Shown in pieces: positions 1 through 64,000 of a stretch of 64,000 nucleotides of DNA. This stretch comes from Loxodes magnus (taxonomy: Eukaryota; Ciliophora; Karyorelictea; Loxodida; Loxodidae). Made by a program: the position numbers and the translations under genes. The stretch lies in contig CAMPDV010000041.1 of the NCBI GenBank assembly GCA_946699065.1, positions 930,001 through 994,000 of the forward strand. Reading direction: 5' to 3'. The notes under the pieces are model-generated. The model made no database searches. It was given only the letters and a program-made list of their open reading frames with translations, and was not told the DNA's origin. Numbering within the stretch: position 1 is the first letter of the stretch; each line of letters opens with the position of its first letter.

Positions 1-2
1 GT

Positions 3-1214
3 AAAAAAGGATGCTTTGTATATGGTAATCATACAACAGACTTTCTGAAGTAAATAAATATGTACACTCTAGCTAAGCTAGTCTCACTAAACTGTAAAAA
101 TTTTGATTTTCCTGGCTCTATTTTTTCTGAAAAAAGCATGAAAGAAAAAGATAAGCAAAGTAAGCTAACTAAAGAGGGATGTGGGAGAGTTGCTGTGTAT
201 AATTTAACAAATATACCATACTGCTATACTTTAGAGGCTAGTTACTACTGTGGTAGATTCACTAATTAGTTACCTGAGCATCCAAGTATAAAAGAAGACT
301 TATATTCAGATAATTAATCAGAAATATATATGCAGCAGAGTTCATCTGTCTATACAATCCCTATCTATGAAGATATGGGTAGAGGAATATTATGCTCAAT
401 ATTAGATTTACTCGAAATACAGTAAGCTAGTAGAGTTTTCTTTTCTGAGTTTAAAAACTTACAAGGAGTAAAGATCCATGTAGCTTAGAGAATCATAAGC
501 ACAATTCCTTTTAGATTTGATACATTCTATAAAAAACTAGTAAATGACAAGTAAATGCTTATATCTTACTTAGAAGGTGCTAAGATTAAAATAGGGAAGA
601 ATGGAAGACTTGAGGAGTAAGATGCTTACCCTCCTTTATAGCAGCATTTAATTAGAATCAAAATTAAACCTGATTAGAAAATGTCAAAACCCTTTAAAAA
701 TGGCTTTAATTTAGAGATTGCATCATCATAAATAATGGAAGACTAAAGCAAGTAAAAGATAGACTAAATAAGCACCTTCAAACTATTCCCAAGTACTCAT
801 AGTAATTTTCCATTATAACAGAACATTACTTTTTAAAAAGTAAAGCATTCGTTTAAAAAGCCTTATCCTCTGAAAAAGCCAAATTTTTACACTTCTAGTG
901 ATTTTTATAATTAGCAAAACTTTTATACCTTATAAGGCTTTAAAAGTTGCAAAGAATTTAAAGAACCAACTAACAAAAGCTTCATGGTCATAGGAAATTA
1001 GCAACCTTTAGCTTCCATTAACTAAAACATGAGTTTTTCATAGCATAACGCCTATTTTAATAGTATCTAAAGCTAGCCAAACACATATAGTATAAATCTT
1101 AATAGCAATAATAATAGCTTTGAATTTGTAAACTATAACCAAGCATTAGGTCAACAAAGTAAATTCTCCAAAAAGTTTAAATTTATGAATAGAATGCAAT
1201 TTGAGACCAAGTGA
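3..1214 (+). CDS. Cytosolic carboxypeptidase-like protein (M14, CCP/AGBL type), 5'-truncated by window edge
   Basis: Read with TAA/TAG as Gln, the frame is open from the first bases to TGA at 1212-1214, about 403 codons with no internal TGA. The N-terminal part matches the end of a CCP/AGBL catalytic domain: a KKGCFVYGN strand, a DKQSKLTKEGCGRVAVYN stretch, then CYTLEASYYCGR, which holds the catalytic Glu, then EDMGRGILCSILDLL. In this family these parts follow the HxxE zinc site, which must lie left of the window. CCPs remove glutamates from tubulin tails, so a role in cilia is likely by family. After about residue 240 the sequence becomes a Gln/Asn/Ser-rich, probably disordered tail. The ATG at 60 is internal, because homology starts upstream of it. 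The end converges on the MAPR gene at 1461. Sure of family, unsure of exact substrate. Confidence 0.82.
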
Positions 1215-1362
1215 AAATTGCTTAACTTAGCTTAGTTTATTAATACTTTTTTATACTTATCCTTATTATCAAACTTAACTATAGTAATGGCTATTTATTC
1301 TGGTATTTAGAGAAATGTACTTTTTTAACTGGCTTATATATGAGAGAATTGAACTTATTGAA

Positions 1363-1390
1363 AAGAAACTAAACTGAAATTTAGTTTCTT
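1363..1390. terminator. 11-bp perfect hairpin between convergent genes
   Basis: AAGAAACTAAA and TTTAGTTTCTT flank a 6-nt loop. It lies between the stops of two convergent genes (1214 and 1461), so a role in 3'-end formation for both is possible. Position only; not otherwise supported. Confidence 0.3.
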
Positions 1391-1460
1391 ACATTTATAA
1401 TATTGTATCTTAAAGGTAAATGATTGGTAATCATTTAAGTGAACTTTAAATAATTAAATT

Positions 1461-1817
1461 TCATTATTGCATTTTACTTTTAGCTGCTTCATCTCCAATT
1501 ATTTTTAAAGTTCCTACTCTTGGATACTTTTTTTAATACTTTTCATACCAATCACTTAGGATTTTTTGCTCTTCTTCGTCTAAAATAGTCAAATCTAGTT
1601 GATTTAGAAATTATTTATCAAAGCTCATCTTTGCCAAGGCAATGGAAGCTTCTTTTCCTGCGAAAAGATGATAGTTACCACTAGGCTTGTAAAAAGGACC
1701 ATCAGTAACATCAAAAATAACTCCCTTGACTGATATTAAAATTCTTTCATTTTCAACTCCATTATACTTTCCTAGTTCCTCTAATGTAATTTCTAGCTGC
1801 TATTACTATTATTCCAT
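1461..1817 (-). CDS. Cytochrome b5-like heme/steroid-binding (MAPR/PGRMC-type) protein
   Basis: 118 codons from ATG at 1817 to TGA at 1461, no internal TGA. It opens MEQQQQQ, four of the Gln codons being TAA/TAG. Residues about 10-110 form a MAPR domain: ITLEELGKYNG, ILISVKGVIFDVTDG, PFYKPSGNYHLFAGKEAS and a C-terminal LSDWYEKYQKRYP helix. This is the membrane-associated progesterone receptor/neudesin fold that binds heme. Trp is encoded by TGG here. Most PGRMC proteins have an N-terminal membrane anchor; this copy has none unless an upstream exon was missed. Bases above 1817 look non-coding. MAPR proteins are linked to P450 and sterol metabolism; the partner here is unknown. Confidence 0.85.
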
Positions 1818-2685
1818 TTTCCTTTTTAATAAGATAAAGTATAAGAATATATCAACAAAAGCTTCTTTAATACATAATTAAACAAGCAGAACGTTAGATT
1901 AAAATAGTCCTTTCTATAAGTTGAAAGTATAAAAGCCATTTCATAGTAATCCATCTAATTACCAGTAATTTGGCTCTTAGATTACACCATGTTATTTATA
2001 CCACAAATTGGATATAAACATCAAGTGTCTTTAAGTCACTAAATGAATGCTAGTAAGAAAGTTATAGTATACGATAATTATTAGCCTTTATCTTAATTAA
2101 ATCTTCTTTGAGGGATAGCAGTTCAGATTAGGAAAACTATTAAACAGAACTAGCTAAATAAAGTAAAGCAGATAATGAAATATAATTACTCTGTAATACC
2201 TTAATATACATATATACTATCATTATACCTAATTACTATACTTCAGATACTAATAGTATGATAATATCCCAAGTAGAACTATCAATTACATTACTTCAGA
2301 CTATTAGTAAGCTAGATTTTTTAATTAATTATAGCTTAAATGTGCTTTTATTAGGCAAAAAGTTAACCTAGTAGAAGATGTTAGTGCCATTTAGTTAATC
2401 TAAAGCTTTTAGGGTAGGTTTAGAAGTATAAGGATTTGATAGTATTCCAGAAATTATTTTACTAAGTTAGCTTAGGCTTTTTAATCAGGAACATGTATCT
2501 AATAGATAAAAATATAGAAGGACAATAATAGTACTAAATCAAAGTATAAGGTATCATAAAATATAGCAGGAAGTATCGTTATTTGATTCAATTGGTTTCA
2601 GAGATATAAAGCACTGTAGGATAAATGAAAACTAGTATTTTATAGCATTAAATTAGAAAATTAAAATAGAAGAAGGCAACTAAAA
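1818..2685. other. AT-rich intergenic region
   Basis: Divergent spacer between the MAPR gene (minus) and the coiled-coil gene (plus). It should hold both promoters. I see no coding pattern, repeat or named motif here. Confidence 0.4.
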
Positions 2686-4773
2686 ATGGAAAATGATGAC
2701 TTAATAGATGTATTAGAGCAAGAAGAAAATGAAATTGAAGAGAAGATAAAGATATTAAAGAAGGAACTATCAGATGTCAGATAAATTAATTAATACTCTT
2801 CCTCTAATTAAGCTTAAAACCCTTAAATCTCTTGCTTAAATCTTGAAATTAAAAGGAATTAGTAAGGTGAGAACCAAAATAGTCATAAAAAGAAGAACAA
2901 AAATAAAAGTCTATAGATAGATCAGAACTAGCTTAAATAGCAAAGTTAAGAAGAAATGAAGTTTATAAATGATAACAAGATATAACAGAGTTAGCTTAAG
3001 AAGCAGAGTAAGAAATCTTAACGGCATTTAAAGTCAGTTAGTAGTTCTCCTACTAAATTAAACGAAGTATCTCCTGTTAAAGCAGAAGATTTGAATGAGT
3101 TGATAGAAAACTAGAAGAGGTATATAGAGTCAATAAACTAATTAGATGAAATAGACTTTTAAAATATGAATGAATAAGGAGTGATACCTTATCCAATATA
3201 CTTACCTCCTCCTCCCTAATTATTAGTATAATAACAGTAGTATGTATAACAATTAGAAATCCGCTATAAAAATTAAATTGAAGAACTGACTAGTTAAATG
3301 TAGAAGCTTTAAAGTCAATTATAACTGTAAGAAGAAAGAGAGTTATAAGGCTAGAACTAGTATCAAGCTGAAATTCTGTAGTTAAATTAAAAGCATAATT
3401 TATAAGTCAATGAACTGAAACTTCAGATTAATTTATTGATTGCTGAAAGATAAAACTTGCTTCAACAGTTAAATATTACAGGCTCAAATTAGATTGTGTA
3501 GAAATAATAAAAAGAAGGACTTTAAACTGCTGTTGAAAAACTAATAGCTGAAAAAACAAACTTGCAAAAATAACTAGAGACAGATGAGGCGAACTTTAAA
3601 AAGGAAGAGCAAGTACTTTAATAAGACAAAAAGGAACAAGAAAAAAAAATAAAAAACTATTATGAGGAAAATCTAACTCTTACAACCTAGGTTGAAACTT
3701 TAAAAACAGAGATTTAATAACTAAATAGACAGCTCGAAGTATAAAGATAAGAGTTTAAAGAATCAAAATTAAAAATAAAAAAACTTGAAAATGAACTTCA
3801 GCTTGCGTAAAGCAATGTTTAAGACGAGTAGAATAGAACAAAATAGCTCTAATAAGAGAATTAAACGCTCAAAAGAGAAAACTTTATGCTTACTGAATAA
3901 ATAGAACATTTGAAAAGTAAAAACTTAAGTATCTAATGAAAGAGCTAAGAGCTTATTTAAGACTACTACAGTAACAAAATAATTAGCTAGCATTAAAATT
4001 AATTAGGAGTCTAGAATTTCTAAGGTGAGGGAAATTTTCCAAATAATACTAGTGAAGAGAATATACAAGAAAGTAGAAATATTAAATCAGCACCAAATGA
4101 GTAAAGAACTGGAAAGCTTAATTAGAATTAATCTTTGAATCTCTATTAATGAAACTATAATAGAAAGTAAGGAAATTAGGAATCTCAATTGAAATGAGAA
4201 TTAGACTATTCTCCAAGACAAGAATTCTTAAAGAATAAAAAGAAAAATGAAACAAGCTTCGGTTTAGGTAGCTTTTACCATGAGTCAAATTTACCCGACA
4301 CTTCCAATTTAGAATAAGTTTAGAAATTAGAAAATTAAATTATAGATTTCTAAAATTAAAAGCAAAAGGTATTATTTCATATTTAGTTAGAGCAAGAGTA
4401 TAGTAAATTATTATAGAAAGGAATTAAAACAGTCTAAGATAAAAAATAAAGACAACAAATTGAATAGCATATTGCTGTTATTGACCATAATGTTCGACAA
4501 ATAAAGATTCATTTAAAACAAACCCTATCTTAATAAATGTTTTATAGACTTTAAATTTTTTAAGCTTTATTAGCAAAATTTTTAAATAGTTTCCTAGTAA
4601 AATCCTTTATATTTTTGGAAAATTAAGCATTAGGACAGTTAAAGAGGTTGACTTTAGTTTCAATAATCTTAAAATATATCTGCAAATTCTTTTTCCTTCA
4701 ATAAAATTTTTATTTCATCATTAATCTTCTATCAATGACTTCTGAAAGATTAAGCAAAATAAACTTCTAATGA
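2686..4773 (+). CDS. Gln-rich long coiled-coil protein with internal TGA codons
   Basis: ATG at 2686. The first 417 codons contain no TGA and are strongly coding: a Lys/Asn/Gln-rich start, a PPPP turn near residue 180, then unbroken heptads from about residue 195 (IEELTSQMQKLQSQLQLQEE and similar) to beyond residue 410. TGA at 3937 is the first possible end. However the same frame stays convincing beyond it for 278 more codons, with TGA at only two further places before TGA at 4771-4773, and it includes another heptad stretch (VQKLENQIIDFQNQKQK). With TGA as Trp the protein is 695 aa; with the first TGA as stop it is 417 aa. No family recognised; structural or centrosomal-type proteins look like this. 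The gene itself is secure; its end is not. Confidence 0.7.
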
Positions 4774-4936
4774 TAAAATAAAGATTGCAATGATTTAATT
4801 AGTAAGCTACAATTCTAATAGTTTAAATACTATTAAAAAGTAGAAAAAGCATTTACTTCAAATACCCTTTTGAGATTATTACTAGTCTGGTAATTTATCT
4901 TATTTAAGACTTTTAATTGCAAAGTGATATTTTTCT

Positions 4937-5009
4937 AGACTTAGTGCTAGTAATATTTTAATATCTACTAGTATATAATAATCATTATAATATTACTAGC
5001 ACTAAGTCT
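4937..5009. repeat. Palindromic element: 21-bp perfect inverted arms, 31-nt spacer
   Basis: AGACTTAGTGCTAGTAATATT at 4937-4957 is repeated exactly inverted at 4989-5009. The flanks outside continue with weak inverted similarity (cttttaattgca against cttttagtagca). It lies just 3' of the coiled-coil gene. It could be a MITE-like or IES-like hairpin element, or a cruciform. Confidence 0.6.
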
Positions 5010-5449
5010 TTTTATTGCTACTAAAAGGGTAGCTATATAATAACCAAACTCATTTTCCTTATTTAATTAATATGTTCCTTTACTTTCAAAGAGCAATATC
5101 AATAATTCTTTCTTTCGCTAGCAATTTAATTCCAAACTATTTTTCAGCTTTCTACTAATATGCTTATTTAATAAAATTACCAATCAAAGATATAATGAAT
5201 ACATCTGATATAATTGTATATTTTAGTGCATATTAATAAAGCTAGAAGTAATTGATAAGTTTGGAGATATAGTGTTATATAGATGAAGCTATAAAGCTAA
5301 TAAATATGAATTGTATGGTTATAGATAAATAGCTATATATGGTTGCTAGTTAATTATATCTAATAATAGAAATAAAGATATCCATTATTTACTAAGAAAG
5401 CTGTAGTATAATATTATATTGTTTACACTAATAAAAGGAAATTACTAGC

Positions 5450-6139
5450 ATGTTACTATCCAATAACTTAAATCTGCAAGAGAAACTGATTGAAGTTATA
5501 AGAAGTGTGGAAATTATAATGGATAGAGTAAATTGGAAAAACGTGCTGTTGTAGTGAAAAAAAAAATTAGCCTTTATCATCTAAACAAAAGAAACTTTAA
5601 ATGATTACTTGATTGTATAAATACTCTTATTTTTACTTAAAATTGTTGGAAAATTAGATTTATAATCCTGCTTTAAATATAAATTCTTAATATTGACATT
5701 AAAAGGTGAAAGAAAAGGGAGATAGTTGAAAGTCTAATTAATGATGTATTTAGTTAAAAACACTGAAATAATTTAATCTTAAAGAATTGCCAGATTTTTA
5801 CCTAACTCTTCTGGAAAAAATTCTATTCTGTTTATATTCATGCTAAGGATGAAATCTTACTGATTAAAAGCCTTATTTAACGAAGATAATTAAACCCTCT
5901 AGCTTATAATATCCACTTTAATTACTTCTGATGCTATTGAACAATTAAAGAATATAAAGAAACTTAATTATATCTATAATCCTAAACAACTTAGCTATTT
6001 AAAATCACTAAAAGGGCCAAGTGTTTATTCATATAAACTCATTTTCAAGCTTCCCGTTAATAATATTTAATAACCTGAAGATCATTAAATAGTATACTTT
6101 ATACTTAGTAATTAAATAGTAATAAAAAGACTGTTCTGA
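5450..6139 (+). CDS. Hypothetical protein
   Basis: 229 codons from ATG at 5450 to TGA at 6137, with two internal TGA codons that must be Trp. Starts MLLSNNLNLQEKLIEVIRS; the middle is Lys/Leu/Ile-rich and the end reads LKSLKGPSVYSYKLIFKLPV. No family recognised. It overlaps the 3' end of the minus-strand gene at 6005-7351 by about 135 bases, so at least one of the two ends is probably wrong. An intron in the region of the first TGA (about 5550) is also possible. Confidence 0.3.
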
Positions 6140-7351
6140 ATAGTTAAATTTTATATAATTAGAATAAGAAGCAAATTCTATTTCTAGAAATATAATAAAT
6201 TAAGCATTGGTTTTCTTCTGAATGATATATGGAGATATATAAGGTATTTTGTTCTTTTGAGACCAATATAGTAGATTTCCTTTGTTAGGATTTATGTCAG
6301 TATTTGTGATTTTATCGGTGATGTTTAATTATTTGAAACTTTTGAAATCTTACTGAATTCCTGTTATGGGATCTATTTTTAATCCGTTTTTTTGCATAAA
6401 TTGATTTTTAACTAAATCTATCACCTGTAAATTATGAGAGATGACATTTAGTTCTTAACAGTTTAATTATGTCCTTTTAGCTCAGTCTAAACTTTACCTA
6501 GTTGATAATCTACTTCCAATTTAACTTAATAGATCTTTACTTTTTGAAGAAGCCGAAATCGAAGTCTTGTTTGTTTGTCTAGAAATCTTAGTATCCAATA
6601 TTTATGGTAGTGTTTCATTACTTTCTTAATGTGGAGAAATATTTTATGATTAAGGTTTTATGTATTCGGGTCAATTTTTAAATCTCTTAAAAGTGCTTAA
6701 AAAATCTTAATTCGGCTAATTTTCATCTCTATCTATAAAAAAATTTTCTGGATAAAATATTCTCTACTGCTTACTCCTAATATCACTACTAAAGCTTCTT
6801 TAATTTATATTTTAGAACCTGCTACTTTTTCCTTTAGTCTTATTCTTCAAATCATTTTTTAAATTAGCACTTTTAGCCTAAATGCTTTTTCTAAGATCTT
6901 CAGACATTCTTAAAAGTGGTTAATTATAAATACTTAGTTCCTAGGTTTATTTCCTCAAGTTTTATTGCTTTTGGCTTAATTCTAAAATATTTTGTTTTAT
7001 TCTATTTACTTCATTAGCGAAAAACTTGTCATTTTTACTTAGAAAATCAAATTTTACTATTTTTTTCTGCTTATCATCTTTAAGCTATTTAACTGACTAA
7101 GCTTTTTATAATGGTTTTCATTCTGGTTTCTTTTTATTTTCAACTTTATCTTAGACTACTTAAATCTATTTAAAGAATGGAACTTTATCCGCCTTTTAGC
7201 GAGTAGCTTGCTTCTCTAATGACTAAGCGTTTTGTGGTTTATTAAGGAGTTAATAATTATTAGTTTCTTTATTGGTTTTCAACTAAATTATATCCTCTTT
7301 AGTTGGCTATTATTAAATTGATCTATAGGATGATTAATGACACTTGCTCAT
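6005..7351 (-). CDS. Lys/Gln-rich hypothetical protein with TGA-encoded Trp
   Basis: ATG at 7351 in an A-rich start context; 448 codons to TGA at 6005. Long disordered N-terminus (residues 1-110), a helical segment near NEVNRIKQNILELSQKQQN, Ser/Gln-rich linkers, and a more ordered end (LKIDPITGIQQDFKSFKQL). Internal TGA occurs in contexts where Trp fits well (PE-W-KPL and FKN-W-PEYIKP), while LLYWSQKN uses TGG, so both codons appear in one gene. The last 40 codons contain one more TGA (6029) and overlap the plus-strand ORF 5450-6139, so the end is uncertain. No family recognised. Confidence 0.6.
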
Positions 7352-8470
7352 TTTATTTACCTTTTACAATAATTCTCCTTTTATCTTTAAAATCATAAAT
7401 AAACCTAAATTATATCTTTCTTAGTATAAACAGTTCTTATATTTCATTTCCCAAATTTTTAACCAATCTAATCTAAGTCTGAAGGGTATAAGCTATAAAG
7501 CAAAGATATGTCAGAGATGTGAGATTTAGATTAAAGTGGAGGAGAGTAAAGAAAAATGACATAAGAAAGTACATTAAGAAAATGACATTAAGCATACATT
7601 TTTACTTATTAAATCTAGATAAATTACTGCTAGTACTTAAATTAGACATCTGCAGTGGAAAATAAGAATATTTCAGTTCATTATCTTAACTTAAAGATCT
7701 TTGAAGAATAAATAAAAGCTGTATTAAGCATTTAGTTTACTAACTTCTAAAGAAGGATTATTAATAATAAAATAAGCTATTATTATGAATCTAAACTACT
7801 ATTATTACTTTTAGTATATATTATAGTAAGCTTGCTTATATATACTATAGCTCTATTTAATTTCTCCTTCCAATTACTCTGCTAGTATTTTCGTTACTGC
7901 TTGCTATTATTTGATCTAATTATACTTAATTCCAATTTAGATTATCTACTAGTTTCATAAATATAAGGATTAGGTATGATTATAATGGAAGGAAATAGAG
8001 CAGTATGGTTATCTTAAGATTGATCTAATAGGCTTATTAGATATAAGTGAATATAATAATACTCAGTAAACTAAATATCTTTATCTAAAAGCTAGTCTCT
8101 ATTATAATATCTAAATACCTTTATAAAGCAACTTTATTTAAATAATTAATAGCATAATAAAGCCATTATAAAGGATTAAAAATAGGAATACAAATAATAA
8201 TAGGAATATAATTACTAAAGAGAGGATATAGTATGTAAAAGGATTATTAGTTAGGGAAATAAATAAGTTATATAAGAATTAAGTTAATTTAAAGTAATTT
8301 AAGGGATTAAAGCATATTTCTTTATATTTAGCAGGTTATTTTTTAATAGTTTAGGCTTTTTAATCAATTAATAGGACTATTCAACAATTTATTAGAATAT
8401 TACCTTATCTTCTTCATTCATTGCTAAACTAAATAAAGAGTTTGTTAGTCTTATGCTAGAAAAAAACGAA
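7352..8470. other. AT-rich intergenic region with imperfect palindrome
   Basis: Upstream region of the minus-strand gene. Contains an imperfect palindrome at about 7812-7848 (TAGTATATA...TATATACTA around AAGCTTGCTT) and, about 150 bases apart, loosely inverted GCTCTATTT / AAATAGAGC blocks (about 7850 and 7995). These may be remains of a small inverted-repeat element. Nothing else seen. Confidence 0.35.
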
Positions 8471-8505
8471 AAGGGAAAAAATAAAAAAAGATAAATGAGA
8501 AGTAT

Positions 8506-9060
8506 ATGTAATTTGAATGATGCAATTTGAATTCTTTATTTGATAATGCTTAAAAAACCTAGAAGAAAGCTAAACGGATAGAAGAGAGTAGTAAAATCCC
8601 TAGTTAATAGAATTTGTAAATGAAAAAACAGTGTTAGCAAAAGTTACTAAGAAAAGATAATATGTTCAAAAGGATAATCAAACCTAGAAGAAGAAAAACA
8701 AAAATGAAAGATGAACTCAATAGAAACTAATTATTTTTATAAGTAATTCTTGATTCAGGCTTTAAGATTATCTGGATGCAACATTGAACTCATTAGTTTC
8801 TTATAAAAGAGGAGCAGAAAATAAATTAGACAAATACAAAGGAAATAAAAGAAAAATAAAGTAAAGATTTGGTATAAAATTAATATAAAGTAGAAGATAT
8901 AAAGGTTTAAATTAATGAAATAGTAACTATTGATACTATTTAAGTTCCTTTTTATTATGGATAGATAATATATTCAATAAAGATATCATATGCGTTAAAT
9001 AAATTTCAATCATTAATAATAATCAAATTAGATATAGTTTTAGGTATATAAACATATAAT
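8506..9060 (+). CDS. Possible basic hypothetical protein, end not defined
   Basis: From ATG at 8506 the frame gives a basic, Lys/Arg/Gln-rich sequence (KAKRIEESSKIPSQQN, IIKPRRRKTKMKDELNRN) with two TGA codons, then hydrophobic sequence. No clear TGA stop is met before the converging gene at 9062, so the end given is the edge of that gene. Weak support; may be partly non-coding. Confidence 0.25.
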
Positions 9061-9061
9061 A

Positions 9062-9910
9062 TCATATTTAGCCATTCTTTTCCAAGCTTTTTGTAAAAGC
9101 AAATATACTTTTGCAGTCGAAACATTTAAAACCACCTTTACTTGTCTATTTTTATAAAGCTTATGTTCTATTAAAGCAACAAACTATCTCTGAAATCATG
9201 TTTAAGAAGCTTGATTTTCATTTTTTATTTTACTTTTGTAAGAAGAATTCAGCCTTTTTAATCGCTTTACATTTATTGCAGAATAAATACAAATCAGAAG
9301 AATTTTAGAACTAGGACTCTTACTGTTACTATTCTTTATAATTTAGATCTGTCTATTTACATCCATTTTAAACGTTTTATAGCTTAGAATCTTTGTGATT
9401 ACAAGTTTAAAGCAACTATATTGATGATATCTAATCCTCTATATTAGATTAATCTAATGTGCTATTTGTTACTTCCTTAAGCACGATAGAGGTAGTTTTA
9501 TCTAAGTCATTTTGTTGACTATCTAATAGACTTGTACTATATCTCTAAGTATTCCTTTTACTGAAAGTTATTTCTAAAGACTCAGGCAAATTTTCAGAAT
9601 TTTGAAATCATCTATCACTATTTTCCAAAAACACTATACTATTTGTATCTGATGACTTTCTATCGTGTGAAACGAGAGAAAACTATGAAGTTGTAGAAAA
9701 GCTACTGATATGAAATACTTTTTTATTCATTTGCTAGGATCCGCAAACTTAACTTCTATCAATGTTATCAGAATTGAAACACTATGATGAATGATTTCGT
9801 TTATGGAATCTCTTCAAAGGCAAGTTCTCCTTATTAGCAAGCTTTTATTTACCAACCCTATCTAACTTCTGGTTTCTTGATGTCAAGCAGGTTTCTACCT
9901 CTTAATTCAT
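9062..9910 (-). CDS. Hypothetical protein with C-terminal double CxxC zinc-binding region
   Basis: 282 codons from ATG at 9910 to TGA at 9062. Residues 1-200 are Ser/Asn/Gln/Thr-rich and probably disordered. The last 80 residues contain two CxxC pairs (LFCNKCKA, then GGFKCFDCKSIF) separated by a helix-like stretch, a plausible zinc-ribbon or treble-clef site. Internal TGA codons fall where Trp is acceptable (SDR-W-FQN, NKK-W-KSS). The plus strand also looks open, but it reads as the hydrophobic shadow of this polar protein. Family not recognised. Confidence 0.55.
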
Positions 9911-10467
9911 TAAATTTAAATTATTGATCGAAGTGGTAAAATTTAAATGCTTTCATAAATACAAAATTTATCATCATGAAAAAAAGAGGAAAAATAACTA
10001 ACCGAGCTATGCCTTTTTTCTTCTTCTTCAAGAAATTAAAATTAAAATATTTAAGAAAGCTACTATAAAAATTCAATTTTAAATAAGTTAAAAATAGAAA
10101 TTTCAAGAAGTTGAATCTAAAATAAAAACTACTATCTTAAATAAAAAAAGCTATTATAGGCTTTTTTCTTTTTACTTCCCATGCAATTTAGTTAACTATT
10201 TAGAAGATCTTTCGATGTGACTATGAGTATAATTTACTATAAAAGCTAGAAAGCTTATGCTTTCTTAAGTAAATTATTTTATTCTGCTGTTTTTCCTTTG
10301 AAAACTTAATTAAGCTAAAAATTTCTAGAAGAATGCTAACTTATTATATAGAAATCTAAAAAGCAGATTAGTAATATAATAAAAAAATTGCTATAAAATA
10401 TCACAATTAAAAGGAGTAAAGCAATGGAAAAAGTTAAAAAGTTATTACTGATAGTATTACTAAAAAT
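9911..10467. other. AT-rich intergenic region
   Basis: Lies upstream of the minus-strand gene ending at 9062 and downstream of the minus-strand gene ending near 10468. Only low-complexity A/T tracts and short ORFs seen. Confidence 0.3.
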
Positions 10468-11559
10468 TCACTATACAAGTCTTTAGAAGATAACAAAAGT
10501 TACCAGATTAGCAACTTAATTACTTGTCTAATGTTACTTCAATATTCTATCTATTTCTTCAACTAAGGACTTTATCAAGATTTAACTTTGATTATAGTAT
10601 TTTCCAAAAATGTATCTAAGCGCATCATAATTTATAATTGATTATAATATGCTTATATATAATTTATTAAAAGATTTCTAGCATTATTATCAATTTTACA
10701 AGTTTAAACATTTGTTCACAACTCTATTTACTACTTCCTGTATTATAACTTTTTTCCCTCTTTCATTATCAATCTTAAATCTTATAAGTCTTTAGATTTT
10801 GAGGTTCTTGTATTTCTTTAAATTATAACAAATCCAATTATTTTTTCCATGTTTTCTCTTTTAAATACTCCTAATTTTCTAAATTCTTATAAAGCTATAA
10901 TACATATATTTAGCTATTGAATCAATATTTCAAGCATTATTACTTATGCTTCTTTATTTTTTACTATTTATAAAAATGGATATTATATCTAAAATAATAG
11001 CCTTAATTTTTTCTTATACTTTATTTGATTTTTTTGCTTTAATCTTTTTAAGTTCTTTCTTTTAACTCCTCATTTCTTTACTTAAATTTGCAGATATACA
11101 GGATTTAATTTTCTTGTTTATTTATTATATATTATTGTATCTAAAATAAGTATTTTATTTCTTTTACGTGCTTAAGAATACATATTTCTCTTTACTAATT
11201 TAAATTTCTTTTATTAAATATCTCTTTTTCATTTTCCAAATTATTCTCAGCTTTTCTTTACTAACGTAATTTTAGTCATTCCTTATAATAGATTAACTTC
11301 TGCTAGTGCTAGTTATTTACCTATGAAGTTGTCTTCCACTCAATTTTAAATATTTATCTACTGCTTTTTTTATCCTTTCAGAAAGTAATTATCTTTAAGA
11401 AATCTTTAAGTCAATTTACACTTTTTTAATAGTATGACGCTTTTAGCCTGATTTAATTTCTAAACTGCTTCATAAATTTCTAGGGGAAAATTTTTAATTT
11501 TTTATCTATTTTATCTTTCTTGTAACTTGATTCTTAGTTTCCTACTAAAAACAATGCAT
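10468..11559 (-). CDS. Lys/Ile-rich hypothetical protein, possibly with an upstream exon
   Basis: ATG at 11559, TGA at 10468, 363 residues, one internal TGA (NNA-W-NID) plus others near the end. Basic, helical, with segments such as EKIKAIILDIISIFI and ERGKKVIIQEVVNRVVNKC. No family recognised. On the minus strand just upstream, GGAAAGAG precedes GTAAGTATAATAG (near 11,714), which looks like a 5' splice site, with candidate AG acceptors 37 or 55 nt later. The true start may therefore lie near 11,790. Start uncertain, coding nature moderate. Confidence 0.45.
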
Positions 11560-11739
11560 TAATATTTCTAGAAGTTATATAATACTATTTTATATGTACT
11601 GCTTAATTTAATATAGTTAGATAGAATACTATTTAAAATACTTTTTTTCTTACTGGAATCTTAGTATGCAAATATAACTTGAAGTTAATAACAAATTTAA
11701 ACTATTATACTTACCTCTTTCCTTAAATTCAGCTTTGCT

Positions 11740-12230
11740 CTTTTTTTAAATCGTTAGTCAGATTAGTAAGAAAACTGTCGCAGTGTTTACTGACATATGA
11801 GTTATCTCGTATTAGATACCGTCATGGAGAAGATTCATATAGATAAGCCTAACTTATTCGAGGGTTCTATCTAGCAGTATGAAAGACTGGCTAACAACTT
11901 TATATCGAATCTTGATTATTCGGTCCAGAAATTCGAGTCTCATATTTCTCTTGCCTTTGCATGAACGAATTGAAAAGATAAAACTGAGAGCAATTTAAAT
12001 TTTTTAATTTAAATTTAGAATAATCTAGTACTCTTAAGAATTTTTTCATAAGAGTGAGAACTTCTATATCATCTTCATTCTCCAGTCTTTGGAGTGAAAA
12101 TCAAGAATTAAGAAGAAGAAAGTAATCGATTTTGATTTAAAAAAACTGAGAGAAACAGAATAACAGTAAACTTTAAATTCTTAATAAATCAAAAAAGTCA
12201 ACAGTATGTTAATAATTTATTAATTTATAT
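11740..12230 (+). mobile_element. Family D dispersed repeat, copy 1
   Basis: Richer in G/C than its surroundings and alignable to four other places (about 18.3, 26.2, 40.9 and 57.2 kb). From ATG near 11796 it reads MSYLVLDTVMEK then DKPNLFEGSIQQYERL; the 26.2 kb copy has HKPYLLEGSLYRYKRL and the 18.3 kb copy NKSSLFEASLQRYEKL. A second shared block, CTCCAGTCTTTGGAGTGAA, lies near 12,090. The similarity at protein level suggests the repeat once coded for a small protein of about 140 aa. Copy appears unbroken in its 5' half. Function unknown. Confidence 0.6.
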
Positions 12231-12289
12231 CATAATTTACCAGTAAAAGTAAATAAATACTCTGTTCTACTATACAAATTTTAACTAAG

Positions 12290-12919
12290 ATGAAACTATT
12301 AAATCATCAACTCTTCCTTCTAAGTATCCTATTTTTTAATTTAGTTGCATGAATCACATTTTATCTCAAGAATAATTTAGAGTTTAATGGATATCTAGAT
12401 AATTAATCTATAATAATCAAATAAAAGTAGCAAATTAAGATAAGATATAAGAGTTGCTTTAATTCGAAAGCCCTTGCTTAGTAGTAAATTGAAGAATCCA
12501 ATAATGTAGTTTAAATTAGCATTCAAATTAGTCAATATCTACTCTATTATTCTAAAATTTCTATTTGTAGATTAGAAAAAAGAAACTATGATATTTAATA
12601 AGCTACAAAATAATAAAAATAAAATAAAAGAATAACTTTAAAATTAAACTGAAATAAGTTTAATTAAAGAAGAGTTTAAGATTAGATGTTATTATCATAT
12701 CAGATAAAGCTTTTGCTAAAATAGTCATTATTCAAAAATATTATGAATTAACTTTCAGTATTATTAAGTCTGAACTAATATGACCATAAATTTGAAGAAA
12801 AGTGAATTCAAAATACAAAAATGGTGAAGATATAAATTAATTACTTCTGCTTATTTATTCTTTTTATATTTAGAGATATTAAGTAACGTTTATTACATAT
12901 AATTCGTTAACTCCTTTGA
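12290..12919 (+). CDS. Putative secreted or membrane protein with signal peptide
   Basis: 209 codons from ATG at 12290 to TGA at 12917. Residues 1-21 (MKLLNHQLFLLSILFFNLVA) make a convincing signal peptide or anchor. The middle is Asn/Gln/Lys-rich and the end has a hydrophobic stretch (FCLFILFIF) followed by a basic tail, so a single-pass membrane protein is possible. Three internal TGA codons would be Trp. No family recognised. It sits between family D copy 1 and a minus-strand family C element. Confidence 0.45.
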
Positions 12920-12974
12920 AATAATTCTTAAAAAAAGATTACAAAATTTATTAATGAATGAATGATTTAATTAA

Positions 12975-13006
12975 TTACAAGATTTCACCTTTATTTGGTT
13001 AATCAC
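12975..13006 (-). other. 3' hairpin module of family C copy 1
   Basis: Minus strand reads GTGATTAACC, loop AAATAAA, GGTGAAATC, followed by TTGTAATTAATTAA. The loop holds an AATAAA polyadenylation-type signal. It is the same module as in the other family C and D copies. Confidence 0.45.
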
Positions 13007-13677
13007 AAATCAAAAGTTTAATGTTTAATAAAAGAAAATTCATATTTGCTTGGATCTTGTTTGTCATGAGTTCTAAGGATTTTTTATTTGCTTTTTCTGA
13101 GAGTTTCCGATAAGTTGATTCCCATTCATTTCTTATTAAATTCGTTAATTGCATGGTATATGTTAGTAGTTTCTTTGTTTAGCTGGAGTATTTTTTTCCT
13201 GTAGAGTTTACCTTCTTGATTGCAATAGATTTTGAAAATATTTTCCCATTATTTTTCTACTATTTTCTTTTATTTTCATTAAAATTGGAAGCAACTTCTA
13301 ACTTTATACACTGGCATTTGCTGTATCAACATCTCATTATTTTCCAATAGAAAATATAATTTGTTGTAGTCTGTTGCTTTATATTCATAGGATCATTCAT
13401 CGACATTTTTTACATAAATATGCTTTCATTAACTCTACGAATTGTTTAAATTTGTTTCTATATATTCTATTCAGATATTTTAAGCTATTTATTTGCAATT
13501 TTTTTCTTATTAATTAATCATCAGGTGCTCAATTTTTCTTTCGAGTTCTTATACAGTTCTTAAAAGTTAAAAATTTTCTAATTGCATAACTTGGAGTTAT
13601 TAAAGTATTATTTATTAGTCGTAACTTGATTAAGACGAATCCTTTTAAGAAGAGACTTTTTACAAGTAATTTTCCAT
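13003..13677 (-). CDS. Family C repeat ORF (coiled coil plus zinc-type motif), copy 1
   Basis: ATG at 13677 (MENYLQKVSSQKDS), 224 codons to a TGA at 13003; another in-frame TGA lies at 12985 inside the 3' hairpin. Residues about 20-60 form a coiled coil (LQVMQLENFQLLRTVQELE); a short block IFKIYCNQEGKLYRKK is shared with the copies near 14.0, 27.5 and 60.3 kb; then YHAINEFNKKWMG. In a neighbouring frame the middle reads RCWYSKCQC, matching CWYC or CQYC in other copies, so a small frame disturbance is likely. Several TGA codons fall at Trp positions. It lies directly 3' of another family C ORF on the same strand. Role unknown; it resembles accessory nucleic-acid-binding ORFs of non-LTR elements. 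Confidence 0.5.
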
Positions 13678-13820
13678 TTTTTGTTATATAATAAAGTTTA
13701 AAAAAAAAGTTAAAAAGCTTTGTTAAAGCCTTAGTAGTCAGCCATCTGACCTATTCTATCAGCTTGTCTCCATTAGTTTGTCTTGAATTTCTACTAGGCT
13801 TAGTTAGGCGGTGTAGCACT

Positions 13821-14474
13821 TCATTAGCGCACCATCCTTTAATATTCTGAATAGTTTTCATCTTGCATGTAGCGTTCCTAATTATTTCTCCAAGGATTAA
13901 GATTTGAATTAAAGAATTTTTTTCTATAAAATATTCCGCTTTATGTTGGATATATCCTAAATATTTTTCTAAAAATATCTTATTTATTCTTTCTTTAAAT
14001 TTCGCTTAGTTAGTAGTAGTATTTTCATTGGTGTTATTTATTACACACGTAGCATTTTATTCTTCTTTTAAACTATTATTCCTGTAACACTTATTTAATT
14101 TAAATTTACTACTTATTTTAAATAAACGTTTACTGTTTATTTTAATTTGAGGCTTCATTTTCTATTTCCATAGGATCTGATTAATTCTGTTAAATCGAAA
14201 ATGGCGTAACCTGAATTTATTATTAAATTTAAAGAATTCTTTGTTCCAGTTTGTCTTCTATTTCTTATGATTATTAATATTGTTTCTCAAGTAAAGACGT
14301 TATTAGTTTTTCTAATTTTTCTACTTTATCAGTGAGGTATCTATTTTTAAACATAAACTCTTTTAATGACTTAGATAATATTTCTATTTGAGTTTGTGTC
14401 GGAAGTTTTTTTAGTTCTGGATTTCCAAGTGGTTAATGTTCGTCATATCAATCATATTTCTCACTTTCACTCAT
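13821..14474 (-). CDS. Family C-type ORF with CxxC motif (best-preserved long copy)
   Basis: ATG at 14474 (MSESEKYDWYDEHQPLG), 217 codons to TGA at 13821. In order: acidic N-terminus, coiled coil (residues about 35-75, DKVEKLEKLITSLLEKQ), Gln-rich linker, zinc-type motif CYVCNKQHQWKYYY, and IFRKIFRIYPTQSGIFYRKK, homologous to the block in copy 1. Past the TGA the frame still reads SATPPNQAQQKFKTNQWRQ, so translation may continue to about 13,690. Internal TGA codons encode the Trp of YDW and HQW. No clear TGA stop follows that extension, so the end is uncertain. Unknown function; probably an ORF of a non-LTR element or a domesticated relative. Confidence 0.55.
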
Positions 14475-14977
14475 TGTAATTATTTCGCTTTTTTATTTTT
14501 TAGAGAATTTTCCTGTTTAAATGTTTTTTTAAAAGTTCTGTTATTTCTTAGAAGCCATTTTTATATAATATAATAAAAAATGAAATAAGCAGGTGTAATA
14601 ATAATCTTGATTAAATAAGGTGAAACATATCAAAGAATAAAAATTCATCGTTAAGAAAAATTGTTATTTAAGATCCATTTTTGAGCTTTTAAGAAAGAAG
14701 CAGAAAGTTCAGATATTATAAAATATATGCTTTTTATTTAAACTAGCAATTTCATACAAATACACTAATAATTTAGCGAATAAAGATTTTTAAAACTTTG
14801 ATCGGTAATTTATTCAATCCCCTCTATCTATCGTAACAATTATAGACGCTTTTTTAATTTTATAATTATGACATCTTTACATTCTATTTAGTTTTTTCTT
14901 AAGCTTCTTAAATTAAAATATTTGACTTTAAATATCTCTTGAATAAATAAAAAATGGAAGAAAATAATTATACTAAT

Positions 14978-15601
14978 TCAATTTCGTTTCTTTATTTCTT
15001 ATATTGGTTAATTAATAAGTAAGCTATCTTTTTTTTTTAATACAAGGGTAATAATTTTACTCTTATAATTATTATAAAAGACCTATAAAACTTATAAAAT
15101 TTACGTTAGATAAGTACTACTAAATTTAATTGTGAAGGCATCATTTGAAAGCTTTAATTAATTGTATTTTTAATAATTTTAACCATTTAATTATCTATGT
15201 TTTTCCTATCTTTGCTAGATTTATTTATTTGTCTTACATATGTCTATCTTCTAATTCTTATAATGTAACTAGAAGCTTAATGCTTAGATTATTATGATGA
15301 TAGATGCTTCGCTAAAAGTTATCCAATAATTTATTTCAAGTGATGAAGCTTATCTTGTTGATATAGAACCATAAGCATTCTTCATAATAGCGGTTTCAAT
15401 TTCATGAATTGATTAAACTCCCAACTAAACGTCAATATTTAATGCTTGTAGTAATTTTATAAGAAATTAGAAAGAGTAATTGGTTTATAATAATACTAAA
15501 TATACTATAGTGAATTATAATAAGATGCATTACTTATTTACTAAAAGCAGCTAATTTATACTATAACTAATTGTGCTTTTAAATAAATATGTTTGTTGCA
15601 T
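14978..15601 (-). CDS. Hypothetical protein, 207 aa, no internal TGA
   Basis: ATG at 15601 (MQQTYLFKSTISYSINQ) to TGA at 14978, 207 codons with no internal TGA; its only Trp (INYWITF) is TGG. Hydrophobic N-terminal half, a better ordered core (SIHEIETAIMKNAYGSIST, ASSLEINYWITFSEASI), then a Gln/Lys-rich tail. The long TGA-free run supports it as a normal host gene. Family not recognised. Confidence 0.5.
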
Positions 15602-15926
15602 TTACTTTAATCAATTTAAACTTAATTTAATATATTCATAATCAAAAAATTAAAATAGATATAATAATATCATTTATTTAACTTTTCAAACTAAGTATAA
15701 TATGAATATTTTAGCTATTAGAATTTATAAAATTACTCTAAATAGCAGAAGTTGTTTGATAATTAGTTTCTTATCTTTAAAAGTTTATTACGATATTTCT
15801 TCGCTTTAAGTAACTTTTAAATTACTAATTATTAAATTATAGCAAAAAAACAATAAAAACATTAGATAGGCTGATAGTACTAATATGATGAAGATTTAAT
15901 TTTATAACATAACATAATTTATTAAA

Positions 15927-16640
15927 GTGATTTCACTTTTTTTTGGTTAATCACAAAATAAGTTTTTTTTTTGAGTTTTATCTTATCAGAAATTTTCGAT
16001 ATCATATATATTTAATTTTTCCGGATCGTAATTTCTTATAAATTACCTATTTTATCCTCTTGCTAGTGCTTGGAAATCAAATCCTACTTATCATCTCTCA
16101 AATTATCTCAGTGCATGTGTAATCTTTGAAGCTTCTACGTAAGGTTAAATTTTTTTAAATATATTCTTCCATTTTATGTGCAATGTATCTTAAATAGTTT
16201 AGATTCATCTTTTTGTTTCATAATATTATTTTCCCTGAATCTATTGCATTGGCTTACCTTATGTACATTTTTTTACAGTTTCAACATCTTTTTCCTATTT
16301 TCTAATAGGAGAAGGACGGATTCCACACTCCTCTTGATTCTGAATCCTATCGTTAATTAAGTTGGATTTGCTCAAGTTAATTAATCCTCCAGTCAAACTT
16401 TTGTCTTAAATTTCATTCGATTTGAATAATTTATCTTTCCATCTCTTAAGAAGAATCTGCTAGTTTTATTAATTCTAAGGATTTCATTCATTTAAGAAAT
16501 TTTTAATTGTTAGCATTAGAGATAATGTTATTTACTTACAGTCTTAACTTCTTTTGCTAGCTTCTTATTGTCTAATTGTAGCGAATAGACGTCGTTAGAA
16601 AGATCTAGTTAATTATTAGGTTTTGTTGTAGTTTATTGTT
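15927..16640 (-). mobile_element. Family C repeat, copy 2 (degenerate)
   Basis: Minus strand shares with the 27-28 kb copy the block SNDVYSLQLDNKKLAKEV, a RCWNCKK zinc-type motif, and with copy 1 the block ITHALRQFERW. Several frame changes are needed to follow it, so it looks broken. It ends in the hairpin GTGATTAACC / GTGAAATCAC (15927-15954) followed by TTTAATAAATTATG, nearly the same tail as the 24 kb copy. Confidence 0.5.
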
Positions 16641-16800
16641 TCTTAGGTGCTATTTTAAAATATATAATAATGTTTTTAGAAAATGTCTAATTTACTGATA
16701 ATATTGTGCTTGCTTACTAAGATAGTTTTTAGTGATACTTTAATTATTTTTAAGACAATATATTTATTTTTTAGTTTTCTTATACTGGAATCAATAAAAA

Positions 16801-17214
16801 ATGGAGGAATCAATATTTCGATCTTCTTATTACACTTTCAATCTTCGAGAAGTCCTTAATTGGATCCAAGGTCTTGAAGGGAAAGCATTTGGAGAATATC
16901 CTGCCTTTTATGGGTTTGAAATCTCTGTTCATGGAGTATACATTCAATACACATGATGATTCTTACTTGAAAAAACTGATTAGTAGATTATCATTGGTAT
17001 ATCTATTAAGAGATCATCCAAAGGATGCAGTAAGGTCAAAGTTAGACTTTTCAAAAACTCTAAAAATAAATAATTAATTAATATTATTACAATTAGCTTT
17101 TTATTTAATTTTCATAAAGAAACTATTTATAATATGAATGGTTTAAAAAAGGGATTTTTTATCTCCTTAGAGCAGAAGAGAAAACCAGAAATACTTTCTC
17201 TTATCATTTCTTGA
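16801..17214 (+). CDS. Possible small protein with tandem TGA TGA
   Basis: From ATG at 16801 the frame reads MEESIFRSSYYTFNLREVLNW, FGEYPAFYGFEISVHGVY, then IQYT followed by two TGA codons (16954, 16957) and FLLEKTDQQIIIGISIKRSS, to TGA at 17212. The first 85 codons are richer in G/C than the surroundings and look folded (alternating beta pattern). Either it stops after 51 residues or TGA TGA is read as Trp-Trp, giving 137 aa. It weakly recalls the start of family D (LREV...WI.G...FG) at 18.3 kb. Not recognised. Confidence 0.35.
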
Positions 17215-17247
17215 TTTCAGCAAGTTCAAATTTCTTCAAATTAAAAA

Positions 17248-18070
17248 ATGACCAGCAAAGAAGAACTAAAAAATTAAGAACATATAAATTAACACATCTC
17301 TCAGCAACTCCTCTGAAAATCGAAAAAAGAAACCACTCGATTGAATAACTGAAAATAGTAACTAAGAAATAAAAAATAAATAAAGAAGGTATAGTATTAT
17401 AATTCAATATAGATCTTAGCATCTTTGATTTAGATAATATTGAAATAGAAAAAATTGGCTCTTAATATATAATACAGTTAGTAAATTAACTCATCCAAAA
17501 AAATTAAAAATTCAAGAGGGGTTATATGCATAAAAGGAAGAAATATTCGAAATTAGTAAAGAATTCATTAATCATAAAGATGATGATGAAATCTAAATGA
17601 TGGACCGAAAAATAAAGACAGAGTCTATAAATGAATGATAGGATTAGAGAATGATATTTGAATAATAAGAGAAAGACAAAAAAATTGAGTTTAATTAGAT
17701 TCAAAACTTCTATAAATTGAAGAAAATCTGCATAAAACTTATAAAAAAACCTCCATTGAAATAGAAAGAAAAAAAGAAGAAGAAGTCACACCTTTATAAT
17801 CATTTCTAGGAATTGAAAGTAAGAATTTCTAAATTTTACCTCTATGAACGGGAAAAATCTGCAGAAGGAAGTAAGATTTTAGATTAAATGCAAATCAGGG
17901 AACAGTTATTTGGAAGAAATATACTAGCAAATCAAATTTTATTTTTAATCCGAAGGACGATCTATATAATGATTGATTAAATAATCATAAAATCTCTTTA
18001 GTATATTCCTGATAAAAGAAAAAATTTCACATTAAATTATAGTAAAAATATTCATCAAAACCTAAATAAA
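17248..18070 (+). other. Probable coding stretch with frame changes
   Basis: Starts MTSKEELKNQEHINQHI at 17248. About 17,537-17,700 reads well in a second frame (EEIFEISKEFINHKDDDEIQ), and 17,700-17,960 reads well in the first again (IEENLHKTYKKTSIEIERK, SNFIFNPKDDLYND). Either introns I could not place or a decayed gene. Coiled-coil character recalls family A/B ORFs but I cannot align it. Confidence 0.3.
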
Positions 18071-18299
18071 AAAATGGTAATTTAGTAATATTTTATCAAA
18101 CAATTGTATGAATGTTAAGATAAAGCAATTATAGTAATTATTAAATGACAAACATTATAGATATCTCTCTTATAATATTGATATGTTTATTTAAATATTG
18201 GTATGTAAATCACTAGCTATATTTAATTATTTAAAATTTAACTTTTATTTCTTTAATTTTAATAAGTATCTTCATGATACTATATATATAAAAAGGAAA

Positions 18300-18560
18300 A
18301 ATGAACAATTGGAACCTAATAGATTATCTAGCACAGTGTATGTTGTATTACGAGAAGTATCATAATAGATGTCACAATGGATAAGAGGGGATGAGCTCTT
18401 TGGAAATAAGTCTAGCTTATTTGAGGCTTCTCTCTAGCGGTATGAAAAACTTTCTAATGATTCAGTTAAAGTATTTGGAGTGAAGTCCATTCTCAGTATT
18501 TTCCTACCTTCTCATGTTGCCAGTAAGGTGGGGAGTTTGATGAACATCAAGAAATGATTT
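18300..18560 (+). mobile_element. Family D repeat, copy 2 (5' part only)
   Basis: From ATG at 18369 it reads MSQWIRGDELFGNKSSLFEASLQ and so on, carrying the LFExSLxRYxxL motif of the family. The 3' half of the repeat is missing. The same frame stays open to TGA at 19395-19397 and reads plausibly (TSEEIIKGLRKKIYYKRLKQ, FLIRSLFNLIEYLHNLDKEF), so the repeat may have become part of a longer gene. Low confidence in that extension. Confidence 0.4.
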
Positions 18561-19734
18561 TTATATTTAACAATATTTTGATTTCTAGAAGGATTATTAT
18601 CAAATGTGATATTCAAAACGATAAAAGTAGATATTAAGTATCAGATGTATGATGGTTAAACTTCTGAAGAAATAATAAAGGGACTAAGAAAAAAAATCTA
18701 TTATAAACGATTAAAATAAGTTTAACTTAATATTAAAAGAAATTATAAAATATACTCTAGAATTATGAGAAAATTTAAATTTATTTAGAAGAGTATAAAC
18801 AATCAGATAGCTTTATACAATTTATTTTCAAATTAAATTCATAGCAAATTAGAAAATATAAATTAAACTAAATAAATAGCTTTATCTTTAAACTGAGACG
18901 AATAAAAAGCTAATTATAAACATCATCATCCAATTTTCTTAATTAGATCACTTTTTAACTTAATAGAATATTTACACAATTTGGATAAAGAATTCATATC
19001 TAGTTGTAAAAGGAAATAAGAATAAATTATAGATAGATAAAAGTTTGTTCCATCTATCGCAAAAATTAAACACTTTTACTTTGAGAAGAAATTTATAAAT
19101 TTATTTTTCTTTTTACTAGAGCAATGTAGAATATTTCAATCTTAATTTTCAATAAAGTATTAAACTATTCAGCTATTCAAGGTATTTTATCTGAGTAAAC
19201 ATTTTATAATTTATTAGAGCTTAAATTACCTATACATTTACTTGAGAAGAATAAATGCTTCATATAAATAAAAAATAACCATTAAAAATCCTCTTACTAA
19301 AGGTAGCTCATATCATTTTATTAAGATCCCAAAGTGCTCACTAATACACAATAAGAGATCTTAAAAATATCTAATTATTAATTTTAACATTTTGTGACTT
19401 TAATTATAAGAAGTTTCAATTTGAATAAAGCAAAAATGAAAAAAAAAATTTATTTTAAAAGCTAAATTCTAAAGTTAATGAGAGCTAAATTTTAATGAAG
19501 ATAGAAATTAAATTTTCAGTTTAAGTTAAATTCTTTTATTTAAAGTTTTGTAAGGTTAAATTATTTGATTTTTAACTTAATCTAAAGAAAAAACGAATTT
19601 AATTTTATCTCAGTTTTAATTTAATGTAAATGATATGATTTTCTAAAAGATTTTAAAATATTAGTATAATTTTTAGTTTTATTTTGCTAATACAATTTCA
19701 AATACTAACAGAGTTAAATAAAAGGTTATCAAAA

Positions 19735-20763
19735 TCATTAATTTTTCAAAAGTTTTTCCAAATCTAAACTTTCTAAATTTTAATTATATAGCTTACATAA
19801 ATAACTTTTAATTAATAAATAATTTATATCTCACTAACTTTATATTTGAATAGATAATCTTTACACAGTATGGTACATCTGTAAACTTCTATAATCTATT
19901 TTAAATCTAACTTAAAGACTTTCTTCTTATAATTCTTACGTTTTGTCTTTTACAAAAGCTTTAGCTATTCTTTCCTCTTATTACCATCTTACTATTGCAA
20001 TAATCTAAAATATTAGATTTTTAAATATATTATTTTTCTTTAAAAACAAAATGAATTCAAGAATTTGTTGATTTTTAAACTCAATTATCACCATAAGAGA
20101 CAGTAGATTACATAGTTTTGCCTAATAAATTTTCTCATTTGAATGATAATTTTGCTTCGATTTTGTTTTCGATAAAATTATTTTATAGATATTTTAGCTC
20201 AAATAATTTATTAACCAAAATGAGTTCTATAAATAAAAGTAGCTTAAATGATTTAAAACTTTTTATTAATGTTATTAAGATTTGCAATAATTCAGAATAA
20301 ACTTAGCTGTTCTTCTCATTTTTTATTCCCATTTTAAATAAATCAATTTACTGTTTTTATAAAAATAAAGCAAAGTGATTGCTTTTAGTTATAGCCTTTT
20401 GAAAGGCTTATAAGTTAATTTCTCATTTTTTCTATTACCATTCTTTATTTTTTCAAACATTAAACTTATTTAACTAATTTATTTTCAATGCTCTATAAGG
20501 CCAATAATTTTCCCATAATTCTTTTGCTTGCAAAATCTATATAAGATATGATATTTTGTAATAATCACTTACCTCAAAAACTTAATTAGTCAGTTCTTTT
20601 TTTCTTTTATCGTTTCAATAAAGATCTTTAAAGCTTATATTAAGCAAAATTTGATTTATCTTAAATCTTATAGCAAGATTTAATTTTTAGATCTATAAGT
20701 AGAATTCTTTATTTATTAAACAGAGTCAAATTCTACTTTCTTCTTTCTTTTTATTAATTTCAT
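19735..20763 (-). CDS. Hypothetical protein, two exons, 36-nt intron
   Basis: Exon 1 20763-20573, intron 20572-20537, exon 2 20536-19735; 993 coding bases, 330 aa. ATG at 20763 (MKLIKRKKKVEFDSVQQIKN). The intron runs GTAAGT...TATATAG, and only with it removed do both sides stay in a convincing frame: exon 1 ends ETIKEKKNWLIKFL, exon 2 goes on RFCKQKNYGKIIGLIEHW and later IIAIVRWQQEERIAKAFVKD. TGA is read as Trp at several places and ends the gene at 19735, with a second in-frame TGA six bases further. Basic, helical, possibly membrane-associated in the middle. No family recognised. Confidence 0.55.
20537..20572 (-). other. Spliceosomal intron, 36 nt
   Basis: GTAAGT at the 5' end and TATATAG at the 3' end on the minus strand; removing it restores the reading frame of the gene at 19735-20763. 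Confidence 0.5.
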
Positions 20764-21027
20764 ACTTCAAAATATTTATCTTATTCCTAAACTATTTATG
20801 AATTATGTTCAAAGAAGCTTAAACATTAATAAATTTATAACTACAACTAAAACTTGAAAGTTAATTACAATCTAGATAATTATGAAGAATAGCTATCAGG
20901 CAAATGTCTTTAAACAGAAGAGTCGAAAACTAGAATAAAGAAATAGAAAGGAATGTAAAAGACTAGCTCTAAAATTAAGTTTATAAATAAAGTTTCTAAA
21001 ATAGTTATAGATAAATATTTAATAAAG

Positions 21028-22293
21028 ATGGAATGAAATGAAATTGCGAATTTTACTTGCATTCATTGCTAAATTGAATTTTATGAAAAACTACGATTTA
21101 AAGATCAGCAGGGTAATTTTATATGTGAAGATTGCATTATTTAAAGATCAAGTAGAAATAACGAAACCAATTAAAAATAATCTCTATCATACTAATTTCG
21201 AGAGCCATAATAACAAATAATTCGATAAGAAGAAAATAAGAATGAAGATGAAAGCATAGAAATTTTATAGGAATTGCAACAAATTGTTTAAGAAATGAAA
21301 AGAAAAATAGTCTAAAAAGATTCTTAAATTAGAAAAGATTTAGATGCTCTAATCATCTTAATTTTGAACGATAATGAAATAAAGTTAATGAACGGTTTTG
21401 ATGAAAAAATTTAGTAATTAAATTAGAAAATCGTAGAATTCAAGAATAATAGAATATTAAATTTTTAGCAGAAAAAAGAGGAAATTGAGTAATTAGTTAA
21501 TAAAGAGTGAATTTAGAATATGTAAGAAGAGATTTAAAAAGTAAATGAAACTAATGAAGAAAATAAAGAAATCATCTTCTAAAGTATTTTTACAATATTT
21601 GAAAGCAAAGCTACTTATGATGGTGATAAAAATGAAGAAGGTAAAAAACAGGGATTTGGAATTATAGAATATGTTAACGGAGATAAATACGAAGGACAGT
21701 TCCATGATGATTAAATTTAAGGAAAAGGAAATTACACTTATTTTAATAAAAGCGTATATGAAGGTGAATTTGTAGGAGGAAAGAAGCAAGGATATGGATT
21801 CGAAAAGTATATCAATGAAGATTATTATTGAGGATAATTTGAACAAAATAAAAAGGAAGGAAAAGGTTTTTTTTCATGAAATACTAAAGACTTTTATGAA
21901 GGTGAATTTTCAAATAACAAATAACATGGAAAAGGTATGCTTAAAAATGTAAATGGAGATATATATGAAGGAGACTTTGAAAAAGGGTGAATGTAAGGGA
22001 AAGGATCCTACTTTTATGAAAATGGCGATCGATATGAAGAAGCTTTTTTCAGAGATAAGAAGCATGGATGAGGAACAGAAATTTTATAAAACGGAGATAT
22101 GTACGAAGGAGAGTTCATATGAGGATTTAAATGTGGAAGAGGAAATTTTTAAACTTTGTAAGGAGAAATTAGATAAGAGGAATGATTTTGAAACAGAAGA
22201 ATACAAGATATTCTTGAAAGAGAAAACCGTTAAAATGAGATTTAAGAAGAGTAGAAAAATGAATTGATAGAGGAGGAAAAGAAAGCGGCATGA
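21028..22293 (+). CDS. Zinc-ribbon / coiled-coil / MORN-repeat protein, copy A
   Basis: 421 codons from ATG at 21028 to TGA at 22291. In order: zinc-ribbon-like C11-x2-C14-x18-C33-x2-C36 (FTCIHCQ...FICEDC), a Glu/Gln-rich coiled coil (about 60-190), then about eight MORN repeats (about 195-375), for example GDKYEGQFHDDQIQGKGNY, and an acidic helical end NELIEEEKKAA. Nine internal TGA codons (codons 3 and 161 and seven from the MORN region on) all sit where Trp is expected, such as YY-W-GQF, KG-W-MQGKG and HG-W-GTEI; no TGG is used. MORN repeats bind membrane lipid or act as scaffolds, and the zinc part suggests a RING/B-box-like role. Residues about 40-65 differ strongly from copies B and C while frame is kept (net 3-base difference), arguing for past selection. 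Confidence 0.85.
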
Positions 22294-22509
22294 AATGTTT
22301 AACTTTTAGAAACTTAAAATAAAATTATTAATTAAGAGTATCATTTTAAATTAATGAATTAATGCTTTCTATTTATTCTTTTTTTTTCAAATAAATAGAT
22401 TTTTAAATTGGTATTATAAAGATTTTCCTTTATATTAATTTCTTTTATTAGTTTTTTTATTTCTTATTAATTTTAACTATAAATTTTTGAATTGCTAAAA
22501 CCAAGGAAA

Positions 22510-23114
22510 ATGGAGAATAATAAATAATCAAAAACTTAATAAAGAAAGGCTAAAAGAAAACCAGACTAGAAAAGATAAAGTAAAAATCACCGGAATCTTT
22601 CTCATCGTTACAAGGATAACGACTATAAGGAATTACGGAAAGAACTTCAATAGCAGAGTAGGAAAATGAATCCATATCTTAAAAATATGATAAAATGAAG
22701 AAAATTCTCAGCAATCAGGATGAGGTAATTTACATTCTTTCATACAGAATAAGAGAACTGATGACATATATTGAGCAATTATCCTTAGAAACGACTTATT
22801 TACAGAAATAACTTGTTTAAAACAAAGTCTTAATAGAAGAACTACTGTGGTGTTAATCCTAAAACAATTAAATTTATTAAGCTTCAATTATCACTGAAGA
22901 AATTAAAAATAGTATTGCAACTATTCAACTAACTGGTTAATCAGAAATTTAAAGAAATGAATTAACTAAAAGATTGGAAAAACTTGAAATTTTTATTATT
23001 CAAGAATAGAAACAAAAATAGAAAATAAAGAGGTGCATATATTACAATTCTTTACGAGATTTAGTAAAAACTGCATTGGCTACAAAATACTTAAAAAATC
23101 AAGAGGAAAAAAGG
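22510..23114 (+). mobile_element. Family A ORF relic (coiled coil), unit 1
   Basis: ATG at 22510 (MENNKQSKTQQRKAKRK). After a frame change near 22,690 it reads NQDEVIYILSYRIRELMTYI and QNKVLIEELLWCQSQ, which aligns with the unbroken family A ORF at 59111-59941 (EETIFKQICQIRELTTNI; IENKLVAHEKLWFQS). Runs into the family B ORF on the same strand. Looks broken by at least one frame change; product by analogy an ORF1-like RNA-binding coiled coil. Confidence 0.5.
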
Positions 23115-23990
23115 ATGTCAGGATTCTTCGCGGCTCCTAAAAAGTAGGAGTTAACGACATCCTAGGAAGGCTAGGACCAGGAAAAGGGTACCAAAAAGGT
23201 CACCCATCAGGATGAGTCTCCCACCTCTGAAGAAAAGTCTAGGAAATAGGCTAAGAATATTATGTGATCAGAAGTCTCGAATCTCATCACATAATAGTAA
23301 ATAAGCTATGATTAACTGATTAAAGTGGTGCTAGACCTCCAGGAAGGGGTTAAAAGTTGAAGAAAGACAATAAAAAGTTAACGGAAAAACTTGAACTTGC
23401 AGAGGAAATAGAATCTAGACTCATGACCTCAGAAAGAGACCTTAATGCATTTCGAAACATATCACAAGACTAAAGCAGCTAATCTCAAAACTAGCAAAAA
23501 AAGCAGAAAGAACTGATTAGCAAATTAGAAAAAATAGAAGAAAACCAGTACAAATTGCAGCTTTAAATGGAATTGAAAGAATAAAGGAATGATCCAATGA
23601 TAATTGAAGATGAAAATATCTCAAGATTTAAATTTAAACAACAAGCAAAAGATGTGATTATTGAACTCTCAAAAGCATCTGTGAAAAAGATGCTAGAAAT
23701 TTCTCAATTTTAAGTAAGCATATTAAAACTAATAGAAGAAGATGGAGAGCAAAAGAAAGAAACAAAAATAACTAAAGCTATCAAGAGAAATATTATACTG
23801 TAACAAATTTGGGGAAATTTAAAAGAAAAAGGCATTTAACATCTAGGTGAAAGAAGAATTAAAGGATAATATGCATGGCAAGGAGAAAAGTTGTAGATAT
23901 TTTCAGATTTTTATATTTAGCTTCTAGAGCAATCTAGAGGTTGGCAGGAAAGAGGTTGAAATACCTTCAAGAACGCCAAAAACTTAATTT
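23115..23990 (+). mobile_element. Family B ORF (coiled coil with -1 frame switch), unit 1
   Basis: Starts MSGFFAAPKKQELTT at 23115; acidic/Gln-rich lead, then QLIKVVLDLQEGVK in one frame and, from about 23,350, KLKKDNKKLTEKLELAEEIE in the -1 frame, continuing as a coiled coil to ILQQIWGNLKEKGIQHLG and SRGWQERGWNTFKN. The leucine periodicity runs across the switch. Two other diverged copies (near 35.1 and 52.1 kb) switch frame at the same place. Weakly recalls ORF1 proteins of non-LTR elements. Confidence 0.5.
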
Positions 23991-24249
23991 TTTATTTTAT
24001 TTGTATTTGTAAATAAAAGCAAGAGGACTAAAGAACCTGAAGAGAATTAGCAAGATCTTTTATAAATAGCAACAGAGTCTACAAAAAAAAGATTAAATAC
24101 AGAATAGATTTGAGTGAGATGGAGTGGAAATCATCCACATAAAAAAAGGTCGAAGAATCCAAACATTATAGAAAATGGAAAGATGGAGGTTGAAATTCCA
24201 AAAATAGCAACTATTTGTAGAATTTTAGTTGATAGCATAATTTATTAAC

Positions 24250-24976
24250 GTGGCGTCACCTTTATTTGGTTTGCCACTAATAAAAAAGTTTAAAGTTTAA
24301 AATTGTCTTAAATGCTATTCCATTTTCAATCTTCTTCTGAGTCTTCTTCTAATAATAATTATTTTACAGTACTCCGTTCACCTGTTTAATTAAAGGTATC
24401 TAGCTTCAATCGAGTTCGATTCAAAACATATTCAAATTTCTTCTTTATTGAGCAAACGTGATGCTTTTCAAAAGTTCATTTCCTGAGTACATCTTTTTTC
24501 TGTATAATAAACCTTCTGGAGGACGTATAGATTACTTATTGATTTTCATAACTTAAAGCTTTCAAGATTTTATTTTTATTAGAATTTTCTTAAATATCTT
24601 AAAATGTGACTAAATTTCCTGCAATATCAGCATTACTTTCTATTATTTACTATCAAATTTTTGCTGGCTGAAGATTCAGCTCCACATTCATGAGTAATTT
24701 GTTGTTGTGAGTTTAGAAATAAGCTTTCCGTAAATTCCACTAATTGATTGAATTTGGATTATATTTGTTCAATTCTCAGATTAGTTGGAAATTGCATTTT
24801 TAGTATTTCTGTGTTAAACATTAAGTATGCGATTTTTCCTTCAAGCTTTTATAAGTTTCTTAAAAGTTTAAAATTCTCTTATACATAGCTTTGAGTTCTT
24901 AGAGTATGTTTTGTTAATCGTAATTTATTTAGGAAGGATTCTGTTTAGAAGAGACTTTTTGCAAGAAATGTTCCAT
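24250..24976 (-). mobile_element. Family C repeat, copy 3, unit 1
   Basis: ATG at 24976 (MEHFLQKVSSKQNPSQINYD), clearly homologous to MENYLQKVSSQKDS of copy 1; then coiled coil, a CWYCRKFSH zinc-type motif in a shifted frame, and FEKHHVCSIKKKFEYVL. More than one frame change, so probably broken. Ends in the hairpin GTGGCAAACC-AAATAAA-GGTGACGCCAC (24250-24277) and a TTAATAAATTATGC tail. Confidence 0.55.
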
Positions 24977-25297
24977 TATTTATTAGTAAAAAATAAATTT
25001 TTTAAATATATTCCTATTTTACTATATCACAACAAGTAATTTCGCAAAATTAGCAAAAAGTAATCTACATTAAACATATTAGAAAAAAATAAAATCAAAC
25101 ATTAAAAAGGGATTTAACTCTATTATATAGAATAACCATCTAGATAAAATCTAAAAAATCAAACTTTGGTAGAATAGCTTAAAAAAAAGCTTAGCCGCTT
25201 CCTTTAATCTCATGGTTTACTTATATTATATGGTTAAAATAATGGTTCTAAATTAAAAAAATTGTTTCATCTGCCCTTAATTGCCGTTAATTTGGAT

Positions 25298-26122
25298 ATG
25301 AAGATATGGAGAGATAAAAAAGTGAAATTAAATGCTGATACTCAGGTTCTATTAAAGATAATTAAATTACTTAATTTATAATGTCAGTGTTTTATTTATG
25401 GGAAGAATAATAGAATTATCTTAAAGAAAATTCCACTTCCAAAATATTTAAGTAAGACATCTTAACCTAGAAATTCATTAGTTATCTATACCAGGAATTT
25501 AAAAATAGCATAGTAGAATTTAGTATTTTTCAAGTTGTATCAATAAGGTAATTTAAAAATGTGAAAAATTATACGAAATTAAATAAGTAAATAGATTAAA
25601 ATTTAACTCTATTCAATTCTTATGGAGCAAAGAAATATTCTAGAATACTATATCCTTAAAAATTAGCGATATTCTTTTAGTTACATGTAGAATTTACGAT
25701 ATTTTATATGGAGTAATAGATGTCAGAGTTTTTAAAATTAAAGAAAAACAGAAATACTTAAAACCGAGCACAACATAGGTAAACAGAAAAGTACCAATGT
25801 TTTTAGATCTATAAATAAAGAAATTACAAAGATACCTAAACTATAAGATTTGGTAAAAAAAATAAACCTGATACATCCCGCTTTATAGAAATGCAAGATA
25901 TATGAAATAGTACATAGCATTGAAAAAGAGAAATGTTAATAGATATTCTCAAGGATGCAGTAATTAATCAAAGAAGCAAGATTTAAATATAGATAAGATA
26001 AAATAAACTGATAGAGAAAGAAGAAAAAAGCAATTAAATGCATTTAGTAATTAATAAATACATAATAGATAATTAAAATATGTTTATCCTATTTGAGATG
26101 AGAAAGATCAAGCCAAGTTTGA
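25298..26122 (+). CDS. Hypothetical protein inside the tandem unit
   Basis: 274 codons from ATG at 25298 (MKIWRDKKVKLNADTQVLL) to TGA at 26120, three internal TGA codons. Reads LKIIKLLNLQCQCFIYGKN, PLPKYLSKTSQPRNSLVIYT, later KIPKLQDLVKKINLIHPAL and a basic end. Possibly the 3' part of a longer gene, since the frame stays plausible upstream of the ATG (LPLIAVNLD). No family recognised. It lies between family C and family D repeats and is duplicated with the unit. Confidence 0.4.
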
Positions 26123-26185
26123 CTATAATAATTTTTAGAAGTAAAATAAGTAGATATTATATAATTCATTTTAAATGGCTTATGG

Positions 26186-26740
26186 TTTCTAGTCGACTGA
26201 GTAGGTAATTCGGCGTAGTCATGTCTTCATTGCAAGTACTCTTGCAATAAATGCCACCACAAACAGTAAGGACGGATCCATTGTGTCACAAGCCTTACTT
26301 GCTTGAGGGTTCTCTCTATCGGTACAAGAGGTTGACTAGAGGAAACCAAAATCTAGATTTCAGAGTTATCCTGATTTCACATGTTGCTATTCTGATCAGG
26401 AATTTTGAAAGCAGCAAAGACATGATTGAGATCCTGAATAACTATTATTTAGAAGAATTTAACCTAGTTGGGTCATTTGACACAAAAATGGAATTTTCTA
26501 ACTCCTTCTAACTCCAGCCTTTGGAAGAATTACAAGAATTTAAAGAGTGAAGGCAATCAATTTTGATTATAAAAACGAAGAGAAGAAGATAAGAATCAAA
26601 GAGATCAGATGAAGCTAGAAACATTTCTAGCCTATTATTAAATAATTAAATTTGGTTTCTTTATTTTTTCGTAGTGAAGCAAACAATAGTGGGACCACGC
26701 TAATTTAATTTATTTATGCTATTATCATTCATTAATTATA
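26186..26740 (+). mobile_element. Family D repeat, copy 3, unit 1
   Basis: The fullest copy. From ATG at about 26221 it reads MSSLQVLLQQMPPQTVRTD, HKPYLLEGSLYRYKRL, then ISHVAILIRNFESSKDMIEI and QLQPLEELQEFKEWRQS, an uninterrupted frame of about 140 codons. The leader ACTGAGTAGGTAATTCGGCG aligns with the 57.2 kb copy. The 3' end has a hairpin-like GTAGTGAAGC...GGGACCACGC (26670-26699) followed by TAATTTAATTTATTTATGC, the same module as the family C tails. Function unknown; perhaps a non-autonomous element with a small conserved ORF. Confidence 0.6.
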
Positions 26741-26749
26741 TGAAATTTT

Positions 26750-28393
26750 TTTTCCTTCACGCTTAATCTTAACGAATCTAAGATTTTGTATAAGGTCTAG
26801 CAACATCCTGAGTCCAATATCTTCTCTTATAAATTCCAAAATTGTAAAATCCAAAGTCTATCTAGCTTATTTCATATCTTCTCAATTTCTTTCTTCTTAA
26901 CTTCTCAAATTAATAGCAATTTCTAAGCAAAAGATTCGGGCAGTGGCAGTATCAGCACTATTCCTTAAGTTTCAAATTCTTCTCTTCATTCCTTTTTTAG
27001 TGATTTAAGCTATAAACTTCCATCAATAAATTTACTCTTTAGTCCCTGTTTTTCGATCTTTTTTATTTAGGATCAACCAATACCTCATCTAACTTAACAG
27101 TTTCTTTCACTTGCTTTTCACCCTTGATTCCAATACTAAAAGATAACATAATATAATATGACGTCAATTTAGATGGATTTTTATGTTTTAGTTTATAAAA
27201 AGACTTGAGAATTATCATAAAACTTATTGAAATAATTCATTTTTTCTCCAGGTTCATATTCTTGGGTACCATATCTACAACCGCTAATTTATCCTTTCTT
27301 TACCGTTGATGTTTTATTCCAATTATTTGCTTGATTTTTCTTTTTAGCATCTATTATTCACTAGAGTAATTAGTCTCCACCAATCATTTTTATCCTGTAT
27401 AGGGGCCTTCAAATGTACAATAAATCTTGGCTAGGTTTTATCATAAATTTTCTTTCGCTTTTTCAATTTTCTGTATCTTCAGCAACTTTTTTGTGTGCCC
27501 TAACCTTCTAAAGAATAATTATAATAAATATAAAAATTTTATTATTTATAATATTGAAACATAATTGCATAGTTACGTTGAATTTAATATGCAAATTATG
27601 TTTAAATAAAGTTTTTATTTCCTTAAGTGTCTTGTTCAAATTCATCTTACAAAATCACTTGAATATGTTTTTCTTAAATATTTTCTTTTCCATTTGTGGA
27701 ATTTATTGATCTTTCATTTTTAAACTCGAATATTTCCTTCTACAGCAACACATCATAATTGGTCTTCTTTTTATTTCTTATTAGTTATAATTTTTTTTGT
27801 TTGATTAATATTTTAATTGGATTAATCAATCTCCATTATATAATTCCTAACTTCAATCCTAAATTGTTCATGATTTATTTATCTGAGGTTTCAAATTCTT
27901 ATCCTTGTCTTCTGCTCTTTTAATTTATAAATAAAAAAAGGTTACAAATACCTTATTATATTTCAAGTCTTACTTTTATTATAGTTTGTAGCAATTTTTT
28001 ATCTTGTGGCCATATTTTTTCAGTATCAGCATTTAACTTTTCTTTTTATTCGAAAACTTATGATGAATTCTGTTTTCTCTTGACTCTGGATTATTTTATT
28101 TGTTGATCTAAATTTTGTCAAATCTCTGATCTAAATTTTGTCGTAAATTTCTTTCGATTGTTCTGAATTATCTTTTCATCTATTAGGAGAGAGACTATTA
28201 GTTAATTTCTTATTTAAGGTTCTATTCATAGATGAAATTACTGATAGTTAGCATAAGAGAATAAGTTTTTTATTTTAGATCCTAAACTTCTTTTATTAGT
28301 TTCCAGTTTTCCAATTGTAGCAAGTAGAAATTATTACTTAAATCTGGTAATTATTTAATTTTGCTCAAGAAGTCTGTTATTCTAAAGAGTCAT
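26750..28393 (-). mobile_element. Family C-like relic, copy 4, unit 1
   Basis: Minus strand from about 28393. Blocks shared with other family C members: LLQLENWKLIKEVQ (compare SLQLDNKKLAKEV in copy 2), KCWYWKN (CxxC position), and WQNLAKIYCTFEGPYTG (compare WENIFKIYCNQEGKLYR). Downstream it reads KGEKQVKETVKLDEVLVDPK. Frames change several times, so it looks broken. Longer than the other copies; part may be a different element. Confidence 0.4.
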
Positions 28394-28539
28394 CCTACTT
28401 TTTATATAATAAATAAATATTGTAAACCAGTACTTTTGTATGCAAATTTAAAAAGAAAATTTTGTTAATTAAAGAAGAAAAAAAAAGAATGAAATTTTCT
28501 AAAATTTGAAGTAATTAGGAAAGATATTCAAAATCCCAT

Positions 28540-28560
28540 AAATAAATAATAATAATAAAT
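28540..28560. repeat. (ATT)n-type 3' tail of the LINE
   Basis: AATAAATAATAATAATAAAT on the plus strand, i.e. a TTA-repeat tail at the LINE 3' end on the minus strand. Short simple-repeat tails are typical of several non-LTR clades. Confidence 0.5.
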
Positions 28561-31500
28561 TTGATTATAGAGCGCGTAGCTTCTCGTTGGTGCGCAGCTC
28601 TTTCCATATCTCAATATATGTACATTACTTCAAGTAAGCCTTCAGGTAATAGAAATTCTTCTCTTATTAATTACATATCTTCCTCATTTTCCACTACATT
28701 ATCTCTTGTTCTTCTGTCTTCTATCTATCTATTCTTTATTAGTTCTTTATTGCAAGCTTTATTTATTTTTTCTTACATATCTTACTAATTTTCAATTCTA
28801 ATTATTTTCTTCTTGATCAAGCTTTTATACAATCATAAAAATTATACTTTTCCTGTTCTATAGTCTTTTCCTATTTCTTTTTTTCATTCAATTTTCTTTT
28901 CTATATATCCACTTTTCCTTTTTTCTAATATATCTTTGATATAATCTTTTACTATCAAGTTAGCTTTAGCTCTTTTTTACTCTTCTTAGGTTCTAATAAA
29001 TTTCTCGAATTTGGCCGTACCTCATATTATATCAAATAGTTCCATTCCTCATTTCTCTACTCCTATTGCTCTAAGATTTCAAATATATTAATATCTTCCT
29101 TCTTTGTATTCTGAACAGTTTTCTTTGATATTTCTTTCATTTTCTCTTGCATTGTTACAGAAAGGGCGTTGATTTTTTATAACTAGGTGTCTTTCTTTTA
29201 AGCAATCCTAGCTCCCATTACATCTCGTTCTTATTCTAAATAGGTAACATATTTCTTCTTTTCTATTTTTATTATATCTTGGTGGTTGGGTGATCCTACT
29301 ACATATTCAAATCGTGTTTTTCTATATTGTAATGTTGTTATCATTTACTCCATTCTTTCTCTATCTTCTACTTATACTCTATATTCTCATATTGCACGAT
29401 TACTGTTTTTCTTTCCTTTTTAATTGCTATTACCATCATCTATAAATATTTCTTTGTCTTCAATTCTTAATTCTAATTTTATTGCTGTGCAATATTATTA
29501 AAATATAAAGTTCTCTTCCTTATTTAAGTCGAACATCAATCCGTCTACTGTTTTTCCTTAGTTTCCTATTAATTTACCTCTTAATCTCAACGTTTTTTGT
29601 CATAGGTAATGTTTAAATTTTATAAGCTGCAATTCGTGCTCTAACATCTCATTTTGCACTTAAAAAAGGGCATCTATGATTGTTCGTAAAGATCTTCTCT
29701 ATATTTCACCTAATTGCTCCATCACTTATTTTCCTACAAACTATTCGCAATATGGGATCACTTCTGTCCCATAACTGATAACTGAACTTACGAAGGTTTT
29801 TATCATTATTCCTGCATTATATGATGTTAATCCCTTATTCATTGTTATTTTTCCTAATATTTATGTTTACATTTTTTATGCTGCTTCTAGTCTATTCTCC
29901 ATGTGTTTTTCAAAACTGATATTCTCTTCTATTATATGACCTAGGTACTAAAAGGTCGTTACTCTTTCGATCCTTAAATTTCCCACCTCGATAGAATTTC
30001 CAATATTTTCTCAGTTCTTATTTTCTGTTGATTTTCATATCTTTCATTTTGTTTTATCTGCATTTTCCAATTTATACTTTTCTGCTTATTAGGTTAAATT
30101 TTAGATTACTTCCTCTAATTATTCCCATTCACTTATTAAGGTTAAGTCATCTGCACATGCAAAACATCCTGCATATTTTTCTTGTGTTCATCCCTCTTCG
30201 TTTTTATATTTTATCGTATTTCCTAGCTTTTAATCTATGAAGAAGTCTTGCTATTATCAAATTAAATAGTCTTGGCGACGTTATACTTCCCTGTTTTAGC
30301 CCTTTACTTGTCGCGAATGATTTTGTTATTTAATAATTTATTTTCAGTTTAATTTCTTCTTCAGTAGAAGTTTATTTATCTATTCCGGTACTTTTTCATC
30401 GTTTAGGATTATCATATATATTTTCTTTGCACTGAGTTATAAGCTTTCTTAATATCCACAAATATTAAAATAACATTTTTGATCCGCATTAATCATTCCT
30501 ATATTGTTCTTAGATTGATGTTTTATAGTGCTCATGATTTACCTTTTTATAAGCCATATTAATATTCTCTTTCATCATTATGTAGATATATTTACAATTG
30601 CTAGAAAATTCATGTGTCTACAAATTTTAAAGCATGATTCAATAAAGAGATTAGTCTATAATTCATCGGATTCATTTATGCTCCTTTTATTTACATTAAT
30701 TCTATGTATTATTTTTTCATCTCGTAAGGTATTACTCCCTCTTAAATCATTTTAGCTTTCATTTTAAAAGTTACTTCTATTAATTTTTTCCCACCTGCTA
30801 AAATTGCTCCTACTTAAATTTCGTCAGGTCCTGCTGCTTTTCATTTCGCCAATTAATTAATGTTTTCTCAAATTTCATATTCGTTTACCACTATTTATCT
30901 CTTGTTTAAGAATTTAATTGGTATCGTATTATCGACATCTTCATATAACTACTATCATTCGTTCCTGAAAGTCTTAACATCTTCTTTTGATAAGGGTACT
31001 CACTAATTATTTTTCTATTAAGTAAGTTTTTTAGTTTCTTCCGCGTTTTTGTCAGGTTTCCTTTATTTGCATTAACCATAAATAGATTAAGTTAATTTTT
31101 TTTATCTTTTTTTCTTGATTAAATGTAATCTTGTCTTACTCTTTGATATTCTCTATATTTCTCGTTTTGTTTATTTTCATTTATTTTTACGTTGCCTTTT
31201 ATCCTTTATTTTAATTGTTTGCTGCATTTTCTAAAAATTTTATTATACTATTTTGTTGCTTCTGAGTATTTCTATATCTTAAAGTTTTATGTTTTAACTA
31301 TTCCATATACCATTTAAGATCTTTCTTATTCTTTTTCTTTATCATTTGCAAGTCTTCGTTCTGTTTAGGCTTTCAATTTCTTCTTTTTAGATATTTTCTT
31401 TTATAAATCTTTCAAATTTTTCTTAGATCTCTTTTTTCTTTAATAGTAGGTAATTTATTTTTGCTATCTTTTATGATTTTCTAATTTTTTTACCAATCTT

Positions 31501-33980
31501 AATCTATATAAAACCAGGTCTATGGTTCCCTATTACGTATGAGTAATAAAAATCACTTTTTATACCTTTTTTTCATTATCTTTTCAATTAAAAAGTAATC
31601 TATTTTATATTCATTGTTTTAGTGAACGAAAGTACCTATTTCAATTGATCAAGGCATATTAAATTATTCTTTTCCATTAACTGTAGCATTCTCTTACTAG
31701 CTGAGTTTGTTTTCTTTGGTAGTCATTACTCTATGTGCGCATTTCAATCTCCTATGATTATTACATTAAGTCCTTTTTCTGTTGCTTATAGTTTAAATTG
31801 GTTCGGTAAATTATAGAATGGCTCATATTATTAGTTGTCATTTGTCACAGATGCATATATATATTTATTACTACAATTTTCTCCTTATTTCAATGGCCAT
31901 CACTCTCGCTCCTCCAAAAAGTGTCATTCGGTTGACTTCATTCTAGGATTCTCCGATCTCCTTAGATATGTCGTTTCTAATATAGAATGCTACTCCTTTC
32001 CCTTTTTTGACCCCACATTTATAACGTTTTAATATCCTGCTGTATTACACATATCTTTTTAATCTTCAATCTAAATCTCTTATATTGCCATTATATGGAT
32101 ATTTTTTGTCTCATTAATTTGGCTAGTGCCTCTTTTGCACTTCTAAAACTCCTAACAATTGCTTTCCCTATTTTTATGACTTATTATTATTCTACTTTTT
32201 CACCCATCTCCTCTGCTTCCTCTTCATCGCTTTCTTTTTTTTATTCATCTTCATTCATCATTTTTCTTCATCTTATCTATCATTCTCTGCTTCCATATTC
32301 TTTTCATTATTATTACTTTCCCCTTTTTTATATTTTTTCCATTTACTATCTATCTTTTCCTTCTTCTTATCTCTTCTATACTTCTTCTTTTGCCCTTTCC
32401 AATTAATTGATTTGGGTAATTGCTCATTTTTGTTTTTTTGGTTTCTTAGCATAGTAAATTCTAATTAAAGTTTGTTTCAGTTTGCTTCTTACTTCTCACT
32501 TTTATATTGCATTTTATTCTTTTTCTTATTGAGCTTGCTCTATTTCTTTTTGTTATTTTTCTTAATTTACGCTTTTCCTTACATATTACATTATGTTATT
32601 TTGCTTGTTTCTTATTTTTCTTCTGTAAGGGTTTAGCGTTTTTACCATCACTTATTCTATCCTTTTCTCTGATTTGTTTTATATTATATCTTATTATATA
32701 ATTGTTTGCTTTCTACTTTATTTAGTTCTATGAGCATTTCTCTATCCCTCTGCTTTACATAAATCCAATTCCATTTTATGAAAAATAATTCTTATTTATT
32801 CATTTCGCATAAAAGACTTTTTATTATTTAATTGTTTAGTTGTTTTAATTATTTTCCTATTCTCCTTGTTTTATTTCCTTCTCTTCTTCATCAATTATCG
32901 TCTTATTTGTTTGATTTGCTTTTAATTCTGGTTTGTTTATTGCTAATTTAACTTCTCCTTCAAGCATCTCTAATTCTCTTATATGTAGTGTTTTCCTTTT
33001 TGCTCCTTCCACCCTTCTGCATTGCTGATCTATGAGCCCTTTCAATTTGCATAGACAGCAGATAAAATTTACTGGGTGCTGTATTCTCATTTTGTTTCCG
33101 TTCAAGTCTATAACTTCTGGTATCCTCTTTGCTTCGTCTATATTCTTTAAATCAAGTACACTACACTGCTACCTGTTAGCATTTTGTAGTGTTTGGGTAT
33201 TTATTCCATACCTCTCCTCTAGATTTTCCATGCTACCTCATTTTCTTCATTACTTCCTTCATGTTTGAATATCCGTTTATTATAAAGAAACAGGGTAGTT
33301 ATGAATGTCAAAGTATTCTAATTAGTTTCTTGCTTAGATAGGAATTCTAACGCTTTTAAATGTTCATTCCCTGAATTAAGCGAATCTAGTATCTTTCTTC
33401 ATTGTTGAGCATTAAATATACGATTCCGTTTTGTTTGACGATGAATTTGACCACTGTTTGTCCGTACTCGCTTCATATTTGATTCCTAAACACTTGTGTC
33501 ACTTCTTAGTCTATGATCTTTTTCTCTATTAAATCAGTATTTCCAGATAGTGGTTAAAATAAACTGCGAACGCCATATCTGATAGATTACCATAGGAATT
33601 TTAGTAAACCCTTACCATTTATTCTTCAGGGATGTTGGTTGAAATTAGTTGTTCATTCTTTTATTAAATTATATCTTAGGTTGTGACTATTATTACCATT
33701 TCATTCCTTTCTTATTTTATGCTCCTCTTTTTAGTGAAGTCCGTCCAATCATAGATATATTGATATCCTTTTTCCGTTAAGTGTAATATATCATGTTTCT
33801 TTGATCAGTGAAAATGGTTCCATGTAGCCTGAGAGCTTGTGTTATGAGTCTGGCTTCCATACGTAATAAAGAAGGTTGGGTTAATTAAAGCAAAGACGTG
33901 GTAGAAGAAAGTGCTTCAGGTTTTCTCTCCTACATTGAGAAAGTGGTGAAAACCCTTCTTGAAGCTAACCATTTTTTAAT
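28541..33980 (-). mobile_element. Non-LTR retrotransposon (LINE) with APE endonuclease and reverse transcriptase, unit 1
   Basis: Read on the minus strand. ORF1-like start at 33972 (MVSFKKGFHHFLNVGEKT...) with a switch to the -1 frame near 33,560. Second ORF from 33231 (MENLEERYGINTQTLQN) with a cysteine cluster ICCLCKLKG. APE endonuclease about 32,100-31,480: IMAIQEIQIEDQ, GVAFYIRND, and GDWNAHIE near 31,750. Reverse transcriptase about 31,000-29,300: KAAGPDEIQ (30,830), GLKQGSITSPRLFNLII (30,310), FACADDLTLIS (30,150, the catalytic DD), NADKTKW. TGA is Trp in GDWN, RGWT and TKWKIW, while TGG also occurs. Frame changes near 33.56, 32.0 and 31.65 kb make it look inactive unless these are sequencing errors. 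3' end: a short hairpin then a (TTA)n-type tail. Confidence 0.85.
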
Positions 33981-34440
33981 AAATATAATAAATACAAATC
34001 ATTAGCAAAATTAGAAACTTGTATAAGAAGGGATATAACTTTGCTAATTTAAACTAGAAGAACGCTCAAAAAAATCACATTTAATGCAGAAATAGAATTG
34101 GAAAGTATATTAAAACGGATATCAAATGAGAAGAAAAATTGAAGTAAATTAATATATGAAATTGATGGATAAAAATACTAAGATTCAAAATACTAGGAAT
34201 ATACTGAAAGAAATATTATCACTGTGGCTCAACCCTTTGTTTAGTAAAGGATTTTAAGATGTTAAAAACTGGAAGAAGGAAAAGAATAAAAAATATAGAA
34301 ATCTAAAGCAAATTGCTCTGAAATAATTGATATATACATAGAAAATATTTGCTTCTCTCTGTGCTACTTATAAAATGCTGTAGGGAAAACTAGAAAAAAT
34401 CGATCTAAAGATATACTTAATATGAAAAGGAGAGTTGCAT
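33981..34440. other. Spacer between LINE and family B copy
   Basis: AT-rich; the plus strand reads plausibly in places (ERNIITVAQPFVQ) but I find no start, stop or homology that supports a gene. The same in unit 2 (48,683-49,142). Confidence 0.25.
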
Positions 34441-35299
34441 AGCTTTCAAGCATTTCTTTAATTAATTGTTATTAAAATGTCTGCGGTGTCCGACAGATTA
34501 CCGCTTAATAAAGTTTTGAAGTTTGGATTTAGTTTTTTACGAGCTCTAGGAATCGAGATTCTTGTCTTATTGTACTTTTATCTTAAAATTTCTAGTTCTA
34601 GTTCCAAATCCATTTTCAACTAATAAATCACTCCATTCTCTACGCTTAAGATCTAATTTTCTCTTCTCGTTATTTGTTATTAAATTTGTTTCTGCCATGG
34701 TTTTTCCTTTATTTTACAAAATTCTATTCTTCCATAAATGGTATTTACTTTTTATAATAATATGTTTTCTAAATTTAATTATTTTCCTTCTTTCTTTATT
34801 TCTTTAGGAATCTTTTCAACTCCATTTTTCATTCTGTTTTTGTTAAAGCTAATTCTTCTAACTTTTTAAAATGTTTTTAATCTAAGAGTTTTAAGCTTAG
34901 ATCCTCTCTACATGGAAATTCGTCTAACTAAATTACTCTCGTTTGTAACTCTAAAGAGTGCCGATCTCCATCTTTTCATTTGCCATTCTAAGGTTTGAGA
35001 TGTCTTGAAGTTCGTGAAGGATCTTTTCTGTCAGCTTCTCATTCTCCTTTCTGAGTTCCTGACCTCTTTCTGGAGGTTTAGTACTAATTTGATGAGCTAT
35101 TCCTCATTCATCTGATCAGAGGGATTGAGCTCTATAATCTCTTGATGCAAACAAGATTCACTTTTTTCCTGGGTTATTCTACCAATATTGGCGTTAGTGC
35201 ATGCGCAAATTTCTGAAATTGTTTTTGCTCATCCTATAGTCGCTACGTGTTAGTCTACTATTTCTTAGAAGCTAAAAATCTCTTTTTGAAGTCCGACAT
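34440..35299 (-). mobile_element. Family B ORF, diverged copy, unit 1
   Basis: ATG at 35299 (MSDFKKRFLASKKQQTNTQ), matching MSGFFAAPKKQ of the 23.1 kb copy. Then MNEEQLIKLVLNLQKEV and, in the -1 frame, ELRKENEKLTEKILHELQD, at the same place as in the other copies. Further on MAETNLITNNEKRKLDLKRR reads well. At least one more frame change upstream of the switch; probably broken. Confidence 0.5.
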
Positions 35300-35724
35300 T
35301 TTCTCTTCTTTGTTTATCTTTCAAGGATTTCTTGAGTCTAATATTTTATTATATCTTATTATAGCAAATAAATTTGAATTTTAAGTATGTTAAGCAATAT
35401 TCTTTATCCATTAAAAGAAACTTTAAGTTCTTCTTAACTATTTTATTCATTTTAAACCTCATAGCATTTACCATATCTATAAATTGTTTCAAGTATCTAA
35501 AATAAGAAGAAGTCAAATTTAATAAATTCAAAAATAAAACTTGCAACTAGCAAATTCAAATTAAAATCTAGATAATTATGAAAAATGATCTATCAGGCAA
35601 ATGTCTTTAAACAGAAGAGTCGAAAACTAGAATAAAGAAATAGAAAGGAATGTAAAAGACTAGCTCTAAAATTAAGTTTATAAATAAAGTTTCTAAAATA
35701 GTTATAGATAAATATTTAATAAAG

Positions 35725-36987
35725 ATGGAATGAAATGAAATTGCGGATTTTACTTGCTTTCATTGCTAAACTGAATTTTATGAAAAACTACGATTTAAAG
35801 ATCAGCAGGGTAATCTTATATGTGAAGATTGCATTATTTAAAGATCAAGTAGTGACTACGAAATCTTTTCTGACTAATCCAAGCCTGATTAAGAATAAGA
35901 GCAAAAATAAAAAATACGATAAGAAGAAAATAAGATTGAAGATTAAAGCATAGAAATTTTATAGGAATTGCAACAAATTGTTAAAGAAATGAAAAGAAAA
36001 ATAGTCTAAAAAGATTCTTAAATTAGAAAAGATGTAGAAACTCTAATTGCCTCAATATTAAACTAAAATGGAAAAAAGTTAATGAACGATTTTGATGAAA
36101 AAATTTAATAATTAAATTAGAAAATCGTAGAATTCAAGAATAATAGAATATTAAATTTTTAGCAGAAAAAAGAGGAAATTGAGTAATTAGTTAATAAAGA
36201 GTGAATTTAGAATATGTAAGAAGAGATTTAAAAAGTAAATGAAACTAATGAAGAAAATAAAGAAATCATCTTCTAAAGTATTTTTACAATATTTGAAAGC
36301 AAAGCTACTTATGATGGTGATAAAAATGAAGAAGGTAAAAAACAGGGATTTGGAATTATAGAATATGTTAACGGAGATAAATACGAAGGACAGTTCCATG
36401 ATGATTAAATTTAAGGAAAAGGAAATTACACTTATTTTAATAAAAGCGTATATGAAGGTGAATTTGTAGGAGGAAAGAAGCAAGGATATGGATTCGAAAA
36501 GTATATCAATGGAGATTATTATTGAGGATAATTTGAACAAAATAAAAAGGAAGGAAAAGGTTTTTTTTCATGAAATACTAAAGACTTTTATGAAGGTGAA
36601 TTTTCAAATAACAAATAACATGGAAAAGGTATGCTTAAAAATGTAAATGGAGATATATATGAAGGAGACTTTGAAAAAGGGTGAATGTAAGGGAAAGGAT
36701 CCTACTTTTATGAAAATGGCGATCGATATGAAGAAGCTTTTTTCAGAGATAAGAAGCATGGATGAGGAACAGAAATTTTATAAAACGGAGATATGTACGA
36801 AGGAGAGTTCATATGAGGATTTAAATGTGGAAGAGGAAATTTTTAAACTTTGTAAGGAGAAATTAGATAAGAGGAATGATTTTGAAACAGAAGAATACAA
36901 GATATTCTTGAAAGAGAAAACCGTTAAAATGAGATTTAAGAAGAGTAGAAAAATGAATTGATAGAGGAGGAAAAGAAAGCGGCATGA
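35725..36987 (+). CDS. Zinc-ribbon / coiled-coil / MORN-repeat protein, copy B (chimeric)
   Basis: 420 codons, ATG 35725 to TGA at 36985. Domain order as copy A. The zinc part reads DFTCFHCQTEFYEK, and residues about 40-70 (SSSDYEIFSDQSKPDQEQEQ) are as in copy C, not A. From about 36,345 onward it is like copy A. It keeps all nine internal TGA codons. Frame is intact over the whole length under TAA/TAG=Gln, TGA=Trp. Confidence 0.85.
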
Positions 36988-37203
36988 AATGTTTAACTTT
37001 TAGAAACTTAAAATAAAATTATTAATTAAGAGTATCATTTTAAATTAATGAATTAATGCTTTCTATTTATTCTTTTTTTTTCAAATAAATAGATTTTTAA
37101 ATTGGTATTATAAAGATTTTCCTTTATATTAATTTCTTTTATTAGTTTTTTTATTTCTTATTAATTTTAACTATAAATTTTTGAATTGCTAAAACCAAGG
37201 AAA

Positions 37204-38690
37204 ATGGAGAATAATAAATAATCAAAAACTTAATAAAGAAAGGCTAAAAGAAAACCAGACTAGAAAAGATAAAGCAAAAATCACCGGAATCTTTCTCATC
37301 GTTACAAGGATAACGACTATAAGGAATTATGGAAAGAACTTCAATAACAGAGTAGGAAAATGAATCCATATCTTAAAAATATGATAAAATGAAGAAAATT
37401 CTCAGCAATCAGGATGAGGTAATTTACATTCTTTCATACAGAATAAGAGAACTGATGACATATATTGAGCAATTATCCTTAGAAACGACTTATTTACAGA
37501 AATAACTTGTTTAAAACAAAGTCTTAATAGAAGAACTACTGTGGTGTTAATCCTAAAACAATTAAATTTATTAAGCTTCAATTATCACTGAAGAAATTAA
37601 AAATAGTATTGCAACTATTCAACTAACTGGTTAATCAGAAATTTAAAGAAATGAATTAACTAAAAGATTGGAAAAACTTGAAATTTTTATTATTCAAGAA
37701 TAGAAACAAAAATAGAAAATAAAGAGGTGCATATATTACAATTCTTTACGAGATTTAGTAAAAACTGCATTGGCTACAAAATACTTAAAAAATCAAGAGG
37801 AAAAAAGGATGTCAGGATTCTTCGCGGCTCCTAAAAAGTAGGAGTTAACGACATCCTAGGAAGGCTAGGACCAGGAAAAGGGTACCAAAAAGGTCACCCA
37901 TCAGGATGAGTCTCCCACCTCTGAAGAAAAGTCTAGGAAATAGGCTAAGAATATTATGTGATCAGAAGTCTCGAATCTCATCACATAATAGTAAATAAGC
38001 TATGATTAACTGATTAAAGTGGTGCTAGACCTCCAGGAAGGGGTTAAAAGTTGAAGAAAGACAATAAAAAGTTAACGGAAAAACTTGAACTTGCAGAGGA
38101 AATAGAATCTAGACTCATGACCTCAGAAAGAGACCTTAATGCATTTCGAAACATATCACAAGACTAAAGCAGCTAATCTCAAAACTAGCAAAAAAAGCAG
38201 AAAGAACTGATTAGCAAATTAGAAAAAATAGAAGAAAACCAGTACAAATTGCAGCTTTAAATGGAATTGAAAGAATAAAGGAATGATCCAATGATAATTG
38301 AAGATGAAAATATCTCAAGATTTAAATTTAAACAACAAGCAAAAGATGTGATTATTGAACTCTCAAAAGCATCTGTGAAAAAGATGCTAGAAATTTCTCA
38401 ATTTTAAGTAAGCATATTAAAACTAATAGAAGAAGATGGAGAGCAAAAGAAAGAAACAAAAATAACTAAAGCTATCAAGAGAAATATTATACTGTAACAA
38501 ATTTGGGGAAATTTAAAAGAAAAAAGGCATTTAACATCTAGGTGAAAGAAGAATTAAAGGATAATATGCATGGCAAGGAGAAAAGTTGTAGATATTTTCA
38601 GACTTTTATATTTAGCCTCTAGAGCAATTTAGAGGTTGGCAGGAAAGAGGTTGAAATACCTTCAAGAACGCCAAAAACTTAATTTTTTAT
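37204..38690 (+). mobile_element. Family A plus family B ORFs, unit 2
   Basis: Second copy of 22510-23990, with the same frame changes and a handful of substitutions plus one added A (38,525). Confidence 0.5.
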
Positions 38691-38944
38691 TTTATTTGTA
38701 TTTGTAAATAAAAGCAAGAGGATTAAAGAACCTGAAGAGAATTAGCAAGACCTTTTATAAATAGCAACAGAGTCTACAAAAAAAAGATTAAATACAGAAT
38801 AGATTTGAGTGAGATGGAGTGGAAATCATCCACATAAAAAAAGGTCGAAGAATCCAAACATTATAGAAAATGGAAAGATGGAGGTTGAAATTCCAAAAAT
38901 AGCAACTATTTGTAAAATTTTAGTTGATAGCATAATTTATTAAC

Positions 38945-39678
38945 GTGGCGTCACCTTTATTTGGTTTGCCACTAATCAAAAAGTTTAAAGTTTAAAGTTT
39001 AAAATTGTCTTAAATGCTATTCCATTTTCAATCTTCTTCAGAGTCTTCTTCTAATAATAATTATTTTACAGTACTCCGTTCACCTGTTTAATTAAAGGTA
39101 TCTAGCTTCAATCGAGTTCGATTCAAAACATATTCAAATTTCTTCTTTATTGAGCAAATGTGATGCTTTTCAAAATTTCATTTCCTGAGTACATCTTTTT
39201 TCTGTATAATAAACCTTCTGGAGGACGTATAGATTACTTATGGATTTTCATAACTTAAAGCTTTCAAGATTTTATTTTTATTAGAATTTTCTTAAATATC
39301 TTAAAATGTGACTAAATTTCCTGCAATATCAGCATTACTTTCTATTATTTACTATCAAATTTTTGCTGGCTGAAGATTCAGCTCCACATTCATGAGTAAT
39401 TTGTTGTTGTGAGTTTAGAAATAAGCTTTCCGTAAATTCCACTAATTGATTGAATTTGGATTATATTTGTTCAATTCTCAGATTAGTTGGAAATTGCATT
39501 CTTAGTATTTCTGTGTTAAACATTAAGTATGCGATTTTTCCTTCAAGCTTTTATAAGTTTCTTAAAAGTTTAAAATTCTCTTATACATAGCTTTGAGTTC
39601 TTAGAGTATGTTTTGTTAATCGTAATTTATTTAGGAAGGATTCTGTTTAGAAGAGACTTTTTGCAAGAAATGTTCCAT
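38945..39678 (-). mobile_element. Family C repeat, copy 3, unit 2
   Basis: Second copy of 24250-24976; 3' hairpin at 38945-38972. A GTTTAAA unit is added next to the hairpin compared with unit 1. Confidence 0.55.
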
Positions 39679-39999
39679 TATTTATTAGTAAAAAATAAAT
39701 TTTTTAAATATATTCCTATTTTACTATATCACAACAAGTAATTTCGCAAAATTAGCAAAAAGTAATCTACATTAAACATATTAGAAAAAAATAAAATCAA
39801 ACATTAAAAAGGGATTTAACTCTATTATATAGAATAACCATCTAGATAAAATCTAAAAAATCAAACTTTGGTAGAATAGCTTAAAAAAAAGCTTAGCCGC
39901 TTCCTTTAATCTCATGGTTTACTTATATTATATGGTTAAAATAATGGTTCTAAATTAAAAAAATTGTTTCATCTGCCCTTAATTGCCGTTAATTTGGAT

Positions 40000-40824
40000 A
40001 TGAAGATATGGAGAGATAAAAAAGTGAAATTAAATGCTGATACTCAGGTTCTATTAAAGATAATTAAATTACTTAATTTATAATGTCAGTGTTTTATTTA
40101 TGGGAAGAATAATAGAATTATCTTAAAGAAAATTCCACTTCCAAAATATTTAAGTAAGACATCTTAACCTAGAAATTCATTAGTTATCTATACCAGGAAT
40201 TTAAAAATAGCATAGTAGAATTTAGTATTTTTCAAGTTGTATCAATAAGGTAATTTAAAAATGTGAAAAATTATACGAAATTAAATAAGTAAATAGATTA
40301 AAATTTAACTCTATTCAATTCTTATGGAGCAAAGAAATATTCTAGAATACTATATCCTTAAAAATTAGCGATATTCTTTTAGTTACATGTAGAATTTACG
40401 ATATTTTATATGGAGTAATAGATGTCAGAGTTTTTAAAATTAAAGAAAAACAGAAATACTTAAAACCGAGCACAACATAGGTAAACAGAAAAGTACCAAT
40501 GTTTTTAGATCTATAAATAAAGAAATTACAAAGATACCTAAACTATAAGATTTGGTAAAAAAAATAAACCTGATACATCCCGCTTTATAGAAATGCAAGA
40601 TATATGAAATAGTACATAGCATTGAAAAAGAGAAATGTTAATAGATATTCTCAAGGATGCAGTAATTAATCAAAGAAGCAAGATTTAAATATAGATAAGA
40701 TAAAATAAACTGATAGAGAAAGAAGAAAAAAGCAATTAAATGCATTTAGTAATTAATAAATACATAATAGATAATTAAAATATGTTTATCCTATTTGAGA
40801 TGAGAAAGATCAAGCCAAGTTTGA
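40000..40824 (+). CDS. Hypothetical protein inside the tandem unit, second copy
   Basis: Second copy of the ORF at 25298-26122; I saw no difference in the coding frame. The same uncertainty about start and function applies. Confidence 0.4.
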
Positions 40825-40887
40825 CTATAATAATTTTTAGAAGTAAAATAAGTAGATATTATATAATTCATTTTAAATGGCTTATGG

Positions 40888-41442
40888 TTTCTAGTCGACT
40901 GAGTAGGTAATTCGGCGTAGTCATGTCTTCATTGCAAGTACTCTTGCAATAAATGCCACCACAAACAGTAAGGACGGATCCATTGTGTCACAAGCCTTAC
41001 TTGCTTGAGGGTTCTCTCTATCGGTACAAGAGGTTGACTAGAGGAAACCAAAATCTAGATTTCAGAGTTATCCTGATTTCACATGTTGCTATTCTGATCA
41101 GGAATTTTGAAAGCAGCAAAGACATGATTGAGATCCTGAATAACTATTATTTAGAAGAATTTAACCTAGTTGGGTCATTTGACACAAAAATGGAATTTTC
41201 TAACTCCTTCTAACTCCAGCCTTTGGAAGAATTACAAGAATTTAAAGAGTGAAGGCAATCAATTTTGATTATAAAAACGAAGAGAAGAAGATAAGAATCA
41301 AAGAGATCAGATGAAGCTAGAAACATTTCTAGCCTATTATTAAATAATTAAATTTGGTTTCTTTATTTTTTCGTAGTGAAGCAAACAATAGTGGGACCAC
41401 GCTAATTTAATTTATTTATGCTATTATCATTCATTAATTATA
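40888..41442 (+). mobile_element. Family D repeat, copy 4, unit 2
   Basis: Second copy of 26186-26740, ORF and 3' hairpin preserved. Confidence 0.6.
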
Positions 41443-41451
41443 TGAAATTTT

Positions 41452-43095
41452 TTTTCCTTCACGCTTAATCTTAACGAATCTAAGATTTTGTATAAGGTCT
41501 AGCAACATCCTGAGTCCAATATCTTCTCTTATAAATTCCAAAATTGTAAAATCCAAAGTCTATCTAGCTTATTTCATATCTTCTCAATTTCTTTCTTCTT
41601 AACTTCTCAAATTAATAGCAATTTCTAAGCAAAAGATTCGGGCAGTGGCAGTATCAGCACTATTCCTTAAGTTTCAAATTCTTCTCTTCATTCCTTTTTT
41701 AGTGATTTAAGCTATAAACTTCCATCAATAAATTTACTCTTTAGTCCCTGTTTTTCGATCTTTTTTATTTAGGATCAACCAATACCTCATCTAACTTAAC
41801 AGTTTCTTTCACTTGCTTTTCACCCTTGATTCCAATACTAAAAGATAACATAATATAATATGACGTCAATTTAGATGGATTTTTATGTTTTAGTTTATAA
41901 AAAGACTTGAGAATTATCATAAAACTTATTGAAATAATTCATTTTTTCTCCAGGTTCATATTCTTGGGTACCATATCTACAACCGCTAATTTATCCTTTC
42001 TTTACCGTTGATGTTTTATTCCAATTATTTGCTTGATTTTTCTTTTTAGCATCTATTATTCACTAGAGTAATTAGTCTCCACCAATCATTTTTATCCTGT
42101 ATAGGGGCCTTCAAATGTACAATAAATCTTGGCTAGGTTTTATCATAAATTTTCTTTCGCTTTTTCAATTTTCTGTATCTTCAGCAACTTTTTTGTGTGC
42201 CCTAACCTTCTAAAGAATAATTATAATAAATATAAAAATTTTATTATTTATAATATTGAAACATAATTGCATAGTTACGTTGAATTTAATATGCAAATTA
42301 TGTTTAAATAAAGTTTTTATTTCCTTAAGTGTCTTGTTCAAATTCATCTTACAAAATCACTTGAATATGTTTTTCTTAAATATTTTCTTTTCCATTTGTG
42401 GAATTTATTGATCTTTCATTTTTAAACTCGAATATTTCCTTCTACAGCAACACATCATAATTGGTCTTCTTTTTATTTCTTATTAGTTATAATTTTTTTT
42501 GTTTGATTAATATTTTAATTGGATTAATCAATCTCCATTATATAATTCCTAACTTCAATCCTAAATTGTTCATGATTTATTTATCTGAGGTTTCAAATTC
42601 TTATCCTTGTCTTCTGCTCTTTTAATTTATAAATAAAAAAAGGTTACAAATACCTTATTATATTTCAAGTCTTACTTTTATTATAGTTTGTAGCAATTTT
42701 TTATCTTGTGGCCATATTTTTTCAGTATCAGCATTTAACTTTTCTTTTTATTCGAAAACTTATGATGAATTCTGTTTTCTCTTGACTCTGGATTATTTTA
42801 TTTGTTGATCTAAATTTTGTCAAATCTCTGATCTAAATTTTGTCGTAAATTTCTTTCGATTGTTCTGAATTATCTTTTCATCTATTAGGAGAGAGACTAT
42901 TAGTTAATTTCTTATTTAAGGTTCTATTCATAGATGAAATTACTGATAGTTAGCATAAGAGAATAAGTTTTTTATTTTAGATCCTAAACTTCTTTTATTA
43001 GTTTCCAGTTTTCCAATTGTAGCAAGTAGAAATTATTACTTAAATCTGGTAATTATTTAATTTTGCTCAAGAAGTCTGTTATTCTAAAGAGTCAT
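41452..43095 (-). mobile_element. Family C-like relic, copy 4, unit 2
   Basis: Second copy of 26750-28393. Confidence 0.4.
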
Positions 43096-43242
43096 CCTAC
43101 TTTTTATATAATAAATAAATATTGTAAACCAGTACTTTTGTATGCAAATTTAAAAAGAAAATTTTGTTAATTAAAGAAGAAGAAAAAAGAATGAAATTTG
43201 CTAAAATTTGAAGTAATTAGGAAAGATATTCAAAATCCCATA

Positions 43243-46200
43243 AATAAATAATAATAATAAATTTGATTATAGAGCGCGTAGCATCTCGTTGGTGCGCAGC
43301 TCTTTCCATATCTCAATATATGTACATTACTTCAAGTAAGCCTTCAGGTAATAGAAATTTTTCTCTTATTAATTACATATCTTCCTCATTTTCCACTACA
43401 TTATCTCTTGTTCTTGTGTCTTCTATCTATCTATTCTTTATTAGTTCTTTATTGCAAGCTTTATTTATTTTTTCTTACATATCTTACTAATTTTCAATTC
43501 TAATTATTTTCTTCTTGATCAAGCTTTTATACAATCATAAAAATTATCCTTTTCCTGCTCTATAGTCTTTTCCTATTTCTTTTTTTCATTCAATTTTCTT
43601 TTCTATATATCCACTTTTCCTTTTTTCTAATATATCTTTGATATAATCTTTTACTATCAAGTTAGCTTTAGCTCTTTTTTACTCTTCTTAGGTTCTAATA
43701 AATTTCTCGAATTTGGCCGTACCTCATATTATATCAAATAGTTCCATTCCTCATTTCTCTACTCCTATTGCTCTAAGATTTCAAATATATTAATATCTTC
43801 CTTCTTTGTATTCTGAACAGTTTTCTTTGATATTTCTTTCATTTTCTCTTGCATTGTTACAGAAAGGGCGTTGATTTTTTATAACTAGGTGTCTTTCTTT
43901 TAAGCAATCCTAGCTCCCATTACATCTCGTTCTTATTCTAAATAGGTAACATATTTCTTCTTTTCTATTTTTATTATATCTTGGTGGTTGGGTGATCCTA
44001 CTACATATTCAAATCGTGTTTTTCTATATTGTAATGTTGTTATCATTTACTCCATTCTTTCTCTATCTTCTACTTATACTCTATATTCTCATATTGCACG
44101 ATTACTGTTTTTCTTTCCTTTTTAATTGCTATTACCATCATCTATAAATATTTCTTTGTCTTCAATTCTTAATTCTAATTTTATTGCTGTGCAATATTAT
44201 TAAAATATAAAGTTCTCTTCCTTATTTAAGTCGAACATCAATCCGTCTACTGTTTTTCCTTAGTTTCCTATTAATTTACCTCTTAATCTCAACGTTTTTT
44301 GTCATAGGTAATGTTTAAATTTTATAAGCTGCAATTCGTGCTCTAACATCTCATTTTGCACTTAAAAAAGGGCATCTATGATTGTTCGTAAAGATCTTCT
44401 CTATATTTCACCTAATTGCTCCATCACTTATTTTCCTACAAACTATTCGCAATATGGGATCACTTCTGTCCCATAACTGATAACTGAACTTACGAAGGTT
44501 TTTATCATTATTCCTGCATTATATGATGTTAATCCCTTATTCATTGTTATTTTTCCTAATATTTATGTTTACATTTTTTATGCTGCTTCTAGTCTATTCT
44601 CCATGTGTTTTTCAAAACTGATATTCTCTTCTATTATATGACCTAGGTACTAAAAGGTCGTTACTCTTTCGATCCTTAAATTTCCCACCTCGATAGAATT
44701 TCCAATATTTTCTCAGTTCTTATTTTCTGTTGATTTTCATATCTTTCATTTTGTTTTATCTGCATTTTCCAATTTATACTTTTCTGCTTATTAGGTTAAA
44801 TTTTAGATTACTTCCTCTAATTATTCCCATTCACTTATTAAGGTTAAGTCATCTGCACATGCAAAACATCCTGCATATTTTTCTTGTGTTCATCCCTCTT
44901 CGTTTTTATATTTGATCGTATTTCCTAGCTTTTAATCTATGAAGAAGTCTTGCTATTATCAAATTAAATAGTCTTGGCGACGTTATACTTCCCTGTTTTA
45001 GCCCTTTACTTGTCGCGAATGATTTTGTTATTTAATAATTTATTTTCAGTTTAATTTCTTCTTCAGTAGAAGTTTATTTATCTATTCCGGTACTTTTTCA
45101 TCGTTTAGGATTATCATATATATTTTCTTTGCACTGAGTTATAAGCTTTCTTAATATCCACAAATATTAAAATAACATTTTTGATCCGCATTAATCATTC
45201 CTATATTGTTCTTAGATTGATGTTTTATAGTGCTCATGATTTACCTTTTTATAAGCCATATTAATATTCTCTTTCATCATTATGTAGATATATTTACAAT
45301 TGCTAGAAAATTCATGTGTCTACAAATTTTAAAGCATGATTCAATAAAGAGATTAGTCTATAATTCATCGGATTCATTTATGCTCCTTTTATTTACATTA
45401 ATTCTATGTATTATTTTTTCATCTCGTAAGGTATTACTCCCTCTTAAATCATTTTAGCTTTCATTTTAAAAGTTACTTCTATTAATTTTTTCCCACCTGC
45501 TAAAATTGCTCCTACTTAAATTTCGTCAGGTCCTGCTGCTTTTCATTTCGCCAATTAATTAATGTTTTCTCAAATTTCATATTCGTTTACCACTATTTAT
45601 CTCTTGTTTAAGAATTTAATTGGTATCGTATTATCGACATCTTCATATAACTACTATCATTCGTTCCTGAAAGTCTTAACATCTTCTTTTGATAAGGGTA
45701 CTCACTAATTATTTTTCTATTAAGTAAGTTTTTTAGTTTCTTCCGCGTTTTTGTCAGGTTTCCTTTATTTGCATTAACCATAAATAGATTAAGTTAATTT
45801 TTTTTATCTTTTTTTCTTGATTAAATGTAATCTTGTCTTACTCTTTGATATTCTCTATATTTCTCGTTTTGTTTATTTTCATTTATTTTTACGTTGCCTT
45901 TTATCCTTTATTTTAATTGTTTGCTGCATTTTCTAAAAATTTTATTATACTATTTTGTTGCTTCTGAGTATTTCTATATCTTAAAGTTTTATGTTTTAAC
46001 TATTCCATATACCATTTAAGATCTTTCTTATTCTTTTTCTTTATCATTTGCAAGTCTTCGTTCTGTTTAGGCTTTCAATTTCTTCTTTTTAGATATTTTC
46101 TTTTATAAATCTTTCAAATTTTTCTTAGATCTCTTTTTTCTTTAATAGTAGGTAATTTATTTTTGCTATCTTTTATGATTTTCTAATTTTTTTACCAATC

Positions 46201-48682
46201 TTAATCTATATAAAACCAGGTCTATGGTTCCCTATTACGTATGAGTAATAAAAATCACTTTTTATACCTTTTTTTCATTATCTTTTCAATTAAAAAGTAA
46301 TCTATTTTATATTCATTGTTTTAGTGAACGAAAGTACCTATTTCAATTGATCAAGGCATATTAAATTATTCTTTTCCATTAACTGTAGCATTCTCTTACT
46401 AGCTGAGTTTGTTTTCTTTGGTAGTCATTACTCTATGTGCGCATTTCAATCTCCTATGATTATTACATTAAGTCCTTTTTCTGTTGCTTATAGTTTAAAT
46501 TGGTTCGGTAAATTATAGAATGGCTCATATTATTAGTTGTCATTTGTCACAGATGCATATATATATTTATTACTACAATTTTCTCCTTATTTCAATGGCC
46601 ATCACTCTCGCTCCTCCAAAAAGTGTCATTCGGTTGACTTCATTCTAGGATTCTCCGATCTCCTTAGATATGTCGTTTCTAATATAGAATGCTACTCCTT
46701 TCCCTTTTTTGACCCCACATTTATAACGTTTTAATATCCTGCTGTATTACACATATCTTTTTAATCTTCAATCTAAATCTCTTATATTGCCATTATATGG
46801 ATATTTTTTGTCTCATTAATTTGGCTAGTGCCTCTTTTGCACTTCTAAAACTCCTAACAATTGCTTTCCCTATTTTTATGACTTATTATTATTCTACTTT
46901 TTCACCCATCTCCTCTGCTTCCTCTTCATCGCTTTCTTTTTTTTATTCATCTTCATTCATCATTTTTCTTCATCTTATCTATCATTCTCTGCTTCCATAT
47001 TCTTTTCATTATTATTACTTTCCCCTTTTTTATATTTTTTCCATTTACTATCTATCTTTTCCTTCTTCTTATCTCTTCTATACTTCTTCTTTTGCCCTTT
47101 CCAATTAATTGATTTGGGTAATTGCTCATTTTTGTTTTTTTGGTTTCTTAGCATAGTAAATTCTAATTAAAGTTTGTTTCAGTTTGCTTCTTACTTCTCA
47201 CTTTTATATTGCATTTTATTCTTTTTCTTATTGAGCTTGCTCTATTTCTTTTTGTTATTTTTCTTAATTTACGCTTTTCCTTACATATTACATTATGTTA
47301 TTTTGCTTGTTTCTTATTTTTCTTCTGTAAGGGTTTAGCGTTTTTACCATCACTTATTCTATCCTTTTCTCTGATTTGTTTTATATTATATCTTATTATA
47401 TAATTGTTTGCTTTCTACTTTATTTAGTTCTATGAGCATTTCTCTATCCCTCTGCTTTACATAAATCCAATTCCATTTTATGAAAAATAATTCTTATTTA
47501 TTCATTTCGCATAAAAGACTTTTTATTATTTAATTGTTTAGTTGTTTTAATTATTTTCCTATTCTCCTTGTTTTATTTCCTTCTCTTCTTCATCAATTAT
47601 CGTCTTATTTGTTTGATTTGCTTTTAATTCTGGTTTGTTTATTGCTAATTTAACTTCTCCTTCAAGCATCTCTAATTCTCTTATATGTAGTGTTTTCCTT
47701 TTTGCTCCTTCCACCCTTCTGCATTGCTGATCTATGAGCCCTTTCAATTTGCATAGACAGCAGATAAAATTTACTGGGTGCTGTATTCTCATTTTGTTTC
47801 CGTTCAAGTCTATAACTTCTGGTATCCTCTTTGCTTCGTCTATATTCTTTAAATCAAGTACACTACACTGCTACCTGTTAGCATTTTGTAGTGTTTGGGT
47901 ATTTATTCCATACCTCTCCTCTAGATTTTCCATGCTACCTCATTTTCTTCATTACTTCCTTCATGTTTGAATATCCGTTTATTATAAAGAAACAGGGTAG
48001 TTATGAATGTCAAAGTATTCTAATTAGTTTCTTGCTTAGATAGGAATTCTAACGCTTTTAAATGTTCATTCCCTGAATTAAGCGAATCTAGTATCTTTCT
48101 TCATTGTTGAGCATTAAATATACGATTCCGTTTTGTTTGACGATGAATTTGACCACTGTTTGTCCGTACTCGCTTCATATTTGATTCCTAAACACTTGTG
48201 TCACTTCTTAGTCTATGATCTTTTTCTCTATTAAATCAGTATTTCCAGATAGTGGTTAAAATAAACTGCGAACGCCATATCTGATAGATTACCATAGGAA
48301 TTTTAGTAAACCCTTACCATTTATTCTTCAGGGATGTTGGTTGAAATTAGTTGTTCATTCTTTTATTAAATTATATCTTAGGTTGTGACTATTATTACCA
48401 TTTCATTCCTTTCTTATTTTATGCTCCTCTTTTTAGTGAAGTCCGTCCAATCATAGATATATTGATATCCTTTTTCCGTTAAGTGTAATATATCATGTTT
48501 CTTTGATCAGTGAAAATGGTTCCATGTAGCCTGAGAGCTTGTGTTATGAGTCTGGCTTCCATACGTAATAAAGAAGGTTGGGTTAATTAAAGCAAAGACG
48601 TGGTAGAAGAAAGTGCTTCAGGTTTTCTCTCCTACATTGAGAAAGTGGTGAAAACCCTTCTTGAAGCTAACCATTTTTTAAT
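43243..48682 (-). mobile_element. LINE with APE endonuclease and reverse transcriptase, unit 2
   Basis: Second copy of 28541-33980, offset 14,702. Scattered substitutions near the 3' end (for example at 43,283, 43,360 and 43,417) show the copies have begun to diverge. The same frame changes are present. GDWNAHIE lies near 46,450 and the ADD motif near 44,855. Confidence 0.85.
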
Positions 48683-49141
48683 AAATATAATAAATACAAA
48701 TCATTAGCAAAATTAGAAACTTGTATAAGAAGGGATATAACTTTGCTAATTTAAACTAGAAGAACGCTCAAAAAAATCACATTTAATGCAGAAATAGAAT
48801 TGGAAAGTATATTAAAACGGATATCAAATGAGAAGAAAAATTGAAGTAAATTAATATATGAAATTGATGGATAAAAATACTAAGATTCAAAATACTAGGA
48901 ATATACTGAAAGAAATATTATCACTGTGGCTCAACCCTTTGTTTAGTAAAGGATTTTAAGATGTTAAAAACTGGAAGAAGGAAAAGAATAAAAAATATAG
49001 AAATCTAAAGCAAATTGCTCTGAAATAATTGATATATACATAGAAAATATTTGCTTCTCTCTGTGCTACTTATAAAATGCTGTAGGGAAAACTAGAAAAA
49101 ATCGATCTAAAGATATACTTAATATGAAAAGGAGAGTTGCA

Positions 49142-50001
49142 TAGCTTTCAAGCATTTCTTTAATTAATTGTTATTAAAATGTCTGCGGTGTCCGACAGAT
49201 TACCGCTTAATAAAGTTTTGAAGTTTGGATTTAGTTTTTTACGAGCTCTAGGAATCGAGATTCTTGTCTTATTGTACTTTTATCTTAAAATTTCTAGTTC
49301 TAGTTCCAAATCCATTTTCAACTAATAAATCACTCCATTCTCTACGCTTAAGATCTAATTTTCTCTTCTCGTTATTTGTTATTAAATTTGTTTCTGCCAT
49401 GGTTTTTCCTTTATTTTACAAAATTCTATTCTTCCATAAATGGTATTTACTTTTTATAATAATATGTTTTCTAAATTTAATTATTTTCCTTCTTTCTTTA
49501 TTTCTTTAGGAATCTTTTCAACTCCATTTTTCATTCTGTTTTTGTTAAAGCTAATTCTTCTAACTTTTTAAAATGTTTTTAATCTAAGAGTTTTAAGCTT
49601 AGATCCTCTCTACATGGAAATTCGTCTAACTAAATTACTCTCGTTTGTAACTCTAAAGAGTGCCGATCTCCATCTTTTCATTTGCCATTCTAAGGTTTGA
49701 GATGTCTTGAAGTTCGTGAAGGATCTTTTCTGTCAGCTTCTCATTCTCCTTTCTGAGTTCCTGACCTCTTTCTGGAGGTTTAGTACTAATTTGATGAGCT
49801 ATTCCTCATTCATCTGATCAGAGGGATTGAGCTCTATAATCTCTTGATGCAAACAAGATTCACTTTTTTCCTGGGTTATTCTACCAATATTGGCGTTAGT
49901 GCATGCGCAAATTTCTGAAATTGTTTTTGCTCATCCTATAGTCGCTACGTGTTAGTCTACTATTTCTTAGAAGCTAAAAATCTCTTTTTGAAGTCCGACA
50001 T
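49142..50001 (-). mobile_element. Family B ORF, diverged copy, unit 2
   Basis: Second copy of 34440-35299; one substitution seen just upstream of the ATG (CTTCTT to CTTTTT). Confidence 0.5.
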
Positions 50002-50267
50002 TTTCTCTTTTTTGTTTATCTTTCAAGGATTTCTTGAGTCTAATATTTTATTATATCTTATTATAGCAAATAAATTTGAATTTTAAGTATGTTAAGCAAT
50101 ATTCTTTATCCATTAAAAGAAACTTTAAGTTCTTCTTAACTATTTTATTCATTTTAAACCTCATAGCATTTACCATATCTATAAATTGTTTCAAGTATCT
50201 AAAATAAGAAGAAGTCAAATTTAATAAATTCAAAAATAAAACTTGCAACTAGCAAATTCAAATTAAA

Positions 50268-51787
50268 ATCTAGATAATTATGAAAAATGATCTATCAGGC
50301 AAATGTCTTTAAACAGAAGAGTCGAAAACTAGAATAAAGAAATAGAAAGGAATGTAAAAGACTAGCTCTAAAATTAAGTTTATAAATAAAGTTTCTAAAA
50401 TAGTTATAGATAAATATTTAATAAAGATGGAATGAAATGAAATTGCGGATTTTACTTGCTTTCATTGCTAAACTGAATTTTATGAAAAACTACGATTTAA
50501 AGATCAGCAGGGTAATCTTATATGTGAAGATTGCATTATTTAAAGATCAAGTAGTGACTACGAAATCTTTTCTGACTAATCCAAGCCTGATTAAGAATAA
50601 GAGCAAAAATAAAAAATACGATAAGAAGAAAATAAGATTGAAGATTAAAGCATAGAAATTTTATAGGAATTGCAACAAATTGTTAAAGAAATGAAAAGAA
50701 AAATAGTCTAAAAAGATTCTTAAATTAGAAAAGATGTAGAAACTCTAATTGCCTCAATATTAAACTAAAATGGAAAAAAGTTAATGAACGGTTTTGATGA
50801 AAAAATTTAATAATTAAATTAGAAAATCGTAGAATTCAAGAATAATAGAATATTAAATTTTTAGCAGAAAAAAGAGGAAATTGAGTAATTAGTTAATAAA
50901 GAGTGAATTTAGAATATGTAAGAAGAGATTTAAAAAGTAAATGAAACTAATGAAGAAAATAAAGAAATCATCTTCTAAAGTATTTTTACAATATTTGAAA
51001 GCAAAGCTACTTATGATGGTGATAAAAATGAAGAAGGTAAAAAACAGGGATATGGAATTATAGAATATGTTAACGGAGATAAATACGAAGGACAGTTCCA
51101 TGATGATTAAATTTAAGGAAAAGGAAATTACACTTATTTTAATAAAAGCGTATATGAAGGTGAATTTGTAGGAGGAAAGAAGCAAGGATATGGATTCGAA
51201 AAGTATATCAATGGAGATTACTATTAAGGATATTTCGAACAAAATAAAAAGGAAGGAAATGGCGTTTTTTCATGAAATACTAAAGACATTTATGAAGGTT
51301 AATTTTCAAATAATAAATAACATGGAAAAGGTATTCTTAAAAAAGTAAATGGAGACATATATGAAGGAGACTTTGAAAAAGGGTGAATGTAAGGGAAAGG
51401 ATCCTACTTTTATGAAAATGGCGATCGATATGAAAAAGCTTTTTTTAGAGATAAGAAGCATGGATGAGGAACGGAAATTTTATAAAACGGAGATATGTAC
51501 GAAGGAGAGTTCATATGAGGATTTAAATGTGGAAGAGGAAATTTTTAAACTTTGTAAGGAGAAATTAGATAAGAGGAATGATTTTGAAACAGAAGAATAC
51601 AAGATATTCTTGAAAGAGAAAACCGTTAAAATGAGATTTAAGAAGAGTAGAAAAATGAATTGATAGAGGAGGAAAAGAAAGCGGCATGAAATGTTTAACT
51701 TTTAGAAACTTAAAATAAAATTATTAATTAAGAGTATCATTTTAAATTAATGAATTAATGCTTTCTATTTATTCTTTTCTTTTTCAA
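50268..51787 (+). repeat. Partial third array unit (MORN gene only)
   Basis: Homology to units 1 and 2 ends at TTTTTCAAATAAA (about 51,787), shortly after the MORN gene. This is the right end of the array. Confidence 0.85.
50427..51689 (+). CDS. Zinc-ribbon / coiled-coil / MORN-repeat protein, copy C
   Basis: 420 codons, ATG 50427 to TGA at 51687. The 5' half is nearly identical to copy B. The 3' half carries its own substitutions (KQGYGII for KQGFGII; a MORN Trp codon TGA changed to TAA, giving YYQGYF; EGQF for EGEF). Frame is intact. Eight internal TGA codons remain. Domains as in copy A. Confidence 0.82.
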
Positions 51788-51859
51788 ATAAAATACATTA
51801 ATAGTCATTAAAGCACTTTAAACTCCTGCTTTAAAATTGTTTGTTTTAAATAGGCATTA

Positions 51860-52760
51860 AATAGTATATCAGGATCCTAATAAATATTTTTCATGGCTCC
51901 AAAGGAGTTAACGATACCCTAGAGAGGCTAGGGTCAGGAAAAGGGAACCAAAAAGGTCATCCATCAAATCGAATCTCCCACTTCTTAAGAAAAGCTTATG
52001 AAATAGGCTAATAGTATAACATGCTCAAAAGCCTCAAATCTCACCATAGGGTAGTAAATAAGTTATGATTAGCTAGTAAAAGTGGTACCAAATCTCCAAT
52101 AAGAGGTCAAAAAAACGAAGAAGATAATAAGAGACTGGTAGAAAAACTTGAAATTGTAGAGAAAATAGAATCGAAACTCATGAACTAAAAAAGAGATCTT
52201 AATGCATTTTGAAATATTTCACAAGACCAAAACAATTAATTATAAATCATCTATTGAAGCAGAAAGAGCTGAAAAGCAAGATAGAAAATAGAAGATAATC
52301 AAAAATTTCATAATTAAACGGAACTAAGAGAATAAATTAATGGCTCAATGATATTAAAGGAGTATAAAACAAAAGATTTAAGCCTAAACGAGACATGAAA
52401 AGATGCTGAAATTTTACAATTTTACAATTTTAAATAAGAATATTGAAATTACTAAAAGAAGTTGGAGAACAAAAGAAGAGAAAGTTTCAGATATAACTAA
52501 AAAGAGAAAGTTTCAGATATAACTAAAAAGAGAAAGATTTTGTAATTAGTTCGGATAAAATATACAAGAAAAAAGACATCCATTAATATCTAGACGAAAG
52601 AATAATTAAAAGACCATTTGCAAAGCAAGGAGAAGAGTTGTAGAGACTTTTAAATTTTTATATTTAGCCTTAGAACAATCTAGAGCTTAGCGGGAAGAGG
52701 TTGAAATATCAAATACCTCCAAAAACGTCTAAAATTTAATTTTGCATTTATATTTATAAA
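51860..52760 (+). mobile_element. Family B relic, old diverged copy next to MORN copy C
   Basis: Aligns with 23,110-23,990 at clearly lower identity: MAPKELTIPQ, QEKGTKKVIHQIESPTS, DQLVKVVPNLQQEVK, then in the -1 frame NEEDNKRLVEKLEIVEKIE. A 24-base block (AGAGAAAGTTTCAGATATAACTAA) is repeated at about 52,478-52,525. The family A part (22.5-23.1 kb in unit 1) is missing. Broken. It shows that MORN plus family B were already neighbours before the tandem duplication. Confidence 0.55.
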
Positions 52761-53315
52761 TAAAGAGAGTGTTGACAATATCCAGAGGATAATTTACTAA
52801 AAAATATATTTAAATTTTTTTATAACCTGAAACTAAATTTTTTCGAATTGCTAGCCTTCTCTAAATACAAAAAAATAAAATTATAGTAGACTAATAACGA
52901 ATAAAATTGGTCTACTTTCTTGCCGTTAAAACTTTAGAATATTTTAAAAAATGCTTCAATAATTTTTTAAATTAGTTACATTCTATTCTCTTTAGAAGAA
53001 TTTCAAAATTAGAAGAAAAGTATAAAGCAATATTAAATTAAGTAGAAAAAAATGAGAAAAAAGTAAAATATTCTCTTTTTTTCTAATGATTACATTACAT
53101 AGTTAGCTAGGGTGATGAATCTTAAAGTTCAGTTTAGATAAATTACTAATAAGCAATAATTTTTATATTTTTTTCAGTTATAGACATGCTTCTTTTTTAT
53201 ATACTTGGATTTTTAAATTAATAAAAATTTTAATTCTTCCTTTAGTTTAATAAGTTAAGAACAACTTTTAAAAGTAGGAAGATGCATAAAGCAAAGCATA
53301 TAAATATTTGAAGCT
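52761..53315. other. AT-rich region, no gene seen
   Basis: Short A/T tracts; no homology to the repeat families and no supported frame. Confidence 0.3.
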
Positions 53316-53591
53316 TCATTACTTAAAATTCTGGAAATTAATCATAAAATTTCTTAAAAGTAAATAAATCAAAGTATGATAATATAAAAATAAAAAGCCA
53401 GTTAACAAAATTATTAATTACTTCTATAGTTCTTCAACTAATTTTCTTTCTTTGATTATTAAGGTAATTTTACTAAATGCTAAGTCTCTCAATCGATATT
53501 CTTCTTCAAACTTTCATAATATGTTAATAATATATTGTGAAGTATGTTGAGAATTAAATTTTCAAATAGCTTAAGTTTATAATAATTGCAT
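53316..53591 (-). CDS. Small membrane protein, 91 aa
   Basis: ATG at 53591 (MQLLQTQAIWKFNSQHTSQ) to TGA at 53316. A helical charged segment (KFEEEYRLRDLAFSKI, KERKLVEELQKQ) is followed by a strongly hydrophobic one (LIILLTGFLFLYYHTLIYLL), suggesting a tail-anchored protein. Two internal TGA codons as Trp. Not recognised. Confidence 0.4.
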
Positions 53592-53851
53592 GCAAATCAA
53601 TTAACAACTTCATTCTGAAAAATTATTTTTCATTCGCATCACAAATATGAAATATCATTGCTATTAGGTTTATCGAAGGTATTCACTTTTCTTAGGCCTA
53701 TTAATATTTATATATTTTTTTATTTTTCGATTACTGCAAAGAACTTAATAACTACTTTCACAGGGTTAATTAAATTTGAATATATTTACTTAGACAATAA
53801 ATATTTTAAGCATTAAAAGCCAAGCTTAATTAAGGCGATTATTTAAGGAAA

Positions 53852-54103
53852 ATGCATAAAATTACTTTTGATTGTTCAATATCCTATCTTAGTAATCTTG
53901 CTTATAAAAAGCTAATTTAAGACTTGGAAATTGTGAGATGATGATGTTTATAATTAATAAAATTTACTTAAATTTTGATAAAATATCTAGCTTTTTAAAT
54001 TTTAAGCTTTAAAACTCATTCAAAATTAGTTGCTAAGCCACTTATTTTCTTTCTTTAATTTTAAATTTACTTTCTGAAAGCATTTTTATCTTTTATTTAA
54101 TGA
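53852..54103 (+). CDS. Small hypothetical protein, 83 aa
   Basis: ATG at 53852 (MHKITFDCSISYLSNLAYKK) to TGA at 54101, with a TGA TGA pair that would be Trp-Trp. The C-terminus is hydrophobic (LIFFLQFQIYFLKAFLSFI). Short, so modest support. Confidence 0.3.
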
Positions 54104-54441
54104 TTGATATTCATTGCTTAAATATCATGACATACTTTACTCAACATTCTATAATGAAGTCTCGATTTGTAAGTTGAAAGATTAATCTATCTATAAGTAA
54201 TTATCTTACTTATGATTGAATCGTTTATTAAGGCTATTTCTATCTTCATTCCTTTAAAATATTAATTAAAGAGTTTAGAAATGAATTTAGATAAGAGAAA
54301 GTTTGAATGATTAGTAAATTGAAGGAAGAAGTTATAGAGATGTTAGACCAATCTAGCTAGCTTGTATGTTATATATAAGTTAGAATTAATTTATCAAAGT
54401 TGTAAGTAAAAAGAACATTCACTTCATATGCTATCTTTCCC

Positions 54442-57117
54442 ATGGATATTTTTGAACCTACTGATATTCCTAAATCTGAGCACAACAAGCACACCATGCA
54501 TGAGTGCAAAAATCTTCTAGCAGATCTCCTTTAATATTTTAAAACTCCCTTATTTTCTATCTTGAGAGGGCAGCGCAAAAAATATAAGCAATGCAAGTAC
54601 CTAAGCTCCTCAATATAGCATCTTAACTTTTAAGACCAGAGTGAATTAGATTTACATAAGTGGAGTATAAAATTGTGCACATTGGACAGAATACAAATAA
54701 AAGAGACAAGCAAGGCGTTTTATGACAATTACATAAACCAATCTTCCATTGATTTTAATAATTCTCTTCACTTTCCATTTATAAATTCTTTATTTAAACA
54801 ATTAATATAATAAAAGCTATCTACCACTACTCTATCTTATCTCTTTTTAAATATATAAAACTCTTCTTTTTACTTTCATTCAAAATAGCTAAGATTTAGA
54901 AAAATTATGGGTTGCTTAAGATAAATTATCCTTAGATAAAGCTTTGAAGAAATTCACATTTTATATATATGTTTTAACCTAGAAATTTTATATTATAAGT
55001 ATAAGAAGCGTCATTTTTAAAGATACATCAGAAGATTCTTTTCAACTTTTTAAAGTAAAAGTATACAACTTTAAAACACTACAGCTTTAAAATATAACTG
55101 GAGAAAACTTAAGTATAATTGTATTAGACATCTAATAATTTTAAGGGATGAAGATCGTCTAATGCTGATAAAGTCTATTATAAATTTATATGGTGAATGA
55201 AATAAAGAAATAAAGGATGAACGAAGGTTGAGATATGTTAAATAGCTGAAACTTTTATTTAAAGCATAAATATTTAAATTAAACTAATATAACAGTGCTT
55301 AATTATACCTTAATTTATTTAATTAAGGATAATAGAAATATTTTAATTGTTTTAAAGAGGAATTTTCAGATCATTCAGAATGAAATTTTTTAAAGTTTTC
55401 TTTTTTTCTAGCCTTTTTATTGATAAGCAAATAATAGTAAAGGTGTATTTATATGAAATAGGTTATAGTAAATCTATCTTTCATTTTCATTTGAGGGCAA
55501 GTTTGATTTTGAAAAAAGCTTTAACTCACATAAAAGTTGAAAGGCATTATTTAAAGGATTTATTTATTGTCTTTTGATACTTAAAAATTAAATAAAGCTA
55601 AAAGTTCTTTAAGTATTTATAAAAGTTAAAAGGAAATAATAGTTAAAAAAAATGATCTTTAAATCCAGAATCTTGAGAATGTCTCCTCCTTAATAAAAGA
55701 ATCAATTATAATTTCAATAGTCATTATCCTTATTTTAATTAGGATCTTTTAGCTGAGTCTATTTCATCTATAAATTATTTTTAAAATTGCAATATCTACT
55801 ATTAAAAAATTATTCCCTTTATATTAATCCTGGTTTTGTTAGCCATATTTAATTAAATCTTTAATTATGCTTTTTAAATCCTTTCCATAAATTTAGTTTC
55901 TTCACCAGTATCTTTTGTAATGATATTGCTTTTAGCATATAAAAACGTATTTTTCTTTTTGTACTTCATTTCTATTCATATAACCCACATAAAAAGGTAT
56001 ATTTCCCTGCCATCCATCAATCCTTTAAATAATTTCTTACACAATGTATACTTTTCCTACAGTCTATTACTAATACTAGAATATCAAAAACTTAAATAAA
56101 GCATTTGAGGAATTTGGCTATATTTTCAACCAATCTCGTTTAATTTTCGTTCTATTAGAACTAAACCTTATAAACAGTCTCCTCTTATAAATGGAAATTA
56201 AAGTATTGCTATTTTTGCTATTTTATCTAGTATCTATTCTACTTTTTAAATCTCTAATCTTTGTTGTTTCCCTCTTATTAGAGATTTTATATTCTTTACT
56301 GCACTGATTTACAAAAGACTCTTCGGATTAATATTACTAAATAAAAATAAAACAACACCTAAGAAATGACAGGCCTCTCTTAATGAATAGCTAAAAAATT
56401 TGAATAGCAGTCTAATTAAATCGAATAATCACTTAATAAGATAAAGGAAAATCCTTTACATAATCAGTTAAGTAAAGGATATCAAATATACAATATGAAT
56501 TAAAATGAAATAGATTAAAGATTGAAAAATTAGAATAGATACTAGAAAATATAGATTAAGATCTAAATCTTTAATTTATATCATAGAGGATGAAGTAAAT
56601 AGAATATAATCGTAAATGGGATATAAACTGGATGAGATTGAAAAATAATTTAATTAAATTCCATAGATTTTTTATTTTTTTGTTTTCTTAATTCCAATTT
56701 CAAATAAAAGAAATTTAAGAAAAATAGAATATCCAATAAGAAATTATATAAAGAATCATATGGATAGCAGGGGAATATTCCTATGAATATCGAAATAAAT
56801 GAATAATAAAGAATAGAAGAAAATGCGCCATTTTGTATGTTAAAAGTAGTATTATTATAATAGATGCTGGTGAAGAAACTAAATTTATGAAAATTATAGA
56901 AGAAATATTAAAAAAAACCTATTTCAAATATAACCAACTCAAGCAGGCTAAATATATAGGAAAAATTTTATATTAGGAATTTTAAAAGTTTAGATTTAAA
57001 AGGCTTAACCATAAATACTTAATTATAAATACGGATGGTAAAATAATGAAGTCCTAAGAAACCTTTAATCTTAGAAAAAACTCTTTCAAATATACTGGAT
57101 GTAAAGGCCAACTTTGA
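54442..57117 (+). CDS. Large hypothetical protein, probably membrane-spanning, up to 891 aa
   Basis: ATG at 54442 (MDIFEPTDIPKSEHNKHT). The first 252 codons have no TGA and are clearly coding (HECKNLLADLLQYFKTPLF, SELDLHKWSIKLCTLDRI), with Trp as TGG. The first TGA is at 55198-55200. The same frame continues in register to TGA at 57115 through about ten TGA codons and remains convincing: INLYGE-W-NKEIKDERRLRY; several hydrophobic segments (SIIISIVIILI, LLFLLFYLVSILLF); and a TGA-free last 105 codons (IIEEILKKTYFKYNQLKQ, LIINTDGKIMKSQETFN). I prefer one long gene with TGA=Trp; a 252-aa protein ending at 55200 is the alternative. A multi-pass middle with soluble ends. No family recognised. Confidence 0.5.
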
Positions 57118-57184
57118 AACTATTAACATCTTTTAATCTTTAGCCTTTTTAAGGTTTTTTTCTGCCTTAATATTTTATTATATA

Positions 57185-57725
57185 ATCATTTTTAAAATGA
57201 CGTTGGACTCTAATCAGCCGAGTTAGTAATCCGGTGCAGTGTAGATTGCATAAGTACTCTTGCAATTGATGTCATCACGATAAGTAAGAACGTGCTTTTT
57301 GTGTTGTAAGCCTTATTTGTTTGAGGATTTTCTAAATTGTAAGATAGATAGACAAAGATGCAATTAATCCAGGTCTTAGAGTTGTCCTGACTTTACATAT
57401 CATTAACCCGATTGGGAATTAGAAAACACCTAAAGACATGAAAGAGTTCCGAAATAATTTTATTTAGATGAATTTACTTGACTGAAGCATTGATACAAGT
57501 ATCAATATATCCTCTAACTCCTTCCTTCGGACTGAATCACAAGAAATGAAAGAAAGAAGGTAATAATCTTGATTTCAAAAACGGAGAAGAAAGGAAAATA
57601 TGAAAAAGAAACCAGTTGAAGCTAGAACATTACTAGACTTTTATTAGTAACATTTTTTTATTAGTCATGGTGAACTTAATAAAGATACTCCATGTTAATT
57701 TAATTAAATTTATTCTTATTTTTAA
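57185..57725 (+). mobile_element. Family D repeat, copy 5 (diverged)
   Basis: Aligns with 26186-26740 end to end: leader CAGCCGAGTTAGTAATCCGG, motif KPYLFED, the CTCCTTCCTTCGGACTGAA block, GAAGCTAGAACATT. Its frame is broken in several places. The 3' hairpin CATGGTGAAC...TACTCCATG (57666-57694) has AATAAA in the loop, followed by TTAATTTAATTAAATT. Confidence 0.55.
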
Positions 57726-57923
57726 GATAATCATTAAGAGCCATAATATATTTTAATAATATCAATTAAGGTTTAGATTTAACTTAAATGATATAGTCTA
57801 AAAATTATTTATAAAGATTTATTTTCAATTAATTGAGATAAATAAAATTAAAATTTAACTAGTTGGATTCTAATTATTTTACTCCTTTTTTATTTCTTTT
57901 AATAATTATAATTTTAATAAAAA

Positions 57924-58743
57924 ATGGAGTTTAATATCTACAGCATCTTAGCAAGGCCGAAATTAAAAAGGCTAGAAGAAAAGCCAATCTATCTAAAAGT
58001 AGAAAAAATAGGCCTTAGAATTATCAAGCTCTTCGTCTCCTTCCTAGGGAAAGTGCATGGTTGACCCAGAAACTTCTTGATGGAAAAGGAATAAGTTGAA
58101 AAACTAAATAAAATTATAATCAAACAAGAAGAAACTATCTATAATCTGACAAATTAAATTCGAGAAATTCTTACTAACTACGAATAGATTAACCTTGAAA
58201 TAGATTAACTCAAGACAATATTAGTAAATAATAAATAAATTACAAGATAATAAATTTGGTCATCAGTTGTATCAATCAGATTGAAGATCCTCAAAATAAA
58301 TTAAAAATCTCAAAATCCTAAGAAAAAATAACAGAATAAAAATAGTAAAGAAGCAACTTAAATGAATGCAAAAATTAAAAAAATTGAAAAATTTGAATAT
58401 AAGAACTCAAAATAAAATAGAAAGAAAAAAATGCTGGTGCTGTAGATCATAGTGACATAGTCTAAGAAGATGTAAAAGATTTTAGACCAAACAAAAAATT
58501 GAAAAATAAAAAACATTAAGAATTTTTTCAAAACTTTATGTGACAAATGAAGGAATCTATAAAAGAAAATTATTTTAGAATTTTACCACGGAATCTGTTC
58601 CTGAGAGTTGTCTTCTCAATAAAAAAGATCGTGAAGCCCAATCACGCAAAAAAAGTGGCAGCTGCGACCAGATTTCAAGTCCTGTGATCGGCAAACAATT
58701 TTTTTTAACATTTAAGTTTATTATTATTATTATTATTATTTTA
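57924..58743 (+). mobile_element. Family A element copy with (TTA)n tail
   Basis: ATG at 57924 (MEFNIYSILARPKLKRLEEK); the block IIIKQEETIYNLTNQIREIL aligns with VIKQQEETIFKQICQIREL of the ORF at 59111-59941. After a frame change near 58,250 it reads EDPQNKLKISKSQEKITEQ, HSDIVQEDVKDFRPNKKL and IKKIVKPNHAKKV, matching MKKVMGYNHVKKL. Ends in a TTA repeat at 58718-58743, a non-LTR type tail. Broken by one or more frame changes. Confidence 0.55.
58718..58743. repeat. (TTA)n microsatellite
   Basis: About eight TTA units at the 3' end of the family A copy; by position probably its retroposition tail. Confidence 0.7.
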
Positions 58744-59110
58744 ATAACTTTTGCCTTACTTTTTTGCTTTTTTAATATTAATTGAAACTATTTTAATCAC
58801 ATATCACTTTCTAAATCTAATTAATATCAACCTGAAAATTCCTTCTTTCTTTATACTATATTTTTCTTTAAGCGCACAACATATTTTAGAGTTAAAATGA
58901 TAAGAGAGATTTTAAGAATTTTATCTTTATAATTTATTCTTAAAACTAACAAAATCACAAATTAAAATAAAATAATGGATAATTTAGCTAAAGATAACTC
59001 TTCAATCTTTTTGGTTATTATTACCTTGAGATTTAGAACTACGAATATATTTCCCAATATAAGAATGCTAATATTAGTGGCATTTATGCTTTCGTTGAAT
59101 AATTACTAAG
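58744..59110. other. AT-rich spacer between two opposed family A copies
   Basis: Presumably the 3' untranslated part of the minus-strand ORF at 59111. No other feature seen. Confidence 0.3.
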
Positions 59111-59941
59111 TCAATTTTTAGTTTTTATGTCATATTTTTTACTAAAATGTTTAAAGTTTGATATCCCCGGAATTTCAACCAGGCACCCGCAGACAAGTTT
59201 TTTTACGTGGTTGTATCCCATGACCTTTTTCATTAATGATAGGTAACCACTTTGTATTTTCAATACAGCGTACTGTAAGTTTTTACTTGTAGATACCACT
59301 TTTCGTTATCCAAATTTGATTTGAATTGGCGTCAAATTCTATATTGTTCTTTTCATTTAATTTTCTTCATTTTCAGCAGTTTCGAAGAAGATGATACTAT
59401 TAATCGCAATTTTAACATGATTTTACTATAGTTGTAGTTAAGCGGATAATTGCAAATAATTTTTTTCTATTTTTTAATCTCTCTTCGAATTTAGGATTAA
59501 TGATTTAAGGTACTACTTTCAATCTAAATTTCATTTAAGTTTTTTCAATTTACATCATTGAATTTTTTTTAATTATTAGTGGGATTAAAACCATAATTTT
59601 TCATGGGCCACAAGCTTATTTTCGATTAGTTTTATTTTAAGTATATCCATTTTGTTATTATTCTCATTAATGTTAGTGGTTAATTCGCGTATTTAACAAA
59701 TTTATTTGAAAATCGTCTCTTCTTGTTGCTTAATTACCCTTTTTATGTCCTCAATCATTTTTTGGATTTCTGTGGGAAACTCTGTAATATCTTGTTCTGG
59801 TTCCGCAAAGTCTTTCATAATTTAACCTTCTGACTCTGAACTAAAACTTTCTTGTTTTTTTTCGGTTTTACGTGTTTATTTAACTACTTGTCTTTTAGCC
59901 TTCCTAGTAGCATTTTTTGAGAATCTGATGTTCTGTTCCAT
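59111..59941 (-). CDS. Family A ORF, unbroken copy (coiled-coil, ORF1-like)
   Basis: 276 codons from ATG at 59941 (MEQNIRFSKNATRKAKRQVV) to TGA at 59111. Basic N-terminus (residues 10-30), acidic linker, coiled coil about 60-125 (EIQKMIEDIKRVIKQQEET through IENKLVAHEKLW), and a basic C-terminal region with YLSLMKKVMGYNHVKKLVCG. Three internal TGA codons (QWCK, KWNL, DWKQ) and one TGG. Three copies in this window share the IREL and NH-x-KK blocks, so the frame is secure. By analogy with non-LTR ORF1 proteins, a trimeric or dimeric coiled-coil RNA-binding protein, but no fold is recognised. It lies 34 nt downstream of the 3' hairpin of a family C copy on the same strand. Confidence 0.65.
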
Positions 59942-59974
59942 ATTTTTTTATTATAATAATAATAATTAATTAAC

Positions 59975-60670
59975 GTGATTTCGCCATATTTGGTTTATCA
60001 ATAATAATAGTTTATTGCGGAATAAAAGCATTAAATTCAAATTTGTCGTAGATTATATCTAACATAAGTCCTAATGATTTTTAGTTTGCTCTTTCTAATT
60101 TTTTCTGATAGGTCGATTTCATTAATTTCTTATTGAATTAATTTACTGCATAATTGATATATGGTGCTTCTTTGCTTAGTTGGATACTTTTTCCCTTTAA
60201 ATTTTGCTTTCTTAACTGCAATAAATTTTTAATATATTTCCCCTTTCATTTTCTACGATTCTCTTTTCTTTTAGTTTAAATTGGAAAAAATTTCGCATTT
60301 TTCGTCCTGGCCTATTACAATATTAGCATCTCATATTTTTCAAAAGGGAATATAATTAATTGTAAGTTGTTGTTCCTCATCAATAGGATTATTAATCGAT
60401 ATCATTAAGAGGAATGTTCTTTCCGTTATTTCCTGCGAATTTTTTTAATTTTTTTTCTAATTTGTCGATTCTGATATTTGCTGTCTATTTTTTCAGTTTT
60501 TTGTACACTTGCATTAATCATCAGTATTAGATTTTTCTTTAGAGCTCTCTCACTAGTCTTAAAAGTTTTAAATTTTCTTATTTTATAATTTTGAGTTCTT
60601 AAAGTGTTATTCACTGATAGTAGTTTTGCTGAGATGAATCCTTTTAAGAAGAGACTGTTTCAAGAAATTT
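59975..60670 (-). mobile_element. Family C repeat, copy 5
   Basis: Starts with the leader shared with copy 1 (AAACAGTCTCTTCTTAAAAGGATTC); coiled coil, then RCQYCNRPGRKMRNFF with an intact CxxC, then GNILKIYCSQESKIQREKV (compare NIFKIYCNQEGKLYRKK). A few frame changes. Ends at hairpin TTGATAAACC-AAATAT-GGCGAAATCACG (59975-60001) and a TTAATTAATTATTATTATT tail. Confidence 0.55.
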
Positions 60671-60671
60671 T

Positions 60672-62050
60672 TCATTTTTTATTTATAATCAAAATAATGG
60701 CGAAAGCAAAATTTTGAACTTACTGATTGTACTTAGAGATCCTTTATTGATTCCAAGATTTTCAAGAACGCATCTGAAATTCTATCCTACCTTGGTAGAA
60801 ACTTGAAGTAAATTATTAAAAGTTTGCTTTAATTATTCGTGGTGATTCCTGTTTGGAGAAACTAATCAGCAGAATTTCCGTATATGTTCATAAGAGGCTT
60901 TTTTAATAAAACAGCACGATAAGAACTTACCTTCAAAGTAAATTTTATCATTAAATATCTATTTTTTGAAACTGAAGTTAATTTTAAATAAAACTAAAAA
61001 GAAATAATGCTTGCTTAAGAGTAATGAAAGTTAAGGATATGCATTTAATATTATAAATACTTTGACATAATCTTTTGCAAAGGCAGATTTATGCGAAAAA
61101 ACTAAATATAAAAAACCAAAATTATCAAATATCTTTAAGTTCAATTTTTCTTATGTGTAGCATGTTAAGTATTCAATACTCATTTTCATGAAAAGAAAAT
61201 TCTTTGTTGTATTAACAAGCCTGATTAATTAAAGAATATAACTGGAACTTCTAATTTAAATTGTTTATACTAATTTTAACTATAAGTGCTTATAGACATC
61301 TTTAATTGTAAAAGTTACTACATTCAATCGAAAAATTTTCAAGGTCTTTAAAAAAGCAAATCATCATACTATCTTCTTCAATTTGTTAAATTTGAATTTG
61401 CTCTTCCAATTCCTTCTATCACATCCAAGAATTACTCTCTGAAAGATAGAAGCTTTCTGTGAAAAATTTTAACCTATTGATCTAAATAATTTAATTACTT
61501 TCTAGGAAATTAATTATTATATATCTGATCTTTAATTATTAATTTCCTAATATCAAGATTTCCAACCTGTTATAAAATCAGTCCCTTAAGTATTTTAATA
61601 CATACATATCTAATAGGATCAAAAGTGTCATAATCTCCACACTTACATTAAGGATTATCAATATGATAATAACGGTCTTATAATTCCTTTTGAAAATTGT
61701 AAAATAGGGTTCTCCTATTATATAGCTATTGGTTTCCCTTACGTAATGCTTATTAAGTTTAGAATATGTTATTTCTGGAAACTAAGTCAAATTTTGAAAT
61801 TAATTAGCTAAATATCAGTTTTCGTCATTCTATTAATTCTTTGAATAGAATCTCTATAAATCTAACTTTTATTTATTTTTTAACATGCTAATCAAATATA
61901 TTTAAGTTCTTGTTTATTTATTCGTCATTTAAATCAATATTATAATATTAAGTCATTTTCATCATGTTATTATAGTATTAGTAACCTTCTTTTCAGTTAT
62001 TTTCAAATACTCTTCCTATTATCGAGTTACTTTGTTCCAAACTTTCTTTT
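60672..62050 (-). other. Probable minus-strand gene with intron(s), boundaries unresolved
   Basis: Several convincing coding blocks on the minus strand: a Cys-rich block NPQCKCGDYDTFDPIRYVC (about 61,620), KELEEQIQIQQIEEDSMM and DLENFSIECSNFYNQ (about 61,350), FSFHENEYWILNMLHIRKIE (about 61,150) and EFQMRSWKSWNQQRISKYN (about 60,760). GTAAGTTC near 60,935, with AG acceptors about 33 or 68 nt later, is a likely intron. Frames between blocks do not all agree, so I cannot give one CDS. The Cys-rich block suggests an extracellular repeat protein. The end abuts family C copy 5. Confidence 0.35.
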
Positions 62051-62355
62051 CTAAGTAGAAAAACCTTAGAGACATTATATGCTTATAAGGAAGTCAATTA
62101 AAGTCTACATAGCATGATTCATTAAAAGATCTCTATTCCTTTTAAAAGCTATTCTTGATAAGAATCTAATACTTGTATCAATTTTATTTAATGTTGAAGT
62201 AATACCTTTTTAAACAGTTCAAGGTACTAATTCCCACCATATTCAACTTTAGGTTAAATAAAGAGCCGACAAAGGTTTTTAAAATATAAAAGGTGTCACG
62301 TTTTTATATCTTAACAATTAATAAACAGTCTAAATTGTTTATATTAGAGAGAATT

Positions 62356-62649
62356 ATGCTAAATTAAATTTATTTTAAATCCATTTTTATATTAAATTCT
62401 TGCTTGATTGTACTTTTGATGGTTTCTCTTTAAATATGCAAATTATTCTATTATCTTTTTGTTCTATTTTATTATAGCAATTTAATTTATAATCTTTAGA
62501 ATAAAAGGATAAAAAGTAATTGGTAATAGTATGATATTTAGATGCCTTTCAAAGAAGTATTATATATCTTTAAGTTTATGTTATAGGAGAATAGTATGTT
62601 ATATCTTCCAAGTATTAGTTAATGTTGCAAAAATAGAATAGTCATCTGA
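62356..62649 (+). CDS. Small membrane protein, 97 aa
   Basis: ATG at 62356 (MLNQIYFKSIFILNSCLIVL) to the first in-frame TGA at 62647. Two hydrophobic segments, then KRIKSNWQQYDIQMPFKEV. Trp is TGG. Short; moderate to weak support. Confidence 0.3.
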
Positions 62650-63036
62650 GTTCACTACAAAATGACTAATAGCTAAATAAAAGATTTCTATCAAATGGAT
62701 TTTGCTTATAGTTCTATCTCTTTATGCCTTTCTTTTTATTTAGTCTATTGCAAGCTTTCTATTAACAAACCAATTTAATAATTCTCATACTTGTTTTTAA
62801 CCAAAACTAGAAATAATCCATTGGTTTCAACTTTAGTCAATAGTTATATAACCATAAACTCTCTTTGCTAGGTTAAATATTATTAAAGCATTAAGCTGCA
62901 TTTCTGTTGTTAAGATTGCTATTAGGTACTTTATTTGTCAGGTTTTTTATACACATAGTAACCAAAAAGAAGCTTAATAAATTCTATAATTTATTTTTGA
63001 ATCTTAGGCAAAAGTTTCACAAACTTAATCTCAATT

Positions 63037-63576
63037 ATGCAAAGAGAAGGATTAATTAGCTTATAATCCTATCTCTTAATTATATTATATCTAAGATAGA
63101 GACTTTTTACAAGTGTATAACTGTTTTTACTTTAATTTAGCTATTTTTTATATTTTATAGAAGCATGCTATTCCATATTTTATAGATATCTATACCGCTA
63201 TGAGGGATACCAAATATTAGATAAGCGAAAGACTAAATTTAAAGATTATATTTAAGAAGATATTGAAGAAATCTGTTCATTCTAGTAAAATTAAAGTGTA
63301 TCCAGATACATAAAATCTATATTAAATTAGTTAATAAAGTATTATAAATATAATGCTTAAATACCCATATTTAGGTATAGTATTATATAAGTTTATGCAA
63401 AAGGACGCTGCTTATAGAGCTAAGTAATTATTTTAAAAATCAAAAGTTTGTTTGAATAATACAACTCAATAATGATATAAAGGATGAATTAATTATAAAA
63501 TGATATAAGCTAAATGACTGAATAATAATTAAATATACTATTAGAGGAAAAGTCAATATCATTGGTAAGATATTGA
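63037..63576 (+). CDS. Hypothetical protein, may continue to the window edge
   Basis: ATG at 63037 (MQREGLISLQSYLLIILYL), 179 codons to the first TGA at 63574. Hydrophobic N-terminal 50 residues, then polar and well ordered: YEGYQILDKRKTKFKDYIQE, FEQYNSIMIQRMNQLQNDIS, QMTEQQLNILLEEK. Beyond 63,575 another frame reads SPKQNLNAILDSYELNLNEC and has a CxxC (YICKLCQDSS near 63,770), and GTAAGA at 63,565 looks like a splice donor. The gene is therefore probably spliced and runs off the right edge. No family recognised. Confidence 0.45.
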
Positions 63577-64000
63577 TTTTAAAAATAAATCTCCGAAATA
63601 AAATCTTAATGCAATACTTGATTCTTATGAACTTAATTTAAATGAATGTATTGTTTAATTATTATAGATATTAAATTAATCTAAATCAGATTATTCATTT
63701 CAAAAAGTAAAAGGTTTTTAAAAATGTGCTTCTATTATTATTTTTAGATTTTATATTTGCAAATTATGTCAAGACAGCTCTTTTATAATTCATCTAAGCT
63801 AGCATTTTCTAAGAGTTATTATAATAACGTTTTAAGTCTTTGATATTAATATTTTTAAGTTTTAATACTTATATAGTTGAGATTATAGGACTGAACAACT
63901 TAATTCATTAAATGTCATTTATAGACAGAATCTGTTTTTCCTAAAGCTTACTAAATCTAGTTTTCTTTTGTTCTAAATTCGTTAAAAAGATCTATTCATA

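Follow-up and report, generated by a model that had tools for sequence, protein, structure and literature searches.

The code of Condylostoma magnum is listed as NCBI table 28, and work on the karyorelict code was reportedly carried out by Seah, Singh and Swart (2022). In the cited passages describing the MAC assembly of Loxodes magnus (706 Mbp), karyorelicts, including Loxodes, are stated to use NCBI table 27; its only stop codon, UGA, is also read as Trp where the poly-A tail lies sufficiently far downstream (PMC11441545). The cited parts of a second study report translation of UGA as Trp from mass spectrometry (in a passage that names no species), ribosomes passing UGA codons in profiling (in a figure whose legend gives C. 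magnum) and, for C. magnum, all three codons inferred as stops too (PMC4967479). The locus described here shares with C. magnum the use of TGA both as Trp and as a context-dependent stop, and differs from it in that the stop is TGA, whereas TAA and TAG run through the gene. As under table 27 in Loxodes and Parduczia, in-frame TAA and TAG stand for Gln, conserved genes have internal TGA at their Trp columns, and an AT-rich sequence comes after the terminal TGA; there is no difference in kind.

The window (the whole stretch of DNA that was analysed, 64,000 nucleotides) carries a gene for a MORN-repeat protein in three tandem copies. The following features were distinguished:

20678-35371, no strand: tandem unit of 14.7 kb, repeating from position 35372 (99% identity over 16.4 kb aligned)
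21028-22293, plus strand: MORN-repeat protein gene, copy 1 (frame, Pfam, phmmer and column alignment)
22291-22293, plus strand: TGA taken as the stop of copy 1 (steep GC drop after it, no further in-frame TGA)
35725-36987, plus strand: MORN gene copy 2, an apparent crossover hybrid (codon-by-codon likeness to copies 1 and 3)
50427-51689, plus strand: MORN gene copy 3, with eight internal TGA codons (codon 268 is TAA)

When TAA and TAG are read as Gln, positions 21028-22293 of the plus strand form a single frame of 421 codons followed by a terminal TGA, as stated in a preliminary description made from the sequence alone. The codon count agreed with that description also in the nine internal TGA codons (codons 3, 161, 268, 284, 321, 348, 365, 386 and 388), the lack of any TGG and the TGA end; the in-frame TAA and TAG codons number 33 (27 and 6, respectively). 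TGA accounts for 2.1% of the codons (9/421) of this one gene, compared with 0.120% in the cited passage on Parduczia (PMC4967479). The product belongs to the MORN family (PF02493), matching the Pfam model with 81.6 bits, above the curated cut-off of 22.5, in six stretches (E ≤ 1). With TGA translated as Trp, residues 196-380 were aligned by phmmer with the solved MORN1 protein 6t4r as one stretch across five TGA codons (E 1.5e-27), and even with TGA translated as X, matches to homologous loci within this genome extended across TGA codons (best E 3e-49). The MORN repeats occupy residues of about 200-380. Tandem MORN repeats are common to copy 1, flagellar MORN proteins and those MORN1 proteins whose structure has been solved (PDB 6t4r and relatives), whereas three features seen by eye set copy 1 apart: (i) a CxxC...CxxC motif at the N-terminus, (ii) a helix-like middle region, and (iii) Phe at position 5 of its seven clear repeats, a position which we take to be the canonical Trp of the repeat.

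The GC content falls from 0.313 over the last 33 codons of copy 1 to 0.13 over the 100 bases after position 22293, and no in-frame TGA was found within 100 codons past that position. Because of these two properties, the TGA at 22291-22293 can be regarded as a credible stop.

The part of the window between 20678 and 51799 is a 14.7-kb tandem duplication whose borders carry the three copies of the MORN gene. Eight of the nine internal TGA codons are common to all three copies, the exception being codon 268, which is TAA in copy 3. Through codon 129 (codon 123 excepted) copy 2 resembles copy 3, and from codon 210 onwards (codon 264 excepted) it resembles copy 1; it looks like the hybrid that an unequal crossover within the gene would give, with a breakpoint between codons 130 and 209. 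Pfam was additionally run on positions 26001-35003 (minus strand), 22300-26202 and 52000-56002 (plus strand) and 1-9002 (both strands), and revealed only two weak domains there, which were not used for a second test of the code. One, within the tandem unit at about 31.6-31.8 kb (minus strand), is a weak match to the endonuclease-reverse transcriptase PF14529 (E 6.9e-6; 26.4 bits, cut-off 27.4), probably derived from a LINE-type element and presumably present in a second copy in the repeated unit. The other is a cytochrome b5-like domain (PF00173; 24.7 bits, cut-off 23.7) at about 1.5-1.8 kb on the minus strand.

The preliminary description had placed the nine TGA codons at Trp positions of the protein. 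For comparison, copy 1 was aligned with homologues at 25 loci of this genome, giving 27 aligned pieces; locus L087 lies inside L004, so that one place is counted twice, and without it there are 26 pieces and the residue counts per column drop by at most one. Codon 3 has no homologue, which leaves eight testable TGA columns. Their residues were as follows: column 161, Leu/Thr (two residues only, one without L087); column 268, Glu 24 and Gln 3; column 284, Tyr 19, Ala 5 and Cys 2; column 321, Leu 11, Met 10, Phe 4 and Pro 1; column 348, Gln 10, Tyr 9, His 4, Phe 1 and Lys 1; column 365, Glu 18, Arg 3, Asp 2, Val 1 and Lys 1; column 386, Tyr 10, Phe 7, Trp (TGG) 2 and TGA 2; column 388, Lys 15, Asn 3, Leu 1 and Gln 1. 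Trp exceeds the background in one of the eight (386), and Tyr is the top-scoring residue at columns 284 and 348, the latter being mixed Tyr/Gln. The three sites put forward as demanding an aromatic residue, YY-W-GQF (codon 268), HG-W-GTEI (348) and KG-W-MQ (321), are among the weaker columns: the first is dominated by Glu (24 of the 27 homologue residues aligned there, the other three being Gln), the second a mixture of Gln, Tyr and His, and the third is occupied by Leu, Met or Phe. The MORN gene alone would not prove that TGA encodes Trp, because its TGA columns align with other residues, the very outcome that the preliminary description had named as counting against its claim.

These columns could suggest that TGA in the MORN gene encodes another residue, for example Tyr or Gln, as in the scores summed over the eight columns Tyr ranks first and Gln second, with Trp outside the best eight. 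However, every residue's sum is below zero, so that no residue fits, the remaining genes of the genome indicate Trp (see below), and we know of no mechanism for a gene-specific codon meaning; we consider this reading very improbable.

Nor does the number of TGA codons, for which chance decay of TGG had been dismissed, carry the argument. Given how often each base occurs at the first, second and third codon positions of copy 1, 8.8 TGA codons are expected and 9 are observed; the corresponding values are 28.7 and 27 for TAA, 6.8 and 6 for TAG, and 2.1 and 0 for TGG (Poisson probability 0.12). The counts of TGA, TAA and TAG are what the base composition predicts. Internal TGA would be an ordinary sense codon here, and the change from TAA to TGA is a single transition that would replace Gln by Trp; at columns 268 and 348, TAA (Gln) is found in some of the homologues. 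Trp at Glu, Gln, Lys or hydrophobic columns most likely arose through ordinary drift of this kind in a tolerant protein.

The meaning of TGA was then sought in the genome assembly (705,730,643 bases in 7843 contigs), in which the window occupies positions 930001-994000 of contig C41. For actin, 20 loci out of 96 matches were picked by hand and are mostly TGA-bearing, so the TGA:TGG ratio among them does not represent a genome-wide average. Seven of them (L058, L060-L064 and L066), whose match is split among several frames, were left out of the main count. In the 13 copies with a single BLAST piece, 9 of 19 TGA codons stand opposite the four Trp columns of the reference actin, an enrichment with a binomial p of 1.6e-13 that assumes independence and is overstated, as the copies are related; of the other ten TGA codons, five face Phe 334, within a single group of similar copies, and five lie at other sites. 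When all 20 loci are counted, including the seven broken ones, 10 of 39 are opposite Trp. In the actin copy L049, aligned with a solved actin, TGA codons 76 and 337 are opposite Trp, while 38 and 43 are at non-Trp sites. By eye, TAA codons 118, 134 and 350 of this copy are opposite Gln of the solved actin (three of seven, the other four being opposite other residues), as are TAG codons 260 and 350 (same numbering) of copy L039 (two of seven); neither of the two TAG codons of L049 is opposite Gln. The assignments of table 27, TGA to Trp and both TAA and TAG to Gln, are each found in this genome.

The 40 actin matches that rank highest, at 458-460 bits apiece, come from several contigs and contain no TGA; besides broken actin copies, the genome holds many close, full-length ones.

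Many ciliates that read TAA and TAG as Gln retain TGA as a stop. TGA could be such a normal stop here also, with the frame of copy 1 arising by chance or being split, and the lack of TGA within the matched stretch of the 44 best of the 96 actin matches would agree with this. Against it stand the MORN homology in one frame that spans TGA codons, the TGA at actin Trp columns, the eight TGA codons common to three copies and the published code of the inferred species. In our view the actin and MORN columns have refuted this explanation already, and we regard it as extremely improbable.

The MORN sample likewise consists of hand-picked regions (20 of 173 matches), mostly TGA-bearing, and its TGA:TGG ratios are not genome averages. 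From 25 loci (24 places), with the gene of the window excluded and near-duplicates removed, a set of 124 repeats was obtained. Position 5 of the repeat holds 30 of the 52 TGA and 18 of the 20 TGG codons of this set, and position 18 holds 13 more TGA and no TGG. In the summed column scores for TGA in MORN repeats, Tyr (105.5) and Phe (71.5) are ahead of Trp (53.9), and the position profile of TGA (in the redundant set) correlates with those of TTT and TGG alike (r 0.89 for each). Taken alone, the MORN repeats identify TGA as aromatic; the actin columns identify it as Trp. We conclude that TGA is Trp in this genome, in agreement with the published code. The preliminary reading of TGA as Trp thus stands genome-wide, on the actin columns and position 5 of the MORN repeat, and falls as it was argued from the MORN gene alone, and the karyorelict ciliate that it proposed as the source is very likely.

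WD40 repeats were dropped as a test for Trp; 30 loci of 150 matches resembled near-identical arrays. In five of these loci (L009, L011, L017, L026 and L033; contigs C1503, C119 and C9) the units are very similar, and TGA alternates at variable sites, with Ser at the one that follows GHxD/GHxN and with Phe at a different one. A scan with two strict tRNA patterns gave no match for a UGA-reading tRNA, but also none for the CCA control. Among the tRNA matches that were scored, 57 of 63 share a score of 74.0 (contigs C78, C103, C158 and others), and several are spaced regularly, at 527 or about 1753 bases; the score-74.0 matches may be tRNA gene arrays or a tRNA-derived repeat.

The main rival disputes only whether the MORN gene is alive: its copies would be decaying pseudogenes and the code still table 27, with an untranslated frame whose TGA codons are mutations at non-Trp sites. 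In-frame stops cannot betray a pseudogene under table 27. That most TGA columns are not Trp columns, that TGA, TAA and TAG all occur at the frequency expected from composition and that codons 41-70 form a block of high divergence between copies 1 and 3 would all fit such decay. The MORN homology, however, is unbroken over 185 residues, and dN/dS is below one at p < 0.05 in two of three comparisons (0.51, p 0.015 against neutrality, for copies 1 and 3; 0.34, p 0.031, for copies 2 and 3), with no significant departure from neutrality in the third (0.65, p 0.13, for copies 1 and 2); the three are interdependent, copy 2 being a hybrid of the other two. Gaps argue in the same direction: between copies 1 and 3 there is one, of 3 bases and in frame, in 1263 aligned coding bases as compared with seven in 453 aligned flanking bases, a difference with p 0.0005 per base that is not significant when scaled per substitution (p 0.074). 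These figures come from the global MAFFT alignment of the duplicated stretch, which has 8 gap openings, against 23 by blastn. All three copies retain the frame. Selection on the copies appears to be purifying and mild, and the gene reads as loosely constrained; a recent pseudogene is possible and, in our judgement, unlikely.

The locus is very probably that of a real, loosely constrained MORN gene of Loxodes (most likely from the L. magnus somatic assembly), present in three tandem copies and read by table 27; we infer both the species and the translation of the gene. TAA and TAG would be translated as Gln, and TGA inside the gene as Trp; the final TGA, beside the AT-rich 3' end, would act as the stop. 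This reading of the code is right and already published; the code is not new, and nothing in it is extended.

A genuine altered code was recovered from raw sequence alone in the preliminary description. In-frame TGA codons in one repetitive gene are not evidence of Trp columns, for which conserved genes, such as actin, or many repeats are needed. We tentatively suggest, as an idea that is rather unlikely to hold, that the altered code itself steers protein drift toward Trp: as a single transition separates TAA (Gln) from TGA, Loxodes genes that evolve fast under weak constraint would gather TGA-coded Trp at non-Trp sites. If this is true, copy 1 would be an extreme case, its TGA frequency being that expected from composition, as against none in the 44 best actin matches (of 96). 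For the annotation of Loxodes genomes, TGA-rich and TGG-free genes are hard cases when gene and pseudogene are to be told apart.
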